Below are positions 1 to 64,000 of a stretch of 64,000 nt of DNA, in pieces; position 1 is the first letter of the stretch, and the number at the start of each line of letters is the position of its first letter. A program made the position numbers and the translations under genes. The notes below the pieces were generated by a model, which was not told the origin of the DNA, ran no database searches, and was given only the letters and a program-made list of their open reading frames with translations. The stretch is taken from NCBI RefSeq assembly GCF_001243045.1, contig NZ_LN849007.1:958989-1022988 (forward strand), given 5' to 3'. Origin of the DNA: Clostridium niameyense (GTDB lineage: Bacteria; Bacillota; Clostridia; Clostridiales; Clostridiaceae).

Positions 1-46
1 AAGATATAGTATATCCTATAAATTTCTAAAATTGGAGATGGCTTAA

Positions 47-1096
47 ATGGACAGAATAATAAAAAGAAAAGTTAATATAAAAGATAGTTATATAGGTGGA
101 GATGCACCTATATCTGTTCAATCTATGACGAATACAGATACAAAAGATATAGAAAGCACATTAAATCAAATAAATCAATTGGAAGAAGCTGGTTGTGATA
201 TAATAAGATGTGCAGTACCAAATATGGAGGCGGCTAAAGCTTTAAAAATAATAACAAATAAATCAAAATTACCAATCGTTGCAGATATACATTTTGATTA
301 TAAATTAGCTTTAGAAGCTATAAAAAATGGAGTTTCTGCTTTAAGAATAAATCCTGGTAACATAGGTAGCGAAGAAAAGGTTAAGATGGTAGCTAATGCT
401 GCTAAAGAAAAGAACATACCTATAAGAATAGGAGTTAATTCTGGTTCTTTAAAAAAGGAAATACTAAATAAGTATGGGAAGGTTTGCCCAGAAGCTTTAG
501 TTGAAAGCGCTCTAGAACATGTAGCTATATTAGAAAAAAATAATTTTTATGATATAGTAATTTCTATAAAGTCATCAAACGTTACACAAATGATAGATAG
601 CTATAGATTGATAAGCAAAAAGGTTGATTACCCTCTTCATTTAGGAGTAACAGAAGCTGGAACTTTATTTAGTGGTACAATAAAATCTAGTATAGGTATA
701 GGAACTCTTTTATCAGAAGGCATAGGAGATACTATAAGAGTTTCTATTACGGGGGATCCTGTAGAAGAAGTTAGAATAGGTAGACAAATATTAAAATCTT
801 TAGGTTATCTTAATGATGGTATAGAATTTATATCGTGTCCAACTTGCGGAAGAACCAATATAGACTTAATTTCTATAGCAGAGGAAGTAGAGAGAAAGCT
901 TCAAAATTGTAATAAAAATATTAAGGTAGCTATAATGGGATGTATAGTTAATGGACCAGGAGAAGCAAGAGAAGCTGATATAGGTATAGCTGGAGGATCT
1001 GGAGAAGGGATTATATTTAAAAAAGGAGAAATTATAAAAAAGGTAAAAGAAGAATATATAATAGATGAGCTAATAAAGGAAATAGAGAATATGTAA
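47..1096 (+). CDS. ispG: 4-hydroxy-3-methylbut-2-enyl diphosphate synthase
   Basis: Penultimate enzyme of the MEP isoprenoid pathway; it reductively opens MEcPP to HMBPP in the cytosol using a 4Fe-4S cluster. The 349-residue length fits the bacterial two-domain form: an N-terminal TIM barrel and a C-terminal Fe-S domain. The cluster ligands are visible as CPTC (Cys264, Cys267) and Cys299 in [11 protein letters not shown], followed by the conserved Glu. The ATG follows GGAGATGG at a normal distance. It sits directly upstream of polC, a common clostridial order in which ispG ends a dxr-rseP-ispG run; those genes would lie left of the window. Recognition is by motif and whole-protein similarity and is secure. 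Confidence 0.97.
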
Positions 1097-1133
1097 ATAT
1101 TTTAATGTACTATTCATCCTTAGGGGGAATAAT

Positions 1134-4100
1134 ATGAGAAACCATGTTGTTAATGATATACAACAACATATAAATTATAATGAACTTTTAGATGATAATG
1201 AAAATACAAAGTTAATAAAAGTTCAATATTTTAAAAAAAGAAAAAAATTAAAAATAATAATTAAATCAAAAGAAGAGTTTAATAAAGAAGTAGAATTAAA
1301 AATAAAAAAGAGTATTAAAAGCAAAATAAGAGCATTAAAAGATGTAGAGATTGTATGTTATAAAGATATATCTAATATAAGCTTACAACAAATGTGTAAT
1401 AAATATTGGTTAGATTTATCTAAACTTATATGGGAGGCAGTGCCTATAGCTAGAGATTGCCTTTTAAAAGCTAATAAGAATATAAAAGATAATACTATGG
1501 AACTTACTTATGGGAATGAATTTCTATGTAAATTTCTACACAAAAATAAATTTGAAAGTAAATTAAAATATTATATAGAGTCCATTTTTGGAATAAAGGC
1601 CAATATTATTTTAAAATATGATCCTTCTTTTAAGGAGGAGGATTATTTTAAGGCTATGGATTATAAAGAAAAATCTATAATGAAAAATATAATAAAAGAA
1701 AACAAAGTGAAAAATAAAAAAATTACTAAAACCATTGATTATAATCCTGAGGATAAGAGGGATAGTTCTATAATATATGGAAGAAGTATAAAAGAAGATT
1801 CTATTTTAATGAATTCTTTAAGTGAAAGTTCAGGGGTTGTAGTAGTTTGTGGAGATGTATTTAAAAAAGAAGTAATAGAAACTAAAACTGGTAGAAAAAT
1901 AGTAACTTTTTTTATAACAGATTATACAAACTCCATGATTGTTAAATTTTTTCCAAGACCTAAAGATGCAGATAGGATTATAGAAGAGATAAAGGAAGGG
2001 ATTTATTTAAAAGTTAGAGGAGAAGTGGTTAATGATCCTTATGCTAGAGAGTGCGTAATAATGGCTAAGGATATAGTTAAGACTACAAAAATAGAAAAAA
2101 TGGATGCATCAGAAGAAAAAAGAGTAGAACTTCATATGCATACACAAATGAGTGCAATGGATGGTATGTCTTCTGCAGAAAACTTAATAAAAAGAGCTGC
2201 AAAATGGGGACATAAAGCTGTAGCTATAACAGATCATGGAGTAGTTCAAGCTTATCCTGAAGCTATGTCTGCTTCTAAAAAGTATAATATAAAAATTATA
2301 TATGGTATAGAAGCTTACTTAGTAAATGATGGGGTACCTATAGTAGAAGGAGAACAAAATGAAACTATAGATGATACCTTTGTAGTATTTGATTTAGAAA
2401 CCACGGGATTTTCTAGTGAAAATGATAAAATTATAGAAATAGGAGCAGTTAAGATACAAGAAGGAAAAATAATAGATAAATTTAGTACTTTTGTAAATCC
2501 TAAAATGCCTATTCCTAACAATATAATAGAGCTTACCAATATAAGCGATGATATGGTAGAAAACTCGGAAACTATAGAGAATATATTACCTAAATTTATG
2601 AATTTTATAAAAGATTCAATAGTAGTTGCACATAATGCTGCTTTTGATGTGTCTTTTATACGTAAAAGTTGTAAAGATTTAAATATTAAGTTTGGAAATC
2701 CTGTAATGGATACGGTTATTTTAAGTAGATATATGTTTCCAGAGCTTAAGAGGTTTAAATTAAATGTAGTTGCAAAGCATCTAGGAATATCTCTAGAAAA
2801 TCATCATAGGGCGGTAGAAGATGCAAGGGCTACGGGTGATATATTGCTTAAATGTTTTGAAATGTTAAAGGAACGAGAAATAACAGATTTAAAGACATTA
2901 AATAAAAAATTCTTAGAAAATATAAATATAAAAAAAGAGCCTACACACCATTTAATAATATTAGTAAAAAATCAAATAGGACTTAAAAATTTATATAAAC
3001 TAGTTTCAACTTCTAATTTAGAGTACTTTTTTAAAAGACCCAGAATGCCTAAAAGTTTAATAAATAAATATAGGGAAGGACTTATAATAGGTTCTGCATG
3101 TGAAGCAGGAGAAATATATAAGGAAGTTCTTAGAGGAAAAACAAAAGAAGAGTTAAAGGCTTTAGTGGATTTTTATGATTATTTAGAAATACAACCTCTG
3201 GGCAATAATGAGTTTATGTTAAGAAATGGTATGGTGAAAAGTGAAGAAGAACTTATAGATATAAATAAAAGAATATGTGAATTAGGAAAATTCTATAATA
3301 AACCTGTAGTAGCCACTTGTGATGTTCATTTTTTAGATCCTGAAGATGAGATTTTTAGAAAAGTTTTAATGGCAGGACAAGGATTTAGTGATGCGGATAA
3401 TCAGCCACCATTATACTTTAGAACTACAGAAGAAATGCTTAAAGAGTTTCAATATTTAGGGGAAGAAAAAGCAAAGGAAGTAGTAATTTATAATACTAAT
3501 AAAATAGCAGAGTCAATAGAGGATATAAAACCAATACCTGATGAAACTTTTCCACCTAAAATAGAAGGTTCTGAAGAAGAAATTAAAAAAATGACTTTAG
3601 AAAAGGCTCATTCTATATATGGTGAAAAACTTCCAAAAGTAGTAGAGGCAAGAATAAATAAAGAGTTAAATTCTATAATAAACAATGGATATGCGGTTTT
3701 ATATTTAATAGCTCATAAATTAGTTGCTAAATCTTATTCGGATGGTTACTTAGTAGGTTCTAGAGGATCTGTAGGATCCTCTTTAGTAGCTACTATGTGT
3801 GATATAACAGAAGTTAATGGACTTCCACCTCATTATGTTTGTTCAAAATGTAAGTATAGTGAGTTTTTTACAGATGGGTCTATTGGTTCAGGGGCAGATT
3901 TGCCAGATAAAAATTGTCCTAAATGTGGTGAAAAGCTTAGAAAAGATGGCCATGATATACCTTTTGAAACCTTTTTAGGTTTTGAAGGAGATAAGGAGCC
4001 TGATATAGATTTAAATTTTTCAGGAGAGTATCAGGGGGTTGTTCATAAATATACAGAAGTTTTATTTGGAAAAGGTCATGTGTTTAAAGCGGGAACTATA

Positions 4101-5426
4101 GGTACTATTGCAGAAAAGACGGCTTATGGTTTTGTAAAAAAATATTTAGATGAAAGAAATATAAAAGCCAATTCTGCAGAAATAGAAAGATTGTCTAAGG
4201 GATGTACTGGAGTTAAAAGGACTACAGGACAACATCCAGGTGGCATTATGGTTGTTCCAGCTGATAACGAAATATTTAATTTTACTCCTATACAGCATCC
4301 AGCGGATGATGCCGAAAGTGATGTAACTACTACCCATTTTGATTATCACTCTATAAGTGGTAGATTATTAAAACTTGATATATTAGGTCACGACGATCCC
4401 ACAGTACTTAGAATGCTTCAAGATTTAACAGGTGTAAATCCCAAAGAAATACCTTTAGGAGATTCTAAGGTAATAAGTTTATTTACTTCTCCTAAAGCAT
4501 TAAATCTTAAAGAAGAGGATATAAATTGCCCTGTTGGAACTTATGGGTTACCTGAATTTGGAACTAAATTTGTAAGACAGATGCTAGTGGATACTAAACC
4601 AAAGACTTTTGCAGATTTAGTAAGGATATCAGGATTGTCTCATGGAACGGATGTATGGCTTAATAATGCTCAATATTTTATAAAAGAAGGTTATACTACA
4701 ATAAAAGATTGTATATCAACAAGAGATGATATAATGATGTACTTACTTCAAAAGAATCTTCCACCTAAAGCAGCTTTTACTATAATGGAAAAAGTAAGAA
4801 AGGGTAAAGGCCTTACGGAGGAAAGAGAAGAATTAATGAAAAAACATGATGTACCAGACTGGTATATAGAATCTTGTAAGCGAATAAAATATATGTTTCC
4901 TAAAGGCCATGCAGTAGCCTATGTAATGATGGCTATTAGAATAGCATATTTTAAGGTTTACTATCCTAAAGCTTATTATGCTACCTACTTTACTGTTAGA
5001 GCAGATGATTTTGATGCGGACTTAATAGTAAAGGGAGAAGAAAAAATAAAAGAAAAAATGGATGAGCTTTATGCTATGGGGAATAATATAACACAAAAGG
5101 ATAAAGGACTTCTTACAACGTTAGAATTATCTTATGAAATGTATAAAAGGGGAATAAAATTTTTAAAAGTAGATTTATATAAATCTGATGCTGTTAAGTT
5201 TTCTATAGAAGGTGACTTTATAAGACCACCTTTAAGTGCTCTTCAAGGTGTAGGTAAAAATGCTGCAAAGAGTATAGTAGAAGCTAGGCAATCTGGAAGT
5301 TTTATATCTAAAGAGGATTTAAGAATAAGGTCTAAAGTTACTAAAACTGTTATAGAAACTCTCCAAAATCATGGATGCTTAAGGGGAATGCAAGAAACTA
5401 ATCAGATATCAATTTTTAATCTATAA
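1134..5426 (+). CDS. polC: DNA polymerase III alpha subunit, PolC type
   Basis: Replicative DNA polymerase of low-GC Gram-positives, with built-in 3'-5' proofreading. At 1430 residues it has the usual PolC length. Domains in order: N-terminal domain, OB fold (about 230-310), PHP domain starting at [13 protein letters not shown] (about 333), DEDD exonuclease inserted in the PHP domain (FDLETTG near 419, later HNAAFD and HRAVEDA), a four-Cys zinc finger (CSKC...CPKC, about 902-940), and the palm with catalytic acidic residues in [11 protein letters not shown] (about 955). All key acidic residues are present. The start follows AGGGGGAATA. It is 37 nt from ispG with no terminator between them, so cotranscription is likely. 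Confidence 0.98.
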
Positions 5427-5460
5427 AATAATTAGAAAAGTTTATTTTACTAAGTTTTCC

Positions 5461-5489
5461 TTGAAATTAATATATCTCTATGATAAAAT
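5461..5489 (+). promoter_or_regulatory. Sigma-A promoter of the rimP-nusA-infB operon
   Basis: TTGAAA at 5461-5466 and TAAAAT at 5484-5489 with a 17-bp spacer lie in the gap after polC. Transcription would start about 175 nt upstream of rimP, leaving a long structured leader. Inferred from sequence only. Confidence 0.6.
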
Positions 5490-5524
5490 GAAGCTTGTAA
5501 AGACAAGAGAACTTTGTTTATGGC

Positions 5525-5547
5525 AGAGTGGGGAAAAAACCCGCTCT
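5525..5547 (+). promoter_or_regulatory. Leader hairpin 1 upstream of rimP
   Basis: AGAGTGGG and CCCGCTCT pair over 8 bp with one G-U around an A-rich loop, followed by a short U-rich stretch. It lies between the putative promoter and the second, stronger hairpin. It could be an alternative partner in attenuation or the terminator of a short transcript. Confidence 0.5.
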
Positions 5548-5559
5548 TTCTATTTGTTA

Positions 5560-5585
5560 AAAAACGCAGCGAAAGTTGCGTTTTT
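5560..5585 (+). terminator. Leader terminator/attenuator upstream of rimP-nusA
   Basis: An 11-bp stem (AAAAACGCAGC / GTTGCGTTTTT, one G-U) closes a GAAA tetraloop and ends in a U run, which is a textbook intrinsic terminator. It lies inside the leader and not at a gene end. In Bacillus subtilis the nusA operon is autoregulated by NusA-stimulated termination in its leader, so the same logic is a reasonable inference here. Confidence 0.7.
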
Positions 5586-5673
5586 AAATTAATTAAAAAT
5601 AATAGCTTTATTCTTTGGGAAAAATAGATAAATAGAATTATTTATCCAAAGATTTTAAGGAGGGGTTAATAAA

Positions 5674-6144
5674 GTGAGTAAAAGTACTTTAATACAAAAA
5701 TTAGAAGAAGCAATTAAACCGGTAGTAGAAGATATGGACTATGAATTGTATCATATAGAATATGTAAAGGAAGGAAAGGAAAACTATTTAAGATTATATA
5801 TAGATAAAGAAAATAAAGAAAGTGGTATTTCTTTAGAGGATTGTGAAAAGGTTAGTAGAAGAATAAGTGATTTGCTAGATGAAAATGATCCTATTCCTGA
5901 TAGCTATTATTTAGAAGTATCTTCACCAGGTATAGAAAGGGTAATATATAAAGAAGAACACTTAAAAAGATATATAGGATATAATATAGTTTTAAATTTA
6001 TTTGCACCTATTGAAAAGAAAAAGAAATATGAAGGTGAATTAACAAATTTCAATAAAGAAGAAATAACTATAAAATCTGAAGAAAAAGAAGTAACTATAC
6101 CTAGAAATAAAATATCTAAGATTACTTTAAAAGGGGAATTTTAA
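5674..6144 (+). CDS. rimP: Ribosome maturation factor RimP
   Basis: RimP (YlxS) binds the free 30S subunit and assists its late assembly. The 156 residues match the family: an N-terminal alpha/beta domain carrying the SSPGIERV motif (about 86-93) and a C-terminal SH3-like barrel. The GTG start is set by AAGGAGGGG eight bases upstream. It is the first gene of the nusA operon and is 15 nt from nusA. Expression probably passes through the leader hairpin just upstream. Confidence 0.96.
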   Translation: MSKSTLIQKLEEAIKPVVEDMDYELYHIEYVKEGKENYLRLYIDKENKESGISLEDCEKVSRRISDLLDENDPIPDSYYLEVSSPGIERVIYKEEHLKRYIGYNIVLNLFAPIEKKKKYEGELTNFNKEEITIKSEEKEVTIPRNKISKITLKGEF

Positions 6145-6159
6145 GGAGGTTAAATAAAA

Positions 6160-7275
6160 ATGAACCAGGAATTTGTTGATGCATTAAAGGAAATAGTTAA
6201 AGAAAAGAGTATTAGTGAAGATTTACTATTTACAACTATAGAAGATGCATTGGTAACAGCTTACAAGAAGAATTTTTCAAAACAAGGTAGCAATAATCAT
6301 AATGTTAAGGTTATAATGAATAGAGAAAATGGAGAAATACATGTATATTCTCAAAAGAGGGTAGTAGAAGAAGTTGAAGATAAAATAAACGAAATAAACT
6401 TAGAAGAAGCTAAAGAAATAGATCCAAATTATAATTTAGAGGATATAATAAACATAGAAGTAACTCCTAAGACTTTTGGAAGAATAGCAGCTCAAGCGGC
6501 TAAGCAAGTTGTTATTCAAAGAATAAAAGAAGAAGAGAGAAGAATTGTATATAATGAATATATAGAAAAAGAAGAAGATATATTAACAGGAACAGTATTA
6601 AGAAAAGACAAGGGAAATGTACTTATAAATATAGGTAAGTCAGAAGCAGTACTTGGACCTAAGGAACAAATACCAGGAGAAAAATTTGATTTTAATGAAA
6701 AAATAAAATTATATGTAGTAGAAGTTAAAAACACTACAAAGGGACCTCAAGTAGTAGTTTCAAGAACCCACCCAGGTCTTGTAAAAAGACTTTTTGAACT
6801 TGAAGTTCCAGAGATATATAATGGAATAGTAGAGATAAAGAGTATCGCAAGGGAAGCAGGATCAAGAACTAAGATAGCTGTTTATTCGAAGGATGATAAT
6901 GTAGATCCAATGGGGGCTTGCGTAGGACCTAAAGGTATAAGAGTGCAAAATATAGTTGGAGAACTTAAAAATGAAAAAATAGATATAATAAAATGGAGCA
7001 AGTCTCCAGATGAATTTATAGCTAATGCTTTAAGTCCAGCAAAAGTTTTAGATGTAGAAATTGTAGATGAAGAAAATAAATCAGCAAAAGTAGTAGTAGA
7101 TGATACTCAACTATCTTTAGCTATAGGAAAAGAAGGTCAAAATGTAAGATTAGCTGCTAAGTTAACAAGTTGGAAAATAGACATAAAAAGTAAATCACAA
7201 GCAGATGAGGAATTAACTTATAATAATATTGAAGTTGAAAGTGAAATAGCAGAAGAAATGCAGGATAATGAATAA
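6160..7275 (+). CDS. nusA: Transcription termination/antitermination factor NusA
   Basis: NusA binds RNA polymerase and nascent RNA, promoting pausing and intrinsic termination. At 371 residues it has the short Firmicute form: an N-terminal polymerase-binding domain (1-125), an S1 domain beginning near GTVLRKDKGNVLI (about 140), and two KH domains carrying GPKG and GKEGQNVRLA. The acidic C-terminal repeats of E. coli NusA are absent, as expected. A TAAGGAGG ribosome site precedes the ATG. It may control its own operon through the leader terminator at 5560-5585. Confidence 0.97.
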   Translation: MNQEFVDALKEIVKEKSISEDLLFTTIEDALVTAYKKNFSKQGSNNHNVKVIMNRENGEIHVYSQKRVVEEVEDKINEINLEEAKEIDPNYNLEDIINIEVTPKTFGRIAAQAAKQVVIQRIKEEERRIVYNEYIEKEEDILTGTVLRKDKGNVLINIGKSEAVLGPKEQIPGEKFDFNEKIKLYVVEVKNTTKGPQVVVSRTHPGLVKRLFELEVPEIYNGIVEIKSIAREAGSRTKIAVYSKDDNVDPMGACVGPKGIRVQNIVGELKNEKIDIIKWSKSPDEFIANALSPAKVLDVEIVDEENKSAKVVVDDTQLSLAIGKEGQNVRLAAKLTSWKIDIKSKSQADEELTYNNIEVESEIAEEMQDNE

Positions 7276-7312
7276 ATAATAATATAAAAATAAAAGAGCA
7301 GGTGATTAGGTT

Positions 7313-7582
7313 ATGAAAAAAAGAAAAGTGCCTTTAAGAATGTGTACAGGATGCGGTGAAATGAAACCTAAAAAAGAGCTCATAAGAATAGTAAAGAATA
7401 AAGAAGAAGAAGTGTCTGTAGATTTAACAGGTAAGAAGTCTGGAAGAGGAGCTTATATTTGCAAAAGTGCAGATTGTCTAAAAAATGCTTTTAAGTCAAA
7501 AAGATTAGAAAAAAACTTAGAAGTTAAAATAAGTGAAGAAATTTATGAAAAGCTAAAGGAAGAAATAGAAAATGAGAGATAG
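7313..7582 (+). CDS. ylxR: YlxR-family RNA-binding protein (RnpM-like)
   Basis: Small DUF448 protein of 89 residues, recognised by RKVPLRMCTGCGEMKPKKEL near the N terminus and GRGAYIC further on. It carries paired Cys residues (CTGC; C-x4-C near 58-63) but is not a classical zinc ribbon. Members bind nucleic acid; the B. subtilis homologue has been reported to modulate RNase P. Its place between nusA and ylxQ is strongly conserved. It overlaps ylxQ by 11 nt, indicating translational coupling. Confidence 0.93.
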   Translation: MKKRKVPLRMCTGCGEMKPKKELIRIVKNKEEEVSVDLTGKKSGRGAYICKSADCLKNAFKSKRLEKNLEVKISEEIYEKLKEEIENER

Positions 7583-7886
7583 TTTTCTACAGTTTTTAAG
7601 CATAGTAAAAAAATCAGGTAATCTATTACAAGGATATAATAAATGTGAGGAAGCATTAAATAAGTCTCAGATTTATCTTATTATAATATCAAAAGATGTA
7701 TCAGAAAATACAGAAAACAAATTTAAAGTAAAGTGTAAAAAGTTTAACATTCCTTTGATAAAATGCTACGATGAGTTTACTTTAGGTAGTATTTTAGGCA
7801 GAGAAAGTATGAAAGTATTAGCTATAAAAGATAAAAATATGGCTGATAAATTATTAAATTTAAGAGAAAACGATGAAAAACATTAG
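7572..7886 (+). CDS. ylxQ: L7Ae-family ribosomal-like protein YlxQ
   Basis: 104-residue member of the L7Ae/L30e/S12e/Gadd45 fold, which typically binds kink-turn RNA. Recognition rests on size, the pattern [15 protein letters not shown] followed by [12 protein letters not shown], the late [18 protein letters not shown] strand-helix unit, and the invariant position between ylxR and infB. The ATG lies within the end of ylxR. The exact cellular RNA target is not known from the sequence. Confidence 0.9.
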
Positions 7887-7903
7887 TTTCGGGGGTGAAT
7901 AGT

Positions 7904-9919
7904 TTGGCAAAAATAAGAGTTTATGAATTAGCAAAAGAATTAGATATATCTAGTAAAGAACTTATTAATATGTTAGAGCAAGAATTTGGTGTAAAAGTTA
8001 AAAATCACATGAGTGCTATTGAAGATGAGGATGCAGAACTAATAAAAGAGTTACTGGATAATAAGGAAAAGAATGGAGAGAACGACATTAATAAAATAAA
8101 TAAAGATACACAAAATAACAAGGTAGGTAATACAGAACCTGAAAAAGAGTTAGATGTTATAAAAGTAACTTCTAATACTATCACAGTAAAAGAGATATCC
8201 GAAAAACTTGGCAAATCTTTTGCGGAAGTTATAAAAGAGTTAATGCTTATAGGAGTTATGGCATCTGTAAACCAAGAAATAGATTTTGAGACAGCTCAAA
8301 AATTAGTATCTAAATTTGATGCTGAATTAGTAATAGAAGAAAACAAAGACGAAGACGAACTTGATGAAATAATGAACTCAGAAGAGGATGAAGAAGAAAA
8401 CTTAGTAAAAAGATATCCAATAGTAACAGTTATGGGTCACGTAGACCATGGAAAGACTTCAATATTAGATGCTATAAGAAAATCAAAAGTAACCACTACA
8501 GAAGCTGGTGGAATTACTCAGCATATAGGTGCTTATACAGTAGCAATAAATGGAGATCATATCACATTCTTAGATACTCCAGGACACGCAGCTTTCACAG
8601 CTATGAGAGCAAGAGGAGCACAAATTACAGATATAGTTATATTAGTTGTTGCAGCAGATGATGGTATAATGCCTCAAACTCAAGAAGCTATAAGTCACTG
8701 TAAAGCAGCAGGAGTTCCTATGGTAGTTGCTATAAATAAAATAGATAGACCAGCAGCTAATATAGATAGGGTTAAACAAGAATTAACAGAATACGGTCTT
8801 GTTCCAGAAGATTGGGGCGGAGATACTGTATGTGTACCAGTTTCAGCTCACACAAGAGAAGGATTAGATGACCTTTTAGAAATGGTAATTTTATCATCAG
8901 AAATGTTAGAATTAAAGTCTAATCCAAATAGAAAAGCTAAAGGAACAGTAGTAGAAGCAAAACTAGATAAGGGAAGAGGTCCAGTTGCTACACTACTTAT
9001 TCAAAATGGTACTTTAAGGGTTGGAGATTCTATAGTAGTGGGTTCTACTTATGGTAGAATTAGAGCTATGTTTAATGATAAGGGTAAGAAGATTAAATCA
9101 GGAGGACCATCTACACCAGTTGAAATTCTTGGATTATCAGAAGTTCCAGAAGCAGGAGATAAGTTCTATCAAGTTAAAGATGAAAAAACAGCAAGAGGTA
9201 TTGCAAATAAGAGAAAAGAAAAATTAAGAGATGAATATTTACAATCTACTCATAAAGTTTCATTAGAAGATTTATATAATCAAATACAAGAAGGAACAGT
9301 AAAAGAATTAAGCTTAATTGTAAAAGCAGATGTTCAAGGTTCTGTGGAAGCTCTAAAACAATCTTTAGAAAAATTATCTACAGATGAAGTAAAGGTTAGA
9401 GTTATACACGGTGCAGTAGGAGCTATAAATGAAACAGACGTTACATTAGCTAATGCATCTAATGCTATAATATTAGGATTTAACGTAAGACCTGATAATA
9501 ATGCTTCAAGTTTAGCTGAAAAAGAAGAAGTAGATATAAAAACTTATAGAGTTATATATGACGCTATAGAAGATATAAAATCAGCTATGATAGGTATGTT
9601 AGAACCAGAATATAAAGAAGAAGTTACTGGAACTGCTGAAGTTAGAAGAGTATATAAAATATCTAATGTAGGAACTATAGCCGGTTGCTATGTACAAAAT
9701 GGAAAGCTAGTTAGAAACGGTGGAGTCAGAGTAGTAAGAGATGGTATAGTCATATTTGAATCAGAACTTGCATCTTTAAAGAGATTTAAAGATGATGCAA
9801 AAGAAGTAGCACAAGGATATGAATGTGGTCTTAGTGTAGAAAAGTTTAATGATTTAAAAGATGGCGATATAATAGAATGCTATGTTATAAAGGAAATAAA
9901 GAAAGATACATTAGAATAG
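7904..9919 (+). CDS. infB: Translation initiation factor IF-2
   Basis: GTPase that places initiator fMet-tRNA on the 30S subunit and promotes 50S joining. The G domain shows GHVDHGKTS (G1, about 178), DTPGHAAF (G3) and NKID (G4). The N terminus carries two IF2-N helical units separated by an acidic linker, and the C2 tRNA-binding domain ends the protein. A GTG occurs in frame at 7895, but it lies inside the GGGGGTG ribosome site. The TTG at 7904 gives the family-typical [16 protein letters not shown] start with 6-nt spacing, so I chose it (671 residues). Confidence 0.97.
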
Positions 9920-9947
9920 ATTTCCTAAAACAAAAGGAGTGATATTC

Positions 9948-10310
9948 GTGGCTAAGTATAGAGCAGGAAGAATAAACGAAGAAATGAAAAAGGAAATCAG
10001 TAGCATTATAAGAAATAATGTTAAGGATCCAAGGTTAAGTGCTATGGTAAGTGTTACAGGAGTAGATGTAACAAGAGATTTAAGGTATGCTAAAGTATAT
10101 GTAAGTATTTTTGGAGATGAAAAATCAAAAGAAGAATCTTTATTAGCACTTAAGAGTTCAACAGGGTTTATAAGAAGAGAAGTAGGAAAAAAAATAAACT
10201 TAAGATACACACCAGAGATTATAATACAGTTAGATGAAAGTATTGAAAGAGGTATGCATATAGATAAAATTCTAGATGCAATAAAGGAGAAAGAGGAAAA
10301 TGATAATTAG
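9948..10310 (+). CDS. rbfA: Ribosome-binding factor A
   Basis: 120-residue KH-like factor for 16S rRNA 5'-end maturation and cold adaptation of the 30S subunit. It begins MAKYRAGRINEEMKKEIS, typical for the family, and includes VTGVDVTRDLRYAKVYVS. The frame is open upstream from a GTG at 9939, but AAAGGAG at 9933-9939 places the real GTG start at 9948 with 8-nt spacing. It overlaps the next gene by 11 nt. Confidence 0.96.
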   Translation: MAKYRAGRINEEMKKEISSIIRNNVKDPRLSAMVSVTGVDVTRDLRYAKVYVSIFGDEKSKEESLLALKSSTGFIRREVGKKINLRYTPEIIIQLDESIERGMHIDKILDAIKEKEENDN

Positions 10311-11262
10311 TAAAATCCTAGATAAAATAAAGGAAAGTAACAGCATAGCTATTACTTTCCACACTTCTCCTGATGGTGATTCTTTAGGTAGTGCTTTAGC
10401 TTTACTTAAATCTATTAGAAAATTAAATAAAAAGGCTTATATATTATGCAAAGAAGAAATACCTAAAACCTTTAGATATTTGCCTTTATCAAGAGAAATA
10501 ACAGGACAACTATTTAAACCTTATGATGATACGGATTGTATTATAGTATTGGATTGTGGTGATGTAGAAAGAATAAATGCAGATTTAGATTTAGAAAATA
10601 GAGAATATTTTGTTATAAATATAGATCACCATTTATCTAATGAATTTTATGGAGATTTAAATTTTGTAGATACTAATGCACCTGCTGTAGGTGAGATAGT
10701 ATACAAAGTAATTGAAAGTTTACATATAGATATGTGCAAAGATATAGCCACTTGTTTATATACATCTTTAATTACAGATACAGGTTCTTTTAGATATTCA
10801 AGTACTACTCCTAATACTCATATTGTAGCAGGGGAACTACTAAAAACTGGTATAGATTTTAGTAATATTCATAGAACTATATATGAAAATAAAGAATTAA
10901 AAAGATTAAAACTTTATGGAAAAGTATTGGATGGAATGTATGTTGTACAAGATAAAATTTGTGTAATGAAAATTACATATGAAATGTTAGAGGAACTTGG
11001 ATTAGGGGAAGTAAAGGATACATCTGATGTGATATCTTTAGGTATGCAAATCCATACGGTAGAAGTAGGGATTTTGTTAAAAGAAGCAGAAGATGGAGTA
11101 AAGGTAAGTATTAGGTCTAAGGAATTTGTAGATGTACGAAAAGTGGCAGAAGGCTTCAACGGAGGAGGTCATAAAAGAGCCTCAGGAGCTTATGTAAAAA
11201 ATGAGAAAATTACCAATGTAGAGAATAAACTTATAGAATCTATAAAAAAAGAGTTGATTTAA
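10300..11262 (+). CDS. nrnA: DHH/DHHA1 bifunctional oligoribonuclease/pAp phosphatase
   Basis: NrnA-type phosphoesterase that degrades 2-5 nt RNAs and dephosphorylates pAp. The 320 residues contain the manganese-binding motifs TSPDGDSLGSA (about 22-32), LDCGD, the signature NIDHHLSNE (about 106) and, in the DHHA1 domain, GGGHKRASGA near 290. The gene overlaps rbfA and its stop abuts the truB ATG, so the set is translated as a tight unit. Confidence 0.94.
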   Translation: MIISKILDKIKESNSIAITFHTSPDGDSLGSALALLKSIRKLNKKAYILCKEEIPKTFRYLPLSREITGQLFKPYDDTDCIIVLDCGDVERINADLDLENREYFVINIDHHLSNEFYGDLNFVDTNAPAVGEIVYKVIESLHIDMCKDIATCLYTSLITDTGSFRYSSTTPNTHIVAGELLKTGIDFSNIHRTIYENKELKRLKLYGKVLDGMYVVQDKICVMKITYEMLEELGLGEVKDTSDVISLGMQIHTVEVGILLKEAEDGVKVSIRSKEFVDVRKVAEGFNGGGHKRASGAYVKNEKITNVENKLIESIKKELI

Positions 11263-12132
11263 ATGGATGGAATAGTAAATGTTTTTAAACCTTCAGGTAT
11301 GACTTCTTTTGATGTAGTAAGAGATATAAGAAAAATAACTAAAGTAAAAAAAGTAGGTCATACAGGTACTTTAGATCCACTAGCATCTGGAGTCTTACCT
11401 ATATGCATAGGAAAAGCTACAAAAATTTCAGATTATATAATGGAAGGTACTAAATCTTATAGGGTAGAGTTGAAGTTAGGTATAACTACGGATACCTATG
11501 ATAGAGAAGGAAAAATTACATCATGTAATGATGTAAAAGTAACAGAAGAACAGCTTATAAGTGTTTTGAACAATTATATAGGAGATATAGAACAAGTACC
11601 TCCTATGTATTCCGCTATAAAAGTAAAAGGAAAAAAACTATATGAGCTAGCAAGAAAAGGTATAGAAGTAGAAAGAGAGTCTAGAAAAATAACTATATAT
11701 AATATATCTGTTATAAGTATAGATATGCCTTATGCAATATTTGATGTAAAATGTTCAAAGGGAACATATATAAGAAGTTTATGTTATGATATAGGAAAAG
11801 ACTTAGGATGTGGTGGAGTAATGTGGAATTTACAAAGAATAGAAACATCACATTTTAATATAAAGCAATCTATAAGTATAGATGATTTAAGTGAGGATAA
11901 TATAGGAGATTATTTAATACCTATAGATAAAGCTTTAGATCAGTATGAAGCTATTTATGTTGATAATAGACTTTCAAAGCCCCTTTTAAATGGTGTAACT
12001 TTAAAAGATAGAAAGTTATTACAAAAGCTGCAGGAAGATAAAATTTATAGAACTTATATTGATAATGGCAACTTTGTAGGATTAGGTTCTATGAATAAAT
12101 ATGGATTTAAAATAGTAAAATTATTGTCTTAG
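11263..12132 (+). CDS. truB: tRNA pseudouridine(55) synthase
   Basis: Converts U55 of the tRNA T-loop to pseudouridine. The catalytic Asp is in [13 protein letters not shown] (about 38-50). [12 protein letters not shown] and [15 protein letters not shown] are also diagnostic. The 289-residue length is normal, with a short C-terminal PUA-like tail. The ATG begins on the base after the nrnA stop; AAAAGAGTTG is a weak ribosome site, which suggests coupling to nrnA translation. Confidence 0.97.
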
Positions 12133-12144
12133 GAGTAGTAACCT

Positions 12145-13077
12145 ATGTTAGTTTTAGAAGATAATTTTAGGAAAAAGTTAGAGTTTAATACATACATTGC
12201 ACTGGGGAGCTTTGATGGAATTCATAAAGGTCATAAAAAATTAATAATGGAAACTATAGAAAGAGCTAAAAATGATGGAAGTAAAAGTATGGTTCTTACA
12301 TTTAAAGATCATCCTTTAAATGTAATAAATAAGGATATAGCTCCTAAATTATTAATGGACAATGAAAGAAAAGTTGAAATTTTTCAGGAAATGGGTATAG
12401 ATATAGTTAATTTTATTAATTTTAATAAAGACTATATGAAATTAAGTCCAGAAGAATTTGTAAAAAATATGATAAAATATTATAATGCTAAAGGCTTTAT
12501 AGTTGGATTTAATTATAGATTTGGATACAAAAATCTAGGTGATATTAGTCTCTTTAAAGAATTAAGTTATAAATTTAAATTTGACCTACACGTGGTGCCA
12601 CCTATAAAATATAATGAAGAGATAATAAGTAGTTCTAAAATAAGGCATATGATTATATATGACGGTAATGTAGAAAAGGCATCAAAAATGCTAGATAAAA
12701 ATTATGCTTTAAAAGGAACTATAATTAAAGGAAAACAATTAGGAAGAAAATTAGGATTTCCCACTGTAAATTTAGATTATGATAAAAAATTTATACTTCC
12801 AAGGGGAGGAGTTTATTACACTATAATAAAGTACAATAAAAATTTTTATAAAGGTATTACTAATATAGGATACAATCCTACAGTTGAAAATGAAAAATTA
12901 AGTGTAGAAACTCACATATTAGGATTTCATAAAAATATTTATGGGGAAAGTATAACTATATATTTTATAAGTAGAATAAGGGATGAGAAAAAATTTCCAG
13001 ATCTACAAGGACTTATAAATCAACTTTCTAAGGATAAAGAATATGTAATAAAGCAAAAAACTGAAATTAATTTTTAA
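12145..13077 (+). CDS. ribF: Bifunctional riboflavin kinase/FAD synthetase
   Basis: Makes FMN from riboflavin and then FAD. The N-terminal adenylyltransferase domain shows the nucleotidyl-transfer motif GSFDGIHKGHKKL (about 23-35) and the ISSSKIR signature near 166. The C-terminal kinase domain has LGRKLGFPTVNLD and RGGVYYT near 190-225. It has the normal length (310). It is placed between truB and rpsO, as in many Firmicutes. No FMN riboswitch-like structure is visible upstream; the gene is 12 nt from truB. Confidence 0.96.
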   Translation: MLVLEDNFRKKLEFNTYIALGSFDGIHKGHKKLIMETIERAKNDGSKSMVLTFKDHPLNVINKDIAPKLLMDNERKVEIFQEMGIDIVNFINFNKDYMKLSPEEFVKNMIKYYNAKGFIVGFNYRFGYKNLGDISLFKELSYKFKFDLHVVPPIKYNEEIISSSKIRHMIIYDGNVEKASKMLDKNYALKGTIIKGKQLGRKLGFPTVNLDYDKKFILPRGGVYYTIIKYNKNFYKGITNIGYNPTVENEKLSVETHILGFHKNIYGESITIYFISRIRDEKKFPDLQGLINQLSKDKEYVIKQKTEINF

Positions 13078-13084
13078 AAATTAA

Positions 13085-13113
13085 TTTACAATTGTAGGTT
13101 TATTTGCTATAAT
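13085..13113 (+). promoter_or_regulatory. Sigma-A promoter of rpsO
   Basis: TTTACA (13085-13090), 17-bp spacer, perfect TATAAT (13108-13113). The start point would fall just before the structured rpsO leader. Confidence 0.75.
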
Positions 13114-13127
13114 TACTTCGTGATGAA

Positions 13128-13175
13128 CCTTATGCTAAGAGTGCTGAAATGCCGACGGCACGCTTGGGTATAGGA
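13128..13175 (+). promoter_or_regulatory. Structured 5' leader of rpsO, candidate S15 autoregulatory RNA
   Basis: Between the promoter and the ribosome site the RNA folds into one long imperfect hairpin: CCTTATGCTAAGAGTGC pairs with GCACGCTTGGGTATAGG through GTGC/GCAC, AAG/CTT and CC-U-AU-GCU pairing with a few bulges and G-U pairs. The apical loop is TGAAATGCCGACG. S15 represses its own mRNA through lineage-specific leader folds in several bacteria; that this one does so is an inference. Confidence 0.6.
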
Positions 13176-13197
13176 GATATATTTGGAGGTGTATACA

Positions 13198-13461
13198 ATG
13201 GAAAAGGCAAGAAAACAAGAAATAATGAACAAACATGCAAGACATGAAGGAGATACAGGTTCTCCAGAAGTGCAAATAGCATTACTTACAGAAAGAATTA
13301 ATCACTTAAATGAGCATTTAAAAGAACACAAGAAAGACCACCATTCAAGAAGAGGTCTTTTAATGATGGTTGGTAAAAGAAGAGGTCTTTTAAATTACTT
13401 AATGCGTGAAGATATTGAAAGATATCGTAACATAATAAAAGAATTAGGATTAAGAAAGTAA
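13198..13461 (+). CDS. rpsO: 30S ribosomal protein S15
   Basis: Primary 16S rRNA-binding protein of the 30S platform. The 87 residues include the family signature [17 protein letters not shown] and [25 protein letters not shown] at 13185-13191 fixes the ATG at 13198; the longer in-frame opening at 13183 would include the ribosome site. It has its own promoter and is closed by a terminator, so it can be expressed apart from truB-ribF. Confidence 0.98.
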
Positions 13462-13472
13462 TTAAGATAATA

Positions 13473-13499
13473 AGAGCGGCTATGTCCGCTCTATTATTT
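13473..13499 (+). terminator. rpsO terminator
   Basis: AGAGCGG/CCGCTCT 7-bp stem with a CTATGT loop, followed by a T-rich tail. Confidence 0.85.
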
Positions 13500-13598
13500 T
13501 AAAAAATTAATTTTAAATAATATTTTGAAATAGTGTAAAACTAAAGTAATGTAGTTATAATTTTATATTTAAACCGTAATTTCGAGAGGAGGTAGAAT

Positions 13599-15704
13599 AT
13601 GGTTCATACTTTAGAAACTACCGTTGCAGGTAGAAAAATGAAAGTAGAGTGTGGAAAAACAGGAATGTTATCTAATTGTGCTCTATTTATAAGCTATGGT
13701 GATACAGTAGTAATGGTAAATACTAATGCATCAAAGGAACCAAGAGAGGGAATAGACTTTTTTCCTTTAAGTGTAGAATATGAAGAGAGGTTATATTCTG
13801 TAGGTAAAATACCAGGAGGTTTTATAAAAAGAGAAGGAAAACCTTCTGATAAATCTATATTACATGCAAGATCAATAGATAGACCTTTAAGACCATTATT
13901 CCCAAAAGGATATAGAAATGATGTTCAAATAGTAAATACTGTTTTATCTGTAGAACAAGATAATTTACCAGAAATATTAGCTATAAATGGAGCTTCTTTA
14001 GCATTATGCTTATCAAGTATTCCGTTTACTACACCAGTAGCAGCTGTATCTGTAGGTTTAATAGATGGAGAATTTGTTATAAATCCAACAGTATCTCAAA
14101 GAGAAAATAGTATATTAGATTTAACAGTATGTGCAACTAAAGAAAGAGTTATGATGGTAGAAGCAGGTGGAGAAGAAATTCCTGAAGATATAATGTATGA
14201 TGGTATAATGTTTGGATTTGAAGAATGTAAAAACATAGTGGCTTTTCAAGAAGAAGCTATGAGTAAATTCGGAAAAGAAAAAACTGAGCCTAAATTATAT
14301 AAAGTAGATGAGGATTTAGAAAAAGAAGTAAGAGACTTTGCTTTTTCCATGATAAAAGATGCAATGTATATAACAGATAAAGACGATAGAAATGCTAAAA
14401 TGGATGAAGTAAAAGAAAAAATAGAAGAAGAATTTGAAGAAAAGTATGAAGAAAAATCAGCTGATATAGGAACTGTAGTTTACCAAATACAAAAAGAGGT
14501 AGTAAGAAGTATGCTTTTAAAAGAGCATAGAAGACCAGATGGAAGAAAGTTTAATGAAATAAGACCTATAAGTTGTGAGGTAGGATTACTTCCAAGAACT
14601 CATGGAACAGGATTATTTACAAGAGGATTAACTCAAGTCATGACAGTGGCTACATTGGGAGCCTTAGGTGATGTACAAATATTAGATGGTATTGCAGAAG
14701 AAGTATCTAAGCGTTATATGCATCATTATAATTTCCCAGCTTATAGTACTGGAGAAGTTAGACCACTTAGAGGACCAGGAAGACGTGAAATAGGTCATGG
14801 TGCTTTAGCTGAAAGAGCTCTAGAGCCATTAATTCCATCAGAAGAAGAATTCCCATATACTATAAGACTTGTGTCAGAAGTGTTAAGTTCTAACGGTTCT
14901 ACATCTCAAGCTAGTGTTTGTGGTAGTACATTAGCATTATTAGATGCAGGGGTTCCAATAAAAAGACCTGCAGCAGGTATTGCCATGGGACTTATAACTA
15001 ATGAAGATTTAACTGAAGAAGAAGTTATAACAGATATACAAGGATTAGAGGATTTCTTCGGAGATATGGATTTTAAAGTAGCTGGTACAGAAAAAGGAAT
15101 AACAGCTATTCAATTTGATACAAAGATAAAAGGTTTATCTAGTGATTGCATAAGAAAAGCTTTGGATGGAGCAAGAGAAGCTAGATTACATATACTAGAT
15201 AAAATAATAGAATGTATTAAAGAACCAAGAGAAGAATTATCAAAATATGCACCAAGAACTAAAGTTATTTCTATAGATCCTGAAAAAATAAGAGATGTAA
15301 TAGGTGCAGGTGGCAAAGTTATAAATAAGATAATTGCGGAAACTAACGTAAAAATAGAAATAAAAGAAGATGGAAAAATATTTGTAACATCTAGTGAAGC
15401 AGAAGGAGTTAAGAAAGCTATTGATATAATAGAAGGATTGACTAAAGATGTAGTAGTTGGAGAAATTTACTTAGGTAAGGTTACAAAAACAACTAATTTT
15501 GGAGCATTTGTAGAGATACTACCTGGTAAAGAAGGATTGGTACATATATCAAAACTTGACTTTGCTAGAGTAAATAAAGTAGAAGATGTAGTATCTGTAG
15601 GAGATGAAATCTTAGTAAAAGTTACAGATATTGATAACCAAGGAAGGGTTAACTTATCAAGAAAAGATGCTATTACAAATCCTGACAATACAGATAAAGA
15701 ATAA
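13599..15704 (+). CDS. pnp: Polyribonucleotide nucleotidyltransferase (PNPase)
   Basis: Phosphorolytic 3'-5' exoribonuclease central to mRNA decay. The 701 residues comprise two RNase PH domains split by a helical linker, then a KH domain ([14 protein letters not shown], about 565) and an S1 domain ([21 protein letters not shown], about 630). The second PH domain carries [11 protein letters not shown] and [25 protein letters not shown] precedes the ATG. No cold-shock-type leader could be confirmed in the 98-nt gap. Confidence 0.98.
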
Positions 15705-15710
15705 AAATAG

Positions 15711-15735
15711 AAGGGCATGTCTGCCTTTTTATTTT
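15711..15735 (+). terminator. pnp terminator
   Basis: AAGGGCA/TGCCTTT 7-bp stem (one G-U) with a 4-nt loop and a long T run. Confidence 0.75.
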
Positions 15736-15762
15736 TTAAATTTTATTTAGGGAGGAAAATCA

Positions 15763-17064
15763 ATGTATACGCTACTTAAATTAGATAATGGACTAAGAGT
15801 GGTATTAGAGAATATAGATTATGTAAATTCTGTTAGTGTAGGGGTATGGATAGAAAATGGTTCTAGAAATGAAACTAAGCAAAACAATGGGATATCTCAT
15901 TTTATAGAGCATATGCTGTTCAAGGGTACAGAAAACAGAAATTCCTTAAAAATAGCGGAGTCTATAGAAGATTTAGGTGGTCAAATAAATGCATTCACTG
16001 GGAAAGAGGCCACTTGTTATTATGTAAAAATATTGGACTCTCATATAGATTTGGCCCTAGATGTATTGGCAGATATGTTATTTAATAGCAAGTTCTTGGA
16101 AGAAGACATAGAAAAAGAAAAGAAGGTTGTAATAGAAGAAATAAATATGAGTGAAGATTCTCCTGAGGATGTGCTAGTAGATCTTTTTAGTAGAGCAGCG
16201 TGGGAAAATGATTCTAGTTCCTATCCTATTTTAGGGACTATAGATACAGTTGGATCTTTTAATAGAAATCAGATATTAGACTATTTACATCAGTACTATA
16301 TACCAGAGAATTCAGTTATATCAATATGTGGAAATATAAATATAGATAAAGCTAAAAAGCTTGTGGAAAAATATTTTGGAGGTTGGAAATCAGGGGAAAA
16401 TAAAAAAATAACTACATATTCTACCCCTAAAATATATAAGAATCATTTATTTAAATCTAAAAATATAGAGCAAATCCATGTGAATTTAGGTTTTAAAGGT
16501 ATTGAAGCTGGTAGTGATGATATTTATCCCTTAATTATGATTACTAATATATTAGGTGGAGGAGCTTCATCTATTCTTTTTCAAAAAATAAGAGAAGAAA
16601 AAGGATTATGTTACAATATATATGCCTATTTGACTTCTCTCAACAATACAGGAATAATAAATATATATTCAGGGTTAAATCCTAAATGTATTGAAGAGGC
16701 TTTAAGTTTAATTAAAAATGAAGTTTATAACTTTTATAAGAAAGGTATAGATAAAGAAAAAATATTAAAATTAAAGGAACAATTAAAAGGAGGCTATATA
16801 TTAGGTTTAGAAAGTACTAGTAGCAGAATGTTTAGTAATGGTAAATCTGTTTTATTTTTAAATAGAATAAAAAAGCCAGAAGATGTAATGAAAAAAATAG
16901 ATAATGTAACTTATAGTAAGATACAAGAAGTTATGGAGAAGACTTACGGTGAAGGTATATTAAATTCTGCTTTTGTAGGTAAAAATTTAAATTTAGAAAA
17001 AGCTATAAATATCATAGAAAAAGAAGAGTATACTTTTAAACAACCAAAAGTTAAACTCATATAA
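15763..17064 (+). CDS. M16-family zinc metallopeptidase (MlpA/YmxG-like)
   Basis: Single-module pitrilysin/MPP-like peptidase. The inverted zinc motif HFIEH (about 46-50) is present, with the distal Glu in KKVVIEEINMSEDSPED. The second, non-catalytic half contains GGGASSILFQKIREEKGLCY. At 433 residues it is the usual half-size bacterial form. It lies after pnp and before the ylmC/ymxH-like gene, the same order as the Bacillus pnpA-ylxY-mlpA-ymxH region. The natural substrate is not evident. Confidence 0.92.
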   Translation: MYTLLKLDNGLRVVLENIDYVNSVSVGVWIENGSRNETKQNNGISHFIEHMLFKGTENRNSLKIAESIEDLGGQINAFTGKEATCYYVKILDSHIDLALDVLADMLFNSKFLEEDIEKEKKVVIEEINMSEDSPEDVLVDLFSRAAWENDSSSYPILGTIDTVGSFNRNQILDYLHQYYIPENSVISICGNINIDKAKKLVEKYFGGWKSGENKKITTYSTPKIYKNHLFKSKNIEQIHVNLGFKGIEAGSDDIYPLIMITNILGGGASSILFQKIREEKGLCYNIYAYLTSLNNTGIINIYSGLNPKCIEEALSLIKNEVYNFYKKGIDKEKILKLKEQLKGGYILGLESTSSRMFSNGKSVLFLNRIKKPEDVMKKIDNVTYSKIQEVMEKTYGEGILNSAFVGKNLNLEKAINIIEKEEYTFKQPKVKLI

Positions 17065-17086
17065 TTCATAGGTAATAACTTCTAAT

Positions 17087-17116
17087 ATAGTATCATATTA
17101 TGGAATATGATACTAT
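17087..17116 (+). promoter_or_regulatory. Perfect 13-bp dyad upstream of the ymxH-like gene
   Basis: ATAGTATCATATT and its exact complement flank a 4-nt ATGG loop, 26 nt before the gene. There is no T tract after the stem, so an operator or mRNA hairpin is more likely than a terminator. Confidence 0.55.
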
Positions 17117-17141
17117 AATAAAATATTAGGGGGACATATTT

Positions 17142-17414
17142 ATGGAAGAAAATATGAAATATTTTAGTGATATGGAGAAATATGAAATTATAAATGTAAA
17201 TGATGGAGATAAATATGGATTTCTCGAAAGTAATGATGTGGTAATAGATGAAGATGGATATCTAAAGTATTTATTATTAAATAATTCATCAAAGAATTTT
17301 GGATTGTTTTCTAAAAGCAGTTTTATAGAGGTTTCTTGGGATTTTGTAAAAAAGATAGGTTCAAGAACTATAATACTTGATGCAGATGGTAAAGATTTAA
17401 AAAAAATCCGTTAA
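17142..17414 (+). CDS. YlmC/YmxH-family PRC-barrel sporulation protein
   Basis: 90-residue protein with the PRC-barrel pattern of the YlmC/YmxH family: MKYFSDMEKYEIINVNDGDKYGFLESNDVVID, then FIEVSWDFVKKIGSRTIIL. Bacillus members sit next to mlpA and dapG and are linked to sporulation, though the molecular role is undefined. Two Mets (17142, 17154) could start it; TTAGGGGG favours the first. It is 14 nt upstream of dapG and probably cotranscribed. Confidence 0.85.
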   Translation: MEENMKYFSDMEKYEIINVNDGDKYGFLESNDVVIDEDGYLKYLLLNNSSKNFGLFSKSSFIEVSWDFVKKIGSRTIILDADGKDLKKIR

Positions 17415-17428
17415 GGAGATGAAACAAA

Positions 17429-18631
17429 ATGAAGATATTAGTACAAAAATTTGGAGGAACATCTGTATCTACTCCAGAGAGAAGAAAAATGGTAGTAGAT
17501 AAAATTATAAAAGCAAAACAAAAGGGATATTATCCTGTAGTGGTAGTATCCGCTATGGGGCGGATAGGACAACCTTATGCTACAGATACGCTAAGATCTT
17601 TAGTAGAAGAAGAATTTTTAGAACAAAATACACTAGCTGCTGATTTACTTATGAGCTGTGGAGAGCTTATAAGTACTGTAATTATGAGTGAAGAACTTTA
17701 CAAAAAAAGCATAAGTGCAGTACCTTTAATGGGAGGTCAAGCAGGAATAATAACAGATAATAACTTTAATAATGCGTCAGTTTTAAAAGTAGAAAGTGAT
17801 AGAATATTAGACTTATTAAAAAGTGATAAAGTTCCTATAGTAGCAGGATTTCAAGGAAAAAGTGAAGATGGATATATAACGACTTTAGGTCGAGGTGGTA
17901 GTGATGTAACAGCAGCACTTTTGGGAGTAGCTTTAAATGCAGAAAAGGTAGAAATATATACAGATGTAGATGGAATAATGACAGCAGATCCAAGAATTGT
18001 TTCAGATGCTTCATTAATAAAAGAAATAAGTTATAATGAAGTTTTCCAATTTGCGGATCAAGGGGCTAAAGTGATACATCCAAGAGCAGTAGAAATAGCT
18101 ATGAAATCTAATATATCTTTAGTAATTAAAAATACTATGAGTGACTGTTCAGGTACTATTATAAATAGTATAGGTGTTCAAAATCCGAGTACGGTAATAA
18201 CAGGTATAACTCATATGAGTGAAAGAACACAAATTATTGTAGAGCTTGAAAATAACAAGGGAAACATTAATTATAATAAACTTCTAGATATATTAGCATG
18301 TAATTCAATAAGTATAGATCTTATAAATGTATTTCCAAAGGAAAAAATATTTACTATAGATTATAAAGATTTTAATAAGTTTAAACTAATAATGAATGAA
18401 ATGAAGTTGGAGTTTTCTTATATACAAGATTGTAGCAAAATAGCTATAATAGGAAGCAGAATGAGAGGAATACCTGGAGTTATGGCTAAAATTCTAAGAG
18501 GTCTTGAAAAGGAAAATATAGAAGTTTTACAAACAGCAGATTCACATACAACTATTTGGTGCCTTGTATCAAAAGAAGATACTAAAAAAGCTATAAAATT
18601 ACTTCATAATGAATTTAATTTAGGAAATTAA
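17429..18631 (+). CDS. dapG: Aspartate kinase
   Basis: First step of lysine/diaminopimelate synthesis. The kinase domain starts VQKFGGTSVSTPERR and includes GRGGSDVTAALLG (about 152) and TDVDGIMTADPRIV. Two ACT domains close the 400-residue chain. Length and context (ymxH-like gene before, tepA after) match the Bacillus dapG type used for DAP and dipicolinate rather than lysC. No lysine riboswitch is present in the 14-nt gap. Confidence 0.9.
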   Translation: MKILVQKFGGTSVSTPERRKMVVDKIIKAKQKGYYPVVVVSAMGRIGQPYATDTLRSLVEEEFLEQNTLAADLLMSCGELISTVIMSEELYKKSISAVPLMGGQAGIITDNNFNNASVLKVESDRILDLLKSDKVPIVAGFQGKSEDGYITTLGRGGSDVTAALLGVALNAEKVEIYTDVDGIMTADPRIVSDASLIKEISYNEVFQFADQGAKVIHPRAVEIAMKSNISLVIKNTMSDCSGTIINSIGVQNPSTVITGITHMSERTQIIVELENNKGNINYNKLLDILACNSISIDLINVFPKEKIFTIDYKDFNKFKLIMNEMKLEFSYIQDCSKIAIIGSRMRGIPGVMAKILRGLEKENIEVLQTADSHTTIWCLVSKEDTKKAIKLLHNEFNLGN

Positions 18632-18655
18632 TTGAATTATGTATATAAATCCTAT

Positions 18656-18683
18656 CTATGCACAAAATATTTTTAGTGCATAG
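18656..18683 (+). promoter_or_regulatory. Dyad just upstream of the tepA ribosome site
   Basis: CTATGCAC and GTGCATAG form an 8-bp stem with a 12-nt loop ending on the base before GTAGGAGG. Such a hairpin could influence translation of tepA or protect the message; no T run follows. Confidence 0.4.
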
Positions 18684-18698
18684 TAGGAGGTTTTTATA

Positions 18699-19385
18699 AT
18701 GGAACAAGAAAAAGAAGCAAAAGAACAGAAACAACAAATGGAATCAATAAAAGAATTAGGAGTTAATAATATACCTAATCAAATTGACAAAATACAGGTA
18801 TTACCCATTATAGGTCAAATAGAAGGACACATGGTTTTATCCCCACAAACTAAAGCTACTAGATATGAACATTTAATACCACAACTTGTGGCTTTAGAAA
18901 CCTCAAATGCTGTAGAAGGAGTTTTTATAATATTAAATACTGTAGGAGGAGATGTAGAAGCAGGTCTTGCTATAGCAGAAATGATAAGAAGCTTGAGTAA
19001 GCCTACAGTATCTTTAGTTATAGGTGGAGGGCATTCCATAGGAGTACCACTTGCAACTTCGGCAGATTATTCTTTTATCTCTCCAACAGCGACAATGATA
19101 GTACATCCTATAAGAATGAATGGTTTAGTGATAGGTGTACCTCAAACTTTTGAATATTTTCATAAAATGCAAGAGAGAATTACAGAATTTATAGTAAGAA
19201 CATCAAAAATAGAAAAATCTATGCTAGAAAGACTTATGCTTCAGACAGATGAGTTACTAAATGATATGGGAACAATACTTATAGGAAAAAAAGCAGTGGA
19301 ATATGGATTGATAGATGAGGTAGGGGGAGTAAAAGAAGCTTTAAACAAATTAAACAAATTAATAGAAGAAAAAAAGAAGCCATAG
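18699..19385 (+). CDS. tepA: ClpP-fold protease TepA
   Basis: Translocation-enhancing/ClpP-like serine protease of the crotonase fold, 228 residues. The oxyanion glycine stretch ([17 protein letters not shown]) is near 68-85, the presumed catalytic Ser is in [11 protein letters not shown] (about 110) and the His in IVHPIRMNG. Bacillus tepA is next to dapA/dapG and spoIIIE, as here. No signal peptide is visible. A 20-bp palindrome overlaps the stop codon. Confidence 0.88.
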
Positions 19386-19399
19386 GATATATCCTATGG
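19380..19399. repeat. 20-bp perfect palindrome at the tepA stop codon
   Basis: CCATAGGATA followed directly by its reverse complement. It could act as a short terminator stem (no strong U tract) or as a binding site between tepA and ftsK. Confidence 0.5.
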
Positions 19400-19464
19400 T
19401 GATTTAATGTTATTAAAGGATATTTATCTTCTTCGTAGAATTTATATTTTTGAGGTGATAAAAA

Positions 19465-21711
19465 GTGCCAAGGAAAAAGAGAAGAACAAAAACCAAAAAT
19501 AATAATGATATAACAGGTATAGTGCTTATAAGTATAGGCCTTTTTGTGCTTTTTAGTGTTTTTTCACCTTCATCTTCAGGAATAATAGGTACTTTTATAA
19601 AAAAGATACTTATAGCTTTATTTGGAATAGGAGCTATAATTTTTCCTTTTATAATAGTTTTTATAGGATTATGTTTTATAGCTAAAAAAAATAAAATAAG
19701 TTTTAATAGTAAATTTTATGGTATAGTAATATTTTGCATAAATTCTTTATTGTTTTTGCAGATGCTGATTATTAAAAATTATGGTACAGAAAATATACTA
19801 GAAGGTATAAAAAAGTTTTACATAGAGGATAGTATTTTACACGGTGGTATAATCTGTTATTTAGTAGATGTACCTATATATAAATTATTTGGTACCATAG
19901 GTTCATGTATATTATTTATAAGTATATATATAATATGTTTTATATTGATATCACAGATTCCATTAAACACAATATTAAAAGCTATAAGGCCTAAAATTTC
20001 TTTAAAGGAAAAAATTCTAAAAACAAAATCAAATGATGAAACTTTATGTGATATAAAAGAAGAAGATTCCGTAGATTCAGATGAAAAAGATAAATTTGTA
20101 AAAGATATAAATAAAAAAATAAAGATTTTAGATTTTATGAAAAATTCCAAAATAGAAGAGGATAGTGTAGATGTTTTAGAAAATCATAAGGAACAAAATA
20201 CTAATACGGACTTTTCTATAGATGAACAATTAAATAAAAATTTAAATACTAATGAAAGTAATTCTAACATAGAATATAAATATCCTAAACTAGAGTTACT
20301 AAATGAAAACTTAAAATCTAAGTTAAATAAGGAAGATAAAAGAGATTTATTAAGTAATGCTAATAAATTAGCAGAAACTTTAGGAAGTTTTGGAGTAGAT
20401 GCAAAAGTTAATCAAGTAAGCAGAGGTCCTTCCGTTACAAGATTTGAACTTCAGCCAAGTCCAGGAGTTAAGGTTAGTAAAATAGTAAATTTAGCAGATG
20501 ATATAGCTTTAAGTTTGGCAGCTCCGGGTGTTAGAATAGAGGCTCCAATTCCAGGTAAATCTGCAGTAGGAATAGAAGTGCCTAATAAAATTTTAACTCC
20601 TGTATATTTAAGGGAAGTTATAGAATGTGATGAATTTAAAAAATCTAATAAAGGATTAGCATTTTGTCTTGGAAAAGATATAAGCGGAAGCTGTGTAATC
20701 TCAGATTTATCAAAAATGCCCCATCTTCTTATAGCAGGTGCTACAGGATCGGGAAAGAGTGTTTGTATAAATACACTTATAATAAGCATTTTATATAAAT
20801 ATTCTCCAGAAAATGTTAAGCTTTTAATGGTAGATCCAAAGGTAGTAGAGTTAAATGTATATAATGGAATACCACATTTATTAATTCCTGTAGTTACAGA
20901 CCCTAAAAAGGCTGCAGGAGCATTAAATTGGGCAGTAAATGAAATGACTAAAAGGTACAAGTTATTTGCAGATAATAATGTTAGAAATGTAGAAAGTTAT
21001 AATAAATTATATGAATCAGGAAAGATAAGTAGCAAACTTCCTTATATAGTTATAATAATAGACGAGTTAGCAGATTTGATGATGGTATGTCCCAATGATA
21101 TAGAGGATTATATAAGTAGATTAGCACAAATGGCAAGAGCAGCAGGTATGCATTTGGTTATAGCAACACAAAGACCTTCCGTAGATGTAATTACAGGTAT
21201 AATAAAAGCTAATATACCATCTAGAATATCTTTTGCAGTATCAAGTTCTATAGATTCAAGAACAATATTAGATATGTCTGGAGCAGAAAAGCTATTAGGA
21301 AAAGGGGACATGCTCTTTTATCCCGTGGGAGCTTCAAAGCCTACAAGAATACAAGGAGCTTTTATATCAGAAGAGGAAGTAGAGAAAGTAGTATTTTATG
21401 TAAAAGACAAACAAGGAGAAGCAGAATATAAAGATGAAATAATAGATGAAATAGATACAGCAACTAATATACAAGAAGGAGATGAAGATGAATTACTTAC
21501 AGAAGCTATTAGAATTTCTATAAATTTAGGAGAGGTATCTACATCGTTGATACAAAGAAGATTAAGAATAGGATATAATAGAGCCGCTAGGATTATAGAA
21601 CAAATGGAGGATAGAGGTATAATTTCCGGAAAAGATGGCAATAAACCAAGACAGGTAATAATTAATTCTGATCATCCAGTGTATGGAAAGTATTTCCAAG
21701 GAAATCTATAA
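19465..21711 (+). CDS. FtsK/SpoIIIE-family DNA translocase
   Basis: Septum-located ATP-driven DNA pump that clears chromosome DNA during division or sporulation. The N-terminal 170 residues contain about four membrane helices, then a charged, low-complexity linker (about 180-275). The motor has Walker A GATGSGKS (about 426), Walker B IIIDELADLMM (about 533) and the C-terminal winged-helix gamma domain (RISINLGEVSTSLIQRRLRIGYNRA). At 748 residues it is SpoIIIE-sized. The GTG start follows TGAGGTGAT. Position after tepA favours the SpoIIIE orthologue. Confidence 0.95.
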   Translation: MPRKKRRTKTKNNNDITGIVLISIGLFVLFSVFSPSSSGIIGTFIKKILIALFGIGAIIFPFIIVFIGLCFIAKKNKISFNSKFYGIVIFCINSLLFLQMLIIKNYGTENILEGIKKFYIEDSILHGGIICYLVDVPIYKLFGTIGSCILFISIYIICFILISQIPLNTILKAIRPKISLKEKILKTKSNDETLCDIKEEDSVDSDEKDKFVKDINKKIKILDFMKNSKIEEDSVDVLENHKEQNTNTDFSIDEQLNKNLNTNESNSNIEYKYPKLELLNENLKSKLNKEDKRDLLSNANKLAETLGSFGVDAKVNQVSRGPSVTRFELQPSPGVKVSKIVNLADDIALSLAAPGVRIEAPIPGKSAVGIEVPNKILTPVYLREVIECDEFKKSNKGLAFCLGKDISGSCVISDLSKMPHLLIAGATGSGKSVCINTLIISILYKYSPENVKLLMVDPKVVELNVYNGIPHLLIPVVTDPKKAAGALNWAVNEMTKRYKLFADNNVRNVESYNKLYESGKISSKLPYIVIIIDELADLMMVCPNDIEDYISRLAQMARAAGMHLVIATQRPSVDVITGIIKANIPSRISFAVSSSIDSRTILDMSGAEKLLGKGDMLFYPVGASKPTRIQGAFISEEEVEKVVFYVKDKQGEAEYKDEIIDEIDTATNIQEGDEDELLTEAIRISINLGEVSTSLIQRRLRIGYNRAARIIEQMEDRGIISGKDGNKPRQVIINSDHPVYGKYFQGNL

Positions 21712-21800
21712 TTTAATATCTATATAATGCTTGTAAAAATCCCTTAGTAGCTTTAAAATATTTGTTGTGACAAAATTAAAATCCAGGAGGGTATAGATTG

Positions 21801-23138
21801 ATGGAAAAAATTAAAATAGCATTAGTCAGCTTAGGCTGTGATAAAAATAGAATTGATTCTGAGATTATGCTTCATAAATTACAAAATTCAGGAGAAATTA
21901 TAGAAAACCCCAAGAAAGCGGATGTAATTATAATAAATACTTGTGGTTTTATAGAAGCAGCTAAAGAAGAATCTATAAATACAATTTTAGAAATGGCATC
22001 TTATAAGGAAAAATATAATTGCAAAGTTTTGGTAGTAACTGGTTGTTTGACTCAAAGATATAAAGGTCAACTTCAAGACCTTCTACCAGAAGTGGATGTC
22101 ATGCTAGGAGTAAATGATTATGATAAAATAGTAGAAGGTATAAAGAAATATTTATCTACAGGGAAAAAAAGTTGTTATTATAAATATAGTGATGAAAATA
22201 TAAATGAAGGAAATAGAGTTTTAACTACTCCAAGTTACACAGCTTATGTCAGAATAGCAGAGGGGTGTAATAATTTCTGTACTTATTGCGCTATACCGCG
22301 TATAAGAGGAAAGTATAGAAGTAGGAAGAAAGAAAATATATTAAAAGAAATTAAATCATTAGTATCTCAAGGTGTAAAGGAAATAATTTTAATTGCACAA
22401 GATACTACTATGTATGGAATAGATTTATATGGTAAAAAGATTCTTCCAGAACTTTTAAGTGAAATTTCAGAAATAGAGGGTGTAGAGTGGATAAGGGTTT
22501 TATATTGTTATCCAGAGGAAATAGAAGAAGAACTTATAGTGGAAATAGCCCAAAATGATAAGGTGTGTAAGTATTTAGATATACCAATACAGCATATAAG
22601 TAATAATGTATTAAAGAAGATGGGAAGAAAAACTAATAAAGAAACTATTATAAACATAATAAATAAGTTAAGAGAAAATATTAAAGATATAACCCTTAGA
22701 ACTTCATTAATTGTAGGGTTCCCCGGAGAGACAGAGGAAGATTTTAAAGAACTTAAGAATTTTATAAAAGATATAAAATTAGATAAAGTAGGAGCTTTTA
22801 AATATTCTAAAGAAGAAGAAACTCCAGCAGCTAGTATGGATCATCAAATAGATGATGATATAAAGGAACAAAGAGAAGAAGAAATTATGCTTCTTCAACA
22901 AGAAATATCTAAAAATATAAATGAAGATAAAATAGGAAGAGTATATAAGGTATTAGTAGAAGGTATAGAAGAGGATATGTATTATGGAAGAAATTACGAA
23001 ATGGCTCCAGAAATAGATGGACAAATTTTCTTTAATAAAGATGAAAATATAACTATTGGTGATATAATAAAGGTGAAGGTAACCCACAGTTTAGAATATG
23101 ATTTAATAGGAGTTGTGTGTGATGAATCTTGCAAATAA
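21801..23138 (+). CDS. rimO: Ribosomal protein S12 methylthiotransferase RimO
   Basis: Radical-SAM enzyme that methylthiolates an Asp of ribosomal protein S12. The N-terminal UPF0004 domain has its three Cys residues ([20 protein letters not shown]). The radical-SAM CxxxCxxC is in [15 protein letters not shown] (about 155), and a C-terminal TRAM domain ends the 445 residues. [12 protein letters not shown] distinguishes RimO from MiaB. The ATG at 21801 directly follows a possible TTG start at 21798; AGGAGG lies 7-10 nt away, so either works. Confidence 0.95.
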
Positions 23139-23706
23139 GCTTACAGTATTAAGAATATTTTTAGTTCCAATATTTCTTATTTTTATAACAGTAAAGAACA
23201 TACCTTATGGAACCGTAATTGCTACAGTTATATTTATAATAGCATCAGCTACAGATAAATTGGATGGATACATAGCAAGAAGTAGAAATCAAATAACTAC
23301 TTTTGGTAAAATAATGGATCCTTTAGCAGATAAGCTTTTAGTTACTTCAGCTTTAATTTGCTTAGTGGATTATCAGCTAATACCAGGTTGGGCCGCTATT
23401 ATAATAATAGCAAGGGAATTTGCAGTAACAGGTCTTAGAACTGTAGCTTCTGCTGAAGGTATAGTAATTGCAGCTAGTAAATGGGGAAAGGCAAAAACTG
23501 TAACACAAATAGTAGCTATAATATTTGGACTTATAAACTTGAACTATAATCAAAATACATCTATTTTAACAAATATAATAACTATTAAAAGTACTACACT
23601 AATGTATATAACTAACTTTATGATGGCTATGGCTATAATAATAACTATAATATCAGGAGTAGATTATTTTGTTAAAAATAAAAATGTAGTTTTAAAAAAT
23701 AAATAA
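23122..23706 (+). CDS. pgsA: CDP-diacylglycerol--glycerol-3-phosphate 3-phosphatidyltransferase
   Basis: Integral membrane enzyme that makes phosphatidylglycerol phosphate. The CDP-alcohol phosphotransferase motif D-x2-DG-x2-AR-x8-G-x3-D-x3-D is intact from [12 protein letters not shown] to [10 protein letters not shown] (about 50-75). Several hydrophobic helices span its 194 residues. The ATG at 23122 lies 17 nt inside rimO, so translation is probably coupled. pgsA before recA is the normal Firmicute order. Confidence 0.94.
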
Positions 23707-23745
23707 AAAACAGTTTATAAAACAAATTGAATGTCAATACTAATA

Positions 23746-23770
23746 AAAGTTCCTATATAGGAGCTTTTAT
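23746..23770 (+). terminator. Terminator after pgsA
   Basis: AAAAGTTCCTATA/TATAGGAGCTTTT stem (one G-U), followed by a T-rich run. Confidence 0.75.
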
Positions 23771-23829
23771 TTAATATATAGCCTTGCTTTTTATTCATGG
23801 CATAAATATAATATTTACCTATATTTGTA

Positions 23830-23878
23830 TTGACCAAGCATAAAAAATAGTATATAATTTTATTAAAACTTATGTTCG
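23830..23878 (+). promoter_or_regulatory. recA promoter with candidate LexA box
   Basis: TTGACC (23830-23835), 17-bp spacer, TATAAT (23853-23858). Just downstream, AAAAC-TTAT-GTTCG (23865-23878) matches the Gram-positive SOS box CGAAC-N4-GTTCG perfectly in its right half and at 3 of 5 positions in its left half. Location at the start site fits LexA control of recA. Confidence 0.6.
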
Positions 23879-23903
23879 AATTAAAAGGAGGTTGATGACT
23901 ATA

Positions 23904-24974
23904 ATGTCAAATAAGATAAATAATGAGAAGATGAAAGCTATAGAAATGGCTATGGGACAAATAGAAAAACAATTTGGTAAAGGTTCTATAATGAAACTAG
24001 GAGAAGATAATATACTGAATATAGAATCAATTTCTACGGGAAGTTTAGATTTAGATATAGCTTTAGGTATAGGGGGAGTTCCTAGAGGAAGAATAATTGA
24101 AATATTTGGACCAGAATCTTCAGGTAAAACTACAGTAGCACTTCATATATTAGCAGAGGCTCAAAAAGTTGGAGGAGCAGCAGCATTTATTGATGCAGAA
24201 CATGCTTTAGATCCAGCATATGCTAAGAATTTAGGAGTAGATATAGATAGTTTAATAGTATCCCAACCGGATACTGGAGAACAGGCCTTAGAAATTACTG
24301 AAGCTTTAGTAAGATCTGGTGCTATAGATGTAATAGTTATAGATTCTGTAGCAGCATTAGTACCAAGAGCCGAAATAGAAGGAGAAATGGGAGATGCTCA
24401 TGTAGGTCTTCAAGCAAGACTTATGTCTCAAGCGTTAAGAAAACTTGCAGGATCTATTAATAAAACAAAATGTGTAGTAATATTTATAAACCAATTAAGA
24501 GAAAAAGTTGGTATTATGTTTGGAAATCCAGAAACTACTCCAGGTGGTAGAGCATTAAAGTTTTATTCTTCAGTAAGATTAGATGTAAGAAGAATAGATT
24601 CAATAAAACAAGGTGATGAGATACTTGGAAATAGAACAAGAATAAAAATTATAAAAAATAAAGTAGCACCGCCGTTTAAACAAGCAGAGTTTGATATTAT
24701 GTATAATGAAGGTATATCACAAGTTGGTAATATATTAGATGTAGGTGTAAGGGAAGAAATAGTTCAAAAAAGTGGTTCTTGGTTCTCTTATAAGGATACA
24801 AGATTAGGTCAAGGAAGAGAAAATGCTAAACAATTCTTAAAGGATAATCCTAATATATCATTTGAAATAGAAGATGCTATAAGAAAGAAACACAATTTAC
24901 CAACTGTAGATGTAAATTTTAAAGAAGATAAAACCGAAAAAGAAGAAAAAGCTACAAATAAACAAGGCAAATAA
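23904..24974 (+). CDS. recA: RecA recombinase
   Basis: ATP-dependent strand-exchange protein and coprotease for LexA. Walker A GPESSGKT is near 69-76, Walker [11 protein letters not shown] follows, and loop L2 includes the [10 protein letters not shown] stretch. The 356 residues end in an acidic-basic tail ([14 protein letters not shown]). The start is uncertain: AAAGGAGG ends at 23891, giving 3 nt to the ATG at 23895 and 12 nt to the ATG at 23904. The latter yields the family-like [17 protein letters not shown]. Confidence 0.97.
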
Positions 24975-25013
24975 ACTTAATAAAATCAATAGCTAAAAAA
25001 CGTTTATATTAAC

Positions 25014-25042
25014 TTGACAAGGATAAATTTTTAATATAAAAT
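25014..25042 (+). promoter_or_regulatory. Sigma-A promoter of rny
   Basis: Consensus TTGACA (25014-25019), 17-bp spacer, TAAAAT (25037-25042), leaving a leader of about 105 nt. Confidence 0.75.
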
Positions 25043-25152
25043 TAAGACAAAATCTGGTTTAGCATATACAGTCCAATTGAATAGTATAACACCTTTTCTA
25101 AGCTTCATATTTACTTATATATAGCGAGCAAAATAAGCAAAGGAGGTGTTTT

Positions 25153-26694
25153 ATGGGTTCTATAAAATATATAGTAATTGCCATAGTAATTATAGCAATT
25201 CTAATTATTACAAGTTTATATATTATAGATAAAAAAGCAAAAGAAAAATTATCAAAAGCATCACAAGATGCAAGAAAACTAATTGAGGATGCTGAAAGAA
25301 ATGCAGAATCTAAAAAGAAAGAATCTATATTAGAGGCTAAAGAAGAAGCCCATAGATTAAGAAATGAAGTAGAAAAAGAAACTAGGGATAGACGTAATGA
25401 AGTGCAACGTCTTGAAAGAAGAGTAATTCAAAAAGAAGAGGCCTTAGATAAAAAGATAGAGGCTTTAGAGAAAAAAGATGATTCTTTAAACAGAAAGCAA
25501 CAAAGTTTAGAGGATTTAGAGAAAAATGTTAAAGAACTTCATGAAAAAGAAAGAAAGGAATTAGAAAGAATTTCCGGATTAAGTAGTGAAGAAGCAAAAG
25601 GGATATTATTAGAAGAGGTTAGAAAAGAAATAAGACATGAAACTGCAGTAATGATAAAAGAACTAGAAACTAGAGCAAAAGAAGACGCTGACAAAAAGGC
25701 AAGAGAAATCATTACATATGCCATCCAAAGATGTGCTGCAGATCATGTAGCTGAAACTACAGTACATGTAGTTAATCTTCCTAATGATGAAATGAAAGGA
25801 AGAATAATAGGAAGAGAAGGAAGAAATATAAGAACTTTAGAAACATTAACTGGTGTAGATTTAATAATAGATGATACACCGGAAGCAGTTATATTATCTA
25901 GCTTTGATCCAATTAGAAGAGAAATTGCAAGGATTGCTTTAGAAAAATTAATAGTAGATGGAAGAATTCATCCTGCTAGAATAGAAGAAATGGTTGAAAA
26001 AGCTAAGAAAGAAGTAGAAAATGATATAAAAGAAGAAGGAGAACAGGCTACTTTTGAAACAGGAATACATGGACTTCATATTGAGTTGATAAGATTGCTT
26101 GGAAGATTAAAGTATAGAACAAGTTATGGTCAAAATGTATTAAAACATTCTATTGAAGTATCATATTTAGCAGGTCTTATGGCATCAGAATTAGGCATAG
26201 ATCCTACATTAGCAAAAAGAGTAGGGTTGTTGCACGATATTGGCAAAGCTGTAGACCATGAAATGGAAGGACCTCATGCAATAATAGGTTCTGAAATAGC
26301 TAAAAAGTATAGAGAATCTTCATTAGTAGTTAATGCTATAGGAGCTCACCATGGAGATATGGAACCTCAGTCTTTAGAAGCAGTACTAGTTCAAGCAGCA
26401 GATGCTATATCTGCAGCAAGGCCTGGAGCTAGAAGGGAAACCTTAGAAGCTTATATAAAAAGATTAGAAAAATTAGAAGAAATTGCAAATAGTTGTGAAG
26501 GTGTAGAAAAGTCTTATGCAATTCAAGCTGGAAGAGAAATTAGAATTATGATTAAACCAGAAATAATAGATGATACAGGATGTATTGAAATGGCTAGAAG
26601 TATAGTAAAAGAAATAGAAAGCGAATTAGAATATCCTGGACAAATAAAAGTAAATGTTATTAGGGAAACCCGCGCTATTGAGTATGCTAAATAG
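25153..26694 (+). CDS. rny: Ribonuclease Y
   Basis: Membrane-anchored endoribonuclease that starts bulk mRNA turnover in Firmicutes. The N-terminal helix (about 5-24) anchors it. A highly charged coiled coil runs to about residue 200, then come a KH domain ([15 protein letters not shown], about 215) and an HD domain ([12 protein letters not shown] near 360 and AHHGD). The 513 residues match family length. The ribosome site AAAGGAGGTG is strong. Confidence 0.97.
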
Positions 26695-26720
26695 GTTTCC
26701 AAAATAGGTTCGAAAATAAT

Positions 26721-26780
26721 AAATTCCTTTTAGGTTTTATAAGTTGCTAAAATTTACAAAATTTAAAAGGAATTTTTAAT
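26721..26780 (+). terminator. rny terminator
   Basis: AAATTCCTTTTA and its complement TAAAAGGAATTT are separated by about 30 nt and followed by T-rich sequence. The right arm doubles as the -35 region of the next promoter. Confidence 0.6.
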
Positions 26781-26792
26781 TTTTTGTAGAAT
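26766..26792 (+). promoter_or_regulatory. Candidate sigma-H promoter of spoVS
   Basis: AGGAATT (26768-26774), 11 nt, GTAGAAT (26786-26792) fit the sigma-H consensus RnAGGAwwW-N11/12-RnnGAAT. Bacillus spoVS is known to depend on sigma-H. Confidence 0.6.
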
Positions 26793-26849
26793 ACATATAC
26801 ATAAGTAATACTAATAAATATAAATAAAGATAATATAGGAGGTTTACTT

Positions 26850-27110
26850 ATGGAAGTATTAAAAGTTTCAGCAAAATCAAGTCCAAATTCAGTGGCAGGA
26901 GCTTTGGCAGGTGTGTTAAGGGAAAGAGGAGCTGCTGAAATACAAGCAATAGGAGCAGGAGCTATAAACCAAGCTATTAAAGCTGTGGCTATAGCAAGAG
27001 GATTTGTTGCACCAAGTGGTATCGATTTAATTTGTATACCAGCCTTTACAGATATAGAAATTGATGGCGAAGAAAGAACTGCCATTAAACTTATAATTCA
27101 ACCAAGATAA
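26850..27110 (+). CDS. spoVS: Stage V sporulation protein S
   Basis: 86-residue Alba-fold protein, one of the most conserved sporulation proteins. It begins MEVLKVSAKSSPNSVAGALAG and contains GAGAINQAIKAVAIARGF, both diagnostic. In Bacillus it affects septation and later spore coat development. It is preceded by AGGAGG, a candidate sigma-H promoter, and a gap after rny, so it is probably monocistronic. Confidence 0.97.
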   Translation: MEVLKVSAKSSPNSVAGALAGVLRERGAAEIQAIGAGAINQAIKAVAIARGFVAPSGIDLICIPAFTDIEIDGEERTAIKLIIQPR

Positions 27111-27120
27111 AATAATAACT

Positions 27121-27156
27121 AAAGGACTTGAATTTTATTCAAGTCCTTTAATTTAT
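27121..27156 (+). terminator. spoVS terminator
   Basis: AAAGGACTTGAA/TTCAAGTCCTTT perfect 12-bp stem, 5-nt loop, then T-rich tail. Confidence 0.9.
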
Positions 27157-27222
27157 TTTGAAAATGTGTTAAATTAGATTATGTTGGATTTAGTATAATT
27201 AAAAATAATAGAGGAGGAAACT

Positions 27223-28089
27223 ATGAATATTAAATCAGTTATAGAGCTATTAAGGCCTAAGCAATGGATAAAAAACTTTTTTGTTTTTGCGGCAATAATT
27301 TTTTCAGGAAATATATTAAATATAGATATATTACAAAATAATATTATTACATTTGTATTATTTTGTTTAACTTCATCCAGCATATATGTATTAAATGATA
27401 TTGTGGATTTAGAAAAAGATGGAAGACATCCTCAAAAGAAAAATAGACCACTACCAAGTGGAAGGGTCTCTAAAAAAGAGGCAATCTTTACAGATATAGT
27501 TATTGTTTGTTTAGTTATATATTTTTCTTATACTAAAGTTAATCATGAAATCATGTTAATTTATTTAATTTATATGTTTGTTAATATACTTTATTCTTTC
27601 AAATTAAAGAATGTAGTTATTATAGATGTTATGATTATAACTTTTGGCTTTGTACTCAGAGTAGCAAGTGGTAGTATAGCTACAGGGGTTAATATATCTC
27701 CTTGGTTATTTTTATGTACAATTCTTTTGTCTTTATTTTTAGCTTTAAACAAGAGAAAAAGTGAGATAATAACTTTAAAAGACAAGAGTGGAAGCCATAG
27801 AAAAATACTCGAAGAGTATTCCGTAGAGTTAATAGATAACATGTTAACAATAGTAACACCCTCTATACTTATATGCTACTGTATTTATACTTTTAATTCG
27901 GTTCAAAGTAAAAGTATGATGTATACAATACCTTTTGTATTGTATGGTATATTCAGATATCAATATTTAATGAGTAAACACAATATAGGGGGAAAACCTG
28001 AAGATGTATTTGGAAGGGATAAACCTTTCTTATTAAATATGATTTTATGGGTTGTATGTGTTATAGCAATAATATATTTTAAACTATAA
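27223..28089 (+). CDS. UbiA-family polyprenyl-phosphate phosphoribosyltransferase-like protein
   Basis: Integral membrane prenyltransferase-fold protein of 288 residues with about 8-9 hydrophobic helices. The first Asp-rich motif is NDIVDLEKDGRHPQKKNRPLPSG (about 52-74; NDxxDxxxD) and the second region is KNVVIIDVMIITFGFVLR. Start (RPKQWIKN) and motifs resemble decaprenyl-phosphate phosphoribosyltransferases more than quinone-pathway UbiA enzymes. It would attach phosphoribose to a polyprenyl phosphate. It is followed by a GT-C-like protein and an SMR-like protein, supporting a lipid-linked sugar role. The exact donor and acceptor are inferred. Confidence 0.75.
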   Translation: MNIKSVIELLRPKQWIKNFFVFAAIIFSGNILNIDILQNNIITFVLFCLTSSSIYVLNDIVDLEKDGRHPQKKNRPLPSGRVSKKEAIFTDIVIVCLVIYFSYTKVNHEIMLIYLIYMFVNILYSFKLKNVVIIDVMIITFGFVLRVASGSIATGVNISPWLFLCTILLSLFLALNKRKSEIITLKDKSGSHRKILEEYSVELIDNMLTIVTPSILICYCIYTFNSVQSKSMMYTIPFVLYGIFRYQYLMSKHNIGGKPEDVFGRDKPFLLNMILWVVCVIAIIYFKL

Positions 28090-28105
28090 GGTAGGTGCAG
28101 TTAAT

Positions 28106-29380
28106 ATGGACATGTTGTCTGTAACTAGTTATTCTAAAAAAGAACAAAAATCAAATTATTATAGAAATGTAATACTTTTATCATTAATTTTAAGTGTGCT
28201 TTGGGTAATATTTATAAATGCAAAACCTTTTTCAGATTTTGATTATTATTATAAATTAGCAACTAATATATCAAAAGGCGGCAAATGGGGAAATACTTAT
28301 ACTTCTGTAGGATATAGCATAATACTTGGGGGAATCTTTAAGATTTTTGGACCTAGTGTGGTTGTAGCTAAAATATTTAATTTAATACTTACTTTTGTAA
28401 ATAATTTGATATTTTTAGCTATACTTAGAAAGATAGAAATAACTGAAAAACATAGAAAAATCATATTTACCATGTTTGCTTTATTTCCTAACAATATATT
28501 TTATAATAGTGTATTAGGTACAGAAATTTTATTTACTACAGTGCTTTTATTAATAACCTATATATATTTTACTGATATGAAATATAAATATATAATTATA
28601 GGTATATTAACGGGACTTAATACTATGATAAAACCTTTTTTTATAGCTTATGCTTTTGCTATATTTTTGGTGGAACTTTTAAAGGAGAGAAGTTTATTAA
28701 AACCTATTAAGTCTTTTTTAATTATATTTTTAGTAGGAAATATTTGTATAGCTCCATGGATTTATAGGAATACTAAATTAAATGGTCAGTTTACCTATGT
28801 ATCTAATAATGGAGGAATAGTACTTTATATAAACAATAATTCACAAAATAAAACGGGAATGTGGATGCCTGCTTCAGATGTTAAAGATTCCTTAGTAGAA
28901 AAAGATGAATATAAAAGAGCATCCATGACTGAAAAAAATAACATGCTTAAAAAAGAAGCTAAAAAGTGGATAAAATCTCATCCAAAAGAATTTGTGAATT
29001 TAGGAGTTAAAAGATTAGTTATTACTTATATGTGTGGAAATGACACATTGTATAGTACCTATGGAAGCAATTTAAGTAAAAATACAAAAATGACATTATT
29101 TTATGCTATTAATGTTATAAGGAATTTAGTTTTTATACCGGCTATAATTTATATGATTTTTTATAGTTTATTTATAATAGTAAAGATGATAAAAAGAAAA
29201 ACCAACAAATTAAATAAATTTAATTTATATTGTACTGTTATTTTTTATATGTTTACTACAGTATATTTTGTAACAGAAGGACAAGGAAGATATGCATTTC
29301 CACTAATATTTATAATGGTATATTTTTGGTATTATTTAATAAACCATTTTATTTTAATAATTAAGGAGTTTAAAAGATGA
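28106..29380 (+). CDS. GT-C/GT39-like membrane glycosyltransferase
   Basis: 424-residue polytopic membrane protein with about 10 hydrophobic segments. The first extracytoplasmic loop contains FSDFDYYYKLATNISKGG, an acidic D-x-D like the catalytic loop of PMT/ArnT-type enzymes that use polyprenyl-phosphate sugars. The mid-section has PWIYRNTKLNGQ, also common in this fold. It overlaps the next gene by 4 nt (ATGA). It is likely to transfer a sugar from the lipid carrier made by the upstream gene to a cell-surface acceptor; acceptor unknown. Confidence 0.7.
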   Translation: MDMLSVTSYSKKEQKSNYYRNVILLSLILSVLWVIFINAKPFSDFDYYYKLATNISKGGKWGNTYTSVGYSIILGGIFKIFGPSVVVAKIFNLILTFVNNLIFLAILRKIEITEKHRKIIFTMFALFPNNIFYNSVLGTEILFTTVLLLITYIYFTDMKYKYIIIGILTGLNTMIKPFFIAYAFAIFLVELLKERSLLKPIKSFLIIFLVGNICIAPWIYRNTKLNGQFTYVSNNGGIVLYINNNSQNKTGMWMPASDVKDSLVEKDEYKRASMTEKNNMLKKEAKKWIKSHPKEFVNLGVKRLVITYMCGNDTLYSTYGSNLSKNTKMTLFYAINVIRNLVFIPAIIYMIFYSLFIIVKMIKRKTNKLNKFNLYCTVIFYMFTTVYFVTEGQGRYAFPLIFIMVYFWYYLINHFILIIKEFKR

Positions 29381-29733
29381 TATATTTAATATTAACATCA
29401 GTATTTTTAGGAGCTTTAGGACAAGTTTTAGTAAAATATGGGGCTGTAAATTTAGATCTTAATTTTACAGGAAAATATCTAATTCAAAGTATATTATCTA
29501 TACTTAAAAATCTTCCAGTAATGCTTGGCATAATATCTTATGGCATAAGTTTTTTACTTTGGATAAAGGTTTTAAGTAAAGTAGAATTAAGCTATGCATA
29601 CCCTATGGTAAGTTTAGGTTATGTGTTAGTAATGATCTTTTCTTACTTTCTATTTAAAGAGAATATAACTCCTTTAAGGATACTAGGAATTGCATGTATA
29701 ATACTAGGAGTAATTTTAGTTGCAAAGAGTTAA
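29377..29733 (+). CDS. SMR/EamA-type small membrane protein (ArnE/F-like)
   Basis: 118 residues with four predicted membrane helices. It begins MIYLILTSVFLGALGQVLVKYGAV and ends with the duplicated-helix pattern AYPMVSLGYVLVMIFSYFLF followed by GIACIILGVILV. The family includes drug pumps and the ArnE/ArnF undecaprenyl-sugar flippase subunits. Overlap with the glycosyltransferase gene argues for a flippase role in the same pathway rather than drug export. Confidence 0.72.
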   Translation: MIYLILTSVFLGALGQVLVKYGAVNLDLNFTGKYLIQSILSILKNLPVMLGIISYGISFLLWIKVLSKVELSYAYPMVSLGYVLVMIFSYFLFKENITPLRILGIACIILGVILVAKS

Positions 29734-29792
29734 AAAGTTGTTATAGTATTAATTTAAAAATTTTCATAAATTAAAATAACGGGAGGCAATAT

Positions 29793-30986
29793 ATGGAATT
29801 ATCTAAAAAAGCTGTAAAAATCGAACCATCTTTAACTTTAGAAATAACTGCTAAAGCTAAAAAAATGAAATCAGAGGGTATAGATGTAATTGGTTTTGGA
29901 GCAGGGGAACCAGACTTTAATACACCAGAAAATATCCAAATAGCAGCTATGGAAGCTATAAAGAAAGGATACACAAAATATACACCTGCCTCTGGAATAA
30001 TAGAGCTTAAAGAGGCTATAGTAGAAAAATTAAAAAAGGATAATAATATGGTTTATAACACTAATGAAATAATAATAAGCAATGGAGCTAAACAATGCCT
30101 TTCAAATTTATTTCAGGCTATTTTAAATGAAGGTGATGAAATAATAATAGCTTCACCTTATTGGGTAAGTTATCCTGAGCTTATAAAATTATATGGTGGG
30201 AAACCAGTTTTTGTAAAAACAAAAGAAGAAAATAATTTTAAATATAATATAGAAGACTTAAAAAAAGTTATAACAAATAAAACAAAGGGAATAATAATAA
30301 ATAGTCCCAATAATCCAACAGGTACTGTTTATAGTAGGGGAGAATTAAAAGATCTTGCAGATTTCGCAAGAGAAAATGATTTAATAATAATATCTGATGA
30401 AATATATGAAAAGCTAATATATGGAGACGAAAAACATGTAAGTATTGCTAGTATTTCAAAAGATGCTTATGAAAGAACTATAATTATAAATGGTATGTCT
30501 AAAGCCTATGCTATGACTGGTTGGAGAATAGGATATGCTGCAGGACCTAAAGAGATAATTAAGGTTATGTCAAATATACAAAGTCATACTACCTCTAATC
30601 CTAATTCTATAGCTCAATATGCTTCTTTGGAGGCTTTAAAAGGAGATACTGAGGCTTTGAATAAAATGGTCTTAGAATTTAAAAAAAGACGAGATTACAT
30701 GGTAGATAAAATTAATTCTATAGAAGGATTATCTTGTATAGAGCCTAAAGGAGCCTTCTATGTTATGGTGAATATAAATAAAGTTTTAAATAAATCTATT
30801 AATAATAGAGTTATAAAAGATTCTTTAAATTTTTCAAAAATACTTTTAGAAGAAGAAAAAGTGGCAGTAGTTCCAGGAATAGCTTTTGGGGTGGACAGTT
30901 TTATAAGACTTTCCTATGCAACTTCTATGGAGAATATTGAAAAAGGATTACATAGAATAGAAGTATTCTTAGGAAAATTAAGTTAA
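29793..30986 (+). CDS. Class I/II PLP-dependent aminotransferase (aspartate aminotransferase type)
   Basis: 397-residue fold-type I aminotransferase. The PLP-binding Lys is in NGMSKAYAMTGWRIGYAAG (Lys237). NSPNNPTG (Asn at about 170), the SDEIYE Asp and the final RLSYA Arg for the substrate carboxylate are all present. It is most like AspB/AspC aspartate transaminases of Firmicutes. It stands alone after the lipid-sugar cluster. The specificity call is by family only. Confidence 0.85.
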   Translation: MELSKKAVKIEPSLTLEITAKAKKMKSEGIDVIGFGAGEPDFNTPENIQIAAMEAIKKGYTKYTPASGIIELKEAIVEKLKKDNNMVYNTNEIIISNGAKQCLSNLFQAILNEGDEIIIASPYWVSYPELIKLYGGKPVFVKTKEENNFKYNIEDLKKVITNKTKGIIINSPNNPTGTVYSRGELKDLADFARENDLIIISDEIYEKLIYGDEKHVSIASISKDAYERTIIINGMSKAYAMTGWRIGYAAGPKEIIKVMSNIQSHTTSNPNSIAQYASLEALKGDTEALNKMVLEFKKRRDYMVDKINSIEGLSCIEPKGAFYVMVNINKVLNKSINNRVIKDSLNFSKILLEEEKVAVVPGIAFGVDSFIRLSYATSMENIEKGLHRIEVFLGKLS

Positions 30987-31021
30987 TTAGAGCTTAATTT
31001 ATTAAATAAACTCCAATACTG

Positions 31022-31049
31022 TTGAAATATGTAGAATAAATGGTATAAT
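31022..31049 (+). promoter_or_regulatory. Sigma-A promoter of the HPr gene
   Basis: TTGAAA (31022-31027), 16-bp spacer, TATAAT (31044-31049). Confidence 0.65.
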
Positions 31050-31090
31050 AATTTAGTGTATATTTAAATTTTATAGAAGAGGTGAACAAA

Positions 31091-31348
31091 GTGTTAGAAA
31101 GAGAAATCACAATAACTAATCCAACAGGATTACATGCAAGACCAGCAACTTTATTAGTAAAGAAAGCTTCATCATTTAAATCAGATTTATTTATCGAATG
31201 CAACGGTAAAAAAGCTAATATAAAGAGTCTTATAGGAGTTCTTTCATTAGGAGTAACAAGCGGAGCAAACATAAAATTAATTGCTTCTGGTGATGATGAA
31301 ACTTTAGCTGTAGAAGAAATTACAAAATTAATAAATACATTAGAATAA
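31091..31348 (+). CDS. ptsH: HPr-family phosphocarrier protein
   Basis: 85-residue PTS phosphocarrier. It has both His15 in NPTGLHARPAT, phosphorylated by Enzyme I, and Ser46 in NIKSLIGVLSLG, the HPr-kinase site. It is therefore a complete HPr and not the catabolite-only Crh. A GTG also opens the frame at 31082, but GAGGTG covers it, so the GTG at 31091 is the start. ptsI is not adjacent in this window. Confidence 0.9.
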   Translation: MLEREITITNPTGLHARPATLLVKKASSFKSDLFIECNGKKANIKSLIGVLSLGVTSGANIKLIASGDDETLAVEEITKLINTLE

Positions 31349-31357
31349 TTAATAAAT

Positions 31358-31385
31358 AAAGGGCTCTTAAAGAGCCTTTTATTTA
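31358..31385. terminator. Bidirectional terminator between ptsH and the DUF378 gene
   Basis: AAAGGGCTCT/AGAGCCTTTT stem with T-rich sequence on one side and A-rich on the other, serving both converging genes. Confidence 0.85.
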
Positions 31386-31615
31386 TTCCCTAAAGAACCT
31401 TTTTTTGTTTTAAGGAAGAATAAAAGAGTATAAATGCCAGCAGCTCCTATTATTATATAAATAATTCTTCCTATTAGATTTGCAGGTTCTCCAAATAAGA
31501 CCCCAACTAAATTAAAGTTAAATAATCCTATAAGTCCCCAATTTATAGCACCTATAACTACCAAAATAAAAGATAGTTTGTCTATAAAACTTAATTTATA
31601 CATATTGTTATTCAC
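31379..31615 (-). CDS. DUF378 small membrane protein
   Basis: 78 residues with two membrane helices. It contains LSFILVVIGAINWGLIGLFNFN, the signature of the DUF378/YuzA family, and then GRIIYIIIGAAGIYTLL. The ribosome site GGGAGTGA precedes the ATG. Function is unknown. It is transcribed against its neighbours and has a shared terminator with ptsH. Confidence 0.85.
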   Translation of the reverse strand: MNNNMYKLSFIDKLSFILVVIGAINWGLIGLFNFNLVGVLFGEPANLIGRIIYIIIGAAGIYTLLFFLKTKKGSLGNK

Positions 31616-31706
31616 TCCCTAGAATATAATTACATCTTAATAAATTATATTATTTTTAAATAAAAATAGAACATTTATAATAAAAATAAAAAAGCGAATG
31701 TTAAAA

Positions 31707-31735
31707 TTGTAAATGAATATAATGTATGTTATAAT
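31707..31735 (+). promoter_or_regulatory. Probable purB promoter
   Basis: TTGTAA (31707-31712), 17-bp spacer, TATAAT (31730-31735). No guanine riboswitch-like fold is visible in the short leader. Confidence 0.5.
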
Positions 31736-31786
31736 ATGAATAAATAATATAAAATCATAAAATTTGTACATATGGAGGATTGTATA

Positions 31787-33217
31787 ATGAGAAACACATA
31801 TAACAGCCCTTTAAATAAAAGATACGCATCAAAAGAAATGAGCTATTTATTTTCAGAAGATATGAAATTTAAGACTTGGAGAAGGCTTTGGATAGCTTTA
31901 GCAGAAAGTGAGAAAGAATTAGGAATTAATATTTCAGATGAGCAAATACAAGAATTAAAAGCTTGTGTAGATAATATAAATTATGAGGTAGCAGAACAAA
32001 GAGAAAAAGAAGTAAGACATGATGTTATGAGTCATGTATATGCCTATGGAGTTCAATGCCCTAAAGCTAAGGGAATAATACATCTAGGAGCTACTAGTTG
32101 TTATGTAGGAGATAATACAGATCTTATAATAATGAAAGAAGCTATGAAGGTTATAAAGAAAAAATTAATAAATGTTATAGAGAACTTAAGTAGATTTGCA
32201 TTAGAGTATAAGGAGTTACCAACATTAGGATTTACTCATTTTCAACCAGCTCAATTAACTACTGTAGGAAAAAGAGCTACTTTATGGATACAAGATTTAG
32301 TATTAGATTTAGAACAATTAGAATTTGTTATGGATACATTAAGATTTAGAGGAGTTAAAGGAACTACAGGAACTCAAGCTAGCTTTATGGAATTATTTGA
32401 TGGTAATGAAGAAAAGGTTAAAGCTTTAGATAAAAAGGTAGCGACTAAAATGGGCTTTTCTAAAGAATTTATGGTAACAGGTCAAACTTATACTAGAAAA
32501 GTAGATTCTATAATTTTAAATACTCTATCTGAGATAGCTCAAAGTGCTTATAAGTTTAGCAATGATTTAAGATTGCTTCAAAGTATGAAGGAGATGGAGG
32601 AACCTTTTGAAAAAAATCAAATAGGATCTTCAGCTATGGCTTACAAAAGAAATCCTATGAGATCAGAAAGAATGGGATCTTTAGCAAGATACATAATAGT
32701 AGATGCTTTAAATCCAGCAATAACTGCTTCTACTCAATGGTTTGAGAGAACTTTGGATGATTCTGCAAATAAGAGAATATCTATAGCAGAAGGATTTTTA
32801 GCTTTAGATGGAGTACTTAAACTATACATGAATATATCAGAAAACATGGTGGTTTATCCAAAAGTTATAGAAAGTCACGTAAATCGTGAATTACCATTTA
32901 TGGCTACAGAAAATATAATGATGGAAGCTGTTAAAAAAGGTGGAGACAGGCAAGAACTTCATGAAATGATAAGAATTCATTCTATGGCGGCGGCTAAAAG
33001 GGTTAAAGAAGAGGGAGCATCTAATGATTTAATAGACAGAATAATAGCTGATAAATCTTTTGGACTTACAAAAGAAGAGATAGTATCATCTATAGATCCT
33101 AACAAATTTATAGGTAGAGCACCTGGTCAAGTAATAGATTTTATAGAGGAAGTAGTTAATCCAATACTTAAACTTAATAAAGATATATTAGGGGAAAAGG
33201 CTGAGATTAACGTATAG
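31787..33217 (+). CDS. purB: Adenylosuccinate lyase
   Basis: Acts twice in purine synthesis, cleaving SAICAR and adenylosuccinate. It is of the longer 476-residue lyase type. The fumarase-superfamily signature is GSSAMAYKRNPMRSE (about 286-300). The catalytic His regions are VRHDVMSHVYAYG and TSCYVGDNTD. GGAGG at 31774-31778 selects the ATG at 31787 over the upstream ATG at 31772. It is single, not in a pur operon here. Confidence 0.95.
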   Translation: MRNTYNSPLNKRYASKEMSYLFSEDMKFKTWRRLWIALAESEKELGINISDEQIQELKACVDNINYEVAEQREKEVRHDVMSHVYAYGVQCPKAKGIIHLGATSCYVGDNTDLIIMKEAMKVIKKKLINVIENLSRFALEYKELPTLGFTHFQPAQLTTVGKRATLWIQDLVLDLEQLEFVMDTLRFRGVKGTTGTQASFMELFDGNEEKVKALDKKVATKMGFSKEFMVTGQTYTRKVDSIILNTLSEIAQSAYKFSNDLRLLQSMKEMEEPFEKNQIGSSAMAYKRNPMRSERMGSLARYIIVDALNPAITASTQWFERTLDDSANKRISIAEGFLALDGVLKLYMNISENMVVYPKVIESHVNRELPFMATENIMMEAVKKGGDRQELHEMIRIHSMAAAKRVKEEGASNDLIDRIIADKSFGLTKEEIVSSIDPNKFIGRAPGQVIDFIEEVVNPILKLNKDILGEKAEINV

Positions 33218-33229
33218 TTTAAATATAAT

Positions 33230-33277
33230 AAAAAATAATAGAAAATAATTGTTTCAAATTATTTTCTATTATTTTTT
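33230..33277. terminator. Long AT-rich bidirectional terminator after purB
   Basis: AAAAATAATAGAAAATAATT pairs with AATTATTTTCTATTATTTTT around GTTTCA; a T run lies on one side and an A run on the other, serving purB and the converging GNAT gene. Confidence 0.8.
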
Positions 33278-33320
33278 ATAAATTAAAGAATATAAGGATA
33301 AAAACTATGCTTATAATAAA

Positions 33321-33853
33321 TTAAAGAAGAAGACCCATATAAATTAAATTAGAATAAACACCATCTATAAAGCATTCATTTCTTAATATTCCTTCTTCTT
33401 CGAATCCTAAATTTTTATATAACTTTATAGCTGTAGAATTAGTTTCATTAGTTACAAGACTTATTTTTTTAGTTATACCATTAAATTTTGCCCATTCTAT
33501 AAGGATAGTCATAAGTTCTGTACCTAGACCTAATCCACAATACTTTTGGCTTATAACTATTCCGAATTCTCCAACATGTCTACCTTTAGCTTTTTGAGGG
33601 GATTCAACAGTAGCTATACTTATTATTTCATCATTTATTGTAGCTACTAAAACTATTGAATTTTTTTCAGCATTAGTAGATTCTATGAAGTTTTCATAAT
33701 CATTTAAAGGCATTTTAAATTCATTTTTACCAAAGGAAAGAAAAGTAGTTTCTCCACCTACTACATTATAAAAATTAATCATATTTTGAGCATCTTTTTT
33801 TCAGCTTTTCGTATTATAACTTCTGTACCATTTTTTAATAGCATATTTTTCAT
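33321..33853 (-). pseudogene. GNAT acetyltransferase with a frameshift in a homopolymer
   Basis: The downstream frame (33321-33782) encodes a GNAT domain of about 150 residues with acetyl-CoA loop EFGIVISQKYCGLGLGTELM and the C-terminal NxxAxxLYxxLGF-like pattern (NSTAIKLYKNLGFEEEG). The natural start is the ATG at 33853, which has GGGGGT six bases upstream and reads MKNMLLKNGTEVIIRKAEK before terminating in that frame. One extra base in the seven-A run (33795-33801 on this strand) joins both frames into a normal RimJ/RimL-type N terminus. It is therefore a frameshift, sequencing slip or slippage-expressed gene. Confidence 0.8.
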
Positions 33854-34017
33854 AATAAATACCCCCATTAATAATATTATTATAAATATAATACTATTGG
33901 TCAAGATTTGCAATATTTACATGAAAAATAAATATTTTTAAATTATTATTAATAAATATTTTCATGTTATAATAAATATATTGTAAGATTAAAAAGAAAA
34001 TAAGGGAGGAAATATAT

Positions 34018-34230
34018 ATGGATAAACATCAATATGTATGCCCTAAATGTGGATGTAATAAATATGAAACGGATCAATTTCAAGCTACAGGAGGTAATTT
34101 TGCTAAGATATTTGATATTCAAAATAAAAAGTTTATTACTATTAGTTGTTCAAGATGTGGATATACAGAATTATATAAAGGAGAAACTTCAGAGGGATGG
34201 AATATATTAGATTTTCTAATATCTAAATAA
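34018..34230 (+). CDS. Zinc-ribbon protein
   Basis: 70 residues with two CxxC knuckles: YVCPKCGCNKYETDQF at the N terminus and ISCSRCGYTELYKG near 42-55. It matches a widespread family of small nucleic-acid-binding-type zinc ribbons of unknown role. GGGAGG precedes the ATG. It stands alone between the broken GNAT gene and the SIR2-like gene. Confidence 0.8.
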   Translation: MDKHQYVCPKCGCNKYETDQFQATGGNFAKIFDIQNKKFITISCSRCGYTELYKGETSEGWNILDFLISK

Positions 34231-34392
34231 CTTTATTGATAAATATAAATTAAAGTTATTCAATTAAGCAGTTAAAATGGATATTTACATAATAATACTT
34301 TAATCGCATAATATATGCTATAATATGGTATATGTATTTTATAATAAGTGTAAAGATATACTAGAATTTTATCTATAAAAGGGGGTAATCTT

Positions 34393-35355
34393 ATAATATA
34401 CTATGAAGAATTAATTAAGAAAAGGCCACATATAGTTTTTCTAGGATCAGGGGCAAGTATAGCAGCTATAGCTAATGGAGATATGTATGGAAAAAAAATA
34501 TCTTCTATGAGTGAATTTATAGAAACATCTTTAATAAAGGATACTATTAAGTCTATAGAAACACCTATTAATAGTGACAACTTAGAGGAGATATATTGTG
34601 AGTTATATGATAGACCAGAACATAAAGAGTTACTAGATAAATTAGAAAAATATATAGAAGATTATTTTTCAGATTTTAAGATATGTGATAAACCAACAGT
34701 CTATGATTTTCTAATATTAGCTCTTACAAAAAAAGATTTAATAGCTTCTTTCAACTGGGACCCATTATTGGTACAAGCATATGAAAGGATAAGTAAAATA
34801 ACTGATAATTTACCTAAAATAGTTTTTCTACATGGAAACGTTTCCGTAACCAAAGATTCATCAATACCTTTATTATATCCACTAAAGGAGAAAGATTATT
34901 ATAAAAACAATTCTTTCATTAAAGAGGGTTGGGATATACTTAACTGTTACTTAGAAAAAGCTTATATTGTAACTATTTTTGGATATAAAGCTCCTAATTT
35001 TGATAAGGCAGCTATTGATATGTTAAAAAAGCTTTGGAAAAAAGTAGAGGATAGAGATATTGAAAAAATAGATATTATTGATATATCAACTAAAGAAGAG
35101 TTAAAAAAGTGTTGGAGTGACTTTACATATACTCACCATTATTCTATTTATAATAACTTTTTTGATTCAACTTTAGGAAGATTTCCTAGAAGAACCTGTG
35201 AGTGTGTATTTGATAAAGTAGTTAGATACAAATTTGTTCATAAAAATATGGGATTTAAAGAAGATATGAATTTTAAAAATATACAAGAATTTGTAAAACC
35301 TTTAATTGAAGATGAAAAAACTAATAAAGATATACTTAAAAATTTTTATCTATAA
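34393..35355 (+). CDS. SIR2-like protein lacking a canonical start codon
   Basis: The frame is open well before its first ATG (34483). It reads IIYYEELIKKRPHIVFLGSGAS from 34393, where FLGSGAS is the Rossmann NAD-binding loop of SIR2-like domains. Later SFNWDPLL (about 120) and FLHGNV (about 149) resemble the Asn-Asp and His-Gly motifs of SIR2 NADases/deacylases. AAAGGGGGT at 34378-34386 lies 6 nt before an ATA codon (34393), so the expected ATG appears to be ATA. An in-frame ATG at 34483 would delete the NAD loop. It may be weakly expressed or silenced; 320 residues if initiated at ATA. Confidence 0.65.
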   Translation: MIYYEELIKKRPHIVFLGSGASIAAIANGDMYGKKISSMSEFIETSLIKDTIKSIETPINSDNLEEIYCELYDRPEHKELLDKLEKYIEDYFSDFKICDKPTVYDFLILALTKKDLIASFNWDPLLVQAYERISKITDNLPKIVFLHGNVSVTKDSSIPLLYPLKEKDYYKNNSFIKEGWDILNCYLEKAYIVTIFGYKAPNFDKAAIDMLKKLWKKVEDRDIEKIDIIDISTKEELKKCWSDFTYTHHYSIYNNFFDSTLGRFPRRTCECVFDKVVRYKFVHKNMGFKEDMNFKNIQEFVKPLIEDEKTNKDILKNFYL

Positions 35356-35459
35356 AAGAAAATAAATATTTTACTGCTTTAAAATATAGAATGTAATAAA
35401 ATTGATAAATATGATAAGTTTTTGAAGGACAAAGATTAATAGTGTATAAATAAAAGACG

Positions 35460-35490
35460 AAAAGCATCCATTTATTTGGGTGCTTTTTAT
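35460..35490 (+). terminator. Terminator after the SIR2-like gene
   Basis: AAAAGCATCC/GGGTGCTTTT stem (one G-U) followed by T-rich sequence. Confidence 0.75.
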
Positions 35491-35924
35491 TTAACCTCAA
35501 TATATTATAAAAATAAGGTTTTAAGAACTTTTATTATAATGGAATTAAGAATTATGATATAATTATTCTTCGTTAATAAATCATATATTGACATAAATCA
35601 TCTAAATAAATAGTAATATACCACATGTAAATTATAAAAAAGAGTAATGTGATGTGAAGTAATAACAGTTAATATTTATAAATTATATGTACTTTTATTA
35701 AAAAATATAAGGAATACATTAAGAAAAATAAATTCAAGTGTTTATTATCTATAATATTATATGAATGTGCAAGAGCAGGAAATTTTTCAATAGATTTGTC
35801 AAAAGGATATTCTCTAATAATAAGTTAATCTTATACTAAAAGTAGTTGTAGTAGAAAATTATACCATAAAGTGTTATTGAATTAGTTTGGAATGATACTT
35901 AAAAAATTAAATAAAAGAATATAT

Positions 35925-35959
35925 AAAATATGATTCTTACATTAGTATCATATTTTTTT
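35925..35959 (+). terminator. AT-rich terminator-like hairpin
   Basis: AAAATATGAT/ATCATATTTT 10-bp stem with a 12-nt loop and a run of seven Ts, with no clear gene before it. Confidence 0.5.
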
Positions 35960-36052
35960 ATTTTAAATTTTGAGCTGTTTATTTAATTTTCTGTAACAAA
36001 ATTAATAAATTAAAAATAGTTTATTATTATAGGACTTTGTGGAGGGAGTTAT

Positions 36053-37036
36053 ATGGATTATGAAATAAAGGACTGCATTGATGCTGGCAGTGAATATTGT
36101 CCTTGTCATTTAGCAGAAACTGGAGATTGTATTTTATGTTCCCAACTTTCAGGTAAAAAATTTTGTGATTGTATAAATTGGAAAGGGGTTTGTATATATC
36201 AAGAATACATGTGGAATGGGAAGAAGGCAAAGGAAGGAAGAAAAAGCTATGAAGGCACTATAATAAAAAAAATTAACATAGAAAATAAAACTACAATTTT
36301 TACTATAGCTGTAACTCATAAATTAGCACAAGATTTAATATATCCGGGGAGTTTTGTTTTTTTAAGAAATGAAAAAACTCCTCAATTTTATGATGCTCCT
36401 ATATCTATAATGGATGTGAATACTGAGGAAAATTGGATAAAAGTAGCTATTGAAACTAGAGGTGTTAAAACTAAAACTATAGTGAACATAGAAGAAAATG
36501 AAAAAATAATAGTTAGAGGTCCTTTTTGGAACGGAGTGTTAGGGCTTAAAAATTTATATAAATCAAAAGATGGTGTAAGTATTTTAATTGCTAGAGGAAT
36601 AGGTCAAGCGCCTATGGTTCCGGTAATGAAAAAACTTTATTCTAACGGCAATAAAATAATAGCTATTATTGATAAATCCTCTTATAAAGACGTATTGATA
36701 AAGGAATATTTGGATTTATATAATGCTGCAGTAATAGAAAGCTCTACCTTAGAAAAAGGTGAGCTTACAGAAGAACTTAAAGAAAATATTAAAAATATTA
36801 TGGATAAAGAAAAAGTAAATCTAATACATTGTGCAACACAAGATATTATAATTTATAAGATTTTAGAGTTTATTGATGGAAAGATAAAAGTAACGTCTTC
36901 CAATAATGCAAAAATGTGTTGTGGAGAAGGTGTATGTGGTACGTGTACTGTGAGATATAAAGGGCATATAGTTAAAAGACTTTGTAAAGTTCAAACGGAT
37001 CCAGAGTATATATTCAAAGAAAGACGATTAATATAA
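36053..37036 (+). CDS. PyrK-like flavoprotein/2Fe-2S electron-transfer protein
   Basis: 327 residues. The first 50 are unusually Cys-rich (CIDAGSEYCPCHLAETGDCILCSQ..., nine Cys), suggesting an extra metal or Fe-S site. A ferredoxin-reductase-like FAD/NAD module follows (SFVFLRN, then FYDAPISIMD), and the C terminus has CCGEGVCGTCT-x11-C, the 2Fe-2S pattern of PyrK and NfnA-like subunits. Such proteins usually pass electrons between NAD(P)H, flavin and a partner oxidoreductase. The partner is probably the FAD protein 28 nt downstream. Physiological substrate unknown. Confidence 0.75.
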   Translation: MDYEIKDCIDAGSEYCPCHLAETGDCILCSQLSGKKFCDCINWKGVCIYQEYMWNGKKAKEGRKSYEGTIIKKINIENKTTIFTIAVTHKLAQDLIYPGSFVFLRNEKTPQFYDAPISIMDVNTEENWIKVAIETRGVKTKTIVNIEENEKIIVRGPFWNGVLGLKNLYKSKDGVSILIARGIGQAPMVPVMKKLYSNGNKIIAIIDKSSYKDVLIKEYLDLYNAAVIESSTLEKGELTEELKENIKNIMDKEKVNLIHCATQDIIIYKILEFIDGKIKVTSSNNAKMCCGEGVCGTCTVRYKGHIVKRLCKVQTDPEYIFKERRLI

Positions 37037-37064
37037 TTATTAAATTCTGGAGGTGCTTTTAAAA

Positions 37065-38342
37065 ATGAAAGTAGTAGTAATAGGAGCTGGGTGGTCTGGT
37101 TTAGCAGCAGCCATCAGCGCTAAAAAGGCAGGGGCAGAAGTAAGCTTATATGAAAAAACCGATTTAGTTTTAGGTTTAGGAAATGTAGGAGGAATAATGA
37201 GAAATAACGGAAGATATACAGCATCAGAGGAACTTATAGCTTTAGGTGCCGGAGATTTAATTCATATTACTGATAAAACCAGTAGACATAAAAATATAGA
37301 TTTTCCTGGACATAAACATGCATGGCTTTATGATGTTAATAAAATAGAGCCAGAAGTTAGAGGTTATGTAGAATCTTTAGGGATAGATATACACTTTACA
37401 TCAAGAGTGGTAGATGTTAAAAAAGAAGGATCCAAAATACAAGGAATTTATCTATCAGATGGTACTTATATAGAAGGAGATGCATTTATAGAAACTACAG
37501 GATCTACGGGACCTATGGGTAATTGCTTAAGATATGGTAATGGGTGTTCAATGTGTGTGTTAAGATGTCCTGCTTTTGGTCCTAGAATAAGTTTAAGTGC
37601 TAGAGCAGGAGTAGATGATCTTCAAGGTGAAAGAGAAGAGGATGTACTAGGGGCGTTTAGTGGATCTTGTAAGTTAGCTAAGGAAACTATGTCTCAGGAA
37701 CTTGTGGAAGAATTAGATAAAACAGGAGTTCTAGTTTTAAAAGTTCCTAGGGAAGATATAAATTTAGATAAATTAAAAATGAAGGTTTGTCAACAATATG
37801 CTCTTAAAGAATTTGCGGAGAATATAGTAATATTGGATACAGGACATGCAAAATTGATGACATGTTTTTATCCACTAGAAAAATTAAGAAAAATAAAAGG
37901 TCTTGAAAAAGTTAAGTATATAGATCCATATGCAGGTAGTAAAGGAAATTCTATAAGATACTTATCAGTAGCTCCAAGAACTGATGACATGAAGGTAAAA
38001 GAAATAGATAATCTATTTTGTGCAGGAGAAAAGGCTGGATTGTTTGTAGGTCATACAGAAGCTATATGTACAGGAACTTTAGCAGGTCATAATGCAGTAA
38101 GATATGCTCTAGGAATGCCTATGTTAATTTTACCGAGAAGTATAGCTATAGGTGATTTAATAGCTTTTGCTAATTATAAATTGAGCACAAAACAGGGTAG
38201 AAGAAATAGGTACACATTTGCTGGTGCTGAATATTTCCAAAGAATGAAAGAACAGAATTTATATACTACAGATAAAGAGGAAATAAGAAAGAGAATAACT
38301 AAACTTAATTTAGAGGGAGCACTGAGTCAAAAGTTAGTTTAA
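37065..38342 (+). CDS. FAD-dependent oxidoreductase (GidA/TrmFO-like fold)
   Basis: 425 residues with N-terminal dinucleotide motif VVIGAGWSGLAAAISAKKAGAEV and C-terminal FAD contact LFCAGEKAGLFVGHTEAICTG. NCLRYGNGCSMCVLRCPAFGPR in the middle has paired Cys residues that could be redox-active or bind Fe-S. GGAGGTG at 37049-37055 favours the ATG at 37065 over the GTG at 37053. Tight linkage to the PyrK-like gene suggests a two-subunit NAD(P)H-linked reductase. The substrate is not evident. Confidence 0.72.
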   Translation: MKVVVIGAGWSGLAAAISAKKAGAEVSLYEKTDLVLGLGNVGGIMRNNGRYTASEELIALGAGDLIHITDKTSRHKNIDFPGHKHAWLYDVNKIEPEVRGYVESLGIDIHFTSRVVDVKKEGSKIQGIYLSDGTYIEGDAFIETTGSTGPMGNCLRYGNGCSMCVLRCPAFGPRISLSARAGVDDLQGEREEDVLGAFSGSCKLAKETMSQELVEELDKTGVLVLKVPREDINLDKLKMKVCQQYALKEFAENIVILDTGHAKLMTCFYPLEKLRKIKGLEKVKYIDPYAGSKGNSIRYLSVAPRTDDMKVKEIDNLFCAGEKAGLFVGHTEAICTGTLAGHNAVRYALGMPMLILPRSIAIGDLIAFANYKLSTKQGRRNRYTFAGAEYFQRMKEQNLYTTDKEEIRKRITKLNLEGALSQKLV

Positions 38343-38380
38343 TAATATGTTTTAATATTTTTGAAATATGGAATAAAAAT

Positions 38381-38426
38381 AAAAGTGCTATAAAACTTTA
38401 AGAAAAAAGGTTTTATAGCACCTTTT
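38381..38426 (+). terminator. Terminator of the flavoprotein pair
   Basis: TGCTATAAAA/TTTTATAGCA perfect 10-bp stem, A-rich loop, CCTTTT tail. Confidence 0.75.
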
Positions 38427-39082
38427 AGTATTGAATGAAGAGCATAATTATTAGTGTTTAACAAGTGACTAAAAACAGAACCAGAAATTGCTCAAACATA
38501 AATAGCTCCATTTCCTATTAGAGATAACAAGAGAATGAATCCTAAAATTGCGATTGAAGAATGATAAAACTAAGTGTTATTAGCTATAGTACAGACTTTT
38601 TAGTTTTAAATAAAGATGGGAGGATACAGTAGAAGATACAAAAGGTTATGAATCGGAGCAGTGGAAGAGAACATATAAAAAGTTTAAGCTTAGATATTCA
38701 GGAATAGAATTAAAGGTACTAGTTATGGAAAATATAAGTAAATGAAATATATCCATGAGTCTACTAGAATGCTTTAGAACAAAGGGGAGCAGATACATTA
38801 CTATTTATTAATAGCAAGGTAATGGGATATTTAAATTTAAAGATTTTAATATCCATATATAATGCAAAGCCGCATTGCTCAAAAGGATATGCGGTATTTT
38901 TATATATAAAGTTAAGAAATGATTTAAGATATCTATACTTTTATTGTATTAGGTAGAGTATTAACAAAATAATACAAAGGAGGATGTAATAATTGAAGCA
39001 TGGAGAGAAGAATTAAATAAGTTTTTAAATGGTGAGCATAGGTTATTTGAGGAAGAGTAAAATATTGTGTAATGTAATAAAA

Positions 39083-39118
39083 GGCACTTAAAAAATATAA
39101 AACTTAGGTGCTCTTAAT
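39083..39118 (+). terminator. Terminator-like hairpin, GCACTTA family
   Basis: GCACTTA/TTAGGTGC stem with one G-U. Closely related hairpins occur at 39542 and 40894. Confidence 0.5.
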
Positions 39119-39265
39119 ATTTAACAAATGTTAAAAAACTTTTCTTTTATAAGGGTTTAAGATTAATTAACCATGACAGATATAAGAGATGTGAAGGTGG
39201 AGCTATTAAGCAAGTGAAATAATTTAACATTTCCGGAGCAATAATATTACTTGGAGGTGACAATA

Positions 39266-39403
39266 ATGGCTAATAAACTTAAAGTAAAAGATAAGGAATA
39301 TGCAAGGTTAGGAATAAGAAAAAATTCAAATGGAGATTTTGAATATATAAATCCAAATGATAAGAATAAGTCAAAATATAAATCAGTTAAAAAAGAGTCT
39401 TAG
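39266..39403 (+). CDS. Hypothetical 45-residue basic protein
   Basis: The ATG is preceded by TTGGAGGTGAC at ideal spacing and the frame reads MANKLKVKDKEYARLG...KYKSVKKES, Lys-rich and with no hydrophobic segment. It is the only intact-looking small gene in this decayed interval. No family recognised. Confidence 0.5.
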   Translation: MANKLKVKDKEYARLGIRKNSNGDFEYINPNDKNKSKYKSVKKES

Positions 39404-39541
39404 CATATATTCTTTTTTAATACCCAATGGAAAATATAAGAGGACCATATGCAAAAGAATATACAATTAAAGAGAAGAGTAAAAATAACTCCCAAATTAT
39501 CATTAGGAGTTAAAACATAATAAAATTATGTTATATATAAT

Positions 39542-39600
39542 AAAAGCACTTAACAATAAGGTGGATGATTCAATCCCTACTGTAAGTTAGGTGCTTTTTA
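39542..39600 (+). terminator. Terminator-like hairpin, GCACTTA family
   Basis: AAAAGCACTTAAC pairs with GTTAGGTGCTTTT (one G-U) around a 31-nt loop, with a T run. Confidence 0.6.
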
Positions 39601-39931
39601 TATACTTAGAGGGGGTTAGATTATATTGATATACATAGGTGGTGAGAGGTTTGAAGGTAGTAAAAATAATATAAGAACAGCAATCAGGAATATATAAAAA
39701 GTTAAATAAAAATACAAAACAGAATAAGAAAAAACCTAGGAGAGGTAAGAAAAAAGGTCCTCTCATTTTTTGATTTTGTGGATCTTATGAAACATGATAG
39801 TTATTCTAGGAGTAAAGTCATAAAGCAAAGAATATAAGGAAAATGGATTAAGTTACTTAAATATAATTATGTAAACTAAAATTAAAAGTAAACTAATAAA
39901 AGAATAAATAGATGAAAAAGTATATAATTAA

Positions 39932-40180
39932 TATAGAGATAGAGATTTATATAAAACATTTAAAGTAGAATCTTTGGATAGTCTTAGAACATCAAAAGAA
40001 AATATAGAAATGCTTAGAAGGAAATATCACAAAGGTTAAGATTTTTGGAGAGTTTGTGTACTTGGAGAATTTACTAAAGGTGAATCAGACTCTTTAATTA
40101 GCCTAGAAGTAGTTGAAACTGCTATGAATACAAAAGTTAATATAGATATAAGTACACTCTTCATATTAGAAGTGATATAG
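39932..40180 (+). pseudogene. Possible remnant of a dynamin-like GTPase
   Basis: One frame reads SLDSLRTSKENIEMLRRKY, a TAA, then WRVCVLGEFTKGESDSLIS. LGEFTKGES resembles the dynamin-family P-loop LGEFSxGKST, with the essential Lys replaced by Glu. There is no start, the frame is interrupted and it ends soon after. The resemblance is short, so this is tentative. Confidence 0.3.
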
Positions 40181-40265
40181 CTATGTTGAGTGATGATGAA
40201 ATTATAATATAGATAAACTATCAATATAAAAGAACTATAGAAGGCTCTTTTATATTGATAATTCA

Positions 40266-40514
40266 TTATTGATTACTTAATTCTAATTTTAATTTATTTA
40301 TTTCGCTCTCGTTTACTGGGTTAGCAGGTTTATAATAACCTTTTTCTTTAGCAATTTCGTAAATTCTATATTGACGAGCTTCATCTTGATCTCTCATTTG
40401 TTGAAGTTGCTGGCGTAATTTCTGGTTATTAGTTTGTGTTATCATATTTGCATAAGTTGATAGACTTCCATTAATCATAGTTAAATAATCATTCATTATA
40501 TCTTTTTCTTTCAT
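40266..40514 (-). CDS. CotF-like spore coat protein, C-terminal-type unit
   Basis: 82 residues, MKEKDIMNDYLTMINGSLSTYANMI..., with a Gln-rich helix and the AKEKGYYKPANPV element typical of CotF-family coat proteins. TAGGAGGTTATAAA precedes the ATG. Together with the gene 11 nt upstream it looks like CotF divided into two small proteins, a common clostridial arrangement. Expected in the spore coat, expressed late in sporulation. Confidence 0.75.
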   Translation of the reverse strand: MKEKDIMNDYLTMINGSLSTYANMITQTNNQKLRQQLQQMRDQDEARQYRIYEIAKEKGYYKPANPVNESEINKLKLELSNQ

Positions 40515-40525
40515 TTTATAACCTC

Positions 40526-40711
40526 CTATTTTAAGAATGACATTAATTTTTGTTTGCTATTTCTTGCTTCTTGAGCATCATTCTTAAGCATTTGAACTAG
40601 TTGTTGATCAGTACATTCATTAGCATAATCATCTAATTTGTTTGCTACTGTTTCATGTGCTCCAATAAGATGGCGAAGATTTTGTAATTCCAGTGAAGTT
40701 AAATTTGACAT
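40526..40711 (-). CDS. CotF-like spore coat protein, N-terminal-type unit
   Basis: 61 residues, helical: LELQNLRHLIGAHETVANKLDDYANECTDQQL, matching the first half of the CotF/ferritin-like coat domain. AAGGGGTGATTTT precedes the ATG. It is the first gene of a two-gene minus-strand operon with the C-terminal-type unit. Its promoter should lie in 40712-40800 and is not clear to me. Confidence 0.72.
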   Translation of the reverse strand: MSNLTSLELQNLRHLIGAHETVANKLDDYANECTDQQLVQMLKNDAQEARNSKQKLMSFLK

Positions 40712-41230
40712 AAAATCACCCCTTTAATAATTACTCTAATAATATTATTAGAAAGGGAATTAAAAATTATTCTATATTAAACAAAACTGTATTTTAAATA
40801 GTTACAATATTTTCCCATTTTAAAAAATTACTAAAAATAAATGTTACAAAAGGTTGTATTAAAAACAATTGTATAAAAAATATAATATTGTGTAGCACTT
40901 AAGGAATAAAAACCTTAAGTACTTTTTACATATGTAGATAAGCTTAGAAGATTATATTAATATATATGGAGGAAGGGTTTTAAAGTTTTAAGAGAAATAA
41001 TAGAAGCATAGAATTATGAATAAGTAAGAAGTTAAATATAAAAACATAATAAGAAAGAACAAAATTTATATATTAAATATGAGGAATAGATTGTATAATT
41101 AAATAATTATATACTTATGAAATATAGTATAATGTATTTAGAAATATATATAAATTGGAATATGTAGTTAAGATATTTCATATAGAATTAAAATATTAGA
41201 TTGTCTAAATTATATATAGTTTTTAAGTGA
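40712..41230. other. 519-bp AT-rich gap
   Basis: Presumed promoter region of the coat genes on the left side. A hairpin AGCACTTAAGG/CCTTAAGTACT with a T run (40894-40925) belongs to the GCACTTA set. The sequence after it (GATTATATTAATATATATGGAGG) resembles that after the 39542 hairpin (GATTATATTGATATACATAGGTGG), implying a duplicated and decayed unit. No gene seen. Confidence 0.45.
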
Positions 41231-42188
41231 AAGTTATGTGCTATCTTTACTATAGTTGTAATTCTTTCATCCTGTGCTTCAAAAACTACAAATAATATTA
41301 AATCTAAGGAAGGTAATGGTAGGAAAGTCACTAGTAAACAATTAGTACAATTAAAAAGGGTCAATTATCTATAAAAATTCCAGCTACTAAAGAAATCATA
41401 AATACATTATGTTCTGATGGATTTGAAGGTAGATTGATTGGTTCAAAAGGAAATGAGAAGGCTGGAGAATATATTAGCAAGATATTTAAGGATATAGGAT
41501 TAACTCCTTTGTTTGGAAACAGTTATTATGAAAAATATTCTCAAAATATTATAAAAACTTATGGAAGTTGTGAAGATAGTAAAAAGTCAACAGTTAATAA
41601 TGTTATAGGTGTTATAAGGGGAAAAGACAGTAAAAAAGTAGTGATAATATCAGCATATTTTGACCATATAAGATATCAAGATAGCAAAATTATTAGAGGA
41701 GCATTAGATAACGCTTCTGGTGTATCTTCATTAATAAAAATGGCAAATACTTTAAAAGGAAAATCATAGTTATATGTGCTTTTAATGGAGAAGAAGAATC
41801 AGCAGGAAGTCGTGCATTTGTTAATGAAATTAAATCTAAATTACTATATGAGAAGTTATATAATATTAATATAGACGCTATAGGTTCTAAAGAAGGAGGA
41901 AAGTCTGCTTTAAAGAATAAAAGTAAGGTGTCGACAAGTTGTGAAGTTAATCTAAAAAAGAATAATATTTATTTTACAGATACTATTGTAAAGGCCGGAA
42001 GTGATCATATAAGTTTTGAATATAAAAATATACCTAATGTCTTATTTGTATAGGAAAACATAGAAAATTTAATTCATAAACCTACAGATATCCCTTAAAC
42101 TTTGGATTATAAACAAATAGATAGGATTGCAAATGCTATAAGTGATTTTGTAGAAACAAACAATGGGATAATGCTTGAAGCAAAGTAG
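41231..42188 (+). pseudogene. Degraded M28-family lipoprotein aminopeptidase
   Basis: Joined across frames the product begins with a lipoprotein signal (CAIFTIVVILSSCASK) and contains M28 blocks GFEGRLIGSKGNEKAGEYI, VVIISAYFDHIR, GALDNASGVSSL and ICAFNGEEESAGSRAF, ending in QIDRIANAISDFVE. Lesions: no start (TGA just upstream), an A lost near 41356, the first zinc His changed to Tyr (CAT to TAT), a second one-base loss near 41756, a TAG within the LFV/ENIENLIHK stretch and a TAA within the TDIP/TLDYK stretch. Clearly dead. Confidence 0.85.
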
Positions 42189-42467
42189 CAGCTAGTTAGA
42201 AAATCATATATCATAGAAACTTATATTAGTTAGAAATGAAACTAAATAGCAATCATAAATAAAGAAGAGTATTATATCTTAAAGGTAGTTGCAAAAAATA
42301 TTAAGAATTAATAGAAATTATAAATTAGAAAATATATGAACCAAAGTAAGGTTATAAGAATATAATTAACATTAAGTAAAAAATTCATAAAGGGTTGAAA
42401 AAAATATCAACCCCTTATGCTAAGAACTACGAATATGAGTAGAATGTTGTGTTGGAATTAATAGGTT
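42189..42467. other. Short gap with a terminator-like hairpin
   Basis: GGGTTGA/ATCAACCC near 42392-42417 forms a stem around an A-rich loop. Otherwise no gene is visible. Confidence 0.4.
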
Positions 42468-42713
42468 TTAATGTTTATGCAAATAATAATAAGTAAATAG
42501 AATCATGGCTGATAAGAGTAAAAAATATACATCATTAGATTTAATCCTAGTATAATTAGTAGGAATATTTTTGGAAAATACTAATTTAGTTATTACGGTA
42601 CTTATCAGACTAACTATAATAGAACTAATGCATTTATTTATATTAGTTCTAATTTTTTTTATTATTATTTTGCTAGTATTTTTAATATAGTTTCCTCTTT
42701 TAGTCTTTTTCAT
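42468..42713 (-). CDS. Hypothetical small membrane protein
   Basis: 81 residues: a basic N terminus (MKKTKRGNYIKNTSKIIIKKIRT), one hydrophobic helix (ISSIIVSLISTVITKLVF) and a second near the C terminus (VYFLLLSAMILFTYYYLH). AAAGGAGGTCAC four bases upstream selects the ATG at 42713 over an upstream in-frame ATG at 42743. No family recognised. Confidence 0.6.
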   Translation of the reverse strand: MKKTKRGNYIKNTSKIIIKKIRTNINKCISSIIVSLISTVITKLVFSKNIPTNYTRIKSNDVYFLLLSAMILFTYYYLHKH

Positions 42714-43034
42714 AAAAGTGACCTCCTTTAAATAGTTAGGCATATTTATGAAGTTAAAGAAACTATCATTGTTAAAACCTCCTTTCTTGTTATTTCCAAC
42801 ACAAGTTTATTATAACATTTATTGGAAAAAAATTAAAATAAATGTTATAAACTAATCATTTAGCTATAAAGTAAAAATAGTGTATTATAAGGTTAAGAGA
42901 GGTTTTTTGATTATGTTGAAATGATGAAATATTATAGTTATAAAAGGTTTAAAAAGGTTTAAGACAAAGCTAAAAAATATATAAGAATGATTAAAAACAC
43001 TTTTATAGTTAATACTAATTATGGAGGTGTTGGT

Positions 43035-43211
43035 ATGTCCGAATTAGAGGATTTATTAAAAGATATAGATACATTAAGAATGCAATTAGAAAATTTAATA
43101 AGTGAAAAACAGGGGAACTTAGTTGATACTGAAGTGGTAGCAGCTAGTAAAATATTAAATGCAGCATTAAATCAGTATAATAAATTTATTGATGAAAAGT
43201 TAAAAAAATAA
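43035..43211 (+). CDS. Spo0E-family aspartyl-phosphate phosphatase-like protein
   Basis: 58 residues forming a helical hairpin: MSELEDLLKDIDTLRMQLENLIS, then VAASKILNAALNQYNKFI. Spo0E proteins dephosphorylate Spo0A-P and carry an SQELD-like motif in helix 2; here the equivalent is ASKILN, so the usual Asp is Asn and phosphatase activity is uncertain. GGAGGTG at 43023-43029 sets the ATG at 43035. It is followed by an AAAAGTACT hairpin terminator. Confidence 0.65.
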   Translation: MSELEDLLKDIDTLRMQLENLISEKQGNLVDTEVVAASKILNAALNQYNKFIDEKLKK

Positions 43212-43297
43212 TTAAGCTTTTGGGAAAATCTAATTTATTTTAGAAATGGACATCTTAAAAATAAGAAAAATATAAAAGTGATTCTAGGTATAATAAT

Positions 43298-43328
43298 AAA
43301 AGTACTCACTAATAAAAGTACTTTTATT
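43298..43328 (+). terminator. Terminator of the Spo0E-like gene
   Basis: AAAAGTACT/AGTACTTTT 9-bp stem followed by TATTGTATTT. Confidence 0.75.
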
Positions 43329-43645
43329 GTATTTAGCAAATTTTATTTTAGATATAAGATATAGGTTTAAAAGATTATAATTGTTAATTTTATAAATATT
43401 TTAATAAAGACTTAGTTGGAAAAATATTTTATGTGGGGGAAAATACCATATTATCTGTAAGGCGTACAGAAGATATATATACAGAAACTTTAATAGTTTA
43501 TATTGAGCGTTTTTAGGTTTTTAATAAAATTGGGAAATTTACAGTGAAATCTTTGAAAATCAATAGATGCAGAGATATAATAAACTAAAAAAATGACTAG
43601 TTTACTTTGGTTGAACCTTAACATAAGATGTATTAAAATCTCTTT

Positions 43646-43771
43646 ATGACATTAGAAATATTTGGGGATAATATTTGGATATTGTACATAATATTTTTAT
43701 TAGAACTTGAATGTTTAATATTAGCTTTTGTATTTATTACTATAGAATATATTTTTAAAAAAAATTTTTGA
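43646..43771 (+). CDS. Possible 41-residue single-pass membrane peptide
   Basis: MTLEIFGDNIWILYIIFLLELECLILAFVFITIEYIFKKNF in outline: a short N terminus, one long hydrophobic stretch and a basic tail, closed by a hairpin terminator. No convincing ribosome site is seen, so it may be chance or relic. Confidence 0.3.
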   Translation: MTLEIFGDNIWILYIIFLLELECLILAFVFITIEYIFKKNF

Positions 43772-43792
43772 GAAAATGAAGAAATTACATAA

Positions 43793-43838
43793 ATACCGTA
43801 TTATTCAAAAATGAATTTACGGTATTTTATATTAATAC
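43793..43838 (+). terminator. Terminator-like hairpin
   Basis: AATACCGTA/TACGGTATT 9-bp stem, 18-nt loop, T-rich tail. Confidence 0.6.
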
Positions 43839-43985
43839 AAATATTATGTGTAATAAATTATGTTATCTAAAAATTAAACAATAACACCTATTCATATAGT
43901 GCTGAAAAATATAAACGTAAAATCTTAAAAAGAAATGTTATTTTATTACCCTTATATAAAATTTATTATAAGATTATATAAATAA

Positions 43986-44034
43986 AAAAGGTTGATTTTT
44001 CCAATATATGACTTTAAAAAATCAACCTTTTATA
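43986..44034 (-). terminator. Terminator of the FUSC-type gene
   Basis: AAAAAGGTTGATTTTT pairs with AAAAAATCAACCTTTT across a 16-nt loop; it can work in both directions. Confidence 0.75.
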
Positions 44035-44038
44035 ATAA

Positions 44039-45928
44039 TTATATTATTTTATATTCATTGATATCCGTTAAAATGTCTATAGTAAGACTTAAAACTAGTT
44101 TATCTCTTATATTATGAAATTCTTTAATGTGAATTTTTATCACTTCTATAGTAGAGGAAATATTTTTATTTTCATATTGAACTAATTGTTGAATATCTTT
44201 TAGTAAATAATCTATGTCTATTTTATTTTTAGTAATATATAAATATAATTCATATATATTGCTAGCTAAAACTCTATCTTTTGTAATAAAATATTCATTT
44301 TTATTAGGTTTTAAAAGTTGATTATTTAATCTTAATTTGTCTTCTATTAATGATGTTATTAGTAATAAATTTTTTATGCTATGGTCGTTTTCTATAGATT
44401 TTGATAAATTATAAATTTCCTGAAGCATTTGTTTAATAGTATTTTTATACATGCTTTTAAGATTTTTATTAGAATCTTTAATTTTATAAGGTAATACAAA
44501 TTTATTTATAACAGATGCGATAAGGGCACCTAATATAACAAAGAGTATTCTATTTATAGTGATTACTTTAGTATTTCCAAGTAATGCAGCAGCTCCAATA
44601 GCGGATATTGTAACATATATCATATTATGTTTGTATTCTGAGGTATAACTACCTAGATATCCAGACATTAGTAAGATCATAGTTCTAGTAGTTGTATTTT
44701 TAAATACAGTAAATAATATTGTTACAATTATTGCTCCTATAATTGTTGCTATAATTCTGTCTTTAGTTTTTTTCTTGGATATTTCATATAGTGGATTTAT
44801 TAAAGAAAAGACTGTGTAAATAATCCATCTACCTTCTGAAAGGTGAAAAAAATCCATTATAAAGGCACCAATAGTTATTCCTAAAGCTACACGAAAAGCA
44901 TAGGAAAATCTAAAAGAATTCTTTTTAAAATCACTAATAGTAAAGCTTGTATCCTTAAATTTTTCTGGAATATTCTCTAATCTTTTCACAATATTATATT
45001 CATTTTTTTGTAAAGATTTAAGTTCTTCAAAGCTTTCCTGTAAAAATTTAATTGTATTAAGTATTTGCAATTCTATTAAATCTTCTATATTTTTTTGTTC
45101 ATATTTGTAGAGAAATTCATTAATTAAGTTATTTAATGTATTTATATCCTCTGTTTTTTCTAAATATCCTTTTATATGAGTTATAAAAACATACATATCA
45201 TCTAATATGTAATTTTTGTCTTTATAAAAATTAACTTTGTCTAATAAAAGAGAAAGTTTTTCTAAACCTATAGATAAGTTAAGTTTAATTCTTCCTTCTT
45301 CCGTTAAATAAAAATTTTCTTCTCTTTTTTCATATATAAGCTTTTGAAAATTTATTAAATTACATCTAATGTTATTATCTGAGATTGAAGTGTTTTCTCT
45401 AGTTTTTATTAAGTTTATTTTATTTAATAAGTTACTGGTTATTTCAATAAGAATTTTAGTTCCTTTAGTATATAATTTGTTTTTATTAAATATAAGTTGA
45501 AGCAACATTATAAATATAGCTCCACATAATAAAGAAGTTAATCTCATAGGCAATTTATCAATGGTTATTGGAGTAGCTAATATAAATAAATATTGTAATG
45601 AAAATGGCAAATAAATTGGCTTTTTTAAATTATAGCATAGTAAATAATTTATTATAAATAAGACTAAAAAATTTAATGGTACTGCTAAGTACATGTTTAA
45701 ATTTGATAAATATGCAGTTATACCTATAAATAGATTTAAAATTATAAAAAAAACAGTATTTTTAATAGGCGATAATGTTAAATCTCTTTCTAAAAGCATC
45801 AACATAGCTGTTACAGTAGTTACACCTATAAGTGTGTTTTCAGCACCAAAAGTTGCTTTAAATGCAATTATAAAAGATACTATAAGTATAAATAATATTG
45901 TTTTAGAAATTATAAGTTTTTTATTCAA
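44039..45928 (-). CDS. FUSC-family membrane protein
   Basis: 629 residues in two repeats of membrane helices plus cytoplasmic helical domain: helices within about 5-150, a soluble region (about 150-330), a second membrane block starting FRVALGITIGAFIMDFFHLSEGRWIIYTV (about 345), and a helical tail. The second block matches the fusaric acid resistance/aromatic-acid exporter type. The start is a TTG preceded by GGTAGGGGT. Substrate unknown; monocistronic. Confidence 0.75.
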   Translation of the reverse strand: MNKKLIISKTILFILIVSFIIAFKATFGAENTLIGVTTVTAMLMLLERDLTLSPIKNTVFFIILNLFIGITAYLSNLNMYLAVPLNFLVLFIINYLLCYNLKKPIYLPFSLQYLFILATPITIDKLPMRLTSLLCGAIFIMLLQLIFNKNKLYTKGTKILIEITSNLLNKINLIKTRENTSISDNNIRCNLINFQKLIYEKREENFYLTEEGRIKLNLSIGLEKLSLLLDKVNFYKDKNYILDDMYVFITHIKGYLEKTEDINTLNNLINEFLYKYEQKNIEDLIELQILNTIKFLQESFEELKSLQKNEYNIVKRLENIPEKFKDTSFTISDFKKNSFRFSYAFRVALGITIGAFIMDFFHLSEGRWIIYTVFSLINPLYEISKKKTKDRIIATIIGAIIVTILFTVFKNTTTRTMILLMSGYLGSYTSEYKHNMIYVTISAIGAAALLGNTKVITINRILFVILGALIASVINKFVLPYKIKDSNKNLKSMYKNTIKQMLQEIYNLSKSIENDHSIKNLLLITSLIEDKLRLNNQLLKPNKNEYFITKDRVLASNIYELYLYITKNKIDIDYLLKDIQQLVQYENKNISSTIEVIKIHIKEFHNIRDKLVLSLTIDILTDINEYKII

Positions 45929-46413
45929 TGTGGTACCCCTACCTTCTTTATATAAAAGTTACAATAAACAATTTTACTATAATTAAAAATTACGTCAATA
46001 ATTATAATGAAATTTTAGAGTATTTCTTAGGATATTATTAAAAATCTGTGATATTATAAAATAGAATATAAATATTAATGAATACAGTAAAAGAACAGGA
46101 TTAATCCTGTTCTTTCTTGAGAGGATATATTATTGTGGATTTTATAGATGAGTGGAAGTACAAGTAATTTAAAAGCCTGTTAAACAATAAGTATGCCTAT
46201 ATATGTTAAAGGGTATAAAAAATACAAATTTATTAAATATTTCATATAAAACCACGCATAAATACATCTAATTTTTAATTATTTTAAATTTTAAGAATTT
46301 TTAATTAATTTAGGTATTAATTTTATTAAATAAATTACGAAAAATATAATATCAAACAAATAAAAAATAGTAAACATAATTTAAGGTTTTATTCAATCAT
46401 AGGAGGAATTATT
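45929..46413. other. 485-bp intergenic stretch
   Basis: It holds the FUSC gene's upstream region, a 26-bp palindrome/terminator (46090-46115), an 11-codon fragment (MDFIDEWKYK) near 46135, and the promoter region of the next gene. No larger gene is visible. Confidence 0.5.
46090..46115. terminator. Terminator-like palindrome
   Basis: AAAGAACAGGAT and its complement ATCCTGTTCTTT separated by TA. It has only a short T run and could be bidirectional. Confidence 0.5.
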
Positions 46414-47100
46414 ATGAAAGTAAATTTTGAATACGAAGAAAAAGAATACGTACCAATTAATACAATATCTGTTATAGGAAGCTTTAATAATTATGATGCA
46501 GAGAAGGGAAAAATGATAAAACAGGATAATAAGTGGACAACTTCTTTAGATTTGCCAACAGGAGAGCACAAATATAAATTTCTTATTAATGGTAGTTTAA
46601 AGCTTAATGATCCAACAGCCAATATATATTTACCTGATGATAAAGAAGAACTTTGGTCTATCATTATTATTAATGAAAATAATGAGCGTATGTACAATAA
46701 TATTCAATATACTGTACATATAGATAAATATAGTATAGGTTCTATTATTAGTGAAGATGAAGTTGATATAGTTAAAAAAAGTTTTAATAGTTTAATTGAT
46801 AAAAAAGTGGTTACAAGATTTAAGTTTACAAATGTAACAGGACTACATGCTGTAACTACTGCTTGGTACACACCAAAAGGAGAGTTGTTCCAAACTACAG
46901 AAAATAATATATTTACACCAAAAGGAGAGGAAAAACCTGTAGTAACTTGGTTTTGGATGAATTTAGAAGACCATACTCGCAAACATCCTCAAGGTATGTG
47001 GACAATGAAATTATTTATAGATGGTGAATTCATTTTAGAAGATAAGTTTGAATTATTAGAAGGAACTTCATATTCAGCACAGGGTAAAATTAAATATTAA
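46414..47100 (+). CDS. AMPK/CBM48-type glycogen-binding-domain protein
   Basis: 228 residues. The N-terminal 85 residues fit the AMPK-beta/isoamylase early-set carbohydrate-binding fold: VIGSFNNYDAEKGKMIKQDNKWTTSLDLPTGEHKYKFLING, with the Trp/Lys pattern of glycogen-binding modules. The second half (GLHAVTTAWYTPKGELF, TWFWMNLEDHTRKHPQGMW) is beta-rich and unrecognised. No signal peptide. CATAGGAGGAATT precedes the ATG. A storage-polysaccharide or spore role is possible but not shown. Confidence 0.65.
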   Translation: MKVNFEYEEKEYVPINTISVIGSFNNYDAEKGKMIKQDNKWTTSLDLPTGEHKYKFLINGSLKLNDPTANIYLPDDKEELWSIIIINENNERMYNNIQYTVHIDKYSIGSIISEDEVDIVKKSFNSLIDKKVVTRFKFTNVTGLHAVTTAWYTPKGELFQTTENNIFTPKGEEKPVVTWFWMNLEDHTRKHPQGMWTMKLFIDGEFILEDKFELLEGTSYSAQGKIKY

Positions 47101-47143
47101 AATATAAATATTAAAAATTGATTTTACAAGGGAGGAAATAAAA

Positions 47144-48160
47144 ATGATTGAAAAAATAAATGGGGTAAGAATTACTGATAACATGAATGTTATTAATAAA
47201 AGTAAGGTTAATTCTAAAACAAATGCTACTGAGGGAAATTTAAAAGATATTGCTAAAGAGTATAAAGAAACACTTATTATTAATTCTAAGAAAGATGTGA
47301 AAGTTGAAAGTAAAAATACTGATACAACAAAAAGTTCAGTAAGTGGATTTAAATCAATATCAGATTCATTTTATAAGGGATTAAGTACTGTAAGAAATGT
47401 AATAAGAACAGCAGTGTCTATAGGGGAAAGTGTTAAGAATACAGTTTGTGCTGTTTCAAAAGCTGTTGTAAATGCTGCGAATTCAGTAACTAAAACTATT
47501 AAAAGGGTTTCTGAATCAGTAACTGATAAAATAACAAAAACAGCATCTGAAATAGCTAGTACTGTAAAACAAGTTACTACTACTGCATCGGAATTACAAG
47601 AAGCTGCAAACAATATTAAAAATGCCGCTAAAGACATAGTTGGAGTAGTAACAAAAACAGCTATATCAGTAAGCAAAGATGTTATGAAGATAGTGGGAAG
47701 TGTAACTTATACTGTAGCTGGAGTTAAGGCGGCTATAAATAATCCTTCAACAGGATTTATTGGAAAAGGTATGGAGGTTGCAGGAATTATTGGTACTGGA
47801 ATCACATCATTAAAAGAACCTGTAGTAAACATAGGAAATACAATTTCAACAGCCTATAAAGATATTAAAAAAGATTACAATGATATAGTCAACAATATAA
47901 ATGGTTCTATGTCTCAAATTAATTCAATAAAAAATACTATAGTAACCACAAGTAATGATGTAGTTTCAACAGTCAAAACTATAGCATCAGAAATAAAAGA
48001 ATCTAGTTTAAATGTAGTTGATACATTGAAAGATTCTACAGGTAAAATAAGATATGAAATTGATAAAGGTTCAAAAGAAATTAAAGAGGCATATGAAAAT
48101 TATAAAAATAATGCAGATTATTCAACTAGTATTGATGGAATGAATCCAGCATTAGCTTAA
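47144..48160 (+). CDS. Hypothetical helical-repeat protein
   Basis: 338 residues, mostly long amphipathic helices rich in Lys, Thr, Ser, Val and Ala (ESVKNTVCAVSKAVVNAANSV and similar), resembling apolipoprotein- or phasin-like helical proteins. No signal peptide. A central Gly-rich part (GFIGKGMEVAGIIGTGITSL, about 203-222) is hydrophobic. It ends NADYSTSIDGMNPALA, a tail repeated in a fragment after the next gene. No family recognised; a surface- or storage-granule role is speculative. Confidence 0.6.
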   Translation: MIEKINGVRITDNMNVINKSKVNSKTNATEGNLKDIAKEYKETLIINSKKDVKVESKNTDTTKSSVSGFKSISDSFYKGLSTVRNVIRTAVSIGESVKNTVCAVSKAVVNAANSVTKTIKRVSESVTDKITKTASEIASTVKQVTTTASELQEAANNIKNAAKDIVGVVTKTAISVSKDVMKIVGSVTYTVAGVKAAINNPSTGFIGKGMEVAGIIGTGITSLKEPVVNIGNTISTAYKDIKKDYNDIVNNINGSMSQINSIKNTIVTTSNDVVSTVKTIASEIKESSLNVVDTLKDSTGKIRYEIDKGSKEIKEAYENYKNNADYSTSIDGMNPALA

Positions 48161-48186
48161 GTTATAATATAAATTATTGATTTTAA

Positions 48187-48220
48187 GAGGTACTTCTGTA
48201 ATGGGAGTACCTTATTTTTT
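48187..48220 (+). terminator. Terminator of the helical-repeat gene
   Basis: GGTACT/AGTACC stem with an 11-nt loop and a run of six Ts after TTA. Confidence 0.7.
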
Positions 48221-48455
48221 ATGAATTATGATAAAATTTTTAAATAAAATAAATGAATTGTAGGTAGATTTTCAAGACAATTAGAATATTAAATTAAGAA
48301 AACACTTTCACATAATAAGTCACGTTTAAAATATAGAATAATGTATAAAAAGTAAAAAGACACAGGATAAAAAAAGAAGGAATTCAATTAATTGTAAAGA
48401 AGATATATATTAGTGGCAAAAATCTAAAATAAATAGGCAAATAGGAGGAAGCAAC

Positions 48456-49346
48456 ATGAAGAAAAAAACAACCATATTAAGTATATTTTTAGGTGTTATT
48501 ATGGCTTTATTACTAAATGTAGGGAATGTTAAAGCTGCAGCAACAGGACAAGATATAGTAAACTATGCTAAACAATTTCAAGGTAGGCCATATGCTTGGA
48601 GTGGTACGACTCCATCAGGATTTGATTGTTCAGGTTTTGTGGGATATGTTTATAGAAATTGTGCAGGTATAAATTTACCAAGAAATACGTATGGACAAAT
48701 TAATGTAGGTACTGCAGTATCACAAAGTAATTTACAACCAGGAGATTTAGTATTTCCAAGTAGAGACCATGTAGGAATATATGTGGGAAATGGACAAATG
48801 ATTCATGCATCGTCATCACGTGGTAAAGTAATAATAGGTAATGTGTATGCATTTCATGCAGGTAGAAGAATAAGTGGCATAACTCAATGCCCTTTTGTAG
48901 AACCATCACCTGGAAATGCAAAACCTATAAAAAGATGTTATATGCTTATAACAGGTTCACAAGTTGTTAGAAGCGCACCATGTGATTCAGCACCAGTAGT
49001 AAGAACATTAAAGCATGGAGATGTAATAGATGTATATAAAGTATATCAAAATAATGGAGAATGGTCTTTAATAGCTAGAGGTGTTAAACAACAGTGGATT
49101 AAATCAACTTATTTAGCTCCACGAGTTCCTGTAGTTGATAATGGAAATGCTCCACCAATAAAAACAAGATATCAGGTTATTGTATCTTCTGTACAAGTTA
49201 GAAATTATCCCAATAGTTCATCACCAGTAGTGAGAACATTAAAAAAAGGTGATATTATAGATATATACGCAGAGCATGGAGATTGGTATTTAATAGCTAG
49301 AGGAGTCAATCAGCAATGGGTTCCTAAAAATACTTTATCAAAGTAA
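48456..49346 (+). CDS. Secreted NlpC/P60 endopeptidase with two SH3 domains
   Basis: Peptidoglycan hydrolase of 296 residues. A signal peptide (MKKKTTILSIFLGVIMALLL...VKA) precedes the NlpC/P60 domain with the catalytic Cys in GFDCSGFVGYVYR (about 53), the first His in RDHVGIYVG and an IHASSS stretch. Two bacterial SH3 repeats follow (VRSAPCDSAPVVRTLKHGDVI; VRNYPNSSSPVVRTLKKGDII), each with an IARG...QQW core. AGGAGG precedes the ATG. It probably cuts stem peptides during growth, sporulation or germination. Confidence 0.88.
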   Translation: MKKKTTILSIFLGVIMALLLNVGNVKAAATGQDIVNYAKQFQGRPYAWSGTTPSGFDCSGFVGYVYRNCAGINLPRNTYGQINVGTAVSQSNLQPGDLVFPSRDHVGIYVGNGQMIHASSSRGKVIIGNVYAFHAGRRISGITQCPFVEPSPGNAKPIKRCYMLITGSQVVRSAPCDSAPVVRTLKHGDVIDVYKVYQNNGEWSLIARGVKQQWIKSTYLAPRVPVVDNGNAPPIKTRYQVIVSSVQVRNYPNSSSPVVRTLKKGDIIDIYAEHGDWYLIARGVNQQWVPKNTLSK

Positions 49347-49474
49347 TAATTAAAAAGATTACAATGATATAGTTAACAATATTAACGCTTCTAAAGAAAT
49401 TAGAGAAGCATATAAAAATAATGCAGATTATTCAACTAGTATTGATGGAATGAATATAGTATTAGCCTAAGTTA
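49347..49474 (+). pseudogene. Duplicated 3' fragment of the helical-repeat gene
   Basis: Immediately after the NlpC/P60 stop, an in-frame stretch reads KDYNDIVNNIN, ASKEIREAYKNNADYSTSIDGMN and IVLA. It matches two separate parts of the 47144-48160 product (about residues 244-254 and the C terminus), including the following AAGTTATAAT. The intervening 65 or so codons are missing and there is no start. It is a relic of a second gene copy. Confidence 0.8.
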
Positions 49475-49479
49475 TAATA

Positions 49480-49518
49480 AATAAGAGCAGTGATAGACAA
49501 TCACTGCTCTTATTTATT
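49480..49518. terminator. Bidirectional terminator
   Basis: AAGAGCAGTGAT/ATCACTGCTCTT perfect 12-bp stem, 5-nt loop, with A- and T-rich flanks. Confidence 0.9.
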
Positions 49519-49652
49519 ATTAGGAATTTTCAATATGTATGAAAAAGAAGTTATATATAAAGGTATAGACAAAATTATATTTTATATACATAATAAGTAA
49601 ACTTTATATTTTAATAAAAAATTATAATTTCTAATAAAAAATAAAATAGCTA

Positions 49653-49683
49653 TTGACCCTCCTGTAAGAGGAGGGTTTAATAT
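49653..49683 (+). promoter_or_regulatory. MerR-type promoter/operator
   Basis: TTGACC (49653-49658) and TAATAT (49678-49683) are 19 bp apart, the overlong spacer typical of MerR-controlled promoters. The spacer region carries the perfect dyad ACCCTCC-N7-GGAGGGT (49656-49676). It drives the truncated MerR gene just downstream, consistent with autoregulation. Confidence 0.8.
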
Positions 49684-49723
49684 TAAATTGTAAAGAAAAT
49701 ATGGGCCCATAGGAGAGATTAAT

Positions 49724-49852
49724 ATGTTTAGAATAGGAGAATTCGCTAAGCTTAATAAAATATCTATAAAGACTTTAAGATATTATGATGAATTAAAGCT
49801 TTTGGTACCCATAAAAGTGGATACTAAGACAGAATCCAGATATGTCTATTGA
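49724..49852 (+). pseudogene. 5' end of a MerR-family regulator, interrupted by the prophage
   Basis: 42 codons: MFRIGEFAKLNKISIKTLRYYDELKLL... is the complete winged-helix start of a BltR/TipA-type MerR regulator. The frame stops at ESRYVY where family members continue with YRYYS and the coiled coil plus effector domain. AGGAGAG precedes the ATG. The prophage integrase begins 60 bp later, so the rest of the gene should lie at the other prophage end, beyond the window. Confidence 0.8.
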
Positions 49853-49881
49853 AATGTTTATATAAGTGGATTTAAGAAAAA

Positions 49882-49903
49882 TCGTCAAAAATTTCGTCAA
49901 AAA
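49882..49903. repeat. Direct repeat near attL, candidate integrase arm sites
   Basis: TCGTCAAAAA occurs at 49882-49891 and 49894-49903, 12 bp apart, between the MerR fragment and the 3' end of int. Confidence 0.5.
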
Positions 49904-49911
49904 AATATTTT

Positions 49912-50985
49912 TTAAAAAATATTTTCAATTATTTTTGTAGCTTTTTTCATCATGTCATCGGTAACATGGGAATAAATTCTCATGGTCATTTCCACAGTAT
50001 GACCTAATATCTTAGCTGCAGTTTTAAAATCTATTCCAGAACTAATCAATAAAGTAGCGTATGTGTGTCTTAACTCATGCATGGTTATTCCAGCAAGTTC
50101 CCTTAATTTAGGGTTTAAATATTTATCAATACTGGCGTGATTAAAAGGTGCAACCCTATTATTAATATCAATAGGGTTATTTTTCTTATAGTTTTTAAGT
50201 TCTTTTAATGTATTGGGAGATAAAGGAATTGTTCTATAAGAATTTTTTGATTTGAGTTTACCAAATCCGGATTTTTTATTTTTTAATACTTTCCATTGTT
50301 TATTTACACTTACGGTACTATTCTTTAAGTCTATATCATCCCAAGTAAGTCCTAATACCTCGCCTAATCTCATACCAGTATTAGCAGAAATAAAAGCAAC
50401 TATATAATATCTATTAGTTTTTAGTTTTTTTAATAATAGATCTAACTCTTTTTTAGTAAGCGCTTTTTTATTGCTATATTCCTTTTCTTTGGGAATTTTT
50501 ATATTCATAGTGGGTAATTCAGAAATTAAATTTAAATCATCTTTAACATAGATAAAAAACATATTCAATATTCCAACATACTTTTTTACTGTTGAGTATT
50601 TCAAATGCTCTTTTAACATTTTATCTACTATGCTTTGTATGTCATGTTTTTTGATTTTATTGATATTTTTATTATTTAAATCTTTGAATTTTGAAAAACA
50701 ATTCTTATAACCTTTAATGGTGTGATATTCTTTATAAAGAAAATTATGTTCTATATAAATAACTGATAATTCTTCAAAGGTTATATGATTAGTGGTATTT
50801 GAAGAATTATTATTTTTAATATTAGATTTTAATTCTTTTAACATTTTATCTATATACGGTTTACCTTCTTTTTGTGTTTTAAATCCTTGTTTGCTTTTCT
50901 GTTTCCACTTACCCAGGTTATCTTTATAACTTATTATAAACTGCCAGCCTTTATCTTTTTTTCTCCAAGTAATATTATACTCCAT
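49912..50985 (-). CDS. int: Phage tyrosine recombinase (integrase)
   Basis: 357 residues. An N-terminal arm-binding domain (ITWRKKDKGWQFIISYKDNLGKWKQ) precedes a SAM-like core-binding domain and the catalytic domain. Active-site residues: Arg in TGMRLGEVLGLTWDD, His-x-x-Arg in HELRHTYATLL, His in LGHTVEMTMRIYSHV and the Tyr in RIYSH. AAAGGGGTG favours the ATG at 50985 over the GTG at 50994. It lies beside the presumed att site and is transcribed away from the repressor genes. Confidence 0.93.
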   Translation of the reverse strand: MEYNITWRKKDKGWQFIISYKDNLGKWKQKSKQGFKTQKEGKPYIDKMLKELKSNIKNNNSSNTTNHITFEELSVIYIEHNFLYKEYHTIKGYKNCFSKFKDLNNKNINKIKKHDIQSIVDKMLKEHLKYSTVKKYVGILNMFFIYVKDDLNLISELPTMNIKIPKEKEYSNKKALTKKELDLLLKKLKTNRYYIVAFISANTGMRLGEVLGLTWDDIDLKNSTVSVNKQWKVLKNKKSGFGKLKSKNSYRTIPLSPNTLKELKNYKKNNPIDINNRVAPFNHASIDKYLNPKLRELAGITMHELRHTYATLLISSGIDFKTAAKILGHTVEMTMRIYSHVTDDMMKKATKIIENIF

Positions 50986-50994
50986 TAATTTCAC

Positions 50995-51312
50995 CCCTTT
51001 TTTATTTTATCTGTCACACTATTTGTCACACTTTTAAAATTAATAAATTCAGTTATATCAACGTTTTTAACGACTTTGTAAGAAATAAAACTGTGACATA
51101 TATAATATAAATTCTTTATTATATATATAAAAAGTTTATTTCATTTTATTTTTATATAAAAGAAAGTTAAAATCTCTGTCACTCTGTCACAGATGTAACT
51201 GTAAGTCAGATATATCAACGTGTATAAGGTGTGACAGATGATTTTTTTATCTGTCACACCTTGTCACAAAACAAGTTTAAAGTGTTGGTATAGCTAAACT
51301 TTCATTTGTCAC
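50995..51312. repeat. Cluster of TGTCAC/GTGACA repeats between immA and int
   Basis: TGTCAC or its complement begins at 51012, 51024, 51093 (GTGACA), 51177, 51185, 51231 (GTGACA), 51252, 51262 and 51307. Two are within a perfect 12-bp inverted repeat GGTGTGACAGAT (51228-51239) / ATCTGTCACACC (51249-51260). TATATCAACGT also repeats at 51054 and 51211. This is the upstream region of int, and likely binding sites for a phage regulator or accessory recombination protein. Confidence 0.75.
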
Positions 51313-51720
51313 AGTTTTAATATTATAATCTAATAAACCCTTTAGAATATAATTATCAATTGTAGATATATCAATACATAAATCTTTTTGGTTAAATAAT
51401 AAAGCAACTGCAAATAAATTAGCTTCATACTCGTAAATTCCATTATTAGTGTCATTAAATTCATTAATTAATTTATCACCATGTAGCAAAGCGTGACCTA
51501 ACTCATGAGCACATAATATCTTCTGTGATTTTGATGTAAGATAGTTGTTTAAATTAATAACGGGTGATTTACCTATTTTAATAGTATATGCTGGATAAAT
51601 ATTCGGTTTAAGATTAATATAATTAATTTGTATTCCTAGTTTATCACAAATTTTAATTGGATCCTTATCATATTTTTTCTTTAAATATTGTGCCAGATTT
51701 ATAATTTTATATATCCTCAT
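51277..51720 (-). CDS. ImmA/IrrE-family metallopeptidase
   Basis: 147-residue zinc peptidase with HELGHALLHG (about 75-84), the HExxH motif, plus the downstream YEYEANLFAVALL Glu/Asn region. In ICEBs1 and many phages, ImmA cleaves the partner repressor to trigger induction; the XRE repressor gene lies 28 nt upstream in the same operon. GGGGGT sets the ATG at 51720. The final codons overlap one TGTCAC repeat. Confidence 0.9.
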   Translation of the reverse strand: MRIYKIINLAQYLKKKYDKDPIKICDKLGIQINYINLKPNIYPAYTIKIGKSPVINLNNYLTSKSQKILCAHELGHALLHGDKLINEFNDTNNGIYEYEANLFAVALLFNQKDLCIDISTIDNYILKGLLDYNIKTVTNESLAIPTL

Positions 51721-51748
51721 GTGTACCCCCATTTAATCATATGTAAAA

Positions 51749-52189
51749 TTATTTATTGTATTTAGGTCCTAACATTTTTAATAAATTCAAAAGTTCATTT
51801 GCGAATGCGATTATATCCTCATCTGTCATTTTATTAGTATTAAAACCACCATACCCCATTACACTAGGTTGTTTTAATATAAATTGCATAGCTGATTCAG
51901 CAGTTTTAAATTCTCCAGTTTCATATAAAGAACATTCTTCTTTTACACAGTTATATTTATTATCATATTCTTTTAATTTATCCTCGCTTATTGGTTCAGA
52001 TTTCATTAATTCATCTACTGTAACCTCTAAAGTATCAGCTAATTTTTTAAGTGTATTAATAGTTGGATTTTCTTTTTCACCTCTTTCCATGGCACTTATA
52101 TAACTAGCATTTACTCCACTCATTCTACTCAATTCATTAACGCCTAATCCTTTTAATTCTCTAAGTCTTTTAATATTTTCACCAAACAT
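51749..52189 (-). CDS. XRE-family phage repressor
   Basis: 146 residues: an N-terminal helix-turn-helix (NIKRLRELKGLGVNELSRMSGVNASYISAMERGEK, then PTINTLKKLADTLEVTVDELM) and a helical C-terminal part for oligomerisation or ImmA recognition. GGAGATGATTAA precedes the ATG. It is divergent from the Cro-like gene, with repeated AGAACA half-sites between them. Probably the lysogeny master repressor. Confidence 0.9.
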   Translation of the reverse strand: MFGENIKRLRELKGLGVNELSRMSGVNASYISAMERGEKENPTINTLKKLADTLEVTVDELMKSEPISEDKLKEYDNKYNCVKEECSLYETGEFKTAESAMQFILKQPSVMGYGGFNTNKMTDEDIIAFANELLNLLKMLGPKYNK

Positions 52190-52284
52190 TTAATCATCTC
52201 CTTTCTAGTAGTATATCCTTATAGAATACATTATATACTACCAGTACACAAAGTCAATAGTAAATTAAAGATAAAAAGAGATAT

Positions 52285-52384
52285 ATTCTGATAGAACATG
52301 ATATTTTTCTCTAATTGTGTTCTGAGGGAACATCAGTGTTTGAAATGTGCTTACAGAACATGATATTATGTACTCACAGAACAC
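52285..52384. promoter_or_regulatory. Phage operator region between repressor and cro-like genes
   Basis: AGAACATGATATT is repeated exactly at 52293-52305 and 52355-52367. AGAACAC lies at 52378-52384 and its inverse GTGTTCT at 52317-52323, inside GTTCTGAGGGAAC (52319-52331). These repeated half-sites in the divergent control region are likely repressor/Cro operators. Confidence 0.7.
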
Positions 52385-52401
52385 GAGGAGGTGAATAAAA
52401 A

Positions 52402-52599
52402 TTGAATAAAATTAAATATTTTAGAAAAATAAAGGGGTTAAGTATATATGATTTATCTGATAAAACTAATTTGACTCCAAGTTATATTAATAATTTAGAA
52501 AATGGACATAAAAATAATCCAACTAAAGCAACTATGGAAAAAATATCAATTGCACTTGATCAAACTGTTTCTGAAATATTTTATCCTCTGGAGGTATAA
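52402..52599 (+). CDS. Cro-like XRE regulator
   Basis: 65-residue single-domain helix-turn-helix: IKYFRKIKGLSIYDLSDKTNLTPSYINNLENGHKNNPTKATM in outline. Small size and position, divergent from the repressor and first in the early operon, fit a Cro-type switch protein. The TTG start follows GAGGAGGTGA. The next gene begins 2 nt after its stop. Confidence 0.87.
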   Translation: MNKIKYFRKIKGLSIYDLSDKTNLTPSYINNLENGHKNNPTKATMEKISIALDQTVSEIFYPLEV

Positions 52600-52601
52600 A
52601 T

Positions 52602-52892
52602 ATGAGTGAATTATTAACTCAAAAAGATTTGGCACAACGTTGGAGAATGAGTGTTAAGTCTATAGAAGAATATCGTAAAGCTGGTATTATACCTATAGTT
52701 CAAGGTATACCAGCAATAAGATTTAATCTACAAACAATTATGGAGTTAGAGGGAACTAAGTTAGAAAGATTTAGTCCATTAGAACGTAAACGTATGGAAA
52801 GGGAATTAGAAGAATTAAAGCAAGAGAATGAACAAATTAAATCTATATTAAGTAAGGTATTAGGTGATTTAGCACCAGTAATTAATTTATAA
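52602..52892 (+). CDS. Phage helix-turn-helix protein with coiled-coil tail
   Basis: 96 residues. LTQKDLAQRWRMSVKSIEEYRKAGIIPI is a MerR/excisionase-like winged HTH, followed by a heptad-rich helix (ERFSPLERKRMERELEELKQENEQIKSIL). The layout fits early regulators or Xis-like factors. TGGAGGTATAAAT precedes the ATG. It ends 18 nt before the long inverted repeat. Confidence 0.7.
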   Translation: MSELLTQKDLAQRWRMSVKSIEEYRKAGIIPIVQGIPAIRFNLQTIMELEGTKLERFSPLERKRMERELEELKQENEQIKSILSKVLGDLAPVINL

Positions 52893-52910
52893 GTAAAGCA
52901 CTGTAATAAA

Positions 52911-53026
52911 CCTAATGTCAAGCTTAATGAGCTAATTTGAGCGGGAGTAGGCGAAGATAAGAGCCACACTAAAATAAAATGTATAGCCACCGCCAAGACA
53001 ATTAGTTGATTAAGCTTGACATGAGG
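52911..53026 (+). ncRNA. Candidate structured RNA with a long closing helix
   Basis: 52911-52937 pairs with 53000-53026 over 27 positions, with 24 Watson-Crick pairs, one G-U and two mismatches; the perfect core is ATGTCAAGCTTAAT/ATTAAGCTTGACAT. The 62-nt interior can form GCGG/CCGC (52941-52944 with 52990-52993) enclosing a GGC/GCC hairpin (52950-52965), stacking inside the long stem. No T run follows, so it is not a standard terminator. It lies between two early genes. RNA element or paired protein site are both possible. Confidence 0.65.
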
Positions 53027-53049
53027 GAAGTATTTAAGGAGGTGTGTAA

Positions 53050-53166
53050 TTGAACATTAAAATTTTACAAGCTTACATTAGAGAATGTAAGAAACTGCAT
53101 ATAAAACCAACATGGAAAGGCCTAAAGATAAATTCAAAGGTGGGTGGTGTCATATGTCACAAGTAA
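53050..53166 (+). CDS. Small phage protein, 38 residues
   Basis: A TTG start follows AAGGAGGTGTGTAA and the frame reads KILQAYIRECKKLHIKPT...SKVGGVICHK. It overlaps the start of the helicase gene by 13 nt. It is basic, with no known domain. The strong ribosome site is the main evidence. Confidence 0.55.
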   Translation: MNIKILQAYIRECKKLHIKPTWKGLKINSKVGGVICHK

Positions 53167-54437
53167 AACTCTATCCACACCAAGAGCAGGCGTTAAATCA
53201 AACTCAAGAGTTCAACAGAGTAGCTTACTATTTAGATATGGGATTAGGTAAGACATTTGTTGGTTCAGAGAAATTAAAAGGGCTCAATGCCAATACTAAC
53301 TTAGTTATCTGTCAAAAATCAAAGTTAGATGATTGGAAAGAGCACTTTAAAACATATTACCCAGAGTATAACACATTTATATACTCTAAAACAAGAGAAA
53401 TACCAAACAAGTCAGTTGTGATAATTAACTATGACTTAGTTTGGAGAAGACCAGAGTTAGCTGAGTTGGAAAATTTTACTTTAATGTTAGATGAAAGTTC
53501 AATGATTAAAAATTCTACAAGTAAGAGAACTAAATTTATTCTTAAATTAAATGCAAAGAACGTAGTACTTTTATCAGGTACTCCATGTGGAGGGCGATAT
53601 GAAGAACTTCATACTCAATGTAAGTTATTAGGTTGGAAAATAAGTAAAAAGCTTTATTGGAATCACTACGTAAAATTTATAAATATGGATGTTGGAGGTT
53701 TTAAAATCCCCAAGGTTACTGGATATAAGAATGTTGAAAGACTTAAGCAAAAGTTACATGAACATGGAAGTGTTTTTATGAAAACTGAGGAAGTATTTGA
53801 CCTTCCAGAGCAAGTAGAAATACCAGTTTTAATTGAGAACACTAAAGAGTATAAGAAGTTTAATAAAGATAGAGTTATAACAATAGGTAATACAGAGCTG
53901 GTAGGAGATACAAGCTTAACTAAAATGCTTTATTTAAGACAGTTAGCTTCACAATATAATCCTAATAAGTTAGCAGTACTTAAGGACTTACTAGAGAGTA
54001 CTAACGATAGAGTAATAATATTTTATAACTTTACAGAAGAAATGAAACAAATTAAAGATTATTTACTCAAAATTGAGAAACCAATAAGCATAGTTAACGG
54101 TGGCACTAAAGACTTGGAAAATTTTAAGTCTAAAGATAATAGCATAACGCTAGTTCAGTATCAAGCTGGAGCAATGGGATTAAACTTACAGTTAAGCAAT
54201 AAGATTATCTATTATAGTTTACCTCTTGCAAGCGAATTATTTGAACAAAGTAAAAAAAGAACACATAGGATAGGGCAAACAAGAACTTGTATGTATTGGT
54301 ATTTAATAACTAAGGGTTCTATAGAAGAACAGATATTTGAGGTTTTGAAGCAGAGAAAAGATTATACTGAAAAGCTATTTGAGAAAGATCAAAATGATTA
54401 TACAGATATTTACGAAAGGATGGAGAAACATGAATAA
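53154..54437 (+). CDS. SNF2-type DEAD/DEAH-like phage helicase
   Basis: 427-residue SF2 ATPase. Motifs: Q-like YPHQEQALNQ, Walker A DMGLGKTFVG (about 29), Walker B variant MLDESSMIKN (DESS in place of DEAH), motif III LSGTPCGG, motif V QYQAGAMGLNLQ and motif VI QSKKRTHRIGQTR. The last is typical of SNF2 translocases found in phage replication modules. GGTGG about 8-10 nt upstream favours the ATG at 53154. It overlaps the next gene by 8 nt. Confidence 0.9.
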   Translation: MSQVKLYPHQEQALNQTQEFNRVAYYLDMGLGKTFVGSEKLKGLNANTNLVICQKSKLDDWKEHFKTYYPEYNTFIYSKTREIPNKSVVIINYDLVWRRPELAELENFTLMLDESSMIKNSTSKRTKFILKLNAKNVVLLSGTPCGGRYEELHTQCKLLGWKISKKLYWNHYVKFINMDVGGFKIPKVTGYKNVERLKQKLHEHGSVFMKTEEVFDLPEQVEIPVLIENTKEYKKFNKDRVITIGNTELVGDTSLTKMLYLRQLASQYNPNKLAVLKDLLESTNDRVIIFYNFTEEMKQIKDYLLKIEKPISIVNGGTKDLENFKSKDNSITLVQYQAGAMGLNLQLSNKIIYYSLPLASELFEQSKKRTHRIGQTRTCMYWYLITKGSIEEQIFEVLKQRKDYTEKLFEKDQNDYTDIYERMEKHE

Positions 54438-55245
54438 ATTACAACTTAAAGTTTTAGAAAATAAACCAGCAGAAGTGAATTTCAACTATGAAGAAATATC
54501 TAATAATTTAGATATTGTTCTTAAAAAATATGAGGGGATAGTTGTTACAGAGGATACTGTAAAAGATGGAAAGAAAGTTATAGCGGATTTAAGAAAGGGT
54601 AAAAAGTCTTTAGATGAATTTAGAAAGAAAACTAAAAAAGAACTCACTGCTCCAGTGAAAGAGTTTGAAGATAAATGTAAAGAATTAAGTAAAAAGTTTG
54701 ATGAAGTTATAGATCCAATAGTAGAACAAGCTGAACAGTTTGAAGAAAAGAGAAAATTTGAAAAGAAAATTGAAGTTGAAAAAGTTATAGATGAAGTTTG
54801 TAAACTTAAAGGACTTGATGAATTACCGCTAGAGGATAGTTATTTGAATAAGTCAACCTCACTTAAGAGTATTAAAACAGAGTTGATTAAGGTTGCAGAT
54901 AACATCTTACTTCAACAAGCTACTTTTAAAGCGAATGCAGATTTAATTAAATCTAAAATTGAAGTTGTTAATACGAAACATGATATAAATTTAGCAGATA
55001 CACCATATGTAAGTATGTTGGAATATACAGATGTTCAAACTGTACTAGAACAAATAAAGAAAGATGTTGAAGAACTTAAAACAAAAATAGCTACTCCAGT
55101 AGTACAAGTACCTTCCAAAGATGAAGAAATATTTGTAGACACTTATGAGATAGAAGGAACCGAAGGTCAATTAAATGCTTTGGAAGATTTCCTAAATATT
55201 TATGATTATAAATGGAAGATTGTTTCGCTGGAACCGGAGGATTAA
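54430..55245 (+). CDS. DUF1351 phage protein
   Basis: 271 residues, mostly coiled coil: FNYEEISNNLDIVLKKYEGIVVTEDTVKDGKKVIADLRKGKKSL in outline, then LTAPVKEFEDKCKELSKKFDEVIDPI, the DUF1351 hallmark. Members sit in phage recombination modules near SNF2 helicases and RecT/nuclease genes and may organise single-strand annealing. The ATG overlaps the helicase stop region. Molecular role unknown. Confidence 0.82.
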   Translation: MNKLQLKVLENKPAEVNFNYEEISNNLDIVLKKYEGIVVTEDTVKDGKKVIADLRKGKKSLDEFRKKTKKELTAPVKEFEDKCKELSKKFDEVIDPIVEQAEQFEEKRKFEKKIEVEKVIDEVCKLKGLDELPLEDSYLNKSTSLKSIKTELIKVADNILLQQATFKANADLIKSKIEVVNTKHDINLADTPYVSMLEYTDVQTVLEQIKKDVEELKTKIATPVVQVPSKDEEIFVDTYEIEGTEGQLNALEDFLNIYDYKWKIVSLEPED

Positions 55246-55249
55246 TCAA

Positions 55250-55540
55250 ATGGCAGCAGAAAAGCAATTTGAAAATAAGATTAAAAAGTTTTTAGAAAGT
55301 TTACCCAATACTTGGTTCTTTAAATATTGGGCAGGACCTATGAGTAAAGCTGGTATCCCAGACATAATAGCATGTGTAAACGGTAGATTTGTTGGAATAG
55401 AAGTTAAAGCACCGAATGGTAACCCTAGTGAGTTACAGAAACGTAATATAAGGCTTATACAGGAGTGTGGAGGACTTGGATATATATTATATCCCCATCA
55501 GTTTGAAAGCTTTAAAAAAGAAATATTGGAGTTAACTTAA
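55250..55540 (+). CDS. VRR-NUC domain nuclease
   Basis: 96-residue PD-(D/E)XK-type nuclease. Catalytic pattern: GIPDIIACVNGRFVGIEVKAP (Asp, Glu-x-Lys, about 38-58) and LQKRNIRLIQECGG. Stand-alone VRR-NUC proteins in phages act on branched or flap DNA. CCGGAGGATTA fixes the ATG at 55250, downstream of a longer in-frame opening. Confidence 0.9.
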   Translation: MAAEKQFENKIKKFLESLPNTWFFKYWAGPMSKAGIPDIIACVNGRFVGIEVKAPNGNPSELQKRNIRLIQECGGLGYILYPHQFESFKKEILELT

Positions 55541-55643
55541 TTAGTATAACCAATAAATATAAAAACTATACGTGTTTTTATAAAAGGTGAATAGATTTTA
55601 TAAAAATCGTCAACAACTTTATAGTAGGGGGTGAAATTAGAAC

Positions 55644-57341
55644 GTGAGACAAAGTGCTATAACACAGTTTCAGAAATGTCCTTATAAATATAAATTGCAG
55701 TATGTAGATAACTTAAAAACTATACCATCTGATGATCCAGCTAATGCATTGGTAATTGGAACTGCAATACATTATGGAGCTGAAACAGAAAGTATAGAAA
55801 ATATGTTACAAAATTATTATCAAAACTTCAATATTTTAACTGATGCCCAAATAAACGAAGCTATTAAATTAGAATATTTATTGCCGCAAGTTTTAGATTT
55901 CATTAAGCAATTTGACACAGTTGAACATGAAGTACCATTTCAAGTTGGAAGTTTCCACGGAACGGCTGATTTACTGGCACATAATAAAGATGGAACCGTA
56001 GATTTATATGACTATAAATATAGTAATAATATAGATGATTATATGGAAGGTCCTCAATTACACATATATAAATACTTTTTAGAGTTATGTGGATATAAAG
56101 TAAATAAAATGGCATTTATCTTTATTCCAAAAACATTTATAAGACAGAAGAAAACCGAGGACTTATATCAGTTTAGGAAAAGATTACTTGAAACATTAAA
56201 AGACATGAAAATACAAATTAAGTATTTAGAATATGACCAAAGTAAGGTTACAAATTCTTTAATTACTGCGGTTGAAATGCTAGAAACTAAAGAATTTAAG
56301 AAAAATCCATCACGCTTATGTGATTGGTGTGAGTTTAAAAAATATTGTTTTGAAGGAGTAGATTATATGATATTACCTAAAAATGAAAGAAGAGATATTA
56401 AGAAAGCTAAAAAGAGAAAGATGTGGATATATGGTCCAGCATTTAGTGGAAAAACTACAATGTTAGATAGTGCCCCAAGTCCACTTAACCTAAATACAGA
56501 TGGAAACATAGAGTTTGTTACAATGCCTTACATTTCCATTAAAGACGAGGTAACGGTTAACGGAAGAATTACAAAAAGAAAATTTGCTTGGGAAGTTTTT
56601 AAAGATGCTATAGAAGAATTAGAGAAAAAACAAAATGATTTCCAAACTATTATAGTTGATTTACTAGAAGATACTAGAGAAATGTGTAGGGTTTATAAAT
56701 ATGATGAATTGGGAATACAACACGAATCAGATAGTGGATTTGGGAAAGGTTGGGACATTATAAAAACTGAATACTTAAGTACCATGAGAAGATTTTTTAA
56801 TCTAGATTATGGAAATTTAGTGGTGTTATCACAAGAAGATATATCCAAAGATATTACTAAGAAGAATGGTCAGAATGTGACCAGAATAGCACCTAATATT
56901 CAAGAAGCAATAGCTAATAAAATTGCTGGTATGGTGGACATAGTTGCCAGAGTAGTAGTCGATGGTGATGAAAGAACATTAAACTTTAAATCAGATGAAG
57001 TTATATTTGGTGGTGGCAGATTGAAAGGAATTACTAAAACAAGTATTCCGTTAAGTTGGGATGAGTTAATGAAAGTATATGATGAAGCTAATGCTGGCAA
57101 GAAAGATAATGTTCCAGTTGAAGAAAAACCAACTAGAAGAAGGAGTAAAAAAGAAGAAAGTAAAATTGAAGAAGATAAAGAACCAGAAACTACTCCTAAG
57201 GAAGAAGAAACACCTGCAGAGGAAACAATAGACGAGCTTAAGGAGGAAGCTAAAGATGAAATTAAAGAAGATAAACCAGTAGAAGAACCTAAGGAAGAAA
57301 AGCCAAGACGTAGAAGAAGAAAGAAGGCTGATGAAAAATAA
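55644..57341 (+). CDS. Fused Cas4-like PD-(D/E)XK nuclease and AAA_24 ATPase
   Basis: 565 residues. Part one (1-241) is a Cas4/RecB-like nuclease: QFQKCPYKYKLQYVD (first Fe-S Cys), FHGTADLLA and DLYDYKYSNN (Asp; Asp-x-Lys), with CDWCEFKKYC supplying the other cluster Cys. Part two (242-565) is a RecA-like AAA_24 ATPase with Walker A GPAFSGKTTM (about 261) and Walker B QTIIVDLLED, then an acidic/basic tail. In many phages these are two genes. Met242 has GAAGGAG eight bases upstream (56352-56358), so the ATPase may also be made alone. Confidence 0.85.
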   Translation: MRQSAITQFQKCPYKYKLQYVDNLKTIPSDDPANALVIGTAIHYGAETESIENMLQNYYQNFNILTDAQINEAIKLEYLLPQVLDFIKQFDTVEHEVPFQVGSFHGTADLLAHNKDGTVDLYDYKYSNNIDDYMEGPQLHIYKYFLELCGYKVNKMAFIFIPKTFIRQKKTEDLYQFRKRLLETLKDMKIQIKYLEYDQSKVTNSLITAVEMLETKEFKKNPSRLCDWCEFKKYCFEGVDYMILPKNERRDIKKAKKRKMWIYGPAFSGKTTMLDSAPSPLNLNTDGNIEFVTMPYISIKDEVTVNGRITKRKFAWEVFKDAIEELEKKQNDFQTIIVDLLEDTREMCRVYKYDELGIQHESDSGFGKGWDIIKTEYLSTMRRFFNLDYGNLVVLSQEDISKDITKKNGQNVTRIAPNIQEAIANKIAGMVDIVARVVVDGDERTLNFKSDEVIFGGGRLKGITKTSIPLSWDELMKVYDEANAGKKDNVPVEEKPTRRRSKKEESKIEEDKEPETTPKEEETPAEETIDELKEEAKDEIKEDKPVEEPKEEKPRRRRRKKADEK

Positions 57342-57475
57342 TTAGGGGGGTCTCTATGTCAAGTAAATATGTAATACAAACGTTGAAATTGCAATAAAGA
57401 AGCCTTAAAAACTTTGTATAAATAAGAGATCAAAATATATAATTATAAAAAAAAGAAACGGAAAGGAAGATAATT
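57342..57475. other. 134-bp gap with a 13-codon frame
   Basis: After TTAGGGGGG a 13-codon frame (MSSKYVIQTLKLQ, 57356-57397) occurs; it may be a leader peptide or relic. Nothing else is seen. Confidence 0.3.
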
Positions 57476-57934
57476 ATGACTAACATATGGGAAAAATTTG
57501 ATAAAAACATTGATGTGGAAGGTTTAAAGAAAGATGTAGAGGAAGCAGCTAATAACAACAATGACTTTAAGGAAGTACCACATGGAGAATATGAGGTTGA
57601 GGTAAATAAACTAGAGTTAAGAGAAAGTAAAAAAGGAGATCCAATGTTAAGTATTTGGTTTAAGATTTTAACAGGAGAATATAAAGGTAGCTTAATATTC
57701 TACAACCAAGTTCTAAGCAATGGATTTGGATTACACAAGGCAAATGAAATGTTAAGAAGTCTAGATAGTGGAATAGATGTAGAGTTTGAAAGCTTTAGTC
57801 AATACAACAATATGCTTATGGACATAGCTGAAGCAGTGGACGGTAATTTAGAATTTGCATTAAGCTACACAGCTAATAAAAAGAATCCTAAATTTAGCGA
57901 GTACGAGATAAAAGACGTATTTGAAGTAGAGTAA
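57476..57934 (+). CDS. DUF669 phage protein
   Basis: 152 residues: VPHGEYEVEVNKLELRESKKGDPMLSIWFKIL and YKGSLIFYNQVLSNGFGLHKANEML fit DUF669, a family next to AAA_24 ATPases and polymerases in phage genomes. The beta-rich body suggests an OB-fold single-strand-binding role, an inference. AAAGGAAGATAATT precedes the ATG. Confidence 0.82.
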   Translation: MTNIWEKFDKNIDVEGLKKDVEEAANNNNDFKEVPHGEYEVEVNKLELRESKKGDPMLSIWFKILTGEYKGSLIFYNQVLSNGFGLHKANEMLRSLDSGIDVEFESFSQYNNMLMDIAEAVDGNLEFALSYTANKKNPKFSEYEIKDVFEVE

Positions 57935-57986
57935 GGGTGATGGGGAGTGTGAAAGCTCCCCTTTAAAATAAAGTGAGGTGTAAAAA

Positions 57987-58178
57987 ATAAAAGAATATGC
58001 ACTTTACAAGGGAGAGGAAATATTAGCTATAGGAACAGTAAAGGGGATAGCTGAGAAGTTAAATATTTTACCCCAAACGGTTGTGTATTATTGCATAGAT
58101 GCATATAAAAGAAAGTTGGCTAAAAGAAAAAATACTAAAAATGCAAGAATTTTAGTTGATTTAGATTATGAAGAATAA
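57987..58178 (+). CDS. Small phage protein with apparent ATA start
   Basis: 63-residue frame KEYALYKGEEILAIGTVKGIAEKLNILPQTVVYY...RILVDLDYEE, a pattern seen in a common phage family with a small HTH-like fold. GAGGTG (57975-57980) lies six bases before ATA at 57987; a TAA is only two codons further up. No ATG, GTG or TTG is available at the N terminus. Either ATA is used or the start was lost. Confidence 0.55.
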   Translation: MKEYALYKGEEILAIGTVKGIAEKLNILPQTVVYYCIDAYKRKLAKRKNTKNARILVDLDYEE

Positions 58179-58191
58179 AGGTGATATAGAA

Positions 58192-59889
58192 ATGCTTTTT
58201 TATGACTTTGAAGTATTTAAATATGACTGGCTAGTAGTTATTAAAGATACTGATAGTAAAACCACACATACAATAGTTAACGATAGAGATAAGTTAAATA
58301 ATTTCTATGAAGCTAACAAAGAAAATATATGGTTTGGTTATAATAGTAGGTCCTATGATCAATGGATTTTGAAAGCTATAATAGCTGGATTTAATCCTAA
58401 AGAATTAAATGATTGGATTATAGTAGAACATAAACCAGCATGGAAATTTAGCAGCATACTTTGGAAAATTCAACTTTATAACTATGATGTTATGACAAGT
58501 TTTCATGGACTTAAACAATTGGAAGGATTTATGGGAAATGACATAAGAGAAACAACAGTTAATTTTAATATAGATAGGAAACTTACGGAGGAAGAACTCC
58601 AGGAAGTTATATTCTATTGTAATCATGACGTAGAACAAACAATGGAAGTATTTATAAATAGAATTGAAGAGTTTGAAGCACATATGGGATTAATTAAAAG
58701 TTTCAAATTACCACTTAAATATATAAGTAAGACCAAGGCTCAATTAAGTGCAATAATCTTAGGATCAGATAAACGTGAGCGTAATGACGAGTTTGAAATT
58801 ACTATAGTACCAACTATAAAGATTAATAAATATAAAGAGATTTTAAATTGGTATAAGAACCCACTCAATAAAGATTATGATAAAAAACTAGAATATGAAG
58901 TTGCTGGAGTACTTCATATATTCGGTTGGGGTGGACTTCACGGAGCTAGACCTAATTATATGAGTGAAGGAGTATTTATAAATTCAGACGTAGGAAGTTT
59001 TTATCCAAGTTTAATGATACAGTATGATTTTTTAAGTAGAAACGTAAGGGACAAGAGTAAATATAAAGAGATTTATGATTATAGAATGACACTTAAAAAA
59101 GCTGGTAAAAAGAAAGAACAACAACCTTACAAAATTGTACTTAATTCAACTTATGGAGCTAGTAAAGATAAATATAATAATCTACATGATCCATTACAAG
59201 CTAATAATGTGTGTATTAATGGTCAACTCATGTTACTTGACCTTATAGAAAAAGTAATTGAAGGAGTTCCGGGAGTTAAATTAATTCAATCAAATACAGA
59301 TGGTGTTATGTGGAAGTTACCGAGTGATAAATATATAGAAACTTATAAATTAATATGTGAAGAATGGTGTAATAGAACACGAATGACATTGGACCATGAC
59401 CATATTAAAAAAGTGGTTCAGAAAGATGTAAATAATTATTTGATAGTTATGGAAAATGGAAAAGTAAAGTCAAAAGGTGCTTATGTTAAATCCTTAAATA
59501 AGTTGGATTATGACCTTCCTATTATAAATAATGCTTTAATGAATTACTTTATTAAAGGAATAATACCTGAAGAAACAATTAATAATTGTAACCAACTTAA
59601 AGAATTTCAAAAAGTTTGTAAAGTATCATCTAAATATTTATACGCTTACCATGGAAATAAAAAACTAGATGAAAAGGTTTTGAGAGTATTTGCTAGTAGG
59701 AGCAGACATGATGCTGGAGTATTCAAACAAAAAACAGAAGGTGGAACATTAGAAAAAATAGCAAGTACACCAATAAGGTGTTTTATTGATAATTCAGACA
59801 TTGAAGGTAAAACAGTACCGAGAAAACTAGACAAGCAATGGTATATAGATATGGCTTGGAAAAGAATAAAAGATTTTATAGGAGAGTGA
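58192..59889 (+). CDS. Family B DNA polymerase
   Basis: 565 residues. The 3'-5' exonuclease domain starts FYDFEVFKYDW (ExoI-like D-x-E), with GYNSRSYDQ (ExoII) and YCNHDVEQT (ExoIII). The polymerase has motif A DVGSFYPSLM (about 271), motif B KIVLNSTYGASKD and motif C SNTDGV in place of DTDS. The first Asp of motif C is Asn, but the metal-binding second Asp is kept. AAAGGTGAT favours the ATG at 58192 over the ATG at 58168. Likely the phage replicative polymerase. Confidence 0.88.
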   Translation: MLFYDFEVFKYDWLVVIKDTDSKTTHTIVNDRDKLNNFYEANKENIWFGYNSRSYDQWILKAIIAGFNPKELNDWIIVEHKPAWKFSSILWKIQLYNYDVMTSFHGLKQLEGFMGNDIRETTVNFNIDRKLTEEELQEVIFYCNHDVEQTMEVFINRIEEFEAHMGLIKSFKLPLKYISKTKAQLSAIILGSDKRERNDEFEITIVPTIKINKYKEILNWYKNPLNKDYDKKLEYEVAGVLHIFGWGGLHGARPNYMSEGVFINSDVGSFYPSLMIQYDFLSRNVRDKSKYKEIYDYRMTLKKAGKKKEQQPYKIVLNSTYGASKDKYNNLHDPLQANNVCINGQLMLLDLIEKVIEGVPGVKLIQSNTDGVMWKLPSDKYIETYKLICEEWCNRTRMTLDHDHIKKVVQKDVNNYLIVMENGKVKSKGAYVKSLNKLDYDLPIINNALMNYFIKGIIPEETINNCNQLKEFQKVCKVSSKYLYAYHGNKKLDEKVLRVFASRSRHDAGVFKQKTEGGTLEKIASTPIRCFIDNSDIEGKTVPRKLDKQWYIDMAWKRIKDFIGE

Positions 59890-60059
59890 TAAAAATAATA
59901 GGATGTAATCAATACAATAAAAATTGTTACGATTGTATCTATTTTAATACAGATAGGAGATCAAAGAATGGCGGTTGTATATTAGGAAAATGTAAACCAA
60001 ATTGTAAAGAGAAGGTGGTTAAAAATGGGAACTCTAAAAGTATTAGTAATACCATGTAA
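59886..60059 (+). CDS. Small Cys-rich phage protein
   Basis: 57 residues with seven Cys, including GCNQYNKNCYDCIYF and GGCILGKCKPNC, which suggests a zinc-ribbon-like metal site. The GTG at 59886 overlaps the polymerase stop; the GGAG is very close (about 2 nt), so coupling rather than independent initiation is likely. Function unknown. Confidence 0.6.
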   Translation: MIKIIGCNQYNKNCYDCIYFNTDRRSKNGGCILGKCKPNCKEKVVKNGNSKSISNTM

Positions 60060-60153
60060 GACTTTTAGGGAACGTATGAGACTTACTAAACAGTATATAG
60101 ACAAGTACTTTATAGAAAATATGGGAAGTTACTTGTATTTAGTTAGGAGGTAA
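60025..60153 (+). CDS. Small phage protein, 42 residues
   Basis: GAAGGTGG lies 6-7 nt before the ATG; the product MGTLKVLVIPCKTFRERMRLTKQYIDKYF... is basic and helical. It overlaps the Cys-rich gene and ends inside the ribosome site of the next gene (AGGAGGTAA). No family recognised. Confidence 0.5.
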   Translation: MGTLKVLVIPCKTFRERMRLTKQYIDKYFIENMGSYLYLVRR

Positions 60154-60162
60154 TATGATTGA

Positions 60163-60444
60163 ATGGATAAAATACATGAACACTATAAAATGTGTAAAAA
60201 TCTAAATGATTTATACAAAAGTAAAAACCATGATTATGGTGACAGTTTTGGAGAAACTTTTAAAAAATTAGGAGTTATAAGTGCGGTAACTAGAATTACA
60301 GATAAAGTTAATAGATTACAAAGCTTAGCAACTAAAGAACAGTTAGTAAATGATGAAAGTATAAAAGATACTTTAATGGACTTAGCAAATTATTCAATAA
60401 TGACGCTTATAGAATTAGAAGGAGAAAAGGAACATGAGGATTAA
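60163..60444 (+). CDS. DUF1599/Nmad1-like protein
   Basis: 93 residues: CKNLNDLYKSKNHDYGDSFGETFKKLG and ITDKVNRLQSL, then DTLMDLANYSIMTLIELE. This matches DUF1599 (nucleotide modification associated domain 1), an all-helical MazG-like fold proposed to act on modified nucleotides. GGAGG lies 12 nt upstream of the ATG, a long spacing. It overlaps the MazG-like gene by 11 nt. Confidence 0.78.
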   Translation: MDKIHEHYKMCKNLNDLYKSKNHDYGDSFGETFKKLGVISAVTRITDKVNRLQSLATKEQLVNDESIKDTLMDLANYSIMTLIELEGEKEHED

Positions 60445-60772
60445 AGAGTTAGTTAAAAAATCACATGAAAATGCAGTTGACAAAGGATTTTGGGATAATT
60501 GGGTTTGGATAAAAAGAGATAGACTACAAGGTCATACTGAACATTATTACAATGCTATAAATACTAATTTACTTGAAATAGTGAGAGAAGTAACTGAAGC
60601 TATGGAAGGTTTAAGACGTGGGGATATGGACAACTTTAAAGAAGAATTAGCAGATACAGTTATTTGGATTGCGGATTTATGTGGTGGATTGGAAATAGAT
60701 TTAGAGGAAGAGATAAGAAAAAAGATGAGGATTAATAAAGAAAGGGCATATAAACATGGGAAAATGTTTTGA
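60434..60772 (+). CDS. MazG-like nucleotide pyrophosphohydrolase
   Basis: 112 residues with the metal-binding E-x-x-E...E-x-x-D pattern: LLEIVREVTEAMEGLRRGDMDNFKEELADTVIWIADLCG in outline (about 46-84). Such enzymes hydrolyse dNTPs or (p)ppGpp. Pairing with the DUF1599 gene suggests nucleotide-pool control during phage replication. The ATG overlaps the upstream stop. Confidence 0.8.
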   Translation: MRIKELVKKSHENAVDKGFWDNWVWIKRDRLQGHTEHYYNAINTNLLEIVREVTEAMEGLRRGDMDNFKEELADTVIWIADLCGGLEIDLEEEIRKKMRINKERAYKHGKMF

Positions 60773-60914
60773 AAATTGGTTGAATAAACAAGCACCAATT
60801 TTAGCACCTACAGTGGCAATTTGTATTTTGAAAAATAGATTTGGTGTAAACAATGCTGAAAAAATTTATAGAGCTTGGAGAAAAGAATACATGAAAGTAG
60901 ATACACAAAGATAG
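60756..60914 (+). CDS. Small phage protein, 52 residues
   Basis: ATG at 60756 inside the end of the MazG-like gene, after AAAGAAAGGG. Product: CFENWLNKQAPILAPTVAICILKNRFGVNNAEKIYRAWRKEY in outline, basic and helical with paired Trp residues. The second half, NAEKIYRAWRK, resembles a short DNA-binding helix. No firm family. Confidence 0.6.
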   Translation: MGKCFENWLNKQAPILAPTVAICILKNRFGVNNAEKIYRAWRKEYMKVDTQR

Positions 60915-60979
60915 TAGATTATGAATCAATAATGTTTTGGATAAAAGTAAAAAGAGACCTATCTTTTGATAAGTCTCAT

Positions 60980-61051
60980 ATATGGTGGTGGGAGTCGAAC
61001 CCACAGTACTCCCTTAGCAGGGGAGCGTTCTGTCCATTGAACTACACCACC
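60980..61051 (-). tRNA. tRNA with GCU anticodon (Ser codons AGC/AGU) but short variable arm
   Basis: Reading the minus strand from 61051: D stem GTTC/GAAC with GG in an 8-nt loop, anticodon stem CTCCC/GGGAG with loop CTGCTAA (anticodon GCT), 4-nt variable region TACT, T arm GTGGG-TTCGACT-CCCAC. The acceptor GGTGGTG/CACCATA has five good pairs, one G-U and a G-A mismatch at 1:72. CCA is not encoded. Serine tRNAs normally have a long variable arm, so this is a class I body with a serine-type anticodon. A promoter directly upstream supports expression. Confidence 0.75.
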
Positions 61052-61062
61052 GCACTTTTAAC

Positions 61063-61091
61063 ATTTTAACATTATAGTAATTAAGTGTCAA
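61063..61091 (-). promoter_or_regulatory. Sigma-A promoter of the phage tRNA
   Basis: On the minus strand: TTGACA (61086-61091), 17-bp spacer, TAAAAT (61063-61068). The start would fall a few bases before the tRNA 5' end. Confidence 0.75.
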
Positions 61092-61099
61092 GAAATAAA

Positions 61100-61114
61100 T
61101 TCGCAAAAATAAAG
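61100..61114. repeat. 15-bp direct repeat, left copy
   Basis: TTCGCAAAAATAAAG just before the methyltransferase ribosome site; identical copy at 61583. Confidence 0.75.
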
Positions 61115-61124
61115 GGGTGAGAGT

Positions 61125-61595
61125 TTGGAAAAGCCTATATTGGATGTATGTTGTGGAAGCAGAATGTTTTGGTTTGATAAAGAAAATAAAGATGTAATTT
61201 TTATGGATAATAGAGAATTGGAAGATACACTATGTGACGGAAGAAAATTAATAATTAAACCAGATGTGTTAGGAGATTTTAGACATATTCCATATAAAGA
61301 TAATACTTTCAAGCTAGTAGTTTTTGATCCACCACATTTAATTAAAGTTGGAGAAAATTCTTGGTTGGCCAAGAAATATGGAAAGTTAAATAATGATTGG
61401 CCAATAGATATTAAAAAAGGGTTTGAAGAATGCATGAGAGTTTTAGACAACTATGGAGTATTAATTTTTAAGTGGAATGAGGAACAAATAAAGCTAAAAG
61501 AAATTTTAAAGGTTATAGATTATAAACCTTTATTGGGAAATAAAAGAGCAAAAACACATTGGCTAGTTTTCATGAAATTTAGTTCGCAAAAATAA
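61125..61595 (+). CDS. SAM-dependent methyltransferase
   Basis: 156 residues. The SAM loop is KPILDVCCGSRMFWFD (about 3-18), followed by VIFMDNRE (acidic end of strand 2) and DPPH (about 67-70), the catalytic motif IV of N6-adenine/N4-cytosine DNA methyltransferase-type enzymes. No target-recognition domain is evident, as in other small phage members. The TTG start follows AAAGGGGTGAG. The gene is bracketed by exact 15-bp direct repeats. Confidence 0.82.
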   Translation: MEKPILDVCCGSRMFWFDKENKDVIFMDNRELEDTLCDGRKLIIKPDVLGDFRHIPYKDNTFKLVVFDPPHLIKVGENSWLAKKYGKLNNDWPIDIKKGFEECMRVLDNYGVLIFKWNEEQIKLKEILKVIDYKPLLGNKRAKTHWLVFMKFSSQK

Positions 61596-61597
61596 AG
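61583..61597. repeat. 15-bp direct repeat, right copy
   Basis: TTCGCAAAAATAAAG encoding the last codons of the methyltransferase; identical to 61100-61114. Confidence 0.75.
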
Positions 61598-61612
61598 TTA
61601 TATGAAGTAATT

Positions 61613-61646
61613 CTAGTACACTATTAATTTACTTATAGTGTACTAG
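61613..61646 (+). promoter_or_regulatory. Perfect 12-bp inverted repeat upstream of the clamp gene
   Basis: CTAGTACACTAT and ATAGTGTACTAG flank a 10-nt loop. No U tract follows. It may be an operator or an mRNA hairpin between the methyltransferase and clamp genes. Confidence 0.6.
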
Positions 61647-61681
61647 AGTATTAAAACAGTATTACAATAGGGGGGAATAAT

Positions 61682-62671
61682 ATGAAAGTACATTTAAGTT
61701 GTATACAAGACATTTTAAAACTAACAAAAGCAAGTAATATAAGCATCATGCTTAAAGACAAAATTTATGTAGTAGCAAATGAAATAAAAGACAATGAATT
61801 TAAAGGACAAATTGTTATAAGTTCAGATGCTGCTTCTTATGAAGATGAAGGACAAACATTAATTAATAGAGATGTTTTAAAACTTGTTCCCAAAGGCACT
61901 TTAGTAACTGTAAAAGAAGATGTGATAGTTGCTGGAAATAGAAAGATTAAATATCCTAAAAATGATATTATACATGAACCTATTAAGGTGGAGAATTATT
62001 TAACCACTATACCAGCTGGAGAATTAAAACATCTATTGAGTGGGTATTATGCTATGTCAACCACTTTAGCTAGACCAATATTATGTGGTATGTGTATTAA
62101 TGGTAGTGATTTTATAGCATTAGATGGTTATAGATTGGAAGTTAGAAAGGGTAATTTTGAAGTTAAAGAGCAAGTAGTAATGGACTTAAGTATGGTTAAT
62201 ACATTGAAAAAAATTAAATATGATAAAGATGTTGAAGTTTATTACAACTATAAATATGTAAAATTCAAGTTTGGAGATTTAGAAGTCATAGGGAATAGAC
62301 TTGAAGGGAATTACATTAAATATAATCAAATAATTCCGGAGAATTGCAGCACATCAGTAGAAATAGAAACTAAACCTATAGTTGATATATTAAAGGATTA
62401 CAAAAAGAATAAATTCGAGTTAGTTAAATTGAATTTTGAAACTAATAAATTAATAATTAGTGCAAGTAATGAAATTGCAAGTATTGAAGATAAGGTATGC
62501 ATAAAATTGCAAGGTGAACCTTTAAAAATTGCATTTAACGTAAATTATTTAATAGATGCTTTAAAAGACTATAAAGTTGCAACTTTAGAACTTACAGCTA
62601 GAGTTAATCCAATGCTAATTAAAGCTGATAATAAATTAGATTTAGTATTACCAGTGAGAATTAGAGATTAA
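61682..62671 (+). CDS. Sliding clamp (DNA polymerase III beta subunit) homologue
   Basis: 329 residues in three clamp-like repeats. The middle domain has YYAMSTTLARPILCGMCING and FIALDGYRLEVRKG, and the C terminus LDLVLPVRIRD, equivalent to the YxxMPxR end of DnaN. It is shorter than chromosomal DnaN (about 365). It presumably tethers the phage family B polymerase or other phage enzymes. AGGGGGGAATAAT precedes the ATG. Confidence 0.85.
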   Translation: MKVHLSCIQDILKLTKASNISIMLKDKIYVVANEIKDNEFKGQIVISSDAASYEDEGQTLINRDVLKLVPKGTLVTVKEDVIVAGNRKIKYPKNDIIHEPIKVENYLTTIPAGELKHLLSGYYAMSTTLARPILCGMCINGSDFIALDGYRLEVRKGNFEVKEQVVMDLSMVNTLKKIKYDKDVEVYYNYKYVKFKFGDLEVIGNRLEGNYIKYNQIIPENCSTSVEIETKPIVDILKDYKKNKFELVKLNFETNKLIISASNEIASIEDKVCIKLQGEPLKIAFNVNYLIDALKDYKVATLELTARVNPMLIKADNKLDLVLPVRIRD

Positions 62672-62696
62672 GATTTAAAAGGTAGGGTGAACTGAA

Positions 62697-64000
62697 ATGT
62701 GGAAAGGATATATACCAACTGGCGGTAGGGATGGAAAACACCCTACCGAAGAATATAAAGATAGAACAGAGTTTTATAAACTCGAAGAAGTTGAAAGTTT
62801 AAAATCTTATGGGGGCGTACTTAAAAGTAATTTAATACAAATAGATATTGATAATTTAGATGAAGCTAAAATACTTCTGTCAATTGTTAAAAGCTTAAAT
62901 ATACATACCACCGTGTTAAAAACTACAAGGGGAATGCACTTTTATTTTAAGAACGTTGGTATAGAACGTAGAAAGCAAGGTTATTATACTGCACTAGGAA
63001 TAAAAATAGATGTTGGTCTTGGAATACAAAATGCAGTAGTACCATTAAAAATTAAAGGTAAATTAAGAGAGTTTATACAAGTAGCGGAAGAATTAGACGA
63101 GTTGCCAGCGTGGTTAGAGCCACTTAAAAAAGCAAAAATTGATTTTACCAACATGGGTGAGGGTGATGGTAGGAATAGTGGTCTGTTCGGTTATATATTA
63201 ACGTTGCAACAAAAGGGATTTAGTGTTGAGGAAGTAAGGGAAACAATAAGACTTATAAACACTTATGTAATAGCTGAGCCGTTAGATAAAACAGAGATTG
63301 AAACTATTTTAAGAGATGAAGCTTTTATGAAAGAAACATTTTATATTAAAAGTAAGTTACAGTATGAAAAACTAGCAATTTACTTAAGAGATAATGAAAA
63401 AGTTATAAAAATAAATGATGAACTACACATATATAAAGACAATTATTACTGCTCAGATACTAAAGAAATTGAAAAGAATATGTTGAAATATATAAAAAAT
63501 AGTACAAATGCAAATAGAACAGAAGTATTAAGATATTTAGATTTATTATGTCAAAACAATAAATTAGCCAATCCAAAATATATTACTGTAGCCAATGGTA
63601 TTTATGATTTAGAATCTAAAAAGTTACTGGAGTTTAATAGCAGCTACATTATAAAAAATAAAATTCCTTGGAGCTATAATCCAGATGCTAAGTCAAAAGT
63701 GATGGACAAGACTTTAAATAAAATATGTTGTAAGGATAAGCAATTAAGATTATTAATAGAGGAAATGATTGGTTACTGTTTATTCAGAAGAAATGAGATA
63801 GGAAAAGCTTTTATACTTACTGGACAAGGTGCTAATGGTAAGAGTACGCTCTTGGAAGTATTAAACGAATTATTAGGTGAAGAAAATATATCTAGTGTTA
63901 GTTTAGAAGAATTAAACCATAGATTTAAGACATTCCAACTAGAAGGTAAGTTAGCTAACATAGGTGATGATATTTCTAATAAGTATGTTGAAGATAATTC
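62697..64000 (+). CDS. PrimPol/D5-type primase-helicase (partial)
   Basis: Open to the window edge: 434 complete codons plus 2 nt. The N terminus is a bifunctional primase-polymerase-like domain (LIQIDIDNLDEA with the catalytic Asp-x-Asp; TTRGMHFYF). A linker with D5_N-like sequence follows, then the SF3 helicase begins with Walker A GQGANGKSTLLE (about 379-390) and LANIGDDIS (Walker B-like). It starts phage DNA replication by priming and unwinding. The ATG follows AAGGTAGGGTGAACTGAA. The C-terminal helicase part lies outside. Confidence 0.88.
   Translation, partial: MWKGYIPTGGRDGKHPTEEYKDRTEFYKLEEVESLKSYGGVLKSNLIQIDIDNLDEAKILLSIVKSLNIHTTVLKTTRGMHFYFKNVGIERRKQGYYTALGIKIDVGLGIQNAVVPLKIKGKLREFIQVAEELDELPAWLEPLKKAKIDFTNMGEGDGRNSGLFGYILTLQQKGFSVEEVRETIRLINTYVIAEPLDKTEIETILRDEAFMKETFYIKSKLQYEKLAIYLRDNEKVIKINDELHIYKDNYYCSDTKEIEKNMLKYIKNSTNANRTEVLRYLDLLCQNNKLANPKYITVANGIYDLESKKLLEFNSSYIIKNKIPWSYNPDAKSKVMDKTLNKICCKDKQLRLLIEEMIGYCLFRRNEIGKAFILTGQGANGKSTLLEVLNELLGEENISSVSLEELNHRFKTFQLEGKLANIGDDISNKYVEDN

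Follow-up and report, generated by a model that had tools for sequence, protein, structure and literature searches.

Gene order and fold at the prophage locus

The interval studied here (52911-53026) sits within a prophage in the window, that is, in the whole stretch of 64,000 nucleotides of Clostridium niameyense DNA that was analysed. The gene order starts with an integrase gene (49912-50994; phrog_1, E 1.2e-72), a metalloprotease-like gene and a CI-like repressor gene, all three on the − strand, and continues on the + strand with a Cro-like gene, an excisionase-like gene, the RNA, a small ORF, an SNF2-type helicase gene and replication genes. The divergent CI-like repressor (51749-52189) and the Cro-like HTH gene (52402-52599), which is the first listed + strand gene past it, were assigned by profile matches. 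The excisionase-like gene (52602-52892; phrog_7735, E 2.6e-30) has its stop codon 18 nt 5′ of the RNA. The first ORF past the RNA has 38 codons and a TTG start (53050-53163, or 53050-53166 with the stop codon, + strand); it runs into the beginning of the listed helicase ORF (53112-54437, + strand), and the true helicase start may lie slightly downstream of 53112. An earlier note, made from the letters of the DNA, had placed the RNA between an HTH gene and a helicase gene. The helicase is indeed downstream, but the upstream neighbour is excisionase-like and the small ORF intervenes.

Folded as RNA on the + strand, the 116-nt interval has a minimum free energy of −41.5 kcal/mol (z −7.5), compared with a mean of −19.0 kcal/mol (sd 3.0) for shuffled controls of 116 nt, none of which was as good (0/200). 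The − strand is weaker, at −37.9 kcal/mol (z −6.3). Among the inverted repeats listed for window positions 49500-64000 the element ranks first, the only longer entry being I2, an overlapping palindrome of 32 nt with 72% complementarity. GC content is 0.33 in each arm and 0.47 in the core, with 0.24 and 0.30 in the 100-nt flanks. The features described in the earlier note, namely two 27-nt arms with two mismatches and one G-U, pairing far beyond chance, a GC-richer core with inner pairing and the absence of a U tract, all held on re-count and folding. As to the last, no terminator-like site was found in 52150-53200, so the element is not an intrinsic terminator of the GC stem plus U tract type. 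Promoter-like sites in the window were not above chance (5 against 6.2 expected).

The closing helix, P1, is formed on the + strand by the 5′ arm (52911-52937) and the 3′ arm (53000-53026), as given by the fold, the arm count and the covariation of homologous columns; its sequence is variable and it contains a conserved G.G mismatch (52929 with 53008 in homologous alignment columns). It stops about 11 nt before the ribosome-binding site of the next ORF, leaving that site uncovered. Inside it, P2 pairs GCGG (52941-52944) with CCGC (52990-52993) around P3, in which GUAGGC (52947-52952) pairs with GCCAC (52963-52967); the 3′ strands of both come from alignment and RNAalifold. The P3 loop, GAAGAUAAGA (52953-52962; family form GANGAUANGA), has G.A and A.G end positions that are invariant in all 59 aligned members. 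The P4 hairpin (52968-52987) brings together 52968-52970 and 52985-52987; in the window its first pair is an unpaired A.C, and its loop imperfectly resembles the common family motif AAUACAU. The 3′ junction CAAGAC (52994-52999), placed by alignment, leads into the 3′ arm, all of these parts being on the + strand.

Two other features were seen in the window. A long variable arm is usual in tRNA-Ser. The tRNA-Ser(gct)-like gene found here is only 72 nt long (60980-61051), too short for such an arm, and lies antisense to the phage operon (− strand, window 60954-61091) with its own promoter-like site (61091-61063, 11/12) and terminator-like site (60977-60954). One match to the CRISPR-DR3 family, 30 nt at 43610-43639 (45.4 bits), lies beyond the integrase end of the prophage, and a search of the window with a related repeat, allowing up to 3 mismatches, gave no further copy.

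A family of structured RNAs

Comparison of the element DNA with 50,697 phage and 72,556 plasmid records gave short chance matches only, and an identical copy was present in IMG/VR contig 2775507061_000001. A covariance model built from the window element alone (R1) found one relative, L120, among 206 Clostridiaceae genomes (E 1.5e-6); R1 also matches the opposite strand of the window. A 15-base core pattern applied to AT-rich viral contigs gave 55 stretches, including the known copy and seven more members (L127, L129, L130, L134, L144, L153 and L156) whose arms differ yet still pair; the remaining stretches look like chance and are mostly GC-rich. Wider core patterns gave 17 and 119 stretches, with 80 of the 119 among the matches listed, and two of these matches (L211 and L233) were dropped by eye as false before counting. 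Core-pattern and covariance searches together yielded at least 75 distinct members including the window, nearly all from IMG/VR viral contigs. Twelve of the 75, a GC-richer group, carry an extra insert in the P4 loop; these and four near-duplicates (L156, L248, L282 and L299) were left out of the alignment, which has 59 rows and underlies model R2. The window scores 113.1 bits against R2 (E 9.3e-25) and has its core motifs and 34-pair structure, but is itself one of its 59 rows, so that independent support comes from R1 finding L120.

Other searches were less productive. A pattern for the arms in viral contigs gave, beyond the known copy, only L032 and L033, which are identical at that site; the site is coding in L032. 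A pattern search of the genomes with up to 3 mismatches gave hits in 10 of 206, of which G178 alone is a member by model and the rest were judged from their sequences to be chance. A link to the replication module was discarded, since R1 and R2 match the window only among 100 sources, comprising the window and its relatives by helicase, xis, exonuclease or polymerase.

In agreement with the suggestion that this is an undescribed structured phage RNA, no gathering-level match in Rfam 15 was obtained for the nine members tested (window, L180, L120, L127, L153, L177, L181, L197 and L198). The window element reached no family even at E values up to 10, and the L180 element gave just sub-threshold snoRNA noise.

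The family extends to staphylococcal phages, which makes the clostridial scope of the earlier note too narrow. Blast from L180 led to Staphylococcus phages StB12 (two records) and IME1364_02, and blast from IME1364_02 led to 17 staphylococcal records including phages phi 11, 77 and 42E; the named hosts are S. aureus (phi11) and S. hominis (StB12). In phi11 (AF424781), R2 matches 4328-4448 with 119 bits, and nothing else exceeds 16 bits. The deposited start of the phi11 anti-repressor (4427) falls inside the 3′ arm of the RNA (L318:4427-4460), while a start at 4460, behind GGAGG, is the counterpart of the one annotated in IME1364_02. Judging from the sequence, the ATG behind GGAGG is the likelier start. 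Within Clostridiaceae, R2 found 2 of 206 genomes, one of them core-only. A phylum-wide model search with strict filters, on a set that held no known positive, gave 0 of 398, and no member was found in Caldibacillus phage CBP1, where the best score was 15.4 bits.

Pairing is strongly preserved across the alignment. Standard pairs occupy 97.3% of 2006 cells in the 59 members compared with 74.3% after shuffling, and when the partners are slid by 1-3 columns only 27-44% of cells pair. The compensatory changes in diverged arms that the earlier note had proposed looking for were found, with both sides changing in 28 of 34 pairs, including all 23 pairs of P1; double-change cells number 414 against 104 in shuffled data, but since related sequences are not independent these covariation counts are higher than the true number of events. 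The same relatedness is present in the slid controls, and they fall far short of 97.3%. The innermost P2 pair, for instance, is A-U in 49 and G-C in 10 of the 59 members, and the second pair of P3 is U-A in 45, C-G in 6, U-G in 5 and G-C in 2. RNAalifold, run unguided on the 59 rows, returned the same 34 pairs as the structure drawn by inspection. Mismatches are kept as well: the G.G of P1 in 54 of 59 members and G36.A83 in all 59.

The wobble pairs bear on the choice between RNA and paired DNA sites. There are 223 G-U cells and 24 A-C cells, a ratio favoured in P2-P4 by a column choice that allowed G-U and less so in P1, where the arms set the register and the counts are 130 and 14. Since a G-U on one strand is an A-C on the other, the asymmetry indicates selection on RNA of the element's strand and counts against the alternative of DNA sites raised beforehand.

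The arms and the core have diverged to different degrees. When the window is compared with L144, both partners differ in 8 of the 23 P1 pairs, 7 of which are paired in each of the two sequences, no pair differs on a single side, and 60 of 61 core positions are identical. L144 and L001 are two viral contigs of one IMG genome (2775507061) with near-identical cores and partly different arms, a pattern that suggests core exchange or strong selection on the core. The interval thus belongs, with near certainty, to a conserved structured RNA family of Bacillota phages and prophages, whose architecture is a long closing helix P1, free in sequence and kept in pairing, around a conserved core of P2, P3 and P4.

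Position of the members in phage genomes

The members recur at a similar site. In 64 of 75 loci a same-strand ORF ends shortly upstream of the RNA, and in 72 there is another, with a ribosome-binding-site-like motif, that starts shortly past it, typically with its start codon about 20 nt beyond the 3′ arm; the neighbouring ORFs were picked automatically by loose rules, and some picks look spurious. Among the upstream proteins (60 of 64 scanned), 24 match phrog_3, a transcriptional repressor family, and fewer match excisionase or antirepressor families. The downstream proteins (69 of 72 scanned) fall into many unrelated families, the commonest being antirepressor (17/69), and this lack of a single downstream family makes one gene-specific target unlikely. 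An opposite-strand ORF of at least 95 aa lies within 2.5 kb upstream in 57 of 75 loci, at 152-1697 nt, and 47 of these 57 nearest ORFs match phrog_8, a transcriptional regulator family; among the 18 loci where it is missing, 11 hold less than 1 kb of upstream sequence. The usual site is on the sense strand shortly past a divergent repressor and a presumed early lytic promoter. Among 43 records searched over their full length, a single copy is the rule (42 records), and one record has two.

The second copy in that record (L304:2153-2304) is on the late side. Upstream of it are a sigma-factor gene (phrog_1190, E 2.5e-53) and another ORF; downstream come an unknown ORF and then the genes of the small and large terminase subunits. 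Its P3 loop has 33 nt where the model has 5, and the otherwise conserved loop is interrupted. The core-only match in a Clostridiaceae genome (E 8.4e-7) is preceded by a transcriptional-activator gene (phrog_248, E 8.4e-13); next to it downstream come a 59-codon ORF and an integrase gene instead of terminase. These two are the only late-side copies, and both are diverged.

Phages with a related xis or helicase have a different non-coding stretch in the corresponding interval, without one strong hairpin (L002:3300-3420, L009:2790-2920, L012:640-760 and L013:2280-2400). Motifs recur there, TTAGTGCCGCAA in L002 and L009, and CACTTCTTAAAA in L002, L012 and L013. In relatives by DNA polymerase, short tandem motifs (e.g., GTTACTGAT and TGGAATAGATG) occur as inverted pairs spanning 109-145 bp, at L071:15669, L091:8175, L093:9356, L099:13949, L100:14659 and L112:17213, which we take to resemble the iteron-type origins of SaPI-like elements.

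Proposed function and alternatives

Of the functions guessed beforehand, a predicted put-like antitermination activity agrees best with the recurrent position. A cis-acting antitermination or anti-pausing role is favoured because of the placement past a divergent repressor, the unrelated downstream genes, the single copy in 42 of 43 records and the two late-type copies. We tentatively give a protein-free element of this kind, comparable to put, EAR and canT, a little under an even chance. The RNA would be transcribed from the early promoter, fold, and act in cis as part of the nascent transcript. Its conserved core would bind the RNA polymerase of the host during elongation (or else a conserved elongation factor of the host), making that polymerase resist pausing and termination along the long operon. 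A phage protein would be dispensable, as for HK022 put RNA, Bacillus EAR and Tn916 canT, and the rare late-side copies may act likewise on the late side. Presence in both staphylococcal phages and Clostridiaceae points to a conserved host partner.

The put RNA suppresses pausing and termination through the β′ zinc-binding domain. Like putL and putR of HK022, the element is a structured RNA, predicted to lie in the nascent early transcript past a presumed early lytic promoter and to act without a dedicated protein; it is on the sense strand past the divergent repressor. Compared by fold and not by sequence, the put RNA of about 70 nt and two stem-loops (PMC9378689) differs from the element of about 116 nt with its closing helix and branched core; in the same paper, the distance from the PR start downstream to putR is given as about 270 nt. 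EAR, too, is a structured RNA within a long Gram-positive operon; it presumably has an Rfam model, whereas the window element reaches no Rfam family. EAR provides RNA-based antitermination in exopolysaccharide operons of Bacillales. The case of canT in Tn916 (PMC11658703, which also cites EAR) shows that a cis-acting RNA can bring about antitermination in a mobile element of Gram-positive bacteria. According to that paper, canT is processive, orientation-specific and most likely an RNA, needs no other genes of the element, and was studied mainly as a 452-nt fragment, with some shorter ones active (PMC11658703). It is set apart from the element indirectly, by genome occurrence and not by sequence: a Tn916-type Xis was found in 30 of 200 Clostridiaceae genomes, and these include neither of the 2 of 206 that match R2. 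The bipartite conAn system of pLS20, also a long-operon antitermination system of a Gram-positive conjugative element (PMC11658703), uses the protein ConAn1 with its RNA, unlike the protein-free action proposed here. In bases 1-45000 of the 65774 of pLS20, R2 found no family match, the best score being 16.6 bits for an arm-only inverted repeat. The element is therefore treated as a family of its own that may work like put, EAR and canT, and not as a member of any of them.

The main result against an antitermination role is that downstream terminators are about as rare as in shuffled sequence. Intrinsic-terminator-like sites on the operon strand are not enriched in the 8 kb downstream (20 against 17.7 expected; 54 loci, 371 kb), a stricter scan gave 1 site in 33 loci, and downstream in the window two scans found none, with one weak site (59767-59781) in a looser scan. 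The targets could be terminators farther away, pausing or Rho, or the role could be another one. Also against it, the family is not universal, as the match to the window only among the 100 sources indicates, the fold is unlike the two stem-loops of put, and the late-side copies are few and diverged. On the strand opposite the operon, the 8 kb downstream in the same 54 loci hold 2.5 times as many terminator-like sites as shuffles (140 vs 55).

Other functions were weighed on the same evidence. In lambda, the sib site cut by RNase III is a long hairpin near int/xis genes in the early transcript and acts in retroregulation. By analogy, RNase III could cut the P1 duplex, so that the message of the first lytic genes (cro and xis) would be separated from what follows and the 5′ end of the latter would be protected. 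In favour of this, the long P1 duplex lies shortly past the stop codon of the first genes and shortly before the next start, and in the window it comes after xis. This processing or stability role is nevertheless unlikely, as a cutting site needs no core far more conserved than its duplex, with invariant G.A and A.G, and the upstream genes vary. The closeness of the RNA end to the next start, together with conserved loops that could be protein-binding motifs, would also suit binding by a regulatory protein of the phage or the host in leader-type control of translation of the next gene or of lytic timing. The many unrelated families of next genes reveal no shared partner, and P1 in the window leaves the ribosome-binding site free, so we hold this to be improbable to a similar degree.

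A small RNA cut from the early transcript and acting in trans, on host or phage genes or against host defence, would be consistent with the compact, highly conserved form and the single copy in 42 of 43 records. The window shows no excess of promoter-like sites and no terminator after the element, and the placement inside operons plus two copies in one phage suggest a role in cis, which leaves it a rather doubtful option. Finally, one of 206 genomes holds a CRISPR-like repeat that the 3′ arm and the adjoining flank match (E 4.2e-4 per genome), which brought up mimicry of type I-B CRISPR repeats as an RNA anti-CRISPR. With two of the three repeats tried, 3-9 of 852 window stretches score as high as the element, and with the window's own repeat-like copy 65-76 do; the likeness, only moderately above background, is confined to the arm, the most variable part between members. 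Mimicry was rejected as highly improbable.

Returning to antitermination, the wider proposal is that these RNAs form an unrecorded class of protein-free processive antitermination RNA in temperate phages of staphylococci, clostridia and probably other Bacillota, phi11 included, that would modify the RNA polymerase of the host where the early operon begins and, for some of these phages, on the late side too. We regard it as plausible, though less likely than not. No description of the RNA was recognised in the open-access papers searched.

Accounts of early gene control in temperate phages of Gram-positive bacteria, including phi11, usually centre on repressor and Cro. A conserved RNA at the early-control site of many of these phages adds a layer beyond these two. 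It also provides a clean new RNA family for annotation, as illustrated by the phi11 anti-repressor start inside the 3′ arm. If it is an antiterminator, put, EAR and canT would be joined by another architecture, one found in a phage well suited to genetic work in the laboratory, and RNA polymerase modification in Bacillota phages would become directly testable.
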